From an uncultured Gammaproteobacteria bacterium (GTDB lineage: Bacteria; Pseudomonadota; Gammaproteobacteria; Arenicellales; JAANXG01): 43,096 bases of DNA. The first letter of the stretch is position 1, and each line of letters opens with the position of its first letter. The DNA lies in the NCBI GenBank assembly GCA_947259175.1, contig CAMYKW010000032.1, positions 1 through 43,096 of the forward strand, read 5' to 3'. The translations under genes and the position numbers were made by a program. This document shows, one piece after another, positions 1 through 43,096 of this stretch. A model generated the notes under the pieces. The model had not been told where the DNA came from. It saw only the letters and a list, made by a program, of their open reading frames with translations, and made no database searches.

Positions 1-638
1 GCGCAACCGCGGTCCACCAGCATTCGCAAGATATTCTGCTTGACGCCGAAATCATAGGCGATGACGTTGAAACGCGTCGGCGCCGCGGTCCGGTAGGCGC
101 ATTGCTCACCGTCCCAGCCGCCCTTGTCCCAAGTATAGGGCTTATCGGTGGTCACCTCACGCGCGAGGTCCATCCCCTTCAAACCGGGAAACGCGCGTGC
201 CGCAGCCACCCCTTGGGCCGCATCGATGTTATCGCCGGCCACGATCGCGCCGTTTTGTGCGCCCTTCTCACGCAACAATCGGGTCAGCTTACGGGTGTCA
301 ATGTCGGCAATGGCGACGATATCGTGCGCACGGAGGTAGTCGCTCAACGGCTGCGTCGATCGCCAGTTACTCACCCGCCGGGGTAAATCGCGAATCACCA
401 GGCCGGCCGCATCGATACGGGACGATTCGACGTCGAGAGGATTGGTGCCGGTGTTGCCGATGTGGGGATAAGTCAGGGTGATGATCTGTTTGGCATAGGA
501 CGGGTCGGTGAGTATCTCCTGGTAGCCGGTCATCGCGGTATTGAATACCACCTCACCGACAGTCTGTCCGGAGACGCCGATGGATTGTCCTTTGAAGACG
601 GTACCGTCCTCGAGTGCTAGTAACGCGGTATTGGCCAC
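1..638 (-). CDS. carA: Carbamoyl-phosphate synthase small subunit (5' part; runs off the window)
   Basis: This is the glutaminase subunit that supplies ammonia from glutamine to CarB for carbamoyl phosphate, the shared precursor of arginine and pyrimidines. The reverse strand from 638 begins with a GTG and reads [17 protein letters not shown], the typical CarA N-terminus, and continues through [25 protein letters not shown] and [20 protein letters not shown] to the start of the class I amidotransferase domain ([18 protein letters not shown]). About 212 residues are present; the catalytic Cys/His half lies beyond base 1. GTG at 636-638 is the natural start because it aligns with the family N-terminus; the Shine-Dalgarno is weak (TGAG). 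The gene follows dapB on the same strand, a common proteobacterial order, but has its own leader (see 718-819). Confidence 0.96.
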
Positions 639-717
639 GATTTCTCAGGTTGTTAGGCTATGCCGACCATCGTGCCGCACTGTTGTCCGGCCCGGACCAG
701 GGCGACACCCAGGGCCC

Positions 718-749
718 AAAAAAAGGGAGAAACCCGCACGGTTTCTCCC
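718..749 (-). terminator. Intrinsic terminator in the carA leader (probable attenuator)
   Basis: Bases 725-749 form a perfect 10-bp stem (GGGAGAAACC with GGTTTCTCCC) around a 5-nt loop. On the reverse strand it is followed directly by seven T (A run at 718-724). It lies about 80 nt downstream of the dapB stop and about 80 nt upstream of the carA start, and downstream of a good promoter. It could terminate dapB transcripts, or act as an attenuator for carA. Confidence 0.8.
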
Positions 750-750
750 C

Positions 751-780
751 TTAGGATTCGTTCTGAAAATGCGATTTCAT
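751..780 (-). CDS. Putative 9-codon leader peptide upstream of carA
   Basis: On the reverse strand an ATG at 778-780 opens MKSHFQNES and stops with TAA at 751-753, touching the 5' foot of the terminator stem at 725-749. The position of the stop next to the hairpin is that of leader peptides in transcription-translation-coupled attenuators such as pyrBI. No Shine-Dalgarno is visible, and the predicted transcript start lies only a few bases upstream, so it would have to be translated almost leaderless. That lowers confidence. No Arg codons are present, so an arginine-starvation ribosome-stalling mechanism is not suggested. Confidence 0.35.
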   Translation of the reverse strand: MKSHFQNES

Positions 781-790
781 TAAAGAGATA

Positions 791-819
791 ATTGTAGGGG
801 ACACGCGTCTTCCATTCAA
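791..819 (-). promoter_or_regulatory. Sigma-70-type promoter for carA
   Basis: On the reverse strand TTGAAT (814-819) and TACAAT (791-796) are separated by exactly 17 bases. This gives 4/6 and 5/6 matches to the consensus hexamers. The promoter sits just beyond the dapB stop codon and would start transcription near 784, just upstream of the leader ORF and terminator. Confidence 0.55.
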
Positions 820-826
820 TGGCAAC

Positions 827-1774
<948 letters not shown>

Positions 1775-1809
1775 TTACCCGCAGCAGGGGAAATTGGGCC
1801 CGCGCCGCG

Positions 1810-3012
1810 CTATGCGGAGAGCGGCCTGGGCGCTGCAAATTTGAACCACACGAGGGACAGCGCCACCGCAATGATGGCGGGTATCGCGGCGATATTGACC
1901 CACTGCCAACCGAGGGTGTGTTGCAGCGCTCCTGCCGACAGCGACGCCGCAGCCACGGTAGTGAATACAATGAAATCGTTGAGCCCCTGGGTCTTTGCCC
2001 GCTCTTCCACCGTATGCGCGCCGGTCAACAGCGTACTCGCTCCCACGAACAGAAAATTCCATCCAAGACCAAGCAGCACCAGCCCCGTCCAGTAATGCCA
2101 CACCGCGCTTCCCCACAGATTCATCGCGACACACAGAGCATCCAGCAGCGCGCCGCACACCATGATGTTGAGGACGCCAAACCGCTTAATCAGATCGCCG
2201 GTGACAAAAGAGGGAGCAAACATCGCAAATACATGCCACTGAATAACGAACGCGGTGTCCGCGAACGCGTGGTCGTGCGACTGCATTGCCAGAGGCGTCG
2301 CGGTCATGATCAAGGTCATAACCGCATAACCCAGCATGCCGCAGACCACCGCCACCAGAAAAATCGGCTGCGCCGCGATACGCGACAGTTCACGACCCCG
2401 CGGCGTGACATCCGCCGCAGCCGTGGCGACCGGCGACGGTAACAACGCCTGCAACAGCAGCGACAGCACGTAGACCCCCACCAACGCCGCGAAACTACCG
2501 GCAAACAACGCCGACGGCATCAAGTCTCGGGTCCAATTAGCGAGATTGGGACCGATAAACGCCGCGATGACGCCTCCGGCGAGCACCAGGGAAATCGCCC
2601 GGCTGCGATAAGCCGATTCGACATCGTCGGCGGCGGCGAAGCGGTAATAGGTGGCAAAGCCGTTGAAGCCACCGATCAACCCGGCGGCCAGGCAATAGAT
2701 CAAAAAGTCCCTATTCAGTATCGCCAAGGTTCCGACGACCGCGCCGCACACTCCGAGCGCACTACCCAACATAAATCCCGGACGCCGGCCGATTCGCCCC
2801 ATCAACAACGAGGCCGGAATACTCGTCACCATCGTGGCCAGGAATTGCAGGGCCAACGGCAAGGTCGCCAGGATCTTGTTGGCGGCGAGTTGATAACCGA
2901 TCAAAGCCGAACTCGCCATCAGCAGCGAATTGCCGGTCATCATCAGGCCTTGACACAGGGCCAGCAGCAACACCGTGGCACCCTGAGCGTTCTTTGTGGG
3001 ACCTCTATTCAC
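1810..3012 (-). CDS. Major facilitator superfamily transporter
   Basis: This 400-residue integral inner-membrane protein has about twelve hydrophobic segments. The loop between helices 2 and 3 carries GRIGRRPGFMLGS, a good match to the MFS motif A (GxxxDRxGRR-type). The two halves are joined by a hydrophilic linker near residues 205-220. The substrate cannot be read from the sequence; related short MFS proteins are commonly annotated as drug or sugar exporters. The start is a GTG at 3010-3012 with no obvious Shine-Dalgarno, so the true start is uncertain by some residues. It is on the dapB strand with a gap of about 185 bp. Confidence 0.85.
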   Translation of the reverse strand: MNRGPTKNAQGATVLLLALCQGLMMTGNSLLMASSALIGYQLAANKILATLPLALQFLATMVTSIPASLLMGRIGRRPGFMLGSALGVCGAVVGTLAILNRDFLIYCLAAGLIGGFNGFATYYRFAAADDVESAYRSRAISLVLAGGVIAAFIGPNLANWTRDLMPSALFAGSFAALVGVYVLSLLLQALLPSPVATAAADVTPRGRELSRIAAQPIFLVAVVCGMLGYAVMTLIMTATPLAMQSHDHAFADTAFVIQWHVFAMFAPSFVTGDLIKRFGVLNIMVCGALLDALCVAMNLWGSAVWHYWTGLVLLGLGWNFLFVGASTLLTGAHTVEERAKTQGLNDFIVFTTVAAASLSAGALQHTLGWQWVNIAAIPAIIAVALSLVWFKFAAPRPLSA

Positions 3013-3104
3013 GCGGGTTAATTTTCATGAGGAAACCTGCACTTCGGGCTTGCACCAGGACTGCCGCCGTTAACAACGGCACCGAGCTACGGGAGGACGA
3101 TTCC

Positions 3105-3124
3105 GGGCCGTCCATAGACGGCCC
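3105..3124 (-). terminator. Hairpin downstream of the diguanylate cyclase gene
   Basis: GGGCCGTC and GACGGCCC pair perfectly around a CATA loop, about 80 bp past the stop of the leftward gene ending at 3206. No T run follows on either strand, so it would be at best a weak or Rho-assisted terminator. A second small hairpin (GCCGTT-AAC-AACGGC) lies close by near 3065-3080. Confidence 0.3.
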
Positions 3125-3205
3125 CTGTGGCGAAATTGCTTCAGCGTACGGGCGCGGACTTCGATATGCTCTTATGCGCGACCGTCCCGGCGGAAATAAC
3201 CGGGC

Positions 3206-4789
3206 TCAGCGGGCGGTGAACACCTCGACGCGGTTACGGCCTCGGCGTTTTGCCGTGTACATCGCCATATCGGCGCATTGCAGCAGCGTCCTGGAAACTT
3301 CGGTGTGCAACGGAAAATTCGCCACCCCCAGGCTGATGGTGATCTTAACCGGCTGACCGTCGCAGCGGAAGACGCGGCGCTCGATTACGGCGCGCCACCT
3401 TTCAGCGATCTCATAGGCATCCTTCAGCACCGTGTTCGGCAGAATTACCGTGAACTCCTCGCCGCCATAGCGCGCCAGGTGATCACCGTCCCGCGCGTAC
3501 GCCAATAATTCGAGGGCCAAACCCCGCAGAACGCAATCGCCGATCTGGTGGCCATGTTCATCATTCACGGTTTTAAAGTAATCGATGTCCAGCAGTATCA
3601 GCGACAGCGGCGACTGCTGACGCACGGCGCGTTCCAGTTCCAGATCCAACAGCCGGTAAAATTCCTGCTGATTGTAAACACTGGTCATTTGGTCATACTT
3701 TACCCGCCGCTCGAAATCCGACTTTTCCGCAATCGCGTGGCTCAAGCGGCCTTCGACCCGGCCGGTGACCGCACGCAACACCAGAATGAGCGCCAGTAGA
3801 GACAAACCTACGAGCACGCTCAAATAGGTGACGATCTCAATTGTTCCTGACCTGCCCGTCGATTCATCCAAGGCGATGTGCAAATGTCCGACCTCGCGGT
3901 GTTGAACGTCATTAATCGGAACGCTGCGATAGACAATTCCCGCCCCCGTTATCCACTCGCTTGTGCCCTTCTCATGGCGCACGTTCGACCACGCGTTCTC
4001 AGCCAATTCGCCGAACACGGCGAGCACCAGGAAATCCGGTAGACGATTCCAGTCACTGTCGCGATCAAATACCATATTCCCTTGCTGCCACTGCGCTTGC
4101 GTCAAGTATTTCTTCTCCGCCAGCACCGCCATCGCGCTACCGGTGATCCTGTGCAGCGTTTCGAACACATGGTCAATTTCCATACCGACCTCGACGTAGC
4201 CGATCACTCGTTGCTGGTGGCGCCAGGGTTTAACCAAACGCAGCGTATACGTGCCCAACACTCCCAGTTCGATACCGGCAACCACATCTCCGCTTTGTCG
4301 CGCCATGTTAAGCGTATGCCGCTCAATGATGTCACCGTGGCGGGTCGGATGGTGCACCCGCAAGAAGTTGATGCCGTCCGGATTATGGTAGTACAGGTGG
4401 GAGATTCGGTGTTTTCTTTCGACCGCGGCAAAGAGCGGGGCCGAACTTTGCAACAGGGCCGCGCGGTCCTGGTTGGCAAACGCCTCGGTAAGGGCAGAAT
4501 TGTTGGCGATGGATTCGGCAAGCGCGCCGAGCTTCTCTGTTTCCAGGGCAACGAGCTGTTCCACATTCCTGGCCAATGTGGCGATTCGCTCCACCGTATG
4601 CTCATTAAGATGTGTCACCGCGATGATGGACGCGGATAGCAGGAACAGCGACAGAAGTACTGCACCGGCGATTGCAACCGGGATAATGATTTGCTTCGCG
4701 AAACCCTGGCCTCCGCCGGTGGGCTGCAACGTGCCCCCTGATGCCTTGCGTCGGGGAAAGATACCGCTTGGATGCGAAACGTCGTTCAT
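3206..4789 (-). CDS. Membrane-bound diguanylate cyclase with periplasmic sensor
   Basis: It makes cyclic di-GMP from two GTP. The 527 residues comprise a basic cytoplasmic N-terminus, a transmembrane helix around 33-57, a periplasmic region of about 260 residues (cache-like by position, no family firmly recognised), a second transmembrane helix around 318-345 and a C-terminal GGDEF domain. The active site is GGEEF at 442-446. An allosteric product-inhibition site RxxD (RDGD) lies exactly five residues before it. The ATG at 4787-4789 is the first in frame; the Shine-Dalgarno is weak. It stands alone, divergent from nfi. The ligand of the sensor is unknown. Confidence 0.93.
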   Translation of the reverse strand: MNDVSHPSGIFPRRKASGGTLQPTGGGQGFAKQIIIPVAIAGAVLLSLFLLSASIIAVTHLNEHTVERIATLARNVEQLVALETEKLGALAESIANNSALTEAFANQDRAALLQSSAPLFAAVERKHRISHLYYHNPDGINFLRVHHPTRHGDIIERHTLNMARQSGDVVAGIELGVLGTYTLRLVKPWRHQQRVIGYVEVGMEIDHVFETLHRITGSAMAVLAEKKYLTQAQWQQGNMVFDRDSDWNRLPDFLVLAVFGELAENAWSNVRHEKGTSEWITGAGIVYRSVPINDVQHREVGHLHIALDESTGRSGTIEIVTYLSVLVGLSLLALILVLRAVTGRVEGRLSHAIAEKSDFERRVKYDQMTSVYNQQEFYRLLDLELERAVRQQSPLSLILLDIDYFKTVNDEHGHQIGDCVLRGLALELLAYARDGDHLARYGGEEFTVILPNTVLKDAYEIAERWRAVIERRVFRCDGQPVKITISLGVANFPLHTEVSRTLLQCADMAMYTAKRRGRNRVEVFTAR

Positions 4790-5089
4790 GCGCGGATAGC
4801 GGAGTTAGGAATTCCTTATGTTATTGATCTATAGCATTAAATGCGCGATGTTTCAAAAACCCAAGCGGACCCGGCAGTTTGCGTCCCGCGGCGGCGTGCC
4901 CCGCTGGGGCGGGAAATACAGCTGCAAACCCTCGATTAGAGTTGACAACGGCTGCCACTATGGAATTATCGCGGCCGCGGGTTGCAGCCACGCGTCGCGC
5001 GGTCGCGTCTACGAACGGGCCCCCGGAATGGCGCCTGCCGGCAACAACCCGTCGACGATATTCGCGCTTTGATTTAAAGTGATCACCGC
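4790..5089. other. Divergent intergenic region, diguanylate cyclase / nfi
   Basis: These 300 bases hold no convincing gene. The left end is AT-rich (4815-4860) and could carry the promoter of the leftward diguanylate cyclase. A TTGACA hexamer at 4942-4947 is a possible -35 for nfi, but no good -10 follows at 16-18 bp. The rest is GC-rich with no clear hairpin or repeat. Confidence 0.4.
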
Positions 5090-5746
5090 ATGCACGTGGC
5101 GCCCACCCATCCCTGGAAGGTTTCCACGGCTCGTGCGCGCGAGCTTCAATTGGAACTTCGCAGCCGGGTCATACGAGAAAACCGCTTGCCACCTGTGAAG
5201 TTTGTAGCCGGTATGGATGTAGGCTTCGAGGCTGATGGCGCCGCACGAGCGGCGGTCGTGGTGCTTCGCTTCCCGGAATTAACCATCGAGGAAACATCAG
5301 TTGCGCGCCGCAAAACGATTTTTCCCTATGTGCCAGGATTGTTGTCGTTTCGCGAGATCCCGGTGTTGATGGCCGCGTTCAGGCGTCTCAAAACAAAACC
5401 GGATCTGGTTCTGTGTGACGGCCAGGGTTACGCGCACCCCAGACGTTTCGGGTTGGCCAGTCATTTCGGTGTGCTCACCGATCTACCCACCATCGGGGTG
5501 GCGAAAACGCGCTTGATCGGAAAGCATCAACCGGTTCCCGAATCCAAGGGCAGTTGGCGGCGTTTGATCGACGACAATGAGGTCATCGGAGCGGTGCTGC
5601 GCACTCGATCCGGGGTACGGCCGGTGTACGTCTCCAGCGGTCACCGCGTCAGCCTGCGGACCGCAATCAAATATGTGCTGGCGTGTTGCACAAAATACCG
5701 GTTGCCGGAAACCACCCGCGCAGCGCACAAGCTGGCAAGTGGATGA
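5090..5746 (+). CDS. nfi: Endonuclease V (deoxyinosine 3' endonuclease)
   Basis: It nicks DNA at the second phosphodiester 3' to deoxyinosine, starting alternative repair of deaminated adenine. The 218-residue protein shows all expected residues: the catalytic Asp43 in AGMDVGF, the wedge PYVPG at 79-83 (PYIP in characterised enzymes), FRE with Glu89, and Asp110 in LCDGQGYAHPRR. Their numbering equals that of the Thermotoga enzyme, which supports the ATG at 5090. The gene is convergent with ltaE, with 41 bp between the stops. Confidence 0.97.
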   Translation: MHVAPTHPWKVSTARARELQLELRSRVIRENRLPPVKFVAGMDVGFEADGAARAAVVVLRFPELTIEETSVARRKTIFPYVPGLLSFREIPVLMAAFRRLKTKPDLVLCDGQGYAHPRRFGLASHFGVLTDLPTIGVAKTRLIGKHQPVPESKGSWRRLIDDNEVIGAVLRTRSGVRPVYVSSGHRVSLRTAIKYVLACCTKYRLPETTRAAHKLASG

Positions 5747-5787
5747 ATACCAACGGTTCGCCGAAGCCCACCCGACTTCGATTCGCC

Positions 5788-6807
5788 TTACTTCCTTCCA
5801 CGGGAAGCAAAAAACGCCTTGAATGTTCTGACCACCGTAGCGATGTCCCCGCCGCTCACGTCCAGATGGGTAACCAGGCGCAGACGGCCGGAAGCCGGTG
5901 ATATGATAATCCCGTGTTCGCGAACGTAAGCCCGCAGGTCCTGCGCTATGGTCGGCTGCAGGTTTAGAAACACCATATTGGTATGAGGCCCGTCCACTGC
6001 AATCTCATCGATGCTCGTCAACCCATCGGCCAGGGCCGCCGCATGGGCGTGGTCCTCGGCGAGGCGATCGACCTGCTGCTCCAATGCGACGATACCCGCA
6101 GCGGCGATAATGCCGGCCTGGCGCATCCCGCCGCCGACGACTTTGCGCCAACGATGGGCGCGCACAATGAATTCCCGCGATCCGCACAGCAGCGATCCCA
6201 CGGGCGCCCCCAATCCCTTGGAAAGACATACCGAGACGGAATCAAATCCGCGAGTGAGGTCGTTTACGGCAACATCCTGAGCGACGCCGGCATTGAAAAT
6301 CCGTGCGCCGTCGAGGTGCAGAGACAAATCCTTGGCGCGCGCAAATGACACCGCTCGCGGTAAGTACTGTAACGGCAACGCCCTACCCCAGTGGGTATTT
6401 TCGAGGCACAGCAACCTGGTTTTGACAAAGTGCGGATCATCGGGCTTGATGACCGCCGCAACCTTGTCGAGATCCAAGGTTCCGTCGGCTTCAAAATCCA
6501 GCGGTTGCGGTTGAATGCCGCCGACGATCGCCGCCCCGCCCCCCTCGTAGCGATAAGTGTGGGCCATCTGCCCGGCAACGTACTCTTCGCCACGTCGGCA
6601 ATGTGTCAACAACGCGCAAAGATTCGATTGTGTACCGCTGGGGACGAACATCGCGGCCTCGAAACCCAAACGTTCGCAGGTTATCTCCTGCAAGCGGTTG
6701 ACGGTCGGATCTTCGCCATAGACGTCATCGCCTACTTCCGCTTGTGTCATCGCCACGCGCATCGCGGCGGTGGGACGGGTAACCGTGTCGCTGCGCAAAT
6801 CAATCAT
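5788..6807 (-). CDS. ltaE: Low-specificity L-threonine aldolase
   Basis: A PLP enzyme that cleaves L-threonine or L-allo-threonine to glycine and acetaldehyde. The 339-residue sequence follows E. coli LtaE closely: MIDLRSDTVTRP at the start, GDDVYGEDPTVN, the LDGARIFNA strand with the cofactor-binding Asp, CLSKGLGAPVGS with the Schiff-base Lys, and RLVTHLDVS near the end. I chose ATG at 6805-6807 because it gives the exact family N-terminus and has GGTGG about 10 bases upstream; a GTG four codons earlier (6817-6819) is possible. The start overlaps the nucleosidase-like stop by 8 bp, so the two genes are probably translationally coupled. Confidence 0.96.
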   Translation of the reverse strand: MIDLRSDTVTRPTAAMRVAMTQAEVGDDVYGEDPTVNRLQEITCERLGFEAAMFVPSGTQSNLCALLTHCRRGEEYVAGQMAHTYRYEGGGAAIVGGIQPQPLDFEADGTLDLDKVAAVIKPDDPHFVKTRLLCLENTHWGRALPLQYLPRAVSFARAKDLSLHLDGARIFNAGVAQDVAVNDLTRGFDSVSVCLSKGLGAPVGSLLCGSREFIVRAHRWRKVVGGGMRQAGIIAAAGIVALEQQVDRLAEDHAHAAALADGLTSIDEIAVDGPHTNMVFLNLQPTIAQDLRAYVREHGIIISPASGRLRLVTHLDVSGGDIATVVRTFKAFFASRGRK

Positions 6808-7414
6808 CTTTACAGCCACCGATCATGGCATCGACACCCTTCGCCAGCGCCGACACCGCGGCAGCCACGGGCTCGACGTGTTGCGCCAATAGCGCCGCCA
6901 CCATCGGCGCATCAATCGCGTCCAGACCGGACTTGCGATTGTCGGAGATGACCTTATAGCACTGGATCAGCGCCCCCGGGGTGAGGCTGTTAACGGCCGC
7001 GTAATACGCCGACGCCTCCATGTCGTACACAACGTCGAGGGGATATTCGCTATCGGGTTCTTGCAGCGTGCAGACGGTTTTAGCGACGCCGGGGATACTC
7101 GCCATCGGCGCCGGGTGCCAGACATCTGTGCTTGCTTGATCGATGATGCGAGTGGCGCGCACCCCCGTCCCCACCGCCAACTCGCGGTGTCCGGCGATAC
7201 CGACGTTCAACCACGCCGGTACGGGGGATCCGTCCCATGAATTGACGCGCGCGCACGCTTCCTGCACTGCACGCTTACCGATGCCGGTAACAATCAATCG
7301 CAATCCATCACCGAGGTACACCCGGAATCCGTGGTGGCGGCGCAGTGTGCGCAATCCGAAATGCGTGATAAAAGGTCGCGCCTCGCTTTGCAACGCCACC
7401 ACCAGGTTGATCAT
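6800..7414 (-). CDS. Nucleoside phosphorylase / nucleosidase-like protein
   Basis: This 204-residue protein looks like a member of the PNP_UDP/MTA-SAH nucleosidase fold family. It starts MINLVVALQSEARPF, has a glycine-rich VTGIGKRAVQEA segment, NVGIAGH, the substrate-ribose-binding YDMEASAYYAA (Met-Glu) and VISDNRKSG with the catalytic Asp position. It is shorter than MtnN (about 230) and I cannot tell the substrate; hopanoid-pathway HpnG-like or futalosine-type enzymes are alternatives. ATG at 7412-7414 is preferred; a TTG six codons upstream (7430-7432) is the alternative. It starts 4 bp after the glycosyltransferase stop and overlaps ltaE. Confidence 0.75.
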   Translation of the reverse strand: MINLVVALQSEARPFITHFGLRTLRRHHGFRVYLGDGLRLIVTGIGKRAVQEACARVNSWDGSPVPAWLNVGIAGHRELAVGTGVRATRIIDQASTDVWHPAPMASIPGVAKTVCTLQEPDSEYPLDVVYDMEASAYYAAVNSLTPGALIQCYKVISDNRKSGLDAIDAPMVAALLAQHVEPVAAAVSALAKGVDAMIGGCKDD

Positions 7415-7418
7415 GTGC

Positions 7419-8282
7419 CTAGCCTGCGTCAAGCAAGCCGGCGTTCGGCAAACCGCTTAACCGATCTCGATACCGCACGAGCTTTTGCTCATACTCGCCG
7501 ACCAGAGCTTGATTGCCGCGCTTGCGTGCTCCGGCAAGCACGATGCCCGCCTTATGCACCAAGGTATCGAGGGCGGCCTGCAACTCAGCGGTTGACAGAT
7601 CCTCCTCGGCAGTCAGCCGTTCCAGCGCTCGAACGCGAAACCGGTCCATGCCCCAATGCCTGCGAGATAGCTGATCCGCGTGTCCGCCGTATTTCTTTAT
7701 CAACGGTTCGGGGAGATACAACACCGGGTAGCGGGCGCAGATTCGCAACCACAGATCGTAATCCTCACATGCAGGCAGAGTTTCATCGAACAGGCCCACC
7801 ACATCCAGAACGGAGCGATGGATCAGCACCGAGGAGGGCGAGATCACGCATAACGGCATACACCGCTCGAGGATCCATCCCCCTGCTTTTTCGTGCTTTT
7901 TCATCGGATTGACGCGTTTCCCGTTGCGAATCCAGATTTCGTTCGCGTGGCACACGCGATATTCGGGTCGTGCACGAAGCGCGTCGATCTGGCGCTGCAA
8001 TTTCCACGGCAACCATTCGTCGTCGGAATCCAGAAATGCCAGCCACTCGCATCGCGCGCGGCGGATACCGGAATTGCGTGCGTGACTGACGCCACGGTGG
8101 GTTTGCCGGATATAGTCGGCTTGCGGGAAGCGTTGCGCCACAAGCTCGCGGGAATTGTCGCTGGAACCATCGTCGACCACCAACACTTGCTGCGGCGAAA
8201 ACGATTGCGCGTAAACCGATCCAAGAGCGCGAATCAGTAGCGATGCGCGGTTGTGGGTCGGGATAATTACCGAAACTTGCAT
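7419..8282 (-). CDS. Family 2 glycosyltransferase
   Basis: A 287-residue GT-A fold transferase using a nucleotide-diphospho-sugar. Visible motifs are VSVIIPTHNRASLL at the N-terminus, VVDDGSSDNS (nucleotide-binding Asp pair), RGVSHARNSGI, FLDSDDEW (DxD, metal and sugar phosphate) and CEDYDLWLRI (the ED acceptor/catalytic base region). No transmembrane helix is seen, so it is probably cytoplasmic. ATG at 8280-8282 gives the canonical start; the frame extends upstream only through the repeat element. It heads an apparent operon with the nucleosidase-like gene and ltaE. The acceptor is unknown. Confidence 0.92.
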   Translation of the reverse strand: MQVSVIIPTHNRASLLIRALGSVYAQSFSPQQVLVVDDGSSDNSRELVAQRFPQADYIRQTHRGVSHARNSGIRRARCEWLAFLDSDDEWLPWKLQRQIDALRARPEYRVCHANEIWIRNGKRVNPMKKHEKAGGWILERCMPLCVISPSSVLIHRSVLDVVGLFDETLPACEDYDLWLRICARYPVLYLPEPLIKKYGGHADQLSRRHWGMDRFRVRALERLTAEEDLSTAELQAALDTLVHKAGIVLAGARKRGNQALVGEYEQKLVRYRDRLSGLPNAGLLDAG

Positions 8283-8356
8283 GGCGGCAATGCTACGCGC
8301 GCACCAGCCCGGTCTACAAGTGATGACGCCCGCTCCCGCGCTCGCGGGGACGTGCC

Positions 8357-8542
8357 TAGCCCGCATTTCTCACCAGGATCCCGGATGCTGGCGAAGAGAC
8401 CGGGCGACTGGACGCCGCGCTGGAACGAAACCCATAGCCGTAGCTATGGGTTTTAAGCTGCCTCTTCATAGAATTGACGTCACGAGTCATCCCGGGGGGT
8501 GCCAGGAATAGTAGCTGGGCGCCTGGTGAGAAATGCGGGCTA
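8357..8542. mobile_element. 186-bp MITE-like element with perfect terminal inverted repeats
   Basis: The left end reads TAGCCCGCATTTCTCACCAG and the right end is its exact reverse complement; 21 bp match perfectly. They lie inside a palindromic CTAG at both flanks, which may be a 4-bp target duplication. There is no transposase and only about 140 bp of interior, so it fits a non-autonomous element. The interior has an 11-bp perfect hairpin (8428-8453). The first 96 bases recur identically at 43001-43096. It lies 74 bp upstream of the glycosyltransferase start and may influence that operon's transcription. The parent IS family is not identified. Confidence 0.8.
8428..8453. repeat. 11-bp perfect hairpin inside the MITE-like element
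   Basis: AAACCCATAGC and GCTATGGGTTT pair around a CGTA loop and are followed by one more T on the plus strand. The same hairpin, complete except for its last bases, is in the second copy at the window end. A decayed half appears near 27305-27320. Confidence 0.75.
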
Positions 8543-8610
8543 GATGTACAGGCAAAAAAATTCTCCAATCGACCTACGCCGCTTGCGCGGCGCGGCCGAA
8601 AGGAGATGCG

Positions 8611-8886
8611 TCATCGCTTTTGGCGATATCCGTAATACCAGCGGCTCGATGTGTCTCCGACATTGCGCACGGTGTGCATCACGCCGGCCGGTATGTATGT
8701 CTCTTCACCCAGATTGGGTCTGACGGTGTTGCCTTGAAAACTGATCTCGATACTGCCTTTCGAAAGCATCACCAACTCGTCCATGTCGTGCACGAAATCT
8801 TTCCATTCCTGGCCCGGTTGATCGGTCCAGACACCGTAGCTGAATCCGCGCTGTTCCCAGTCACGCTCGACCTCGGTGGCGTTCAT
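8611..8886 (-). CDS. Small cupin-domain protein
   Basis: A 91-residue single-domain cupin. The first cupin motif is recognisable in MDELVMLSKGSIEISFQG and the second in PAGVMHTVRNVG with the metal-binding His. The usual HxH of motif 1 is replaced by a VHDMDE segment, so metal binding and activity are uncertain. I set the start at ATG 8884-8886 because a strong GGAGGG lies 9 bases upstream and the candidate promoter is about 85 bp upstream. A longer frame back to 8991 has a low-complexity Lys/Arg/Asn-rich extension that starts at the -10 itself. Function unknown. Confidence 0.75.
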   Translation of the reverse strand: MNATEVERDWEQRGFSYGVWTDQPGQEWKDFVHDMDELVMLSKGSIEISFQGNTVRPNLGEETYIPAGVMHTVRNVGDTSSRWYYGYRQKR

Positions 8887-9302
8887 AGTAGCGCCCTCCG
8901 GGTCGCTCGACAAACGCCTGTCTATGTCTTTGTTTTTCTGTGAAGTTTTTTGGACGGGCCTGTTCTTCAAAATTTTCATTATATAAATCAATAAGTTATC
9001 AACAGACGACCGGGTGTAAGTTTAATCCATGATCGGTGGGATTAAGCTTAGCCGCGCGGAACCAGAGACCTCAACCCCGCGTGTTCAGCGGTAATTGGCC
9101 GGGAGAAAACCCTTATACAAGCTCAAGAAATAGAAAAAACGCAACAAACACGCCGCAGGGGCCGACGCGTGCCGATGGCAAGGCAGGTAGTGATAAAAAT
9201 TTTTTATGGGAGAAACAGAATATTTATAGGCCTACGCGCACGGCGCCGCCGCGACGGCCACCGGAACGGTCGGTGCCGCCGCGCCGCGACGCCGGTTCCG
9301 CA
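8887..9302. other. Gene-free stretch between mdh and the cupin gene
   Basis: These 416 bases hold the cupin leader and candidate promoter (8887-8990). An AT-rich patch with a short palindrome-like A5/T6 run is at 9196-9212, and a very GC-rich, self-complementary stretch lies just after the mdh stop (9238-9300) without a T tail. I see no gene in either strand that is supported by codon pattern, start site or recognisable product. Confidence 0.5.
8978..8983 (-). promoter_or_regulatory. Candidate -10 element for the cupin gene
   Basis: A perfect TATAAT on the reverse strand sits in an AT-rich stretch. No good -35 lies 17 bp upstream (a TTGATA is at only 13 bp spacing). Transcription from here would give a leader of about 85 nt before the ATG at 8886. 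Confidence 0.35.
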
Positions 9303-10283
9303 TCAGCCAAGAAGCGCCTGGATGTCCTCCCGTTCCTGGCGCAGCTCCTGTTCCGTAACTTGCATCTTCTGTTTGCTGAAATCGTCCTGTTCCAGGCCCT
9401 GCACGATCGTATAAGCGGCGTTGCTGCAGCGCACCGGGTACGAATAAATTATACCTTCGGCGACGCCGTAACTGCCGTCACTGGGAATACCCATGCTCAC
9501 CCAGTCGTCGCCGTCGGTGCCCATCACCCAGGTACGCATATGGTCGATCGCGGCAGATGCCGCGGAGGCGGCGCTCGAAGCGCCGCGCGCCTTGATAATC
9601 GCGGCGCCGCGTTGCTGCACCGTAGGAATGAACGCATTGACCATCCACTCCCGGTCCACCAGGTCGAGCGCCGGCTGACCATTGACGAAGGTGTGATGGA
9701 TATCCGGATACTGGGTCGCCGAGTGATTGCCCCAGATCGTCATCTGTTTGATGTCTTGGGAATGGACTTCGATTTTCGTTGCCAACTGGCTCAACGCCCG
9801 ATTGTGATCGAGCCGGGTCATCGCGGTGAAATTGGCCTTCGGTAGATCCGGCGCATTGGACTGCGCGATCAGCGCGTTGGTGTTGGCCGGATTTCCCACC
9901 ACCAGCACCTTGATATCCCGGTCCGCCACGGCGTTGAGGGCCTTACCCTGGGCTGAAAAAATCTTGGCATTATCTTGCAGCAGATCTTTTCGCTCCATGC
10001 CAGGTCCACGGGGTTTGGCGCCGACGAGCATCGCATACTGGGCGTCGGCAAACGCGGTTTCGGCGTCATCACTGGCGACGATGTCCTGGAGCAGCGGGAA
10101 GGCACAGTCCTCGAGCTCCATAACCACACCGCGCAGCGCGTCCATGGCGACCGGTATCTCCAATAACTGCAGGATCACGGGTTGATCGGGCCCCAACATG
10201 TCCCCGCGGGCGATACGGAACAACAATGCATAACTGATTTGACCGGCAGCGCCGGTTACCGCGACTCGTACAGCTGGCTTCAT
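9303..10283 (-). CDS. mdh: Malate dehydrogenase (type with [18 protein letters not shown] motifs)
   Basis: It interconverts malate and oxaloacetate with NAD in the TCA cycle. The 326-residue protein begins [20 protein letters not shown] (Rossmann GxxGxxG), then has [17 protein letters not shown] (substrate-binding loop Arg), [21 protein letters not shown] (catalytic Asp-Arg area) and [11 protein letters not shown] (catalytic His). This is the cytosolic-type, LDH-like MDH found in many proteobacteria and actinobacteria rather than the E. coli type. ATG at 10281-10283 has a GGAGG 9 bases upstream, so the longer 36-codon extension upstream is rejected. It is the most strongly ribosome-bound start in this part of the window. 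Confidence 0.97.
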
Positions 10284-10457
10284 GGAAAAATCCTCCCCGG
10301 TTGCACTCAGAAGTTGGTGTATATCGATTGTGGCCTTCTGGCGAGAGACGGCGCGGCAGTGTACCGAAAATGCCTTATAGACTTCCAATGTTAATCGACA
10401 CCCCCAGTGGCCGCCAAGCCGCGCGGCGCAAACTCGCCCCCCGGGGCGACTCCATGA

Positions 10458-11651
10458 TTACGTCCGGGTCGATTCCTCGATCAAGCGCCGCATGAATCGC
10501 TCGCACCGGACCAATTGTTCCACGCCTACAAATTCGTCCGGTTTGTGCGCCTGGTCGATATCGCCGGGTCCGCACACCACCGCGGGGACGCCGATCGCGT
10601 CAAATCCGCCGCCTTCGGTGCCGAACGCCACTTTACCGGTATCCCGTTCGCCGCTGAGGCGCAATGCCAACGCGACAACTGCCGATTCAGGATCCTGGTG
10701 CAGCCCCGGGAACTGTGACAGTTCGCTAAACTCGAATCCGGTCTCCGCGACCTCCGCCTGCATCGCCGGTTGCAGCTGCTGCAACGCGAACGCCTCGACC
10801 TGCTGGAAATAAGCGGCCGGATCGACATCGGGCAGATGCCGGAACTCGAACTCGAACCGGCAGTCGCTGGGCACGATGTTCAGGGCGCCGCCGCCGCGAA
10901 TCATGCCGGTATGAATCGTGGTGTGGGGAATGTCGTACGCATAGTCGAACGGTCCATCGCGCTTGATGCGATCCGCCATATCGCTCAGAAACGTGACGAT
11001 CCGCGCCGCCGCTTCTACCGCATTCACACCCCGCGGCGCCAGGGACGAATGACAGGCATGGCCCTTTACCTGACAGCGCATACTGAGTTTTCCCTTGTGG
11101 CCTGTCACCACCCGCATACCGGTGGGCTCACCAACGATACAGGCCGTCGGTTTTACCGCCGCCTCCGACAGAAACGCCAACAGCGAACGGACGCCGACAC
11201 ATCCTATTTCTTCGTCATAGGACAGACAAAGATGTATCGGTCTGACCAGGTTCGCATTCACCATCTGCGGCACTTGCGCCAGCGCCACGGCTATGAATCC
11301 TTTCATATCGCACGCACCGCGCCCGTAGATACGGTCATCCTCCGCCGTCGCAGCCCATGGGTCACGCCGCCAGTTCTGTCCGGTTACCGGCACCACGTCT
11401 GTGTGACCGGACAACGCGCACCCGCCGCGATCCGTGGGACCGATAGTGGCGTACAGATTGGCCTTGGTCTTGTCGGTGTTATGAAACAACCGCGACGCGA
11501 CGCCGTAGCCCGCAAGGTAATCCCGCACACAATCAATGAGAGCCAGATTGGAGCGATGGCTGGTGGTATCGAACGCGATCAGGGTCGTCAGCCAGTCGCA
11601 AGTCTCACGCGAGACGAGAGCCCGGTCGACCGTATCGGCGGCGTGGTCCAT
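10458..11651 (-). CDS. argE: Acetylornithine deacetylase
   Basis: An M20-family metallohydrolase that removes the acetyl group from N-acetylornithine in arginine synthesis. In 397 residues the dinuclear-metal ligands are visible: LSGHTDVVPV (His, Asp), GRGACDMKGF (bridging Asp), SYDEEIGCVG (catalytic Glu-Glu), VGEPTG, and FGTEGGGFDAIG plus the C-terminal His in QAHKPDEFV. The dimerisation domain is in the middle (GHACHSSLAPRGVNAVE). ATG at 11649-11651 is preferred; a TTG lies immediately before it. M20 relatives such as DapE are possible, but the length and SGHTDVVPVTGQ-W pattern fit ArgE. Confidence 0.93.
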   Translation of the reverse strand: MDHAADTVDRALVSRETCDWLTTLIAFDTTSHRSNLALIDCVRDYLAGYGVASRLFHNTDKTKANLYATIGPTDRGGCALSGHTDVVPVTGQNWRRDPWAATAEDDRIYGRGACDMKGFIAVALAQVPQMVNANLVRPIHLCLSYDEEIGCVGVRSLLAFLSEAAVKPTACIVGEPTGMRVVTGHKGKLSMRCQVKGHACHSSLAPRGVNAVEAAARIVTFLSDMADRIKRDGPFDYAYDIPHTTIHTGMIRGGGALNIVPSDCRFEFEFRHLPDVDPAAYFQQVEAFALQQLQPAMQAEVAETGFEFSELSQFPGLHQDPESAVVALALRLSGERDTGKVAFGTEGGGFDAIGVPAVVCGPGDIDQAHKPDEFVGVEQLVRCERFMRRLIEESTRT

Positions 11652-11771
11652 CAATACCGCTTCGCGCGCCGACCGCGGTCATTCAATGGGGCGTCCGGGA
11701 ATTCCGGCGTTACGGCAATCGAGTTACCCGGCGAAATCGCTCCGCAGCCAAGATGCGCCCCGCCAGGGGGT

Positions 11772-13049
11772 TTAACGCGCATCTCTTGCAAGCCTTATGC
11801 CGCCAAACTGCCAGCGGAGCTCGGGTTGGAAAAAATTACGATAAGTGGCGCGGATGTGGTCGCGCGGCGTGACACAGGCGCCGCCACGCAACACGATTTG
11901 ATTGCACATGAACTTTCCGTTGTATTCGCCCAGCGCCCCGGACGCCGGCCGATATCCAGGGTAGGGCGTATAGGGGCTACCGGTCCATTCCCACGCGTCA
12001 CCGAACATCTGCTGCGCAACGTCTTCACCAGGCCCGCGGCCGCACCTGGGTGACAATATGCCATCCTCCATGAAATTACCGGACGGCGCCAACCGTGCCG
12101 CTGCCCGTTCCCATTCCGCTTCGGTGGGCAACCGGGCGCCCGCCCAGCGCGCATAGGCGTCGGCTTCGAAATAACTGACGTGCACCACAGGATCGTCATC
12201 CGCCACCGGCTGCATACCGTTGAGCGTAAACACTGACCAGTCACCTTCGCGCCGTTCCCAGTACATCGGCGCCCGCCAGGCTTCGCTGCGTACGCGATCC
12301 CAACCATCCGCCAACCACAGCTCCGGGCGCCGATACCCGTCATCCTCCATGAACCGGCGATACTCTCCGTTAGTAACCAGCCGGTTGGCCAACTCGAATG
12401 CAGCGACAAATTCGGTATGCCGCGGACGTTCGTTGTCGAACGCAAAACCTTGTTCTTCGGCCCCGATTTCAGCTAATTCTGCGTCGTAGCCAAACCAGCG
12501 CAACGCCGATGCGGGCGCTTCATGCCGCGGCGGCGCCTGCTGATACACGGGACGCAGCGGATTACAGGAAAACAAGTGTTTGATGTCCATCAGCAACAGC
12601 TCTTGGTGTTGCTGCTCGTGATGTAAGCCCAATTCAATGACCTGCCCCAAGTCTTCGGCTACACCGTGCTCCAGTAGTTGCGTCATCCGTTCATCGACAT
12701 GAAACCGGTAATCGAGCACCTCCTCGAGTGACGGCCTGGTCAGCAGCCCACGCTGCGGACGCGGATGCTGCTCACCTACGGCATTGTAATAAGAATTGAA
12801 CATCTCCCGGTAAGCATGGTGATATGGACGATAGCCGCTCATGCCGGGTGCGAGCACGAAGGTTTCGAAGAACCAGGTGACATGGGCAATGTGCCACTTC
12901 GCCGGGCTGGCATAAAGCATCGACTGGGCGACGCAGTCTTCTGCAGACAGCGTTGCGCACAATCGCTCAGTGGCGTCGCGCACTTCGCGAAAGCGCCCGA
13001 TAACATCCGATTGCGGCGAAGCTTGCCGCTGAATCTGAACGCCGCTCAT
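11772..13049 (-). CDS. egtB: Ergothioneine biosynthesis sulfoxide synthase EgtB
   Basis: A non-haem iron enzyme that uses O2 to join hercynine and a cysteine thiol (gamma-glutamylcysteine or cysteine) into a sulfoxide. The 425-residue protein has the N-terminal DinB-like iron domain with KWHIAH (His53) and the HX3HXE motif (His144, His148, Glu150), then a C-terminal formylglycine-enzyme/SUMF1-like domain (RLPTEAEWERAA, GDAWEWTGSPY, VLRGGACVTPRDHIR, RNFFQPE). No methyltransferase domain is attached, so it is not OvoA. No histidine methyltransferase egtD or other egt gene lies next to it in this window. The ATG at 13047-13049 is in the family position. Confidence 0.95.
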   Translation of the reverse strand: MSGVQIQRQASPQSDVIGRFREVRDATERLCATLSAEDCVAQSMLYASPAKWHIAHVTWFFETFVLAPGMSGYRPYHHAYREMFNSYYNAVGEQHPRPQRGLLTRPSLEEVLDYRFHVDERMTQLLEHGVAEDLGQVIELGLHHEQQHQELLLMDIKHLFSCNPLRPVYQQAPPRHEAPASALRWFGYDAELAEIGAEEQGFAFDNERPRHTEFVAAFELANRLVTNGEYRRFMEDDGYRRPELWLADGWDRVRSEAWRAPMYWERREGDWSVFTLNGMQPVADDDPVVHVSYFEADAYARWAGARLPTEAEWERAAARLAPSGNFMEDGILSPRCGRGPGEDVAQQMFGDAWEWTGSPYTPYPGYRPASGALGEYNGKFMCNQIVLRGGACVTPRDHIRATYRNFFQPELRWQFGGIRLARDAR

Positions 13050-13329
13050 GTCTGTACCCCGGTTGACATTGCCGACGGATCATAACATACCGAACAATAT
13101 CGCCGGATCACGCGACTCGTCGCCGCTCGTGCGTAACACGTCGTCGTGCAATGTCATGCAGCGAGGTGAAATGCGGTCACCCGGTACGATCCCGTCCCCG
13201 ACTTGCGCGCAAACGTCCCACTCCCGTTTTCGGCGCGACACCCCGGGAAGCGGACATGAACCCAGCTCGGATGATTCGCGACAGGCGACACGGGTGACCA
13301 TGTAAGCATTAACCCGTACGTTCCCTAGC
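13050..13329. other. Intergenic region between relA and egtB
   Basis: About 280 bases of ordinary GC-rich sequence. Short overlapping ORFs on both strands show no family resemblance, no Shine-Dalgarno and no partner. I see no terminator with a T run. Confidence 0.4.
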
Positions 13330-15543
13330 CTAATGCATACGCCGCCTGGCCTCGACGACGTTGGTTAATTGACTCAGCCGCGCCAAGACCTGGCTTAGCT
13401 TGTCGATGTCGGTCACTTCGACCGTCAACGTCATTCTGGCGAAGTGATCATGCTTGTCGGTCTGCGTATTGACGGCGGTAACATTAATCCCGGCGTCGGC
13501 CAACACCGCGGAGACATCACGCAACAGTCCCTGCCGGTCGTAGGCGGTGAGCACAATGTCGATGGGATACGTGTCCTCGCCCTCCTCGCCCCATGACACC
13601 TCCACCAGGCGCTCGGGGACGCTGGTCAAAGAGCGGAGTACGTTGTGGCAGTCTTTACGATGGATGGTGACCCCGCGGCCTTGGGTAATGTAACCGACGA
13701 TTGGATCTCCAGGCAGTGGATTACAACAATTGGCGATATGGGTGAGCAGATTACCGACCCCGGCGATTTGAAAGTCACCGCCCACGCGCCGCTTGCGCGC
13801 GGGCGCTATGGCGCGCACCGTAACCTCGTCCACGGTGTGCGGCGTGATCATATCCTGCGCCGTGCCCGCCACCCGCGAAGGCTTCAATTCGCCCTCGGCG
13901 ATCTTGGCGAACATATCTTCAGCCTTGGCAAAATTGAGCTTGCGCGCGAGCTTTTCGAGATTGATGTCCGCCAACGCCAGGCGCTGAAATTCTTTTTCCA
14001 ACAGTTGCCGGCCGGTGGCGACGTTCTGATCAAAATTCTCCTGCCTGAACCACCGTTGGATTCGGGCGCGGGCCTTGGGTGTCTTGGTGTAACCCAAATG
14101 CGGGCTCAACCAATCGCGGCTGGGACCACCTTTTTTTACCGTCAGCACGTCAACCTTTTCGCCGGTCCGTAGTGCGTAAGTCAGCGGTACGATCCGCCCG
14201 TTGACCTTGGCGCCGCGGCATCGGTGTCCGACTTCGGTGTGGATCGCGTAAGCGAAGTCGACTGGTGTGGCTCCCTTGGGTAAGTCAATCACGCTGCCCT
14301 TGGGAGTAAACACGTACACCCGCTCCTCGAAGACTTCCGACTTAACGCGGTCAATGAATTCGCTGGCGTCCGCCACTTCGTCCTTCCATTCCAGCAACTG
14401 ACGCAACCACAAAACCTTGCGTTCCAGGTTTGCGTCGCCCTTAACTCCCTCCTTGTAGCGCCAGTGGGCGGCGACACCCAGTTCATTTCGATCGTGCATC
14501 TCCCGCGTACGCAGCTGCACCTCGACCGTCTTTCCCTCGGGACCAATCACTGCGGTATGGATGGATTGGTAGTCATTTTCCTTTGGCGTTGCGATGTAGT
14601 CGTCGAATTCGCCTGCCACATGCGGCCAACGCATGTGTACGATGCCCAGCGCCGCATAGCAATCCTGCACCGAATCGGTAAGGATGCGCACTCCGCGGAT
14701 ATCGAAAATATGCTCGAAGTTCAGGTCCTTGCGCCGCATCTTGTTCCAGATGCTGTAAATGTGCTTTGGGCGGCCGTTCACCTCCGCGCGCACACCGGCT
14801 TTGTCGAGATCCGCCGAGACGGCATCGATAAACCGTTGAATATATCCTTCCCGGTCGACGCGCCGCTCCGCGAGTTTTGCGGCAATTTGTTGGTAAGTCT
14901 CGGGTTCAATATACCGGAACGACAGGTCCTCCATCTCCCATTTGAGCTGCCACACGCCCAAGCGGTTCGCCAAGGGAGCGAAGATGTCCAGTGTCTCACG
15001 GGCAATGACCAGCTGACGATCTCGAGGCAGGGCTTTCAGTGTGCGCAGATTGTCCAGCCGGTCAGCCAGCTTGACCAACACCACGCGTACGTCTTCGACC
15101 ATCGCCAGCAGCATCTTGCGCAGGCTCTCGGTGCGCGCCGCCTCCTTCGCCTTGAGTTTGTCGTCATCGCCGAACTCCTGAATCACGTCCATCTTCGTCA
15201 CGCCGTCGACCAGGCGCGCGATGGGCGGACCAAATCGTCCACGTATCTCTTCCAACGATATATCGGTGTCTTCGACCACATCGTGTAACAACGCGGCGAC
15301 AATGGTTTGGTGGTCGAGTTGCAGCCCGTGCAGTATATGCGCCACGGAAAAGGCGTGATCCACAAACGGTCCACCGGAGCGGCGCGTTTGGCCCCGGTGG
15401 GCCTCTATCGCCAAATCCGCGGCGCGGCGGATGACGTCGATCTCCTCCATACTGCGACCGGTCGACACCGTGGCCAGCCACGCCGGCAACGCGGCCGATG
15501 GACTTTCCGGGTTCATTTTGGCTTTCAGGCTGGCTTGCACCAT
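13330..15543 (-). CDS. relA: RelA/SpoT-family (p)ppGpp synthetase with intact hydrolase motif
   Basis: A 737-residue long RSH protein controlling the stringent response. Order: HD hydrolase domain (His63, HDVVED at 87-92, ADRLDN at 160-165), synthetase domain (RPKHIYSIWNKM, then EFDDYIATPK at 312-321), TGS (VFTPKGSVIDLPKGATPVDFA), helical/zinc-finger region (NCCNPLPGDPIVGY) and a C-terminal ACT. The synthetase has the acidic EFDD characteristic of RelA, where SpoT has RVKD. Yet the HD site, which is degenerate in E. coli RelA, is intact. Gene could be named relA or rel. The start at ATG 15541-15543 has an AGGA about 10 bp upstream. It is preceded by an AT-rich promoter-like stretch (15565-15600). 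Confidence 0.95.
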   Translation of the reverse strand: MVQASLKAKMNPESPSAALPAWLATVSTGRSMEEIDVIRRAADLAIEAHRGQTRRSGGPFVDHAFSVAHILHGLQLDHQTIVAALLHDVVEDTDISLEEIRGRFGPPIARLVDGVTKMDVIQEFGDDDKLKAKEAARTESLRKMLLAMVEDVRVVLVKLADRLDNLRTLKALPRDRQLVIARETLDIFAPLANRLGVWQLKWEMEDLSFRYIEPETYQQIAAKLAERRVDREGYIQRFIDAVSADLDKAGVRAEVNGRPKHIYSIWNKMRRKDLNFEHIFDIRGVRILTDSVQDCYAALGIVHMRWPHVAGEFDDYIATPKENDYQSIHTAVIGPEGKTVEVQLRTREMHDRNELGVAAHWRYKEGVKGDANLERKVLWLRQLLEWKDEVADASEFIDRVKSEVFEERVYVFTPKGSVIDLPKGATPVDFAYAIHTEVGHRCRGAKVNGRIVPLTYALRTGEKVDVLTVKKGGPSRDWLSPHLGYTKTPKARARIQRWFRQENFDQNVATGRQLLEKEFQRLALADINLEKLARKLNFAKAEDMFAKIAEGELKPSRVAGTAQDMITPHTVDEVTVRAIAPARKRRVGGDFQIAGVGNLLTHIANCCNPLPGDPIVGYITQGRGVTIHRKDCHNVLRSLTSVPERLVEVSWGEEGEDTYPIDIVLTAYDRQGLLRDVSAVLADAGINVTAVNTQTDKHDHFARMTLTVEVTDIDKLSQVLARLSQLTNVVEARRRMH

Positions 15544-15682
15544 GAGCAGGGTCCTGCCGCAGTTTCGATAATAAAATAATAAGCTTACACAAGCGTTAAC
15601 AAAAACGCCGGGCGCCTCAGCCGGCGTCTAACCTCAAGTTTCAGATGCGGTCGCGCAACGAAAATCTCAACAACCGACGCAC

Positions 15683-15715
15683 AAAAAACCCCTTTGCCGG
15701 TAACCGGCAAAGGGG
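15683..15715 (-). terminator. Strong intrinsic terminator of the NP-repeat protein gene
   Basis: CCCCTTTGCCGG and CCGGCAAAGGGG form a perfect 12-bp stem with a TAA loop (15689-15715). Reading leftward the stem is followed by six T (A run 15683-15688). It lies 40 bp past the stop of the leftward gene at 15756. Confidence 0.9.
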
Positions 15716-15755
15716 TTCGTTACAACGCTCGATGGGTTGCTACAGCGGTACGGCG

Positions 15756-16463
15756 CTATTTCTTGGTTTCGCTGCTGGCCGGAGCGGCGGTTCCACTGCT
15801 GGCCGGAGCGGCCTGGGGCAAGGCGGCGCCGAACAGATTGTAGATCGGCTGAAACGAGTTCGGATTCATCATCCAATTCAGCCGCGGGGTATACCAATTC
15901 GGGTCTGCGAACGCGAACATCGGTTGATAAAAAGCCGGATTCATCGCCGCGTTCATCCAGTTGGTGTAATACTGTGGATTCATCATTGCGAACATCGGGG
16001 CGTACATTTGCGGATTCATCGGCGCCATTGCCCAGTTGAAATACATCATCGGATTCATAAAACGCGTGGCGGCGTTCATCAGTTTCACCGGATCGGTCAG
16101 GCCACGCATCCACGTATCCCACATGACCGGCTCCGTGGAACACTTCATCATGACGTGCATCGTGCGTGGATCATTGACGACTTGAATGAGTTTGCTGAAT
16201 TTAATGGGATCGGCCATCATATCGGCCATGACCTCGGCGTCGGTGAACGCTTTTAGATACGGCCGAATTGCCTCGAAATCCGCCTCACTGACGTGCTTGC
16301 ACTCGGCATGGTATTGCTTAGCCAATTCGAATTTATGCTCACCGGACGGCTGCGCTTCGCTCTTGGTGTCGGGGGTTTCGGCGCGCGCCGGAGTGAGCGT
16401 GATGAGCACGGCAGACAGGGCGGTCACTAGCAACCAAAGGGTCGTTTTCGGCAGAGTTTTCAT
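15756..16463 (-). CDS. Secreted Met-rich protein built of NP/DP repeats (function unknown)
   Basis: I do not recognise a named family. The 235 residues begin with a Sec signal peptide (MKTLPK, hydrophobic core, cleavage likely after PARA at about 28). Two cysteines lie in the first half of the mature protein (HAECKH and MKCSTEP). From about residue 80 the chain is a tandem array with a period of 12-14 residues. Each unit begins with an Asn/Asp/Glu-Pro step and an aromatic/Met pair, for example MNPMMYFNW, MNPQMYAPM, MNPQYYTNW, MNPAFYQPM, ADPNWYTPR, MNPNSFQPI. I count about ten units and about 23 Met. The C-terminus is Ala/Ser/Pro-rich. A GGGA lies about 10 bases before the ATG at 16461-16463. 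It is divergent from another secreted Met-rich protein and ends in a strong terminator. Confidence 0.85.
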   Translation of the reverse strand: MKTLPKTTLWLLVTALSAVLITLTPARAETPDTKSEAQPSGEHKFELAKQYHAECKHVSEADFEAIRPYLKAFTDAEVMADMMADPIKFSKLIQVVNDPRTMHVMMKCSTEPVMWDTWMRGLTDPVKLMNAATRFMNPMMYFNWAMAPMNPQMYAPMFAMMNPQYYTNWMNAAMNPAFYQPMFAFADPNWYTPRLNWMMNPNSFQPIYNLFGAALPQAAPASSGTAAPASSETKK

Positions 16464-16647
16464 TGTATTGATTCCCGCGTTGTTAAGTATGTTTGAATAT
16501 TTAAATAAGCTAATATATTATCTCCGCCGATGCAACCCCTCCTTTCGAGATAGGTCCCAGGCGGACGACGTTCCGGCTGGACCTCGCCGCCGGTGGGGCC
16601 GCGACGCGCGGACCGCACTAACGACTATAAATGCAGGAAATAAACCG
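16464..16647. promoter_or_regulatory. Shared divergent control region of the two Met-rich secreted proteins
   Basis: The 184 bases split into an AT-rich half (16464-16525), which suits a leftward promoter (on the reverse strand TTAGCT, 16 bp, CATACT is a possible pair), and a GC-rich half next to the rightward gene. A TATAAA at 16626-16631 is too close to the rightward Shine-Dalgarno (AGGA at 16634) to be its only promoter. Confidence 0.35.
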
Positions 16648-17463
16648 ATGATACGAAACCTATTGTTGGGCGCAGCGTTCCTCGCGCCAAGCGCCTTCGC
16701 CGACACCACGTTGATCTTCGACAACCAGCGTCAGAACGCTGCGCCGGGCGCTACTCGCTTGGTGATCAAGGACAACTTGATCGGCATCAGTGAGCGTTCA
16801 GACACGGATACGGAACGTCTCGTTGCCCTATTCAACCGGTCCGATTCGTCATTCACGTTTATTAATCACGAGCATCGGCAATTCACGGTCATCAGCGAGG
16901 CGTGGATGAAACAAGCGACGCAACGCACCAAGGCGGCAATGAAACGCATGGAAAGCCAGATGCAACAGCAAATGGAGAACATGCCACCGCAATACCGCGG
17001 TATGGTCCAACAGGGTCGCATGATGATGCCGATGATGGCGCCGATGATGAGCGGCGCATCGACGCCCGCGCCCACCAGGACTTATATGCCTTTCGGGGCG
17101 ACGAACACGGACGGCTTTACTTGCCGTCGGATCGACGTCATGGAGAACGGCAAAAAGGTCCAGCAACTGTGTATCGCCAACGCCTCCGCGCTGAAGATAC
17201 CGCGGTCGGATTACGAGACTTTCCAGGCGATGTTGGGTGTCACGGAACGTCTTTCCAACCAGGGACTTCTCAGTTTCGGTTTCAAGACACCCCCGGTTAC
17301 ACAAAGCGGGGGCAAGACCCAAGGCATCCCCGTGGTCATAAAAGATCTAACGAAGCAAACGACAACGATCTTGCGAGAAACGAGCTTCGCTCCGGTGGCC
17401 TCCGAAGCACTGCAAGCACCCAAGAACTATCTGGAGGCAAAGATTCCGCTGCCGGTGATGTAA
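16648..17463 (+). CDS. Secreted Met-rich protein, DUF4412-like (function unknown)
   Basis: A 271-residue exported protein. A short signal peptide (MIRNLLLGAAFLAPSAFA) is followed by a beta-rich domain starting DTTLIFDN that resembles the DUF4412 type, which I assign only by general pattern. Residues about 90-135 form a Met/Gln-rich helix-like stretch (MKRMESQMQQQMENM) and then MMMPMMAPMMSG. Two cysteines (FTCRRID and QQLCIAN) may form a disulfide. ATG at 16648 has AGGA 10 bases upstream and directly precedes the signal peptide, so a far longer upstream frame is rejected. Met clusters of this kind often bind Cu(I) or act as oxidant sinks; that role here is inference from composition. Confidence 0.85.
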   Translation: MIRNLLLGAAFLAPSAFADTTLIFDNQRQNAAPGATRLVIKDNLIGISERSDTDTERLVALFNRSDSSFTFINHEHRQFTVISEAWMKQATQRTKAAMKRMESQMQQQMENMPPQYRGMVQQGRMMMPMMAPMMSGASTPAPTRTYMPFGATNTDGFTCRRIDVMENGKKVQQLCIANASALKIPRSDYETFQAMLGVTERLSNQGLLSFGFKTPPVTQSGGKTQGIPVVIKDLTKQTTTILRETSFAPVASEALQAPKNYLEAKIPLPVM

Positions 17464-17491
17464 TTGCCGTTATAATCTGACCTTATATAAT
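17464..17491 (+). promoter_or_regulatory. Promoter of the CDGSH protein gene
   Basis: TTGCCG (17464-17469) and a perfect TATAAT (17486-17491) are separated by 16 bases, starting directly after the stop codon of the upstream gene. A second TATAAT is at 17471-17476. Confidence 0.5.
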
Positions 17492-17502
17492 GTCTTACAT
17501 TA
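17488..17502. promoter_or_regulatory. Inverted repeat overlapping the -10 (candidate operator)
   Basis: TAATGT and ACATTA are perfect inverted repeats around CTT. The left arm overlaps the last bases of the -10 hexamer and the right arm covers the expected transcript start, the usual place for a repressor site. No regulator gene is adjacent. Confidence 0.3.
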
Positions 17503-17524
17503 AATTTATTATTCGCTAGATGAC

Positions 17525-18178
17525 ATGAGCGCCAAGAAACCATTCGAATATCCCGGAAATGAGGTAAACGTACAGTGGGACGGCCGGTTGTGCATACACA
17601 TCGGCGAATGCGGCCGTGCCGAAGGGGAGTTGTTCGTCGGCGGCCGAAAACCATGGTGTAACCCGGATTTAGCCTCCCAAGACGAAGTGGTGGACGTGGT
17701 CCAGCGTTGCCCCACCGGTGCGTTGACTTATCAGTTCAAAGACGCACAGCTTAACGAGCAAGCGGCCGAACAGAATACAATCACGGTGACCTACAATGGG
17801 CCATTCTTCTTTCACGGCGATTTGCAGATCACGGGGGCGCCGGAAACCAGCCGCGGACTCGCGTTCAGGGCCGCCCTTTGCCGCTGCGGCCACTCCAAGC
17901 ACAAACCGTTTTGTGACAACAGCCACGAGGCGGCCGGATTCAAGGACTCCGGCGCGGTCGGCGAGGCCGGGCAGGCATTGACCGATCAGGGCGGGCCGCT
18001 GCAGGTCAAACCCACAAACAACGGCCCGCTCGTGGTGACTGGTAATGTCACCATCAGATCCGGCAGCGGACGCGAAGCGTGGACCGGCACCCGGGCGGTT
18101 CTTTGCCGCTGCGGCGCATCCGGCAATAAACCTTTCTGCGACGGCAGCCACGCCAGAATCGGTTTCAACGACGCATAA
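17525..18178 (+). CDS. Iron-sulfur protein: ferredoxin-like domain plus two CDGSH domains
   Basis: A 217-residue cytoplasmic protein. The N-terminus (about 1-75) resembles the Fer4_19/divergent mono-cluster domain, with Cys23, Cys29, Cys45 and Cys62 placed to bind one cluster (CPTGAL around Cys62 is typical). Then come two CDGSH modules, each with the C-x-C-...-P-F-C-D-x-S-H signature: Cys119, Cys121, Cys130, His134 and Cys194, Cys196, Cys205, His209, each expected to hold a redox-active 2Fe-2S cluster with one His ligand. Neighbouring Met-rich proteins hint at redox or metal stress, but the role is unknown. No Shine-Dalgarno is evident before the ATG at 17525. Confidence 0.93.
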   Translation: MSAKKPFEYPGNEVNVQWDGRLCIHIGECGRAEGELFVGGRKPWCNPDLASQDEVVDVVQRCPTGALTYQFKDAQLNEQAAEQNTITVTYNGPFFFHGDLQITGAPETSRGLAFRAALCRCGHSKHKPFCDNSHEAAGFKDSGAVGEAGQALTDQGGPLQVKPTNNGPLVVTGNVTIRSGSGREAWTGTRAVLCRCGASGNKPFCDGSHARIGFNDA

Positions 18179-18406
18179 TCGACGTCGCGAACATGTAGTT
18201 CGCAAGGCGTCTCCACCCTTGTTACGCTTCTGATCCGGCGGCCGTGGGCGACCGTGCCGGGCATGGATCGTATTTTCCCGTTGAGCATAAGCCGCTCCAT
18301 GCACCGTACCGCGCACGGCGTAGTCCCGCGTCGAAAGACACCGCGTTGAATAAGGCGACACAGCGGCTAAGCTTAGGAGAGGCATCGCAGTCTAGAAGCA
18401 TTCTAA

Positions 18407-20443
18407 ATGTTCAAACTGAGCCGCTATTTCTCCATCGCCAGCCTGGTCGCGATTATCGTCGTCGTTACCGCGCTGTCCATGTACTATCGCGACCGCACCA
18501 CGGATACCATGATGGCGCACCAGACGCGCAGCAACGCCGCACTCGCACAGGCGTTCGTAAACTCGGTGTGGTCCAAGTACGCCGCGTTCGTCACATCCGC
18601 CTCCGACATTCCCGCGGCAGAGTTGCATGGTCGCAGCGAGATTACTGCACTGCGCTCCGATATCCTGGCGCAGATGCAGGACCTCGATGTCGTCAAGGTC
18701 AAGATCTACAACCTGGACGGGTTAACGGTGTTTTCCACGGATGCCACGCAGATCGGCGCCGACAAGAGCGATAACACCGGCTTTCAACAGGCACGGGGCG
18801 GCGAGATTGCGAGCTCAATCACTTTCCGCAACGAGTTCTACGCGTTTGAACGGGTGATCGTCGATCGTAATCTGGTGACATCATATATACCGGTGCGCAC
18901 CGCCGACGGCACCGTGGAGGCGGTGTTTGAATTGTACTCGGACGTCACCGATCTTTTGGAGGAACTGAACCGGACTCAAGTGCAAGTCATCATCGTGGTG
19001 TCGATCGTCCTGGGATTGCTCTACGCGTTCCTTTACCTGATCGTCAAACGCGCGGACAGCATCATCAGCACACGAGAAGAAGAGCGCCGGGAAAACGAGG
19101 AGCAGGTTCGGTATCAGGCATATCATGATCCGCTGACCGGGCTGCCCAACCGCGTCAGCTTTAATGAGCGCTTGAATGAGACGCTGGCGCGGGCCAAACG
19201 AAGCAAGGCACTGGCCGGGCTGCTGTACTTCGACCTCGATCGTTTCAAAAACGTGAACGACAGCCTCGGCCACGACGCCGGCGATCAACTGCTGCGCGTG
19301 GCAGCGAAAAGGATTCACGGCGTTGCCCGCGAGAGCGACATGGTGTTTCGCATGGGCGGCGACGAGTTCACCGTCATTCTGGAGAATCTGACACATGCCG
19401 AGGATGCAGCGAGAGTGGCGCAGCGATTGACAGATGTGATCGCCGAGCCCGTTCAATTGCTTACCCACACTACGACCGTGACCGCCAGCATCGGAATCGC
19501 GGTTTTCCCCACCGATGCGACTGATGCCGATGGTCTGGTCAAGGCCGCCGATGCGGCGATGTACCGCGCCAAGCAGGCCGGGCGTAACGTTTACGCAACG
19601 TATACGGCCGACTTGAACCTGCATGCGGTCGAGCGGTTCACCCTCGAAGCGGAGTTGCAGCAGGCGCTGAAGAACGATGAATTCGTCCTCTATTATCAAC
19701 CCAAGGTGTCGCTGCCCGACGGGCACATCATCGGCATGGAGGCGTTGTTGCGGTGGAAGAATCCGCGGCTGGGACTGTTGGCCCCGAACAAATTCTTATC
19801 CATCCTCGAAGACACACGACTCATCGTACCGGTGGGGGAATGGGTCATTCGGACCGCATGTCAACAAAACAAGCTGTGGCAGGACAGCGGTTTGATTCAC
19901 ACGAGAATTTCGGTAAACGTTTCCGCGTCGCAGTTCAGGGACAGGTCCCTGGTAAACACAGTGCGTGACAGCTTGAAGGAGACTGGCCTTGCGCCCCAGT
20001 TTCTGGAACTCGAGCTTACCGAAGGCCTGTTGATCGATGACGCCCACGGCGCCATCGCGGTAATGAATGACTTAAAAGAGCTCGGTATTTTCATTTCCAT
20101 CGACGACTTCGGCTCCGGCTACTCTTCACTCAATTACTTGAGCCGATTCCCGGTCGATATACTCAAAATCGACAGGACGTTCATCAACAATCTCATGACC
20201 GACCACAAGGACGCCGAGATTACTCATGCGATCGCTTCGCTGGCGCACGCCCTCAAACTGGGATTGATCGCCGAAGGCGTCGAAACCGAGGACCAGCTCG
20301 AATTCCTTCGCTCCCACGGCTGCGACGAAGCCCAGGGATTCCTGTTCAGCCAGCCGGTACCCGCCGACGAATTCGGCCGCATGCTGACCGCAGAAGAAAC
20401 AACACTTTCGACAAGCAAGGTAAACGTGACCGCGAGCCGCTAG
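18407..20443 (+). CDS. Membrane GGDEF-EAL cyclic di-GMP enzyme
   Basis: A 678-residue protein with an N-terminal transmembrane helix (about 8-26), a periplasmic sensor region (about 30-190), a second helix (about 193-213), a coiled linker (STREEERRENEE), then GGDEF and EAL domains. The cyclase site GGDEF at 317-321 and inhibitory RxxD (RESD, 308-311) are intact. The phosphodiesterase motifs EALLRW (445-450), DDFGSGYSS and EGVET are also intact, so both activities look possible. It may switch between making and hydrolysing c-di-GMP, or only one may act in vivo. It is monocistronic as far as visible. A GGAGAGG lies about 30 bases before the ATG, too far to be an obvious ribosome site. Confidence 0.95.
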   Translation: MFKLSRYFSIASLVAIIVVVTALSMYYRDRTTDTMMAHQTRSNAALAQAFVNSVWSKYAAFVTSASDIPAAELHGRSEITALRSDILAQMQDLDVVKVKIYNLDGLTVFSTDATQIGADKSDNTGFQQARGGEIASSITFRNEFYAFERVIVDRNLVTSYIPVRTADGTVEAVFELYSDVTDLLEELNRTQVQVIIVVSIVLGLLYAFLYLIVKRADSIISTREEERRENEEQVRYQAYHDPLTGLPNRVSFNERLNETLARAKRSKALAGLLYFDLDRFKNVNDSLGHDAGDQLLRVAAKRIHGVARESDMVFRMGGDEFTVILENLTHAEDAARVAQRLTDVIAEPVQLLTHTTTVTASIGIAVFPTDATDADGLVKAADAAMYRAKQAGRNVYATYTADLNLHAVERFTLEAELQQALKNDEFVLYYQPKVSLPDGHIIGMEALLRWKNPRLGLLAPNKFLSILEDTRLIVPVGEWVIRTACQQNKLWQDSGLIHTRISVNVSASQFRDRSLVNTVRDSLKETGLAPQFLELELTEGLLIDDAHGAIAVMNDLKELGIFISIDDFGSGYSSLNYLSRFPVDILKIDRTFINNLMTDHKDAEITHAIASLAHALKLGLIAEGVETEDQLEFLRSHGCDEAQGFLFSQPVPADEFGRMLTAEETTLSTSKVNVTASR

Positions 20444-20800
20444 CCACCCGATTCGCCAGGTCCGCGATCAAGGCACCGGCCTGATCACGGCGCAGATCAT
20501 CTCGCCCCGCCGGGTGCGTCAGGTGGGTGTTGATGACGCGCAGGCGAGCGGCACTAATCCAAAGATCCACGATCTGCCCCCAACGGTCGCCGTCGGCGGG
20601 ATCCCGGGGCAAGGCCACGGCATGCGTTGCCAGCACGGGACATCCGCTGAGCACCGCCAACCCGGACAGTGAATGGACGATGCGTCCCTCAACCCGCCGC
20701 AATCTCAAACGAGCGGGCAGAAACGCAAACGTCATGCCGAGTGCGACGGCGAGTGTACGGGGGGCGTTTGCCGCTGATCTACGCTGCGGCGAGCGCGCCG
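20440..20800 (-). pseudogene. Fragment of an endonuclease/exonuclease/phosphatase-family gene
   Basis: The reverse strand encodes an EEP-fold segment: a stretch like RRSAANAPRTLAVALGM, then GLAVLSGCPVLATHAVALPR and LRVINTHLTHPAG with the NTHL signature, then RRDQAGALIADL. The N-terminal catalytic part (the LQEVD region) and the C-terminal catalytic SDHxP part are absent, and no start or ribosome site fits. Downstream the frame runs into the end of the GGDEF-EAL gene on the other strand. I read it as a remnant of a once complete gene of about 250 residues, truncated at both ends. Confidence 0.6.
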
Positions 20801-20819
20801 CTGACGGCGTGCAGCTCCC

Positions 20820-20942
20820 TTACGCAACGAGCGCCGAAATGGTCGCGGCGACGGCGATTATCATCGCGTATCCCCAACCCACGTTCGTCCAAGTGACGTT
20901 GGGCGGTTGGCGCAATTCGTCTCGCGCGGTGTGCAGATTCAT
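20820..20942 (-). CDS. Possible small single-pass membrane protein (40 aa)
   Basis: The ORF reads MNLHTARDELRQPPNVTW, then a hydrophobic segment GYAMIIAVAATISALVA at the very C-terminus. It has an AGGGG about 12 bases before the ATG at 20940-20942 and an AT-rich, promoter-like stretch upstream (20950-21000). The N-out or N-in hydrophilic head plus one terminal helix is a common small-protein layout. There is no homologue I can name and it could be chance. Confidence 0.3.
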   Translation of the reverse strand: MNLHTARDELRQPPNVTWTNVGWGYAMIIAVAATISALVA

Positions 20943-20969
20943 CCGGTGATACCCCTGAATAAGATACAA

Positions 20970-20979
20970 TGTATATACA
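20970..20979. promoter_or_regulatory. Short palindrome TGTATATACA in a divergent AT-rich gap
   Basis: A 10-bp perfect palindrome between the small membrane ORF and the ribbon-helix-helix gene. Such proteins often bind short palindromes upstream of their own genes, but one copy alone is weak evidence. Confidence 0.2.
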
Positions 20980-21036
20980 ATAATAATACACCTATAACAC
21001 AATAACGACACATTAGCAAGTTTTCGTCTTGACGCA

Positions 21037-21045
21037 TGTTATACT
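21037..21045 (+). promoter_or_regulatory. Extended -10 promoter candidate for the RHH gene
   Basis: TGT followed by TATACT fits the TGn-extended -10 form. No -35 hexamer is visible 17 bp upstream. It lies 33 bp before the ATG. Confidence 0.35.
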
Positions 21046-21078
21046 TTCGTACCGTAGTTGCTTTGCGATGTAGCCCCC

Positions 21079-21246
21079 ATGTCCAAGAACAAGCTTCTCA
21101 ACATCCGCATCGATCCGGAGTTGAAAAAAAAAGCGAAGAAAATCGCATCTGCAGACGGCCGCTCACTGTCGAACTGGGTCACTCGTCTGATCGTCCGCGA
21201 AGTTGAAAAGGCTGAGAAACAGCGCGCATCCGAGACAAAACGCTAA
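21079..21246 (+). CDS. Ribbon-helix-helix (Arc/CopG-like) DNA-binding protein
   Basis: A 55-residue basic protein: KLLNIRIDPELKKKAKKIA is the beta strand and helix A typical of RHH proteins, and GRSLSNWVTRLIVREVEK is helix B. Such proteins dimerise and insert paired beta strands in the major groove; many are antitoxins, others are standalone repressors. I chose the ATG at 21079 because it directly precedes the strand; a frame seven codons longer is possible. No toxin-like ORF follows within 250 bp, so it is probably an orphan regulator. Confidence 0.8.
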   Translation: MSKNKLLNIRIDPELKKKAKKIASADGRSLSNWVTRLIVREVEKAEKQRASETKR

Positions 21247-21496
21247 GTCAGTCGTGCGCTGCACCCAAGCCGCCGGGGCTGTTCGAACCTATTTGAGGCC
21301 GGTTCTAAAACTGCCGGATTTCGGGGTATAGAGATTGATTCGGAACGGAATGAGTTCGCACGGCGGCATGCTCGTGTGATCGACGCCGTTCTTTGCTTTG
21401 ATTGTTACACGGGCGTAACACGCGGATTGGCAACGTGTCGATCGCTGGCATACGTCCTGATGGTGGGGGCCGTTCGTCCTGGTTTAGCCAGTCTGC

Positions 21497-22324
21497 CTAG
21501 TCGAGGCGTTGATATTCCTGCTGCACGACCTCGGCGCCGTAGGTGCGTTCCAGACGCCGCACCGTGAAATGGCCGTGGGCGACATGTTGAAAGTGATCGA
21601 GAAAGATGACGTTGATCATCGCCGCGCCCCCGGCGCCGATCAACGGGATGACCTGTGCGGCCGCCTTGTTGCTCAACGCCGCGCCGAAACGCGATGCGAC
21701 CGTCTCCACCAGGCTCAGCAGTGCGGGAGAATCGCCGCCCAATCCGGAACCGGCCAGGTGCCGCGCCGCGGACGCAACCGGCACCGCCAGCGCCAGACGC
21801 ATGCCGTAATATCCGGTATCCGCCGCGTCATCCGCTTCCGTTCTGCCGCCCAAGGCGAACACCTCGACGCAAGCCAGGCGCGTATCCACCGATGTGAGAT
21901 CCTCCCCTTCGCTATGCGCTATTTCGCCGATGGTACGCAACATAATCACCGTCGACACCGGCATCTCGATCAACATCGCCGGCAATCCGAAAAAGCCCCC
22001 GAAGGCTCCGGTGCAGGCACCCATCAGTTTGTGCATACCGTTATACGGTTCGGTTTGGGGTACCGGATTGATTGACGTCATTGCGGCCTCCAGCGCCTTC
22101 TTGATAGCCTTGTCGGCGGTGGCGTTCAACGCGTCGGACCAGCGGCGCGGCAACAGCTTCAAAGCAATTTCAATCGGTGTACCGACAACGCTGGTCAGCC
22201 GGGCGGCAAGGCTGGGATGCTCCAATTGTTGGTGTGCGCGCCGCAACGCCCGCACGTCATCGGGAGCGATGATAGGGTGCACATTATTAGCCGGGCGAGT
22301 GGAGCTGGATTCTGACGTCGTCAT
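21497..22324 (-). CDS. EcsC-family protein
   Basis: A 275-residue protein with the EcsC-type layout: a charged N-terminal helix region (ALRRAHQQLEHPSLAARL), then GxPIEIALKLLP, and amphipathic/hydrophobic segments rich in Gly/Ala (LMGACTGAFGGFFGLPAML, GAGGAAMINVIFLDHFQ). The biochemical role of the family is unknown; Bacillus EcsC is encoded with an ABC transporter, and several relatives sit beside membrane ATPases, as here. The ATG at 22322-22324 is preferred to a TTG three codons earlier. Its start codon is only 15 bp from the divergent HMA-like gene. Confidence 0.85.
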   Translation of the reverse strand: MTTSESSSTRPANNVHPIIAPDDVRALRRAHQQLEHPSLAARLTSVVGTPIEIALKLLPRRWSDALNATADKAIKKALEAAMTSINPVPQTEPYNGMHKLMGACTGAFGGFFGLPAMLIEMPVSTVIMLRTIGEIAHSEGEDLTSVDTRLACVEVFALGGRTEADDAADTGYYGMRLALAVPVASAARHLAGSGLGGDSPALLSLVETVASRFGAALSNKAAAQVIPLIGAGGAAMINVIFLDHFQHVAHGHFTVRRLERTYGAEVVQQEYQRLD

Positions 22325-22339
22325 GAGGTTCAATTAGAT

Positions 22340-22633
22340 ATGAAGATTGCGGAAGGAATCAAGGTTTCCAGCTTCATTCCCGGGAGGTTGCGCCTCAAAG
22401 TCAATGAGCTTCATGACAATCCGGAGTTGGCAGAACAGGTTGAGCGCAAGCTGTCCGGCGTCGCGGGGGTCAAGGGCGTCCAGGCCAATCCGGTCTCCGC
22501 GTCGCTGTTGGTGAAATACGACAGGAAGACCATCGCTGAAGCACACGCAGTAGAAGCCCTGTCGAAGGCGCTGAAGGCGCTGTTTCCGCAGCTCGATGTC
22601 GACGCGGTGATCAGCCGTTTCATCGACACGTAA
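22340..22633 (+). CDS. HMA-like (HMA2-type) domain protein without CxxC
   Basis: A 97-residue cytoplasmic protein with a predicted ferredoxin-like beta-alpha-beta-beta-alpha-beta fold: SSFIPGRLRLKVNEL, helix DNPELAEQVERKLSG, strands VKGVQANPVSASLLVKY, then a helical tail. It resembles the HMA2 type that accompanies or precedes P-type ATPases but lacks the CxxC metal site. GAGGTT lies 9 bases before the ATG. It begins a three-gene rightward unit and shares its GR-R-V-NP pattern with two other proteins of this locus. Confidence 0.8.
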   Translation: MKIAEGIKVSSFIPGRLRLKVNELHDNPELAEQVERKLSGVAGVKGVQANPVSASLLVKYDRKTIAEAHAVEALSKALKALFPQLDVDAVISRFIDT

Positions 22634-22657
22634 GATATCGCAGACGAGAGGAATCAC

Positions 22658-22963
22658 ATGGTTGTAAAGACTGGAGAAATCATCACCGGAGTGGCGGTTG
22701 GCATCGGGCTCATCGCGATCACTCCGCTGGTGTTGCCCGTAGCGGCGGCTCTCGCCGGTCCCATGGGTCGGGCGGCAGCGAAGACCGGCAGCCTCTTATA
22801 CGAAAAGTCCCGTGAAACCTTCGCCGAACTGGGCGAGGTGGTGGACGATTTTGTCGCCGAAGCCAAGGACGCATGGGAACAGCAGGGTACACAGGGAGAC
22901 GCCGACGCCGGGGCGGACTTGACCGGCGACGGCGACGGCGGCACCGCAGAGCTTAGCCATTGA
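22658..22963 (+). CDS. DUF5132-like small membrane-associated protein
   Basis: A 101-residue protein: a hydrophobic N-terminal segment (GEIITGVAVGIGLIAITPLV, then VAAALAG) followed by an amphipathic helix (ESRETFAELGEVVDDFVAEA) and a Gly/Asp-rich acidic tail. The layout matches DUF5132, a small family found next to HMA2-domain and P-type ATPase genes; the name is from pattern recall. GAGAGG lies about 9 bases upstream of the ATG. The stop TGA at 22961-22963 overlaps the TTG start of the next gene. A membrane accessory of the ATPase is a reasonable guess. Confidence 0.7.
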   Translation: MVVKTGEIITGVAVGIGLIAITPLVLPVAAALAGPMGRAAAKTGSLLYEKSRETFAELGEVVDDFVAEAKDAWEQQGTQGDADAGADLTGDGDGGTAELSH

Positions 22964-23418
22964 CGGCTCCTGTCGCATTGATTGAGCACGCCCTCACCGG
23001 GCGCACGCGCATGCGCGTTAAAGCCATGCGCGGGAACCCGGACTATTTTGCCACCCTTGAAGATAATCTTGCGCGCTGCGCCGAGGTGCGGCGGGTTCGC
23101 TGCGATCCGCGGACAGCCGGGGTCCTGCTGCACCATCTACCGGACAGCCTGTCCACAATCGCGACCACCGCCAGCGAAAATGACTGGTTCGACCTCCGCG
23201 GTTCCGCCACCGCGCATTCGTTTGCGCTCGCGCCTCGCATCACGCCCCCCAGTCCCAGGCTCTTGCTCGCCGGCTTGTTTGGCGGCCTGGCGGCGATCCA
23301 GACTCTGCGCGGCGACGTCATGGCGCCCGCCACCAGCATGTTTTGGTACGCGGCAACCCTGCTTCCCGCCATCGACGGGGATTATCCCGCATCGGACGGC
23401 GCCGCGGACGGCCGCTGA
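22960..23418 (+). CDS. Membrane-anchored HMA-like protein
   Basis: A 152-residue protein. Residues about 8-65 repeat the HMA-like pattern (TGRTRMRVKAMRGNP, then CAEVRRVRCDPRTAGVLLHH) without a CxxC pair. A C-terminal hydrophobic region (LLLAGLFGGLAAIQ and SMFWYAATLLPAI) would form one or two membrane helices. The TTG start (22960-22962) overlaps the upstream stop as TTGA, which suggests translational coupling; no ATG lies close downstream. Its last 37 bp overlap the 3' end of the convergent ATPase gene. Confidence 0.7.
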   Translation: MTAPVALIEHALTGRTRMRVKAMRGNPDYFATLEDNLARCAEVRRVRCDPRTAGVLLHHLPDSLSTIATTASENDWFDLRGSATAHSFALAPRITPPSPRLLLAGLFGGLAAIQTLRGDVMAPATSMFWYAATLLPAIDGDYPASDGAADGR

Positions 23419-26400
23419 GCGAGGAATTTAGTCGCCTCGTTCACCACCAGCGGCAGCACCGCGCCGCCGATGGTCACCGCCAACTCGCTTCCCGCTAACG
23501 GTACCGTACCCAGCACGCGGCGCAATCCTGGAACCAGCAAGGTCAAGGCCTGTGCCGCCAGCGACGTCCCGATAGCCACGTCCAACACGCGGTTTCGCGC
23601 CGAAAGGCCATCGCGCGTAAACATCGTCGCCCGGTCGGAACGGCAGTGGTAGGCGTGCAGCAGCTGCGCCATGGTCAGGGTGGTAAAAGCGCAGGTGCCG
23701 GCACTCGCCGCCGTTCCGCCCTTCCACAGGGTGTAGGAGTAACTGCCCAAGGTGCCCGCGGTGATCGCCACGGATTCCGCGGCGATCCGCTTCAGTTCCC
23801 TGGCGCCAATGATCGCGTCTCCGGGTTCGCGCGGCGGCCGCCGCAATACATCGGGCTCCGGCCTTTCGAATGACAACGCCAATCCCGGGAACACGTCGGT
23901 GGCGAGATTGATCCACAGCAGCTGCATGGGATTCAGTGGACGCCCCAAACCGGTCGCGAGCGCGGCCAGCATGAACAGCACCTCGCTGAAATTCGTTGCC
24001 AGCAGGAAATGCAGCGACTTGCGGATATTGGCGTACAACATCCGGCCTTCCTTGACTGCAGTGATCATGGTGGACAGATTGTCATCCTCCAGCACCACGT
24101 CCGATACCGAGCGAGCCATGCCGCTGCCGCCATCGCCCATCGCGATGCCGACGTTGGCCGCCTTCAGCGCCGGACCGTCGTTGATGCCGTCCCCGGTCAT
24201 CGCGACCACCCTTCCGGCCGCCTGCAGGTTCTTGACGATTTTCAATTTCTCCGCGGGCGTCACACGAGCGAAGACGTGGGCCCGGTCGATTCGATGCGCC
24301 ATGGGCCCATGGGACGGCTCGTGCAGTTCGCTCGCCTTGATCACGTTGAGAGTGCCGCCCCAGCTCAATCTCAGTTGCGTTCCGATCGCGTGCGCCGTAG
24401 TCGCTTGATCGCCGGTGATCATCTTGGTGGCAATACCGGCGTCATGAAACGATGCAATGAGTTGACGGATGCCGTCCCTCACCGGGTCCGCCATACCCGC
24501 CAAACCGAGCCATATATAGTGCTCTTTGGGCGGATGCATGACGTCGTTGTCGACGTAGCGATAGGCAATGCCCAGCACGCGCAGCGCGTCCTCCGCCATT
24601 CTTGCGTTGGCGGCAATCACCGATGCCCGAAACGCGTCGCCGATCTCGTAAACGTCTTTTCCCACGCGATAATGGCTGGACATCGCCAGCACGTCTTTCG
24701 GTCTGCCTTTGAGCGCGACGAGCATTTTCGGTCCTTCGTTGCCGTGCACGGTGATCATGTACGGGCGCCCCTCGGCCCGGTACTGGGTGTGCAGCAGGGT
24801 GTACCGCGCCCGCAGTGCGGTGATGTCGAGCTGCGCACGGTGGGCGGCGTCCAACAATGCCGTTTCCGTGGCTGAACCGCGATAAATGGGTTCTTCCGCC
24901 GTCCCTGCGACATCCGCCTCGTTGCACAGCGCCGCCACCGTCAATAACCGAATGAACAGCGGATCGTCGCCGATCGCCACGGCGTCATCGCTATCGGCTT
25001 CGAAGAAGCCTTCGGAGTGAACCGCGATTTCCCGTCCAGCCCCGTACAACCTGACCACGCGCATCTCGTTCAACGTCAGCGTCCCCGTTTTGTCGAAACA
25101 CATGACGCTCACCGAACCCAGCGTCTCAACTGCATCCAGGCGCCGAATCAATACCTTGCGCCGCCGCATGTCCCGAATTCCGAGAGCCAGAGAACTGGTG
25201 GCCACGGCGGGAAGGCCCTCCGGAACCGCGGCGACGCCCAGCGATATCGCGGTCTTCAGCATCTGTGACACGCCGTACCCGCGGGCGGCGCCGGCAAAGA
25301 AGGCCACGACGCACAGCACCGCCGAACCCAGCGCCAGACGGGTCCCCAGGGTGTCGAGTTGGCGTTGCATCGGGGTGGCCGGAGGCCGCGCCGCACCCAC
25401 CATCGCCTGGATGCGGCCCGTTTCAGTCGCCGGACCGGTCGCAACCGCGAGGCCCAATGCCCCGCCTCCGGTCACCGTGGTGCCGCTGTACAGCATGTTG
25501 GCGCGTTCGGCCAGGGGCGCGGCGTCCGTCCCTACCCAGCGGTGCGACTTTCCGACCGGTTCGCTCTCCCCCGTCAACAGAGACTCGTCGACGGTGAGCC
25601 GCTGCGACTCGATCAGACGGATGTCGGCAGGCACGTAGCTGCCTGGTCGCAACAGCACGACGTCTCCGGGAACCAGCTCGTCGGCCGCAATCTCCGCCAG
25701 CTTGCCACCGCGCCGCACCAGGACATGTTCCGGCGTGAAACGCGTCAACGAAGCGATGGTGCGATCCGCGAACCGTTCCGTGGCAAAACCGATTCCCGCA
25801 TTCAGCATTACCACGGACCCGATCACCAAGGCGTCCAAAATACCGCCGGACAGGACGGCGACCGCGGCCGACACCCCCAACATCGCCACCGGCCAGCTTC
25901 GGAACTGGTTCAAAAACAACATCAGATCCGACGTGCCGTCGATGGAATCAAGGCGGTTCATGCCGAATTGCTGACGGCGCTGTTGGACGACCGTCGCGGG
26001 CAACCCTCCCACCGTATCGGATGCGAATGTCGCAACCACTTCGTCCGGCGACATGCAATGCCAGTCGCGCTGTTGAGACTGCGTATGCCGGGGCCGTTTT
26101 CGCTGTGGGGATCTCGATCCACGGCGCCGACGCGCCGTGTGCGAACGGGGAACGGGTATGAATCCCATGGCATCAAGCCATGCCGAAGCCGCCTCCTGCA
26201 CAACCCGTTGCCGTATCCCTTGATTGGCTATCCCTTTGCGCACCCGCAGCAGCACCGTGCCGGTAACCGTGCTCGCATCGATCGACGTGAAAAACCCGGT
26301 CGCGTTCAAGCGTGACGCCAAGGCGCGTTTGAAAGCGGGATTATCCCGCAAGCCGGAAACGCTGCAACGCAAGCGCCCGTTGCCGGTTTCACTGACCACG

Positions 26401-26465
26401 AAAGCGAAGAAATCAACCGGGGCATGGCGGGCGTCATCGCTTGCGGAAAGGTCTACCGTCGTCAT
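23382..26465 (-). CDS. P2A-type cation-transporting ATPase with N-terminal HMA-like domain
   Basis: A 1027-residue pump. N-terminal residues include an HMA-like domain (NGRLRCSVSGLRDNP) and an Arg/Lys/Gln-rich linker. The ATPase core follows: cation_ATPase_N, actuator LTGES, AVPEGLP in helix 4, phosphorylation site CFDKTGTLT, TGDQATTAHAIG, and MTGDGINDGPALK. The Ca2+-site II residues of SERCA seem conserved: Glu in PEGLP, Asn and Glu in TNFSEV, Asn-Thr-Asp in NLATDVFP. This points to Ca2+ (or Mn2+) export rather than a P1B heavy-metal pump. ATG at 26463-26465 is preferred; a TTG 26 codons upstream (26541-26543) is open. It is flanked by accessory genes on both strands. Confidence 0.9.
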   Translation of the reverse strand: MTTVDLSASDDARHAPVDFFAFVVSETGNGRLRCSVSGLRDNPAFKRALASRLNATGFFTSIDASTVTGTVLLRVRKGIANQGIRQRVVQEAASAWLDAMGFIPVPRSHTARRRRGSRSPQRKRPRHTQSQQRDWHCMSPDEVVATFASDTVGGLPATVVQQRRQQFGMNRLDSIDGTSDLMLFLNQFRSWPVAMLGVSAAVAVLSGGILDALVIGSVVMLNAGIGFATERFADRTIASLTRFTPEHVLVRRGGKLAEIAADELVPGDVVLLRPGSYVPADIRLIESQRLTVDESLLTGESEPVGKSHRWVGTDAAPLAERANMLYSGTTVTGGGALGLAVATGPATETGRIQAMVGAARPPATPMQRQLDTLGTRLALGSAVLCVVAFFAGAARGYGVSQMLKTAISLGVAAVPEGLPAVATSSLALGIRDMRRRKVLIRRLDAVETLGSVSVMCFDKTGTLTLNEMRVVRLYGAGREIAVHSEGFFEADSDDAVAIGDDPLFIRLLTVAALCNEADVAGTAEEPIYRGSATETALLDAAHRAQLDITALRARYTLLHTQYRAEGRPYMITVHGNEGPKMLVALKGRPKDVLAMSSHYRVGKDVYEIGDAFRASVIAANARMAEDALRVLGIAYRYVDNDVMHPPKEHYIWLGLAGMADPVRDGIRQLIASFHDAGIATKMITGDQATTAHAIGTQLRLSWGGTLNVIKASELHEPSHGPMAHRIDRAHVFARVTPAEKLKIVKNLQAAGRVVAMTGDGINDGPALKAANVGIAMGDGGSGMARSVSDVVLEDDNLSTMITAVKEGRMLYANIRKSLHFLLATNFSEVLFMLAALATGLGRPLNPMQLLWINLATDVFPGLALSFERPEPDVLRRPPREPGDAIIGARELKRIAAESVAITAGTLGSYSYTLWKGGTAASAGTCAFTTLTMAQLLHAYHCRSDRATMFTRDGLSARNRVLDVAIGTSLAAQALTLLVPGLRRVLGTVPLAGSELAVTIGGAVLPLVVNEATKFLAQRPSAAPSDAG

Positions 26466-26644
26466 GTTTATGCATTCATCAACAATTGTGCCGCCTGGTC
26501 GCCGAGACACGAGCGGGCGGGAACTTCCCTGTGCTGTTCTCAATGATATAGAACTGCACGTTGCCGGGATTGATCCACGTCATAGAATCGCAGCCTCATT
26601 CAGGTAGATTATGAGTTTACGACAACATCCCCTGAGAGACCGCA

Positions 26645-27190
26645 ATGGCGAAGAGAAAAACCAAAGCGAAATCCCGAACCCTGCTCGATGACGTTGAAGA
26701 CACCGCGTCGAGCGTGCTGGATCACGCCCACCAGCTTTTCGATCAATTAACGCAGCAAGTCTCCGCCACAGCAAATGCGGTTGCCGCGAAGACCTCGGGC
26801 GTAAGCGATTCGGTCCGGGGCGCCGAGAGCAGCGTGCGCCAAACCGTATTGGATCTGGCTTCTGAAGTTGAGCATGCCGGACAGGAGATGGCGCAGCAGG
26901 CCCTAAACCTGTTTGATTCACTGAAACAAAAGGTGGTTTCGGCGGAGCCACCCAAAGCAAAGAAAAAAATTGCCGGAAAGACCGCGACCAAGAAAAAGGT
27001 CAAGGCCAAGAAAAAGGTCAAGGCCAAGAAGAAGGTCAAGGCCAAGAAGAAAAAAACCAAGAAAAAGGCAACCAAGCAACCTTCCCGCGCGGCGAACAAG
27101 ACATCCAAACGGGCGGTGAAAAAATCTCCAAAGAAGGCGGCTAAAAAGATTCGATCCGCAAAGACCCGCAAGGTGTCGAAGAAAAAGTAG
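26645..27190 (+). CDS. Histone H1-like Lys-rich protein with helical N-terminal domain
   Basis: A 181-residue protein in two halves. Residues 1-100 form a long amphipathic helix region (DVEDTASSVLDHAHQLFDQL, SVRQTVLDLASEVEHAGQEM) of the kind seen in phasin-like and coiled-coil proteins. Residues about 103-181 are a Lys/Ala/Thr tail resembling eukaryotic H1 and bacterial AlgP- or PhaM-type tails, including three KVKAKK repeats. DNA or polyanion binding is expected. It is convergent with ppk, so binding polyphosphate is conceivable but is inference. The Shine-Dalgarno is weak (GAGAG). Confidence 0.8.
   Translation: MAKRKTKAKSRTLLDDVEDTASSVLDHAHQLFDQLTQQVSATANAVAAKTSGVSDSVRGAESSVRQTVLDLASEVEHAGQEMAQQALNLFDSLKQKVVSAEPPKAKKKIAGKTATKKKVKAKKKVKAKKKVKAKKKKTKKKATKQPSRAANKTSKRAVKKSPKKAAKKIRSAKTRKVSKKK
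26988..27041 (+). repeat. Three tandem 18-bp repeats coding KVKAKK
   Basis: CCAAGAAAAAGGTCAAGG occurs at 26988-27005 and 27006-27023 identically, then at 27024-27041 with one change. A partial fourth unit follows. It sits in the Lys-rich tail and is prone to expansion or contraction. Confidence 0.9.
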
Positions 27191-27242
27191 CCAAGCGAAA
27201 AAGCACGCCGTTTTCCCGGATATTGCAAACAGGATCGGGCGG

Positions 27243-27320
27243 CTGAATCCCCTGTTGTGCGGGGAGAAGCCCCCTGCTTTGCGGGGACGAGCGCCGCGCT
27301 GGAGCGAAACCCATAGCCGT
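27243..27320. repeat. Decayed repeat block between the H1-like gene and ppk
   Basis: Bases 27292-27320 match bases 8413-8441 of the MITE-like element at 28 of 29 positions. The left neighbour (27247-27289) contains two short self-complementary units, CCCCTGTTGTGCGGGG and CCCCTGCTTTGCGGGG. Neither terminal inverted repeat of the element is present, so this is a broken or related copy. Confidence 0.6.
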
Positions 27321-27360
27321 CGAGTCCGTAGCGGGTCGATGCGCTTCAACCAGCGCAGAA

Positions 27361-29601
27361 CTACGGGGCGCGTTGAAGCTTACCGGCTTTGGTTTTCTTG
27401 TGTGCGCGCGCGGCTTTGGCGCGTTTTTTCGCCAGCTTGATCAGCATGGCCTGACTGCTCAGGGCGTCTTCCTGCTGCGGGACGCACTGCACGTATGTTC
27501 CGTCCGGCTGCATATCCCAGGCACTGCGCTGATCGCCGAGTTGGGCATCGATTATTTCGCGCAAACGGGCTTGTAGCTCGGGCGCCTCCACCGGGGCAAC
27601 CACTTCGACCCGGGACTCCAAGTTGCGCTTCATGCAGTCTGCCGATCCGATGTAGTACTCTTCTTGTCCCCCGTTGCGAAAGTAATAGATGCGGGCATGT
27701 TCAAGAAAGCGTCCGACTATACTTACCACCCGCACCGTCTCCGAAAGCCCGGGGATGCCGGGACGCAGGCGGCAAGTGTCGCGCACGATGAGATCCACTT
27801 TGACGCCGGCTTGGGAGGCTTGATAGAGCGCCCGGGTCACATCACGGTCCTCCAGCGCGTTCATCTTGAACTGAATCAAACCATCGCCGTGCTTCCGGTT
27901 ACGATCGATCTCCCGCTCGATCTTATCCAGCAACGCACGCTTGAGCACCTTGGGCGCGGGAAGTATCTTCCTGTATTTTCGCTTCAGCACGTGTCCTGTG
28001 GTCAGGTAATTGAACAACTCCGTTAGATCCTCACCGATCACGGGATCGCAGGTGAACATGCCGAGATCGGAATATATCCTCGCGGTTTGCGCGTGATAGT
28101 TGCCGGTGCCAATATGCGCGTAGCGGCGTAGACCGTCGAAGTCACGGCGCAGAACGAACACCAGCTTCGAGTGGGTCTTCAGTCCGATTACGCCATAGGT
28201 CACGTGAATGCCGGCTTCCTCGAGATAGTTCGCCCAGCGTATGTTGGCCGATTCGTCGAACCGCGCCTTGAGCTCCACGCACACCGCCACCTGTTTGCCG
28301 TTCCTGGCCGCTTCGATCAAATATTCGATAATCTTGGATTGTTCGCCGGTGCGGTAAATAGTCATCTTGATCGCCAACACCTTCGGGTCCCGGCTTGCTT
28401 CCCTCACGAAGCGCTCCGTTGAGGTCAAGAAGGATTCGTACGGGTGTTGCACCAGAATCGGACCTTGGTCGCGAATCAGATGGAACATGTTGATCGCCTT
28501 GGACATCGCCGGGTGATCAACAGGATGGTGCGGCGGATCGTGCAGGTCCCCCCGGTTGATGCCCGCGAGTTGCCACAGATCAACCTTGCCCATCAACCCG
28601 TCAACTTCGAACACGTCCGCCTCTTCGTTCAGACCCAATTCCGAGGCCAACATGCCCCGGCACGCGGCATCCATTTCCTTGGAAACTTCCAACCGCACGA
28701 TGGGTGCGAATTTCCGGTCGCGCAGTTCCGACTCGATCATGACGAGCAGGTCGTTGGCCTGCTCCTCCGCTGGTTCGGCGATGGCGTTTCGGGTCACGCG
28801 AAACAATTCACACGACTCGATGATCATGCCCGGCAGCAACAGATCGAGATTGTTGGCGATTACGTCCTCCAGGGGCACGAACAGATGATCTTTTCCTACC
28901 TGCAGGAATCGTTGCACGCCGGCGCCCACCGGAACCTTGACGCGCACCAGACCGGTCTTTGCCTGCTCCGGATAGCGGACCGTTAACAGCAGATTCAACG
29001 ACAGGTTCGAAATGAACGGAAACGGATGGGCGGGGTCGATCGACAGCGGCGTGATCAAGGGAAAAATATTCTCGATGTACTCCTTGCCCACCTGTTCACG
29101 TTGTTGTTCGGACAAGTTCTTATAGCCACGAACGAAAATTTCCTGTTGCTTCAACGCGGCATGCAGTTCGACGGCAAGCGCCCGCTGCTGTTCCTCCAAC
29201 TCCACGACGACGGCATGGCACTCGTCGATCTGCCTCTCGGGCGTGCGGCCGTCCACGCTCAGTTGCGTAACCCCCGCACCGACCTGCTGCATCAGACCGC
29301 CGATGCGCTTCATGAAGAACTCGTCCAGGTTCGCCGAAACTATGGCCAGGAACTTCACCCGCTCCAGCAACGGCGTGCGCGGATCCTGGGCTTCGTGTAA
29401 GACGCGACAGTTGAACTCCAGCCACGTCAATTCGCGGTTCAGGTACCATTCGGGCGAGTCGAGGTCGATGCGCTGCGCCTCGCGGCGAGCGGCCCGGTCC
29501 TGTGGTGTTTCGGCCCGCGGGCCGGCGGGATGCGGTGAGCGCACAGGCGGCGAGTCGGCTTCCGCGGCGGAAAGTGAGGGCTTGGTGGCGTCGGTATCCA
29601 T
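27361..29601 (-). CDS. ppk: Polyphosphate kinase 1
   Basis: It reversibly polymerises the gamma-phosphate of ATP into long-chain polyphosphate at the inner membrane face. The 746-residue protein has the PPK1 N-domain (YLNRELTWLEFNCRVLHEA, SANLDEFFMKRIGGL), middle domain (FPLITPLSIDPAHPFPFISN) and two C-terminal PLD-like domains with HPYESF, GLKTHSKLVFVLRRD (the conserved His-Lys segment that holds the phospho-acceptor His), THIGTGNYHAQTA-like YAHIGTGNY and YIGSADCMKRNLESRVEV. The ATG at 29599-29601 removes a non-conserved 39-residue extension. A basic Lys-rich tail ends the protein. It lies 207 bp downstream of phoU on the same strand. Confidence 0.97.
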   Translation of the reverse strand: MDTDATKPSLSAAEADSPPVRSPHPAGPRAETPQDRAARREAQRIDLDSPEWYLNRELTWLEFNCRVLHEAQDPRTPLLERVKFLAIVSANLDEFFMKRIGGLMQQVGAGVTQLSVDGRTPERQIDECHAVVVELEEQQRALAVELHAALKQQEIFVRGYKNLSEQQREQVGKEYIENIFPLITPLSIDPAHPFPFISNLSLNLLLTVRYPEQAKTGLVRVKVPVGAGVQRFLQVGKDHLFVPLEDVIANNLDLLLPGMIIESCELFRVTRNAIAEPAEEQANDLLVMIESELRDRKFAPIVRLEVSKEMDAACRGMLASELGLNEEADVFEVDGLMGKVDLWQLAGINRGDLHDPPHHPVDHPAMSKAINMFHLIRDQGPILVQHPYESFLTSTERFVREASRDPKVLAIKMTIYRTGEQSKIIEYLIEAARNGKQVAVCVELKARFDESANIRWANYLEEAGIHVTYGVIGLKTHSKLVFVLRRDFDGLRRYAHIGTGNYHAQTARIYSDLGMFTCDPVIGEDLTELFNYLTTGHVLKRKYRKILPAPKVLKRALLDKIEREIDRNRKHGDGLIQFKMNALEDRDVTRALYQASQAGVKVDLIVRDTCRLRPGIPGLSETVRVVSIVGRFLEHARIYYFRNGGQEEYYIGSADCMKRNLESRVEVVAPVEAPELQARLREIIDAQLGDQRSAWDMQPDGTYVQCVPQQEDALSSQAMLIKLAKKRAKAARAHKKTKAGKLQRAP

Positions 29602-29808
29602 GGTGGGTGCGCAGTCGTCGGATTGCCGAGTTAGTATATCGCGCTTATGTTGTATGATGCTGCCGGAGTTCGGCGTAAAAATCTGGCGTAACCAACGTCG
29701 GCGGCAAACCTGTCGCAATCCAGGGCGTATCTTGCAGCAGCCGGCCGAGTCCCTGCAGTAACTCGATCTAATGGCGTATCGACCCGCCGGGGGCCTGTGC
29801 CGCCCGGT

Positions 29809-30549
29809 CTATTTCTGCGTGGGTTTCGAATCGGCCTGTTGCTTTAATTCCGCCTGGACTTGCTCCCAACTGGTATGCCGGACGTCTTTGCCCTTGACCA
29901 GGTACACCACGTATTCACAGATGTTTTTCGCTCGGTCGGCGATCCGTTCCAAGGAACGCGCAGACCACATGATTTCCAGGGTACGCGGTATGTGGCGCGG
30001 ATCTTCCATCATAAAGGTGATCAACTGTCGCATGATGCTCTCGTATTCCCGATCGACTTCGCTGTCATACGCCCGCGTGCGAACCGCGGCTTCGACATCG
30101 GTTCGCGCGAAGGTATCCAGTGCGTTATGCACCATCTCTTTCACCAAATCGCCCAGATGCCGTAGCTCTCGGTATTGATCTTTGGGTGGTTCACGCTGTG
30201 CCAACCGGATTGCCATATGGCCGACGCGTTCCGCTTCATCGCCCATGCGTTCCAAGTCGGTAATGGTCTTGATCACCGCGACCAGGAATCTCAGATCGCT
30301 GGCCGCCGGCTGCCTTCTGGCCAAGATCCAGGCACACTCCTCATCGATTTCCACTTCGAGCGCGTTAACCTTGTAGTCGTCGTTGACCACCGACTCGCCG
30401 ATTGCGCTATCACCCTCCATTATCGAGGTGAGGGCGTCGGCAAGCTGCTTCTCCACTAACCCGCCCATGGTTAGGACCTTATTGCGTATGTCTTCCAGCT
30501 CAGCGTTGTATTGCTGCGAGGTGTGATGACTGATGTCGATGGTTTTCAT
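29809..30549 (-). CDS. phoU: Phosphate signalling protein PhoU
   Basis: The 246-residue all-helical protein dampens PhoR activation by the Pst transporter and limits phosphate uptake. It has the two PhoU repeats with their metal-cluster motifs: [15 protein letters not shown] and [24 protein letters not shown] in the first, [19 protein letters not shown] and [22 protein letters not shown] in the second. The ATG at 30547-30549 is the family start ([18 protein letters not shown]). Unlike the enteric pstSCAB-phoU order, it is divergent from pstS and in line with ppk. Confidence 0.97.
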
Positions 30550-30642
30550 GGTCGTCTATTCGAAAATCGAAGCAAGATTGATCCAGATCATGAGATAGTG
30601 CCAGGGTTTTGTGACAACTCTATTACCGAGTTAGCCGGCGTT

Positions 30643-30648
30643 ATTATA
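30643..30648 (-). promoter_or_regulatory. Candidate -10 of phoU
   Basis: A perfect TATAAT on the reverse strand, about 95 bp before the phoU ATG. Upstream of it on that strand AGTCATATTT (around 30654-30666) resembles half a Pho box at the -35 position. Confidence 0.4.
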
Positions 30649-30713
30649 GTACCAACTGAAATATGACTAGCAACACCCTGAATTAACGCGGGTTACTTAA
30701 TAATGATACGCCA

Positions 30714-30734
30714 TTGTCATATTTTGGTCACATC
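30714..30734 (+). promoter_or_regulatory. Pho box upstream of pstS
   Basis: TTGTCATATTTTGGTCACAT matches the PhoB consensus of two 11-bp direct repeats (TGTCATA then GTCACAT) at nearly all informative positions. It lies about 130 bp before the pstS GTG. A weak -10 (TACAAC, 30742-30747) follows at the spacing seen in PhoB-activated promoters. Confidence 0.75.
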
Positions 30735-30861
30735 TAAATCGTACAACACAGCTCGCCAGCATGACTAATGTGCTACGTCACATTGCTTTAACAACCGTCA
30801 TGTACAAGGCGCGAGACGTTTTAACAAACTGCGAGACGCATCAACCAGTGGAGATTTTGTT

Positions 30862-31908
30862 GTGATCAGACTGAAACACACTATCCCCTTCATACTTTCC
30901 GTGGCGGCCACCGCTTCTGTATTCGCCGCCGGGCGTGACTACATCAGTATCGTCGGCTCGTCGACGGTGTATCCCTTCGCGACAGTGGTTGCCGAGCAGT
31001 TCGGCAGGTCATACGGTGTGAAGACTCCCAAAGTGGAATCCACCGGCTCCGGAGGCGGCATGAAGCTGTTTTGCGCCGGGGTGGGCGTGGAACATCCGGA
31101 CATCACCAATTCCTCGCGGCGTATGAAAGCGTCCGAGTTCAAGAAATGTCTGGCGAACGGCGTGACCGGTATCATCGAAGTCAAGATTGGTTACGACGGC
31201 ATCGTTCTGGCGAACTCAAAGCGGTCTCCTCAAATGAGCGTGTCGCGCAAGGATATCTATCTGGCGCTGGCCAAGGAGATCCCGGATCCGAGCGGCGCCG
31301 AAAAACTGATAGCGAATCCACACAAGACATGGAAGGACGTCAATTCGAGCTTGCCGGCAAACAAAATCGAGGTCCTCGGACCGCCACCCACCTCCGGCAC
31401 CCGGGACGCATTCGTCGAGCTGGCGATGGAAGGCGGTTGTAGTCATTTCGCGTGGATCAAGGCGATGAAGAAGCAAGACAAGAAAAAGTACAAATCGATG
31501 TGCCACACCATCCGCGAAGACGGCGCGTTCGTTGAGGCGGGCGAGAATGACAACCTGATCGTACAGAAATTGGAAGCCAACCCCAAAGCGTTTGGCGTGT
31601 TTGGTTTCAGCTTCCTGGACCAGAATGCCGACAAGGTCCAGGGCTCCCTGGTCGACAACAAGGCGCCGTCGTTTGAAAACATCGCCGATGGCAACTATAC
31701 AATTTCGCGCCCGCTGTACTTCTATGTCAAGAAGGCCCATGTTGGCGTCATCCCGGGAATCAAGGATTTTCTCGCCGAGTTCACCAGCGACAAAGCCTGG
31801 GGAGACGAAGGTTACCTGTCCGACAAGGGCTTGATCCCTATGCCCGAGCAAGAGCGTGGGAAATTCGCGTCCGATGTCCGTGCCTTGAATGTCTTGAGTT
31901 CTCTGTAG
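30862..31908 (+). CDS. pstS: Phosphate-binding periplasmic protein PstS
   Basis: The substrate-binding component of the high-affinity phosphate ABC importer. The 348 residues start with a signal peptide (MIRLKHTIPFILSVAATASVFAA), then ISIVGSSTVYPFATVVAEQF (phosphate-binding Ser/Thr loop), ESTGSGGGMKLFC, NSSRRMKASEF, GYDGIVLANS and PPPTSGTRDAFVELAM with the Ser-Gly-Thr-Arg phosphate contact. It has no lipobox, so it is soluble in the periplasm. GTG at 30862 has GGAG 8 bases upstream and places the signal peptide correctly. First gene of pstSCAB, behind a Pho box. Confidence 0.97.
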   Translation: MIRLKHTIPFILSVAATASVFAAGRDYISIVGSSTVYPFATVVAEQFGRSYGVKTPKVESTGSGGGMKLFCAGVGVEHPDITNSSRRMKASEFKKCLANGVTGIIEVKIGYDGIVLANSKRSPQMSVSRKDIYLALAKEIPDPSGAEKLIANPHKTWKDVNSSLPANKIEVLGPPPTSGTRDAFVELAMEGGCSHFAWIKAMKKQDKKKYKSMCHTIREDGAFVEAGENDNLIVQKLEANPKAFGVFGFSFLDQNADKVQGSLVDNKAPSFENIADGNYTISRPLYFYVKKAHVGVIPGIKDFLAEFTSDKAWGDEGYLSDKGLIPMPEQERGKFASDVRALNVLSSL

Positions 31909-31974
31909 CGATTCGATGATAATCCGCGGCCACGGACGGCTGCGGATTTCTATTTTCACAGTAATATCTCGATC

Positions 31975-33357
31975 GTGTCGACGCCCTTACTCATAGCTGT
32001 ACTCTTGTTGCTTGCGGCCGCGGCCTTTGAGTTCGGACGTCGTCGAGCGCTGCAAGTAGCGGGACCCGAATTCCGGACACTTCATTCACTACCCCGTTAT
32101 TACGGTTCGTACACCGCGCTCTGGTGCGCGCTACCTGCGCTAATATTATTGGGCGCATGGCTGGCTTTCGAGGACAAGATAATCACCATCTTGGTCATCG
32201 CTGATCTGCCCGCCGCGTACCAATCGCTGTCGGAACCGGAACTCAACCTGATCGTCAACGATCTGCGCAATCAGCTGTCGGGTAATGTGGTGTCTCGGGA
32301 ACTGAACCTCGACATGCAAGCCGCCGTGAAGCACTACGGAAGTCTCAGAGCCACCAGCAAGGCGGCGTTGGCGGTGATATTCCTGTCGGTTGCCATGCTT
32401 GGGATGGGACTGGCATGGCGCAAGATTGCACCCGATTTCTGGGCGCGTAACCGTGTTGAGGCAATCGTTAAGGTTTTGCTAATCATCTGTTCGACCCTTG
32501 CCATCTTCACCACCATCGGCATCGTCCTATCGGTGCTGTTCGAATCCATTCGCTTCTTTCGAGCGGTGCCGGTATTCGATTTTCTGTTCGGACTCGAATG
32601 GAGCCCGCAGACCGCCATCCGCGAAGACCAGGTGGGATCCTCCGGGGCTTTCGGGGCAGTTCCGCTATTCGCCGGCACGCTTTTGATCTCCTTGATCGCC
32701 ATGCTGGTCGCGGCGCCGGTCGGATTGACGTCAGCGATCTACCTGTCCGAATACTCACATCCACGTTTTCGCGCGGCCGCAAAACCGTTGTTGGAAATCT
32801 TGGCCGGTATCCCAACCGTGGTCTACGGTTTTTTCGCGGCATTGACGGTGGCGCCGCTGATCAGAGATGCGGGCACCAATTTCGGTCTCGACGTGTCGTC
32901 CGAGAGCGCGCTCGCCGCCGGTTTGGTCATGGGAATCATGATTATTCCGTTCGTCTCGTCGATCTCCGACGACGTCATCAATGCCGTTCCGCAATCGTTG
33001 CGAGACGGATCTCTCGCGCTGGGGTCAACTCAGTCCGAAATGATCCGCAAGGTTGTTCTGCCAGCGGCCTTGCCGGGCATTGTCGGCGGCCTGCTGCTTG
33101 CAATCTCCCGGGCAATTGGCGAGACCATGATTGTGGTCATGGCCGCGGGCCTCGCCGCGAACTTGACCGTGAATCCTCTCGAGGCAGTGACCACGGTAAC
33201 CGTTCAGATCGTCACGTTGTTGGTCGGCGACCAGGAATTCGACAGCCCAAAAACTCTCGCTGCTTTTGCGCTGGGACTGATGTTGTTCTTGGTGACCCTG
33301 GCACTCAACGTGATAGCGTTGTATGTGGTCCGAAAGTACCGCGAGCAATACGAATGA
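31975..33357 (+). CDS. pstC: Phosphate ABC transporter permease PstC
   Basis: A 460-residue inner-membrane permease, longer than E. coli PstC (319) because of an N-terminal membrane segment and a periplasmic region (about residues 75-125). The binding-protein-dependent transport domain is in the C-terminal half: GAVPLFAGTLLISLIAMLVAAPVGL, ILAGIPTVVYGFFA, and the EAA-type loop around ALGSTQSEMIRKVVLPAALPGIVGG that contacts PstB. The GTG at 31975 fits the family start MSTPLLIAVLLLLA. Its stop overlaps the pstA start as ATGA. Confidence 0.96.
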   Translation: MSTPLLIAVLLLLAAAAFEFGRRRALQVAGPEFRTLHSLPRYYGSYTALWCALPALILLGAWLAFEDKIITILVIADLPAAYQSLSEPELNLIVNDLRNQLSGNVVSRELNLDMQAAVKHYGSLRATSKAALAVIFLSVAMLGMGLAWRKIAPDFWARNRVEAIVKVLLIICSTLAIFTTIGIVLSVLFESIRFFRAVPVFDFLFGLEWSPQTAIREDQVGSSGAFGAVPLFAGTLLISLIAMLVAAPVGLTSAIYLSEYSHPRFRAAAKPLLEILAGIPTVVYGFFAALTVAPLIRDAGTNFGLDVSSESALAAGLVMGIMIIPFVSSISDDVINAVPQSLRDGSLALGSTQSEMIRKVVLPAALPGIVGGLLLAISRAIGETMIVVMAAGLAANLTVNPLEAVTTVTVQIVTLLVGDQEFDSPKTLAAFALGLMLFLVTLALNVIALYVVRKYREQYE

Positions 33358-34634
33358 CACCAACAACCGCAGACAAGATTCAGGCCGGTCTCAAGAAGCG
33401 CTACGCCGCCGAGCGCCGGTTCCGCGGCTACGGGTTGGTTTCCGTGACCATCGGCCTCGCCGCGTTGTTGCTTTTGTTTGTAAGCATCATCGGTAATGGA
33501 TATAGCGCATTCCAACAGACCTTCGTTAAGCTCGACGTGCAATTCGATGAGGCGGTCATCGATCCAAAAGGAACACGTGACCCGCAGAGCCTGGCCCGTG
33601 CGGACTATGGACAGTTGATCAAGAAAACGATGCGCGAACTTTTTCCCGAGGTAAAGAACCGGCGTGACAAACGCAAACTTTATAAACTGGTTAGCCCCGG
33701 CGCGGTGTTCATACTCCAGGACATGGTGCGCAAGGATCCAGAACTCATCGGAACCTCGCAAACGGTGTGGGTCCCGGCCGATGACGATGTTGATATGCTC
33801 ATCAAGGGCTACATCGACCGCGACGTCCCGGAATCGGCACGACGCTTGAATGACAAGGAGATTGCCTGGATCGATGCCCTCGCTGCAACCGGCAGCCTGG
33901 AAAAACGGTTCAACAAGATATTTTTTACTGCCGGGGATTCTCGCGAGCCGGAGTTGGCCGGTATCTGGGGGGCGGTGGTCGGCTCATTCTATACTCTGGT
34001 GGTGACCCTGGCATTGTCGTTTCCCATCGGTGTCGCCGCTGCCGTATATCTCCAGGAATTCGCGCCCAGGAACCGATGGACCGACTTTATCGAAGTCAAC
34101 ATCAACAACCTCGCGGCGGTGCCCTCCATCGTGTTTGGACTACTGGGGTTATCGGTGTTCTTGAATTTTATGTCCCTACCCCGCTCAGCGCCCTTGGTGG
34201 GCGGACTGGTGTTGAGTCTGATGACTCTGCCGACCGTGATCATCGCCAGTCGCGCGTCGCTGCAATCGGTGCCACCATCGATTCGCGAAGGCGCATTAGG
34301 CATGGGTGCGTCGCAAATGCAAATGGTCGCGCATCACGTCTTGCCGCTGGCGATGCCGGGAATGTTGACTGGTACTATTATTGGCATGGCCAGGGCTTTG
34401 GGTGAATCCGCGCCCCTGCTCATGATTGGGATGGTCGCCTTTATCGTGAATGTCCCCGAAGGACCGTTGGACCCATCGACAGTGTTGCCGGTGCAGATTT
34501 ACTTGTGGGCGGACACCCCAGAAAGAGCGTTTGTCGAGCGTACTTCGGCGGCGACCCTGGTCCTGCTCGCGTTTTTGGTAATTATGAACGGCGCCGCAGT
34601 GTGGTTGCGTAAGCGATTTGAGCAACGCTGGTAG
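33354..34634 (+). CDS. pstA: Phosphate ABC transporter permease PstA
   Basis: A 426-residue partner permease of PstC. Helix 1 is at about 27-47, followed by a large extracytoplasmic region of about 150 residues (50-200) seen in long-form PstA, then five helices with [41 protein letters not shown] and the coupling loop [24 protein letters not shown]. The ATG at 33354 overlaps the pstC TGA by four bases (ATGA), which decides the start; a much longer open frame upstream runs antiparallel in phase with pstC and is spurious. Confidence 0.96.
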
Positions 34635-34660
34635 CAACTGAGTTTAGTGAGGTAATATCC

Positions 34661-35539
34661 GTGCTCAATCAAAAACAAGCTGTACTCTTGGAACGTCCAG
34701 CCAAAACAAATGACGTCTTGCCGTCAGCACCCGTGAAGATCCAGGATACCGATACCAAGACCGTCGGGCAGGTAACCGTGGACAAACCGATCATGACCAC
34801 ACGGAACGTGGATGTCTACTACGACGACAAGCAAGCCATTAGAAATGTCAGTATCGACATCGCCTACAACGAAGTGTTGTCGATGATCGGACCGTCGGGT
34901 TGTGGTAAGTCAACGTTCTTGCGATGCCTGAACCGAATGAACGATACCATCGAATCGGCGCGTGTCACAGGCAGTATCGAACTGGAAGGCCATGACATCT
35001 ACGACAAGAAGACCGATGTCGTAACCCTGCGCGCCCGCGTCGGGATGGTGTTCCAGAAACCCAATCCGTTTCCGAAATCGGTGTATGAAAACGTCGCGTA
35101 CGGTCCGCGCATTCATGGCCTGGCGCGAAATCAATCGGAGTTGGACGAAATCGTGGAAACCAGCCTGCGACGTGCCGGCCTCTGGGACGAGGTCAAAGAT
35201 CGGCTCCGGGAACCTGGCACCGGCCTGTCCGGCGGTCAGCAGCAACGGCTGTGCATCGCGCGGTGCATCGCAGTAAATCCGGATGTCATCCTCATGGATG
35301 AGCCCTGCTCCGCGTTGGATCCCATTGCCACCGCAAGGATCGAAGAATTGATTGATGAATTGCGGCAAAACTACTCCATCGTCATCGTCACGCACTCCAT
35401 GCAGCAGGCTGCCCGTGTTTCCCAACGCACCGCTTACTTTCATCTAGGTGACTTAATTGAGGTCGGCGAGACCTCAATCATCTTCACCAATCCCCAGCAC
35501 AAGCTTACCGAAGACTATCTCACCGGAAGATTTGGCTAG
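34661..35539 (+). CDS. pstB: Phosphate ABC transporter ATP-binding protein PstB
   Basis: The ATPase subunit of the Pst importer. In 292 residues it has Walker [10 protein letters not shown] (77-85), the Q-loop ([18 protein letters not shown], hallmark PstB), signature [13 protein letters not shown], Walker [14 protein letters not shown] and the H-loop [14 protein letters not shown]. An N-terminal extension of about 45 residues precedes the usual start. The GTG at 34661 has GAGG 8-10 bases upstream; an internal ATG ([13 protein letters not shown], residue 45) could give a normal-length protein. Last gene of pstSCAB. Confidence 0.97.
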
Positions 35540-35542
35540 TTC

Positions 35543-35587
35543 GGACGAAGGAGAAGTCCCGTACGGTTCTACGCTCGTCCTGTTTTT
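35543..35587 (+). terminator. Terminator of the pst operon
   Basis: GGACGA (35543-35548) pairs with TCGTCC (35575-35580). An inner AGAA/TTCT stem around a CCGTACGG-containing loop adds to the structure, and TGTTTTT follows. It begins 4 bp after the pstB stop, between convergent pstB and phoR. Confidence 0.7.
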
Positions 35588-35606
35588 GCGATTGGTTGAA
35601 GGTAGA

Positions 35607-36920
35607 TTAGGCGGAGGACGGCAACGCGTCCTTAATGACAACGTGCCGCGATGGAAAAGTACAAGAAAATTGCGATCCCTTGTCGATTTCGCTCTCAATA
35701 AAAAGCCGGGCATCATGCCGTAACAATACGTGCTTTACGATGGCCAGCCCCAGGCCGGTGCCTCCAAGATCGCGGGAGCGCGCGGTATCCACGCGGTAGA
35801 ATCGCTCGGTGAGTCGCGGTATGTGCTCGGGTTGAATGCCGGGACCTGTGTCGCTGACCGAAAATCTGGCGTCCGAATCTCTAACAAACCAACGAATGGT
35901 TATAGTTCCACCTGCAGGCGTATACTTCACGGCGTTAATCACTAAATTGGAGAATGCGCTGTACAGTTGATTGAAGTGCCCTCGAAGAAACAGCGTGTTA
36001 TCCAAATCGACATGCATATCATGTTTTTGGTTACTCAATTCCAGGGCTTCACCGTAGATTGATCTGATCAGGGACGGAACATCGACCACGGAAGGATTAG
36101 TATTGGGCCCGGTTTCCAAATTGGATAATTCCAGCAGATCTTCAACGATACGGCACATGCGGTCGGTTTGCTGGTCGACCTGAGACAACGCCTTCTTCCA
36201 CTTGAGCCCGAACTCGCCGGTATCATCCAACATCGATTCCACATATCCCTTGATGACGGTAAGGGGAGATTTCATCTCATGGGAAACGTTTGCGACGAAA
36301 TCACGCCGGATCTCTTCCAGTTTGTGCAGCCTGGTAACGTCACGAACTAGAAGCAGCTTTTTGTACGCATCTCCGTATGGAACAACGGTAATCGACAGAT
36401 GAAAGCTATGATTAACCGGGGATGGAAGCTCCAGTGGCTGGGAGAAATCGCGTTCAGCCAGATACTTCAAGAAGTCCGGGTCGCGGATTAGATTGGTAAT
36501 TGTACTCCCCATATCCTGTGGATCCTTCAAACCCAACAGCGCGGTCGCGTTCTCGTTTATCAATTCGATTTCGTCGTTCGCGCCCAGTGTCACAGCGCCA
36601 TCGGGTAATATCATCGTTGCCTGACGGTATCGCTCCAATTCCTGTTGCAACTTGTCCATGTCGTTTTGATGCTTCTTCGTCAAGCCACGCAGGCGGTCGT
36701 ACACGATTCCCCATATACCGACACCTTCGGGGATCGCGGAAGTATCGCGCTCAGAAGACCAACGCGCGAGTCGCGTCAGACAGTAGACATGCCAAGCCAG
36801 ATACGAAAGCGCACCTAGCAATAACGCCGTCTTGTAGTCACTGATGACAGCCCCCAGTACCAGGGCCGCTATAACGAGAATCAGAATACGCCAGGCTTCA
36901 GCTTTCCAAAATCCAATCAT
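35607..36920 (-). CDS. phoR: Phosphate regulon sensor kinase PhoR
   Basis: A 437-residue membrane histidine kinase. Two closely spaced transmembrane helices (about 11-28 and 31-48) leave almost no periplasmic domain, as in E. coli PhoR, which senses through Pst/PhoU. A PAS domain (about 95-190) follows, then the phosphoacceptor His214 in VSHEMKSPLTVIKGY and the ATPase boxes NLVINAVKYTP (N), DTGPGIQPEHI (G1), RFYRVD (F) and GGTGLGLAIVKH (G2). Its ATG overlaps the phoB TGA as ATGA, so the two are co-translated. Confidence 0.97.
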   Translation of the reverse strand: MIGFWKAEAWRILILVIAALVLGAVISDYKTALLLGALSYLAWHVYCLTRLARWSSERDTSAIPEGVGIWGIVYDRLRGLTKKHQNDMDKLQQELERYRQATMILPDGAVTLGANDEIELINENATALLGLKDPQDMGSTITNLIRDPDFLKYLAERDFSQPLELPSPVNHSFHLSITVVPYGDAYKKLLLVRDVTRLHKLEEIRRDFVANVSHEMKSPLTVIKGYVESMLDDTGEFGLKWKKALSQVDQQTDRMCRIVEDLLELSNLETGPNTNPSVVDVPSLIRSIYGEALELSNQKHDMHVDLDNTLFLRGHFNQLYSAFSNLVINAVKYTPAGGTITIRWFVRDSDARFSVSDTGPGIQPEHIPRLTERFYRVDTARSRDLGGTGLGLAIVKHVLLRHDARLFIESEIDKGSQFSCTFPSRHVVIKDALPSSA

Positions 36921-37627
36921 GCAGCAAGGCTCTGGGAGAATCGGTAACCGGCGCCGTGCACAGTCTGTATATGTCCGTCATAGCCATATGGCATCAGAGC
37001 CTTTCGCAGCCGACGTATATGCACATCCACGGTCCGTTCCTCGATGTACACATTTCTCCCCCACACCCGGTCCAGCAACTGGGAACGGTCGAACACGCGA
37101 TCCGGATGGGTCATGAAGAAATTAAGCAGGCGAAACTCGGTGGGGCCCAGTTTCACTTCGCTATTACCTACGGAAACCCTGTGACTGGCGGGGTCGAGAG
37201 ACAGGTGGTCGAGAGTCACCGGCTGTTTTCCCCCATGGACATTGGCGCGGCGCAACACCGCCTTGATGCGTGCGATTAACTCACGGGTCGAAAATGGCTT
37301 GCTGACATAATCGTCGATGCCGGCCTCGAAACCTCGGACCTTATCGTTTTCCTCGCCCTTGGCGGTCAACATGATGATCGGAATGTCCGCGGTGGCGTCA
37401 TCCCGTTTGAGCTGGCGCGCAAATTCTATCCCGCTCTGCCCGGGTAGCATCCAGTCGAGGAGGATCAGATCCGGTAAGCGATCACCGATCTGGTGAAGTG
37501 CGTTACCGGTTTCGGTGCATTCGATAACGCTGAAATCGGCGGCGGCGACAGAAGACGCCACCATTTCTCGAATTGCGGTGTCATCCTCAACGATAAGAAT
37601 CGTGTGCTGCATCGGTTTCTCGTTCAT
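36917..37627 (-). CDS. phoB: Phosphate regulon response regulator PhoB
   Basis: A 236-residue OmpR-type regulator. The receiver domain has Asp15/Asp16, phospho-acceptor Asp58 (LILLDWMLPG), Thr in IIMLTAKGEE and Lys in DDYVSKPFSTREL. The winged-helix domain ends with VWGRNVYIEERTVDVHIRRLRKAL, the PhoB recognition helix. Start ATG at 37625-37627; an internal ATG five codons on (37612) would give MQHTILIVEDD and is equally plausible. First gene of phoBR, behind its own Pho box. Confidence 0.97.
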   Translation of the reverse strand: MNEKPMQHTILIVEDDTAIREMVASSVAAADFSVIECTETGNALHQIGDRLPDLILLDWMLPGQSGIEFARQLKRDDATADIPIIMLTAKGEENDKVRGFEAGIDDYVSKPFSTRELIARIKAVLRRANVHGGKQPVTLDHLSLDPASHRVSVGNSEVKLGPTEFRLLNFFMTHPDRVFDRSQLLDRVWGRNVYIEERTVDVHIRRLRKALMPYGYDGHIQTVHGAGYRFSQSLAA

Positions 37628-37665
37628 CCCAAGCGTGTCGTACCGCTGTAATATTGGAACGCAAT

Positions 37666-37686
37666 TTTATTACAATGTTATGACAA
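37666..37686 (-). promoter_or_regulatory. Pho box upstream of phoB
   Basis: On the reverse strand TTGTCATAACATTGTAATAA resembles the Pho box: the first half TTGTCATA is near-perfect, the second TTGTAATA is degenerate. It lies about 40 bp before the phoB ATG and would make phoBR autoregulated. Confidence 0.6.
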
Positions 37687-37735
37687 AATCCCGGGTCGCT
37701 GGTCAATAACGAATCAAGATCAACAGCTTACGCGT

Positions 37736-38758
37736 TTATTGCTGTGCAGTGAAGCGTCCGCATTCGCGTAACAAGGCGGTTGCGAACTGACCGCGTTGCA
37801 GGTTGAACTCCAAAACCCACGTGTCCGAGGCGCAAGCTGTCCAGCGCAGTGCATCCACCCATACGCGCAGCGACCGGCGTTGATGGCGTAGGCCGGCGTC
37901 CGCCAGCGCCGCGTCCCAAGCGGAAAAGCGGCCTATCACAGCAGCCTCGAGCGCTTGCACATCTCGGCCGACGCCGCCGTCGCCGGAGCCCGCCAGCGGC
38001 CCGGAGGGATGCACGTCACCGTTTTCGACGCGCCGCTGCAACACGGCATCGACGTCGGTTACGGGAAACACACTGCGGGTGCCGTCGAGCATCGCCATAT
38101 CACCCGGCTGCAGGCGATCCCAGGTTCCTACCTCGACCCGCTGCGACAACACGTGATTGAAGATCCACGCCCGCGCCGCGGATAGATACAACCCGCGTTT
38201 GAACCGGTCGCGTTCGGCCCGACCGGCGAATAATTGTTCCGCACGACGAAGATTTTCACCCGCGCGCCCGAAGCGCTGCGCCGCGAAATAGTTCGGCACA
38301 CCGCAACGCTGGATAGCGGTCAACCGCTGCTGCAACAGCATTGACGGTGCATCCAGGTTTCGCAACACTACACGAAAGCGGTTGGCGCGATGGCTACCGC
38401 GTCTGAGTTTGCGCCGATGCCGCGTAGATTCGACGATGCGCAGCGAATTGGAGTGAAGGGCCTGCCAGTCGGGTTCTTTCGAGGGACGGACACGGACACT
38501 GAACCACTGTGTCGCTACCGCGTTGCGGTCCTTCAGCCCGGAATAACCGATCTCGCGCAGCGGCGTCCCTGCGTGATTTGCCAACGCACGCGCCGCGTCG
38601 CGCGTTGTAATCCCCCGTTTTTCCACCTGCAACCATTGGTGCTCACCTTCACCGCCCGGTTCAAAGCCGAGCACCTCAACGACGACAAAGTCCTCCGGCG
38701 CCTGACGTATCAGGCCCGAGATGGGCAAGGGATCATACGCATGCGCAAATGGTTGCAT
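37736..38758 (-). CDS. truD: tRNA pseudouridine(13) synthase
   Basis: It converts U13 of tRNA(Glu) to pseudouridine. The 340-residue protein shows the N-terminal PEDFVVVEVLGFEPGGEGEH, the catalytic GYSGLKDRNAVATQWFSV with Asp77, and VPNYFAAQRFGRAGENL and the insertion domain. ATG at 38756-38758 gives the family N-terminus (MQPFAHAYDPLPISGLIRQ) and has AGGAC upstream; the open frame continues over 100 codons further without resemblance. It is not next to ispF/surE, its frequent neighbours. It is divergent from sco with a 106-bp gap. Confidence 0.96.
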   Translation of the reverse strand: MQPFAHAYDPLPISGLIRQAPEDFVVVEVLGFEPGGEGEHQWLQVEKRGITTRDAARALANHAGTPLREIGYSGLKDRNAVATQWFSVRVRPSKEPDWQALHSNSLRIVESTRHRRKLRRGSHRANRFRVVLRNLDAPSMLLQQRLTAIQRCGVPNYFAAQRFGRAGENLRRAEQLFAGRAERDRFKRGLYLSAARAWIFNHVLSQRVEVGTWDRLQPGDMAMLDGTRSVFPVTDVDAVLQRRVENGDVHPSGPLAGSGDGGVGRDVQALEAAVIGRFSAWDAALADAGLRHQRRSLRVWVDALRWTACASDTWVLEFNLQRGQFATALLRECGRFTAQQ

Positions 38759-38864
38759 CACGTCGCGGTCCTGCCCACCCGCACCGCCTTCGATATCACC
38801 GATCGGATTGCTGCCGTTTGTGACCATATAAAACCTGCTGGGTCGTTTGTGAAATAATACGCCC

Positions 38865-39515
38865 ATGAACGGATCCGCGTCGAAACCAAACCGCAACAAA
38901 CAGGTTTTCATTGCCGCCGCTATGTTGTTCGCCCTGGCCATCGGCGTGTGGCTGGGAAACCTGGTACTCAACCGCGAACCTTCGCTTGAGCAGATTTCCG
39001 CCACGGTTTTGAATCCACCCAAGACTGTGTCGAATTTCCACCTAATCAACCATCGTGATGAGTCTTTTACCCTGGACACACTCAAAGGAAAATGGTCGTT
39101 CGTGTTCTTCGGATACACTCATTGCCCGGACATTTGTCCCACCACCCTGCATACTCTCGCGCAGATGGATCGTATATTGGCCAAGCGACCCGAAGTGCAT
39201 GCGGACGTGCAGGTGGTGTTCGTGTCCGTCGATCCCGCTCGCGATACCGTGAAGCAGCTGGGCAATTATGTGCCTTACTTCAACAGGGCATTTATCGGCG
39301 TAACCGGCCCCGAGGATGAGATAAATCGTCTGACCAAGCAATTGGGCGTGTTGCATATTCGTGTCGAACAAAACAGCGGCCAGGCATACCTGGTTGACCA
39401 CAGTGCCGCGGTCCTGCTGTTCGATCCAAACGGCGCGATGCGGGCGTTGTTTGGCGCGCCCCACGAAGCGCAGCGCCTGGCGGCCGACTTCGAGAAGATC
39501 AGAAAACTGAAATGA
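38865..39515 (+). CDS. SCO1/SenC-family copper chaperone
   Basis: A 216-residue thioredoxin-fold protein tethered to the membrane by one N-terminal helix (about 14-34). It carries the copper site THCPDICPTTL with Cys87 and Cys91 (CxxxC) and the later His in VDHSAAVLL, plus VFVSVDPARDT. It is expected to deliver copper to the CuA centre of cytochrome oxidase or to act as a thiol reductant. It overlaps the PCu(A)C gene by ATGA, a common functional pair. Confidence 0.95.
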   Translation: MNGSASKPNRNKQVFIAAAMLFALAIGVWLGNLVLNREPSLEQISATVLNPPKTVSNFHLINHRDESFTLDTLKGKWSFVFFGYTHCPDICPTTLHTLAQMDRILAKRPEVHADVQVVFVSVDPARDTVKQLGNYVPYFNRAFIGVTGPEDEINRLTKQLGVLHIRVEQNSGQAYLVDHSAAVLLFDPNGAMRALFGAPHEAQRLAADFEKIRKLK

Positions 39516-39952
39516 AGAGTAAAATCAGACCGCTCGTGCTGCTATGCATCGTGCTGATCAGCGGTGCGGTGCAGTCGCAAGCAGCGAACAGGTTGCGGGT
39601 CACCGACGCTTGGATAAGGGCGGCACCGCCGGGTGTCATGGTGCTGGCGGGCTATATGACGTTGGAAAATCCGGGACCCGAAGATATCAAGATCACCGCC
39701 GCAGAGAGTCCGCAATTCGGTATGATCGAGCTGCACCGCACCGTGATCGAGGACGATGTCGCCCGCATGCGCAGACAACCCTACTTTCTGGTGCCCGCGG
39801 AAGCACAACTCGTGTTGGCGCCAAATGACCGCCATCTAATGATGATGATGCCTAAGCTTGCAGTGCAATTGGGGGATAAAGTGACCGTGCGACTCAAATT
39901 AGACGATGGGACGAGTGTTGAGTTTAAAGCGATACTTCGTGAAGGACATTGA
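39512..39952 (+). CDS. PCu(A)C copper chaperone
   Basis: A 146-residue periplasmic protein. The signal peptide runs to about SQA (24). The Cu(I) motif H-M-x10-M-x21-H-x-M is exactly satisfied by His75, Met86, His108 and Met110. It takes Cu(I) and passes it to Sco and the CuA subunit of cytochrome oxidase. The ATG at 39512 overlaps the sco stop by four bases. Confidence 0.95.
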   Translation: MKSKIRPLVLLCIVLISGAVQSQAANRLRVTDAWIRAAPPGVMVLAGYMTLENPGPEDIKITAAESPQFGMIELHRTVIEDDVARMRRQPYFLVPAEAQLVLAPNDRHLMMMMPKLAVQLGDKVTVRLKLDDGTSVEFKAILREGH

Positions 39953-39999
39953 AGCGCCACACCTGAGTGAACAATACGAACCGTATAGCGAAAAACCAC

Positions 40000-40812
40000 A
40001 TGCAAAAACTATCTTTGCTGATTGAACCGAAGGATCTCGAACCGCTGCTCGACGACCCTGAACTGCTGATTGTCGATCTGTGCCAAGCCAACAACTATGC
40101 GCAGGCCCACATTCCCGGCGCGGTACATCTCGAATACGCCAACTTGTTACTCGGCACCAAACCGGCTCCGGGTTTGTTACCGGATGAAGCGCGGCTTTCG
40201 GCAACACTCTCAGCCATCGGGCTTACCGCGGACAAACACGTTGTGGCCTATGATGTGGAGGGCGGCGGCCGCGCATGCCGGTTCATTTGGACATTGGATG
40301 TTCTCGGCCATCCCGCCGCTTCGTTGTTGAATGGAGGGCTTTTGGCTTGGGCCAACGAAGGTCACCCCCTTTCGCGAAAACCCGTGGCGCCTGCGTCGAG
40401 CAACTACACGGCGTCAATCGGCGACCGTGGAATCGCAACCCGAGACTACATCGAACAACACCTGGATGATGATCAGGTGGTATTGCTCGATGCCCGCACG
40501 CCGGAGGAGTATAATGGGACCAGCGTGCGCGCGGCGCGCGGCGGTCACATTCCCGGCGCAATCAACCTGAACTGGCTGGACACTATCGATCGGACCCGCA
40601 ACTACCGCTTTCTGCCCGACGACGTGCTGCACGCTATGCTCGCCGAGCGCGGTCTGCACCGGGATCAAGAGATCATTGCTTATTGCCATACCCATCACCG
40701 TTCCGCGCACAGCTACGTCATGCTCAGGCATCTGGGCTTCGATAAAGCCAAAGGTTACGCGGGGGCTTGGGCGGAATGGGGCAACCGGGCCGACACACCG
40801 GTGAAGACTTAG
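40000..40812 (+). CDS. Two-domain rhodanese (sulfurtransferase)
   Basis: A 270-residue tandem rhodanese that moves a sulfane sulfur from thiosulfate or a related donor to a thiol or cyanide. The first domain is inactive (VDLCQANNYAQAHIPGAVH, no Cys loop); the second has RTPEEYNG, GHIPGAINLNW and the catalytic loop YCHTHHRSAHSY, where Cys begins a CxTHHR loop like that of Azotobacter vinelandii RhdA. ATG at 40000 gives MQKLSLLIEP; a GTG at 39967 is the alternative, 14 bp after the pcuAC stop. It follows sco-pcuAC on the same strand. Confidence 0.93.
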   Translation: MQKLSLLIEPKDLEPLLDDPELLIVDLCQANNYAQAHIPGAVHLEYANLLLGTKPAPGLLPDEARLSATLSAIGLTADKHVVAYDVEGGGRACRFIWTLDVLGHPAASLLNGGLLAWANEGHPLSRKPVAPASSNYTASIGDRGIATRDYIEQHLDDDQVVLLDARTPEEYNGTSVRAARGGHIPGAINLNWLDTIDRTRNYRFLPDDVLHAMLAERGLHRDQEIIAYCHTHHRSAHSYVMLRHLGFDKAKGYAGAWAEWGNRADTPVKT

Positions 40813-40846
40813 CAGCCCGGCGCCGCCTGGTGACAAATGCGGGCTG
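40813..40846. repeat. Remnant of the MITE-like element between two convergent stops
   Basis: The right end CCTGGTGACAAATGCGGGCT differs from the element's right terminus by one base. The left AGCCCG (40814-40819) could be the remains of the left terminus, so AGCCCG and CGGGCT still pair. It fills the 38-bp gap between the rhodanese and CbiM-like stop codons, possibly serving as a bidirectional terminator. Confidence 0.6.
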
Positions 40847-40850
40847 GCGC

Positions 40851-41516
40851 TCAACGATTGGTGAGATATCGCCTGTCGTCGAATGTTGCAACCCACGCCG
40901 GGCGGTAGACGACAAATATCGTCATCATAGCGCCGGTCAAGAACGCCTCTGGAAACACCAACAACATATAGAACACCGTGTAATGCTCCATTAATCGTTG
41001 CCAGGGGTATGCGCCGACCGACCACAGCAGCAGGGTACTCACTGCGCCGACACTGATTATCGCCAGCGCGGCGCCAAAAAAAGCCGCGACAAAAATATAA
41101 ATGAAAAAATTTTCCGGCAAGCGACGCTCGCTGAATCGCAATACCCGCCAACTCACGAGCACCGGCAGACAAATCAACAACAATCCGTTCCACCCAAACG
41201 ACAACCAGCCGCCGTTGCCGTAGATCGTGGCGCCGAGCAGGACTGCGCCCACGCAAAGCAGCGCGAACTGCCAACCGAACATCAGCGTTACCAGAGTCAC
41301 GCCCAGTAAGTGAAGCTCAAGCCCCGGGGCTACACCCGCCTTCATCGCCCAGACCAACAGCAGCGCCACGCACGTGGCCAGTAGGACGTGGCTGTCCTCG
41401 TTGTCGGATAAATGCCACCACGGCGCCTTGAGCGCCGCCCACAGCAGTGCCAACAGAAACAGCACATAACCGACGGCAGCCAGCCCCGGAGAGAGCAGTT
41501 CTGCAGGTACGTTCAT
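40851..41516 (-). CDS. CbiM-like integral membrane protein
   Basis: A 221-residue protein with about six to seven transmembrane helices. The N-terminus MNVPAELLSPG recalls the metal-binding MHIPDGxLS start of CbiM/NikM S-components, and helices with LELHLLGVTLVTLMFGW and PEAFLTGAMMTIFVVYRPAWV resemble gammaproteobacterial proteins annotated as ECF transporter permease. Met1-x-x would replace the His2 used to bind metal in CbiM, so metal specificity cannot be claimed. No ECF ATPase (CbiO) or transmembrane CbiQ is next to it. It is convergent with rhodanese. Confidence 0.6.
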   Translation of the reverse strand: MNVPAELLSPGLAAVGYVLFLLALLWAALKAPWWHLSDNEDSHVLLATCVALLLVWAMKAGVAPGLELHLLGVTLVTLMFGWQFALLCVGAVLLGATIYGNGGWLSFGWNGLLLICLPVLVSWRVLRFSERRLPENFFIYIFVAAFFGAALAIISVGAVSTLLLWSVGAYPWQRLMEHYTVFYMLLVFPEAFLTGAMMTIFVVYRPAWVATFDDRRYLTNR

Positions 41517-41758
41517 CCGAATAAACCGTCCGCGTGCATAGGGTTACGGATGATAACCCATGATCCGCCGAATCCCGACAGGGAAGTGCTTATCATTCAA
41601 GACACGGATCCGGGATGCTTTATGCCGCGAGCGAAATCGGAAGAACAGGCCGCGCGTTTGCATCGCGCAATGCTTGGTTTAACATCCATGGAGTTACCGC
41701 GATTGGTGGCACCATTGCCAATGTGAATCATCGTCAGTTGCAGCCTAGACAACAATCT

Positions 41759-43003
41759 ATGCGTGAAACGAAGTCGACAAAGCGCCGTCGCCGCAGTCCG
41801 GCGGCGGGAACACGGATTGCAAACGGCGCCTTGGTACTGTGCGCGACCCTGGCCGCCTTGCTCGCCGTGGAGGCATACCTGCACTACTTCCACAATTACC
41901 GTGGCGTCCAGATCAAGGTCATCGACGGCAAGACCTACGATCACCGCGACACCCGAAGCGCCCTGTATGATCTCTTCTCGGCGGGCCAGGATGCCTATCC
42001 GATCATACCGCCCGCTACTTACCGCAAGTCGCTGGCCGATGCCGAGCCCGCACTGCTCCCCTTGGGGGGCATCTCGAGGACTACCACCGCATTTTGCAAC
42101 GAGTTGCAGAAATTCATCATCTACGAAAGTGACCGCTTCGGCTTCAATAACGAAAACCAAATCTGGGACAACAACCCTCGGGTGTTGATCCTGGGCGATT
42201 CCTTCGCCCACGGCGCCTGCGTCCCGCGCAGCGCGACCATCGCCGAAAATCTCTCCTGCCTGCATGCACCGACGGTGAGCCTGGGTTACAACGGCAATGG
42301 TCCGTTGTTGGAGTTGGCGGGACTGATTGAATTTGGTACGCACTTGCGGCCCGACATGGTCGTATGGATGTTCTATGAGGGCAACGATCTACCGGACTTG
42401 GCCAGTGAGATCGACTCGCCATTGCTTCGGCATTACTTGACCTCGGAGTTCAGCCAAGGTCTGATGCAACGGCAACCGGACGTGGATTACGCGTTAAGAA
42501 GTTACGTCGCCCAACTCCCCGAATACAGGAATGTCAAAATCGCCGCGCGGACATCCTCTGATGTGCAATCCATCATTCGCTTCCGCAGCACCAGAGCCAT
42601 GGTGAGACGTGTGCTGTCGGTACAGGAGAAACAAAGAAAGCAACAAGCGTATGCCGTGCGCAGCGCGAAAAAGTACGATGTCTCGGATCTTACGAGAGTC
42701 CTCGAACGAGCACACGAAATCACCAGGTCGTGGGGCGGAGCTCTCGTGTTCGTGTATGTCCCGCAATGGGACCGTTACACGGGCGGCGACACCGTGAACC
42801 CAAATCGCGATGACGTGATCCGCGTGGTGCAAGAACTGGGTATACCGCTCATTGATCTGCATTCACATTTCGTGACGCTGGAGCGCCCCGCCGATCTCTA
42901 CGCCTACCCCGATCGCAACGGACACTTCAATGAGCGTGGGTATCTGGCGGTCGGTGAATTCCTGGCGAGGAGACTCGAAGCCGCGGTGAAACCCGGCTCT
43001 TAG
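41759..43003 (+). CDS. SGNH/GDSL-like hydrolase, membrane anchored
   Basis: A 414-residue protein. A basic head (KSTKRRRRSPAAG) precedes one transmembrane helix (about 22-42), so the bulk is probably periplasmic. VLILGDSFAHGACV contains the GDS motif with the nucleophile Ser, VSLGYNGNGPLLEL the second block, and DRNGHFNERGYLAVGEFL the C-terminal DxxH with catalytic Asp and His. Such proteins de-acetylate or acetylate exopolysaccharide or are lipases; the substrate is unknown. The ATG at 41759 is chosen from the basic head; the Shine-Dalgarno is weak. The stop TAG at 43001-43003 is the first three bases of the repeat element. Confidence 0.85.
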   Translation: MRETKSTKRRRRSPAAGTRIANGALVLCATLAALLAVEAYLHYFHNYRGVQIKVIDGKTYDHRDTRSALYDLFSAGQDAYPIIPPATYRKSLADAEPALLPLGGISRTTTAFCNELQKFIIYESDRFGFNNENQIWDNNPRVLILGDSFAHGACVPRSATIAENLSCLHAPTVSLGYNGNGPLLELAGLIEFGTHLRPDMVVWMFYEGNDLPDLASEIDSPLLRHYLTSEFSQGLMQRQPDVDYALRSYVAQLPEYRNVKIAARTSSDVQSIIRFRSTRAMVRRVLSVQEKQRKQQAYAVRSAKKYDVSDLTRVLERAHEITRSWGGALVFVYVPQWDRYTGGDTVNPNRDDVIRVVQELGIPLIDLHSHFVTLERPADLYAYPDRNGHFNERGYLAVGEFLARRLEAAVKPGS

Positions 43004-43096
43004 CCCGCATTTCTCACCAGGATCCCGGATGCTGGCGAAGAGACCGGGCGACTGGACGCCGCGCTGGAACGAAACCCATAGCCGTAGCTATGGGTT
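43001..43096. mobile_element. Second copy of the MITE-like element (cut by the window end)
   Basis: All 96 bases equal 8357-8452, including the left terminal repeat and most of the internal hairpin. The flanking base differs (CTTAG here, CCTAG in copy 1), so the repeat proper begins at TAG or AG. Identity over the whole stretch suggests recent movement. Confidence 0.85.

Follow-up and report, generated by a model that had tools for sequence, protein, structure and literature searches.

Why should a calcium-type pump carry an HMA-like domain devoid of CxxC at its N-terminus, and why should two small proteins encoded beside it carry the same domain? The question was raised by a locus of the window, that is, the whole 43,096-nucleotide stretch of DNA from an uncultured gammaproteobacterium that we analysed. 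The features of this locus are the following.

21497..22333, minus strand: protein E, EcsC family (PF12787, 88.5 bits, cut-off 30.4)
22340..22633, plus strand: protein A, 97 aa, stand-alone CxxC-less HMA_2 domain (PF19991, 58.2 bits)
22658..22963, plus strand: protein D, 101 aa, DUF5132 (PF17195, 35 bits, cut-off 25)
22960..23418, plus strand: protein B, 152 aa, HMA_2 domain followed by a C-terminal helical pair, a possible membrane hairpin
23382..26543, minus strand: protein C, 1053 aa, predicted P2A-type (Ca2+-type) P-type ATPase with an N-terminal HMA_2 domain
26181..26414, minus strand: HMA_2 domain of the ATPase, residues 44-121

The D and B genes share 4 bases, at the stop of D and the start of B. 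The ATPase gene is convergent with that of B, and the gene of protein E is divergent from that of A. The start codon of protein E is uncertain because its longest open reading frame would begin only 6 bases from A. An in-frame Met at 26465 (residue 27 of the longest ATPase reading frame) is a plausible true start, from which the ATPase would count 1027 aa. The original prediction, made from the letters of this DNA, had named an EcsC and a DUF5132-like protein here, and both turned out to be true members of these families. A lysine-rich protein at 26645-27190 was rejected as a homologue of phasin-like proteins found at two other loci (L041, L043): there was no BLAST cross-hit at E 1e-4, and the likeness is one of composition only.

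First, are the three HMA-like segments one domain? This had been proposed from three peptides, and we found them where they had been placed: PGRLRLKVNELHDNP in protein A (22379-22423), TGRTRMRVKAMRGNP in the 152-aa reading frame of protein B, said to be membrane-anchored (22996-23040), and NGRLRCSVSGLRDNP in the ATPase N-terminus (about 26337-26381). A profile comparison had been named as the means to disprove their kinship. Profile-profile comparison among the three segments gave E-values of 1.6e-17, 3.5e-12, and 1e-7. With 2000 shuffles as the reference, Smith-Waterman scores had z values of 10.7 (A-B), 11.6 (A-ATPase), and 4.7 (B-ATPase), and the real score was reached by 0, 0, and 3 shuffles, respectively. 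Likeness by chance is excluded, and the segments are related as claimed. With the Pfam model HMA_2 (cut-off 30 bits), B and the ATPase N-terminus scored 23.6 and 20.3 bits, both under the curated cut-off that A passes. A search of the 4.18-Mb host genome at E <= 0.001 returned A, B, and the ATPase N-terminus, and nothing else. Profile-profile comparison unites the three in one family, probably Pfam HMA_2.

None of the three domains contains CxxC, and neither does any of the 44 non-redundant HMA_2 domains that we collected across loci of this kind. The epithet "non-metal-binding" holds as regards CxxC, but its loss characterises the whole family rather than this locus. A, B, and the ATPase all went unmatched by the canonical metal-binding model PF00403 at E up to 1; a homologue of A at another locus (L060) just passes the cut-off of that model (24.9 vs 24.8 bits). 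Among the 44 domains, in which conserved arginines are favoured because the collecting profile was trained on domains from these same loci, Arg stood at HMA_2 model position 17 in 44 and at position 15 in 43, and three more positions were mostly basic (68-82 percent). The mean net charge of the first 60 residues was +3.7 in 13 pump domains and +3.4 in 31 others (range -2 to +9). CxxC-less HMA-like domains of this kind are presumably those named CoBaHMA (conserved-basic HMA-like) in the literature, which have in common with HMA_2 here an HMA-like fold, the missing CxxC, and conserved basic residues.

In an AlphaFold2 model of protein B, residues 1-80 came in blocks of pLDDT 91-98 and helices 99-116 and 123-137 with lower confidence. 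The two helices reach a best 19-residue hydropathy mean of 1.28, which is moderate, so that membrane anchoring of B is uncertain. The HMA part of the ATPase showed the same strand-strand-helix-strand-strand-helix order as B in a low-confidence whole-pump model, which was built from 6 sequences (mean pLDDT 64, pTM 0.54) and used solely for this order. Foldseek with the B model returned nothing at E <= 0.001: the top nine were RNA polymerase subunit L, YbgJK, and DNA gyrase chains, followed by ATP7B at rank 10 and MerP at rank 11 (TM-score 0.68 on target length, probability 0.99, E = 0.07). Given this result, the HMA fold rests more on sequence and element order. Of the 8 PDB sequences that a profile of B-type domains matched up to E = 1, five are HMA domains (best 0.0042) and the other three are HflX chains.

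Does the gene set occur elsewhere? Its absence from other genomes had been offered as grounds for giving up the prediction, and conservation of the neighbourhood as a check. We found the set in both Gammaproteobacteria and Alphaproteobacteria. Module loci from 30 genomes were compared with 40 control stretches, the former 5.8 to 24.5 kb long and the latter 19.9 kb each, placed by our own choice on large contigs from ten of the genomes. EcsC occurred in 15/30 loci vs 0/40 controls, a P2A pump in 21/30 vs 1/40, a MetK-like gene in 17/30 vs 0/40, and PHA_gran_rgn in 5/30 vs 0/40. The 30 genomes are not independent, as there is kinship within G000/G034/G038/G039, within G124/G514/G508 with G519/G520, and within G685/G853. 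The frequency of DUF5132 is set by construction, because 27 of the 30 genomes were gathered through it, the exceptions being the window, G038 (HMA_2 search), and Microvirga (B search). In the count, a coverage filter hid a pump fragment in G510, and the G038 locus stops inside the pump N-terminal domain; one partial copy (L158) was excluded from the MetK tree. Two genomes stand outside the 30: G029, whose locus is nearly identical to that of the window, and G466, which has a weak DUF5132 match (24.1 bits) and no module gene in 16 kb.

Next comes the pump itself. Its Cation_ATPase_N, E1-E2, and Cation_ATPase_C domains are all over their Pfam cut-offs, in agreement with the calcium type first assigned to it, and the cation-site residues (Glu in PEGL, Asn and Glu in M5, Asn and Asp in M6) are kept in 22/22 module pumps. 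By core domains and cation-site residues, the window pump is a P2A Ca2+-type ATPase. It scored 569.7 bits with the PMR1-type equivalog TIGR01522, under the cut-off of 798.3, so family assignment does not settle the substrate, which would be Ca2+ (or Mn2+). The whole P2A core is common to PMR1/SPCA, SERCA, and Listeria lmo0841 (LMCA1); the best PDB match was SPCA1 (E = 5e-127), with lmo0841 entries second. In contrast to all of these, the window pump has an N-terminal HMA_2 domain, and it also differs by a Gln in M8 and, in M5, by Asn and Glu at positions that are Ser and Ala in the aligned SPCA1. All 21 different module P2A pumps whose N-terminus could be read carry HMA_2, which gave no match at E <= 0.001 on the ten other P2A pumps of G000, G034, G038, G124, G507, and G509. 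The module pumps, 22 of the 34 sequences in the tree with the near-copy G029 included, form one clade (FastTree support 1.0, UFBoot 100); two of the 24 PF00689 matches were left out of the tree, L130 (motif not found) and L126 (partial). This fixed association of the domain with a P2A pump clade and DUF5132 is our addition to what is described of CoBaHMA domains.

The DUF5132 protein D has a Gly/Ala-rich hydrophobic span (best 19-residue hydropathy mean 2.4), then a stretch with acidic residues conserved on one helical face. A hydrophobic 19-residue span (mean hydropathy 1.8 or more) was found in 30/30 D sequences. Positions 11, 15, and 17 are each Gly in 25-27 of them. E57, E60, and D64 are invariant in all 30, and E68 in the 29 that have no gap there; if helical, these residues would lie within about 80 degrees of one face. 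At E up to 1, D matched DUF5132 alone in Pfam, and neither DUF1490 nor DUF6110. Among the 20 genomes in which the B hairpin motif was matched, D immediately precedes B in 19 (spacing -7 to +65 bases). In Microvirga, 5.4 kb lie between the two. D stood without an adjacent P2A pump in 7/30 loci, five of which are on short contigs or near contig ends. A P1B-like pump takes the place of P2A beside D in G862, and G1043 (4.0-Mb contig) has no P2A pump within 10 kb of D. At locus L106, DUF5132, HMA_2, EcsC, and DUF445 occur together with a P1B-like pump. Searching plasmids, we found no match with DUF5132 and one with B, from Microvirga; two Microvirga DUF5132 copies missed by the DUF5132 search were recovered by local comparison.

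Because the pump and its two small neighbours share this module and the gene set recurs in distant bacteria, we are probably dealing with a previously unstudied kind of pump assembly. We give an even chance to a P2A pump with its own membrane scaffold, on which the acidic helix of DUF5132 docks onto basic HMA_2 faces in a PacL-like manner. D would be held in the membrane through its Gly/Ala-rich span, its acidic helix would extend into the cytoplasm, and the acidic stripe would dock on the basic face (GRxR) of HMA_2, which would act as a docking module rather than as a metal carrier. Three such sites would be available: the pump N-terminus, B held in the membrane by its helical pair, and soluble A. 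The platform would consist of D and B, the genes of which overlap or lie almost end to end, and A would join or compete for the same site, thereby setting the number of pumps clustered at the membrane or active. EcsC, present in half of the loci only, would be accessory where present. The proposal builds on the common domain family, the missing Cys site, the charges on both sides, the span of D, the D-B adjacency, the pump clade, and the gene set.

A precedent exists in the mycobacterial zinc efflux platform PacL1-CtpC (DUF1490 and a P1B pump), in which a small membrane protein, whose cytoplasmic part is acidic and contains Ala, contacts the N-terminal domain of the co-encoded pump (PMC9374683, PMC13043812). 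According to the same papers, PacL proteins bind P-ATPase N-terminal domains, require acidic residues of AE repeats to do so, and form clusters through conserved membrane residues. From sequence and gene linkage, D resembles such a scaffold in its hydrophobic span, its acidic stretch, and its link to a P-type pump gene. In contrast to PacL1-CtpC, the pump here is P2A, the scaffold candidate is a DUF5132 protein, and extra proteins bear the HMA-like domain of the pump itself. Reports of DUF1490 proteins are confined to Actinobacteria (PMC9374683).

Might the basic face serve another partner? It could equally bind anionic lipid instead of D, and the HMA_2-bearing proteins could pair together instead of with D. 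One such proposal, unlikely in our view, is that the basic face of HMA_2 binds an acidic phospholipid, or a polyanion such as polyphosphate, and thereby gates the pump, the A and B copies tuning the signal and D being a mere membrane spacer. CoBaHMA domains have reportedly been proposed to interact with anionic lipids, and the two near-invariant arginines and mostly basic positions would suit such a role, as would an apolipoprotein-like helical protein (under the Pfam cut-off) at the L176 module locus. However, this sensor leaves the invariant one-face acidic residues of D and the D-B adjacency unaccounted for.

An unusual metal chaperone, in which HMA_2 would take the transported cation by non-cysteine ligands and pass it to the pump, has only a slim chance of being right. 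The position and element order of the domain are those of the metal-binding domains of P1B pumps, and the MerP match of B and the L060 homologue of A point the same way. We dropped it as a first choice since CxxC is found in no domain and the conserved site residues are basic, suited to anions.

A similarly slim chance is given to the loading of an organelle. Here the pump would load Ca2+ and phosphate into an internal compartment enclosed by a membrane, a calcium version of ferrosomes or acidocalcisomes, and the HMA_2 and DUF5132 proteins would shape this compartment. FezB is a P-type pump of the P1B-6 class, encoded in clustered fez genes; the window pump is P2A and falls outside this class. 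A similar set (stand-alone HMA_2, small Gly/Ala-rich proteins, and a pump with N-terminal HMA_2) accompanies HN-motif P1B pumps at L047-L051, but by a simple hydropathy count most small proteins of L047-L049 have no span. The HN motif is named as a feature of P1B6 (PMC9374683), FezB is described as a putative ferrous iron transporter (PMC10979944), and ferrosomes require FezA and FezB, so that one structure needs a pump and a small membrane protein (PMC12574912); in our case the parallel with the FezA, FezB, and FezC cluster is one of genes. A ppk gene and a phoU-pst cluster adjoin the module in the window, ppk-ppx-phoD lies in L060, phoU-pst in L172, and pstS in L173, and PHA_gran_rgn was seen at module loci only. 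Striking as it is there, the phosphate link was not significant against the 40 controls: phosphate genes were at 4/30 loci vs 1/40 (p = 0.10), or 7/30 vs 8/40 with PstB and PhoD counted (p = 0.48), and ppk lay no more than about 7 kb from the module in 2/15 genomes (its distance was about 48 kb in G514 and 0.9 Mb in G124). A calcium organelle akin to ferrosomes may exist, but support for it is weak.

We are slightly more doubtful still of an exchangeable chassis of HMA_2 domains and a small scaffold that builds pump-loaded compartments, whose cargo would be set by the pump class, iron for P1B-6-like pumps and Ca2+ with phosphate or polyphosphate for this P2A clade; if this were true, L106 with its P1B-like pump would show pump exchangeability. 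Last, a plain Ca2+ efflux pump with unrelated genes travelling along by accident is highly improbable: many bacteria carry P2A-type pumps (PF00689 in 10/14 control genomes), but the neighbourhood enrichment is far over control, D adjoins B, and HMA_2 is on module pumps only.

Returning to the scaffolded pump, the conserved charges on D and HMA_2 are opposite, and a direct charge-swap test is therefore feasible. The proposal gives a concrete, testable role to DUF5132 and to an HMA domain without a metal site. Should the compartment reading be true, it would bear on bacterial calcium storage with phosphate. Scaffolded P-type pump platforms, described for mycobacterial heavy-metal P1B pumps, may also exist for calcium-type pumps in Proteobacteria.

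The original prediction placed one HMA-like domain lacking CxxC in three proteins around a P2A-type (Ca2+-type) pump, beside an EcsC and a DUF5132-like protein. All five proteins were found within the window:

21497-22333, minus strand: E, EcsC family (Pfam, 88.5 bits)
22340-22633, plus strand: A, ORF with the shared peptide, a stand-alone HMA_2 (PF19991) protein (58.2 bits)
22658-22963, plus strand: D, DUF5132 protein (35 bits, cut-off 25), situated between A and B
22960-23418, plus strand: B, ORF with the shared peptide, HMA_2 (23.6 bits) and a helical pair
23382-26543, minus strand: C, ATPase, ORF with the shared peptide and an N-terminal HMA_2 (20.3 bits)

A, D and B are codirectional, with a 4-base overlap between D and B, and C is convergent with B, the 3' ends of the two overlapping. 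B lies directly after D in 19 of the 20 genomes with a matched B hairpin motif.

Against the Pfam HMA_2 cut-off of 30 bits, A scored above and B and C below. Pairwise alignment scores of the three segments exceeded those of 2000 shuffles by 10.7, 11.6 and 4.7 standard deviations. Three alignments, each built separately, were compared profile to profile, with E-values of 1.6e-17 (A-B), 3.5e-12 (A-C) and 1e-7 (B-C), so that the predicted kinship of the segments stood. At E <= 0.001, HMA_2 matched nothing in the whole host genome but A, B and C. In the AlphaFold2 model of B, residues 1-80 (block pLDDT 91-98) had a strand-strand-helix-strand-strand-helix order, and two further helices of lower confidence came after them. 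Residues 47-125 of C showed the same order in a low-confidence model. The C-terminal helices of B were only moderately hydrophobic in a hydropathy test, a sequence-based result that speaks against a firm membrane hairpin. Foldseek with the B model gave no significant match: RNA polymerase, YbgJK and gyrase chains ranked first, and HMA proteins followed from rank 10 (ATP7B, then MerP with a target-length TM-score of 0.68). When PDB sequences were searched with a profile, the hits up to E = 1 comprised five HMA domains, the best at E = 0.0042, and three chains of HflX.

CxxC was absent from all 44 non-redundant HMA_2 domains, as had been claimed for the three at this locus. The first strand carried Arg at two positions (44/44 and 43/44), and other basic positions were conserved at 68-82 percent. 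In DUF5132 (30 sequences from 29 genomes), E57, E60 and D64 were invariant, as was E68 in the 29 sequences without a gap there. Gly occupied positions 11, 15 and 17 in 25-27 of the 30, and P35 and a hydrophobic span were present in every sequence.

C has a full P2A core (Pfam), and its best PDB matches were SPCA1 and Listeria lmo0841. It scored 569.7 bits, below the PMR1-type NCBIfam cut-off of 798.3. Using SERCA numbering, we assigned the cation-site residues of 22 module pumps, the P2A pumps of the recurrent gene set. The PEGL Glu, M5 Asn and Glu, and M6 Asn and Asp were invariant; the M6 Thr position held Thr (15) or Ser (7), and the M8 position Gln (18) or Glu (4). SPCA1 has Ser and Ala aligned to the M5 Asn and Glu of C. 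Because 12 other P2A pumps from these genomes share most of the cation-site residues listed, the residues are marks of a Ca2+-type pump and not of the module clade. Each of the 21 distinct module pumps whose N-terminus could be read carried HMA_2; at E <= 0.001, a threshold that weaker domains could escape, it was found on none of 10 other P2A pumps (G000, G034, G038, G124, G507, G509). In a 34-pump tree, the 22 module pumps formed one clade (FastTree 1.0; UFBoot 100).

We compared 30 genomes with the module to 40 control stretches (19.9 kb each), drawn from ten of these genomes. The expected co-occurrence was borne out: a P2A pump was present in 21/30 versus 1/40 controls, and EcsC in 15/30 versus 0/40 (p = 2e-7). 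A MetK-like protein was present in 17/30 versus 0/40 (p = 1.5e-8). Both p-values are optimistic, as related genomes are counted as independent. DUF445 (5/30), PHA_gran_rgn (5/30) and MgtE-like proteins (4/30) were likewise found in 0/40 controls. Nine genomes had no counted pump. Two had pieces: a C-terminal fragment in G510, and in G038 an N-terminal HMA_2 fragment at a contig end, a module-clade pump being encoded on a separate contig. Seven showed no P2A pump; in five of them the locus sits on a short contig or close to a contig end (G511, G1142, G1133, G1066, G1239). G1043 had none within 10 kb on a 4.0-Mb contig, and G862 had a P1B-like pump with an N-terminal HMA_2 in place of P2A, its DUF5132 scoring 23 bits, under the Pfam cut-off.

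Other genes were noticed nearby. Of 16 genomes searched, 12 had a divergent paralog of MetK (S-adenosylmethionine synthetase) adjoining the pump (loci including L040, L052, L060, L062, L066, L092, L094-L096, L104 and L105). These 12 separated from 16 ordinary copies and had altered consensus motifs (DQG to QVT, DAKSQV to DGxxQV, GGGAFSGKDP to SGAALSGKxP); in the window's genome no copy lies at the module, and two ordinary ones are found at other sites. Divalent-cation transporters (MgtE-like, Na/Ca exchanger family, MntP-like) lay near the module at L171, L176, L104, L105, L178 and L173. A conserved Ala-rich helical family without a Pfam match lay near B (L060 10929-11690, L104 8404-9213, L105 10613-11515, L173 8585-9217).

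DUF5132 was rare. At E <= 0.001, counting the window's or centre's own genome, it occurred in 4/109 genomes of the window's order (3 above the curated cut-off), 12/369 of its class (12) and 3/398 across the phylum (2), and in 6/61 of G124's order (5) and 4/385 of its class (3). When 84,980 species genomes were scanned for the pattern, at least 10 loci were confirmed, four of them in genomes already recovered (G029, G034, G039, G124); the matches listed included MAGs of Nitrococcus, Competibacteraceae, Chromatiaceae, Rhodovibrionaceae and Rhodospirillaceae. The gene set also occurs on a Microvirga plasmid, where two CYTH-domain proteins (L086 538-2149) are encoded upstream of the pump and of two DUF5132 genes.

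At L047-L051, HMA_2 proteins sit beside P1B pumps with an N-terminal HMA_2 and the HN motif, a P1B6 feature according to PMC9374683. Small proteins and Pro-Tyr-Gly-rich proteins accompany them; L058 has similar small genes, and no HN-motif/HMA_2 P1B pump was detected in its stretch. In G862 (L106 9680-14952), DUF5132-like, HMA_2, EcsC and DUF445 genes surround the P1B-like pump, which has DYGTG in TM4 and neither Cys-Pro-Cys nor the HN motif. Together, the L047-L051 loci and L106 suggest one chassis that may accept exchangeable pump classes. They also raised an organelle reading, for which phosphate genes gave weak statistical support (p = 0.10). Directly beyond the ATPase, at 27361-37627, Pfam identified ppk, phoU, pstS, a pstA-like gene, phoR and a response regulator, while pstC and pstB were assigned by reading; a second ppk lies on another contig. 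Between ATPase and ppk, 26645-27190 encodes a lysine/alanine-rich histone-like protein, which resembles phasin-like proteins of L041 and L043 in composition and had no BLAST match to them.

In literature that included few subscription papers, we found no account of DUF5132, PF19991 or CoBaHMA, "HMA2 domain" in two listed papers, both on plant NLR receptors, nothing combining at least three of EcsC, P-type ATPase, HMA domain and calcium-transporting, and, for P2A/Ca2+-ATPase with heavy-metal-associated, one unrelated classification paper. The module as a whole appears undescribed. Because domains of this kind have reportedly been published as CoBaHMA, we treat the domain itself as known.

PacL proteins of mycobacteria bind their pumps at the metal-binding domains, for which acidic residues of AE repeats are required; clustering requires conserved membrane residues (PMC9374683; PMC13043812). 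D is similar in design. As Pfam gave no DUF1490 match for DUF5132, we propose that D may work like a PacL, not that it is one. By this analogy, the module pattern fits a PacL-like scaffold as its most likely working mode: the HMA_2 domains would offer a basic partner surface for D, D and B would cluster the pump, and A would modulate this clustering.
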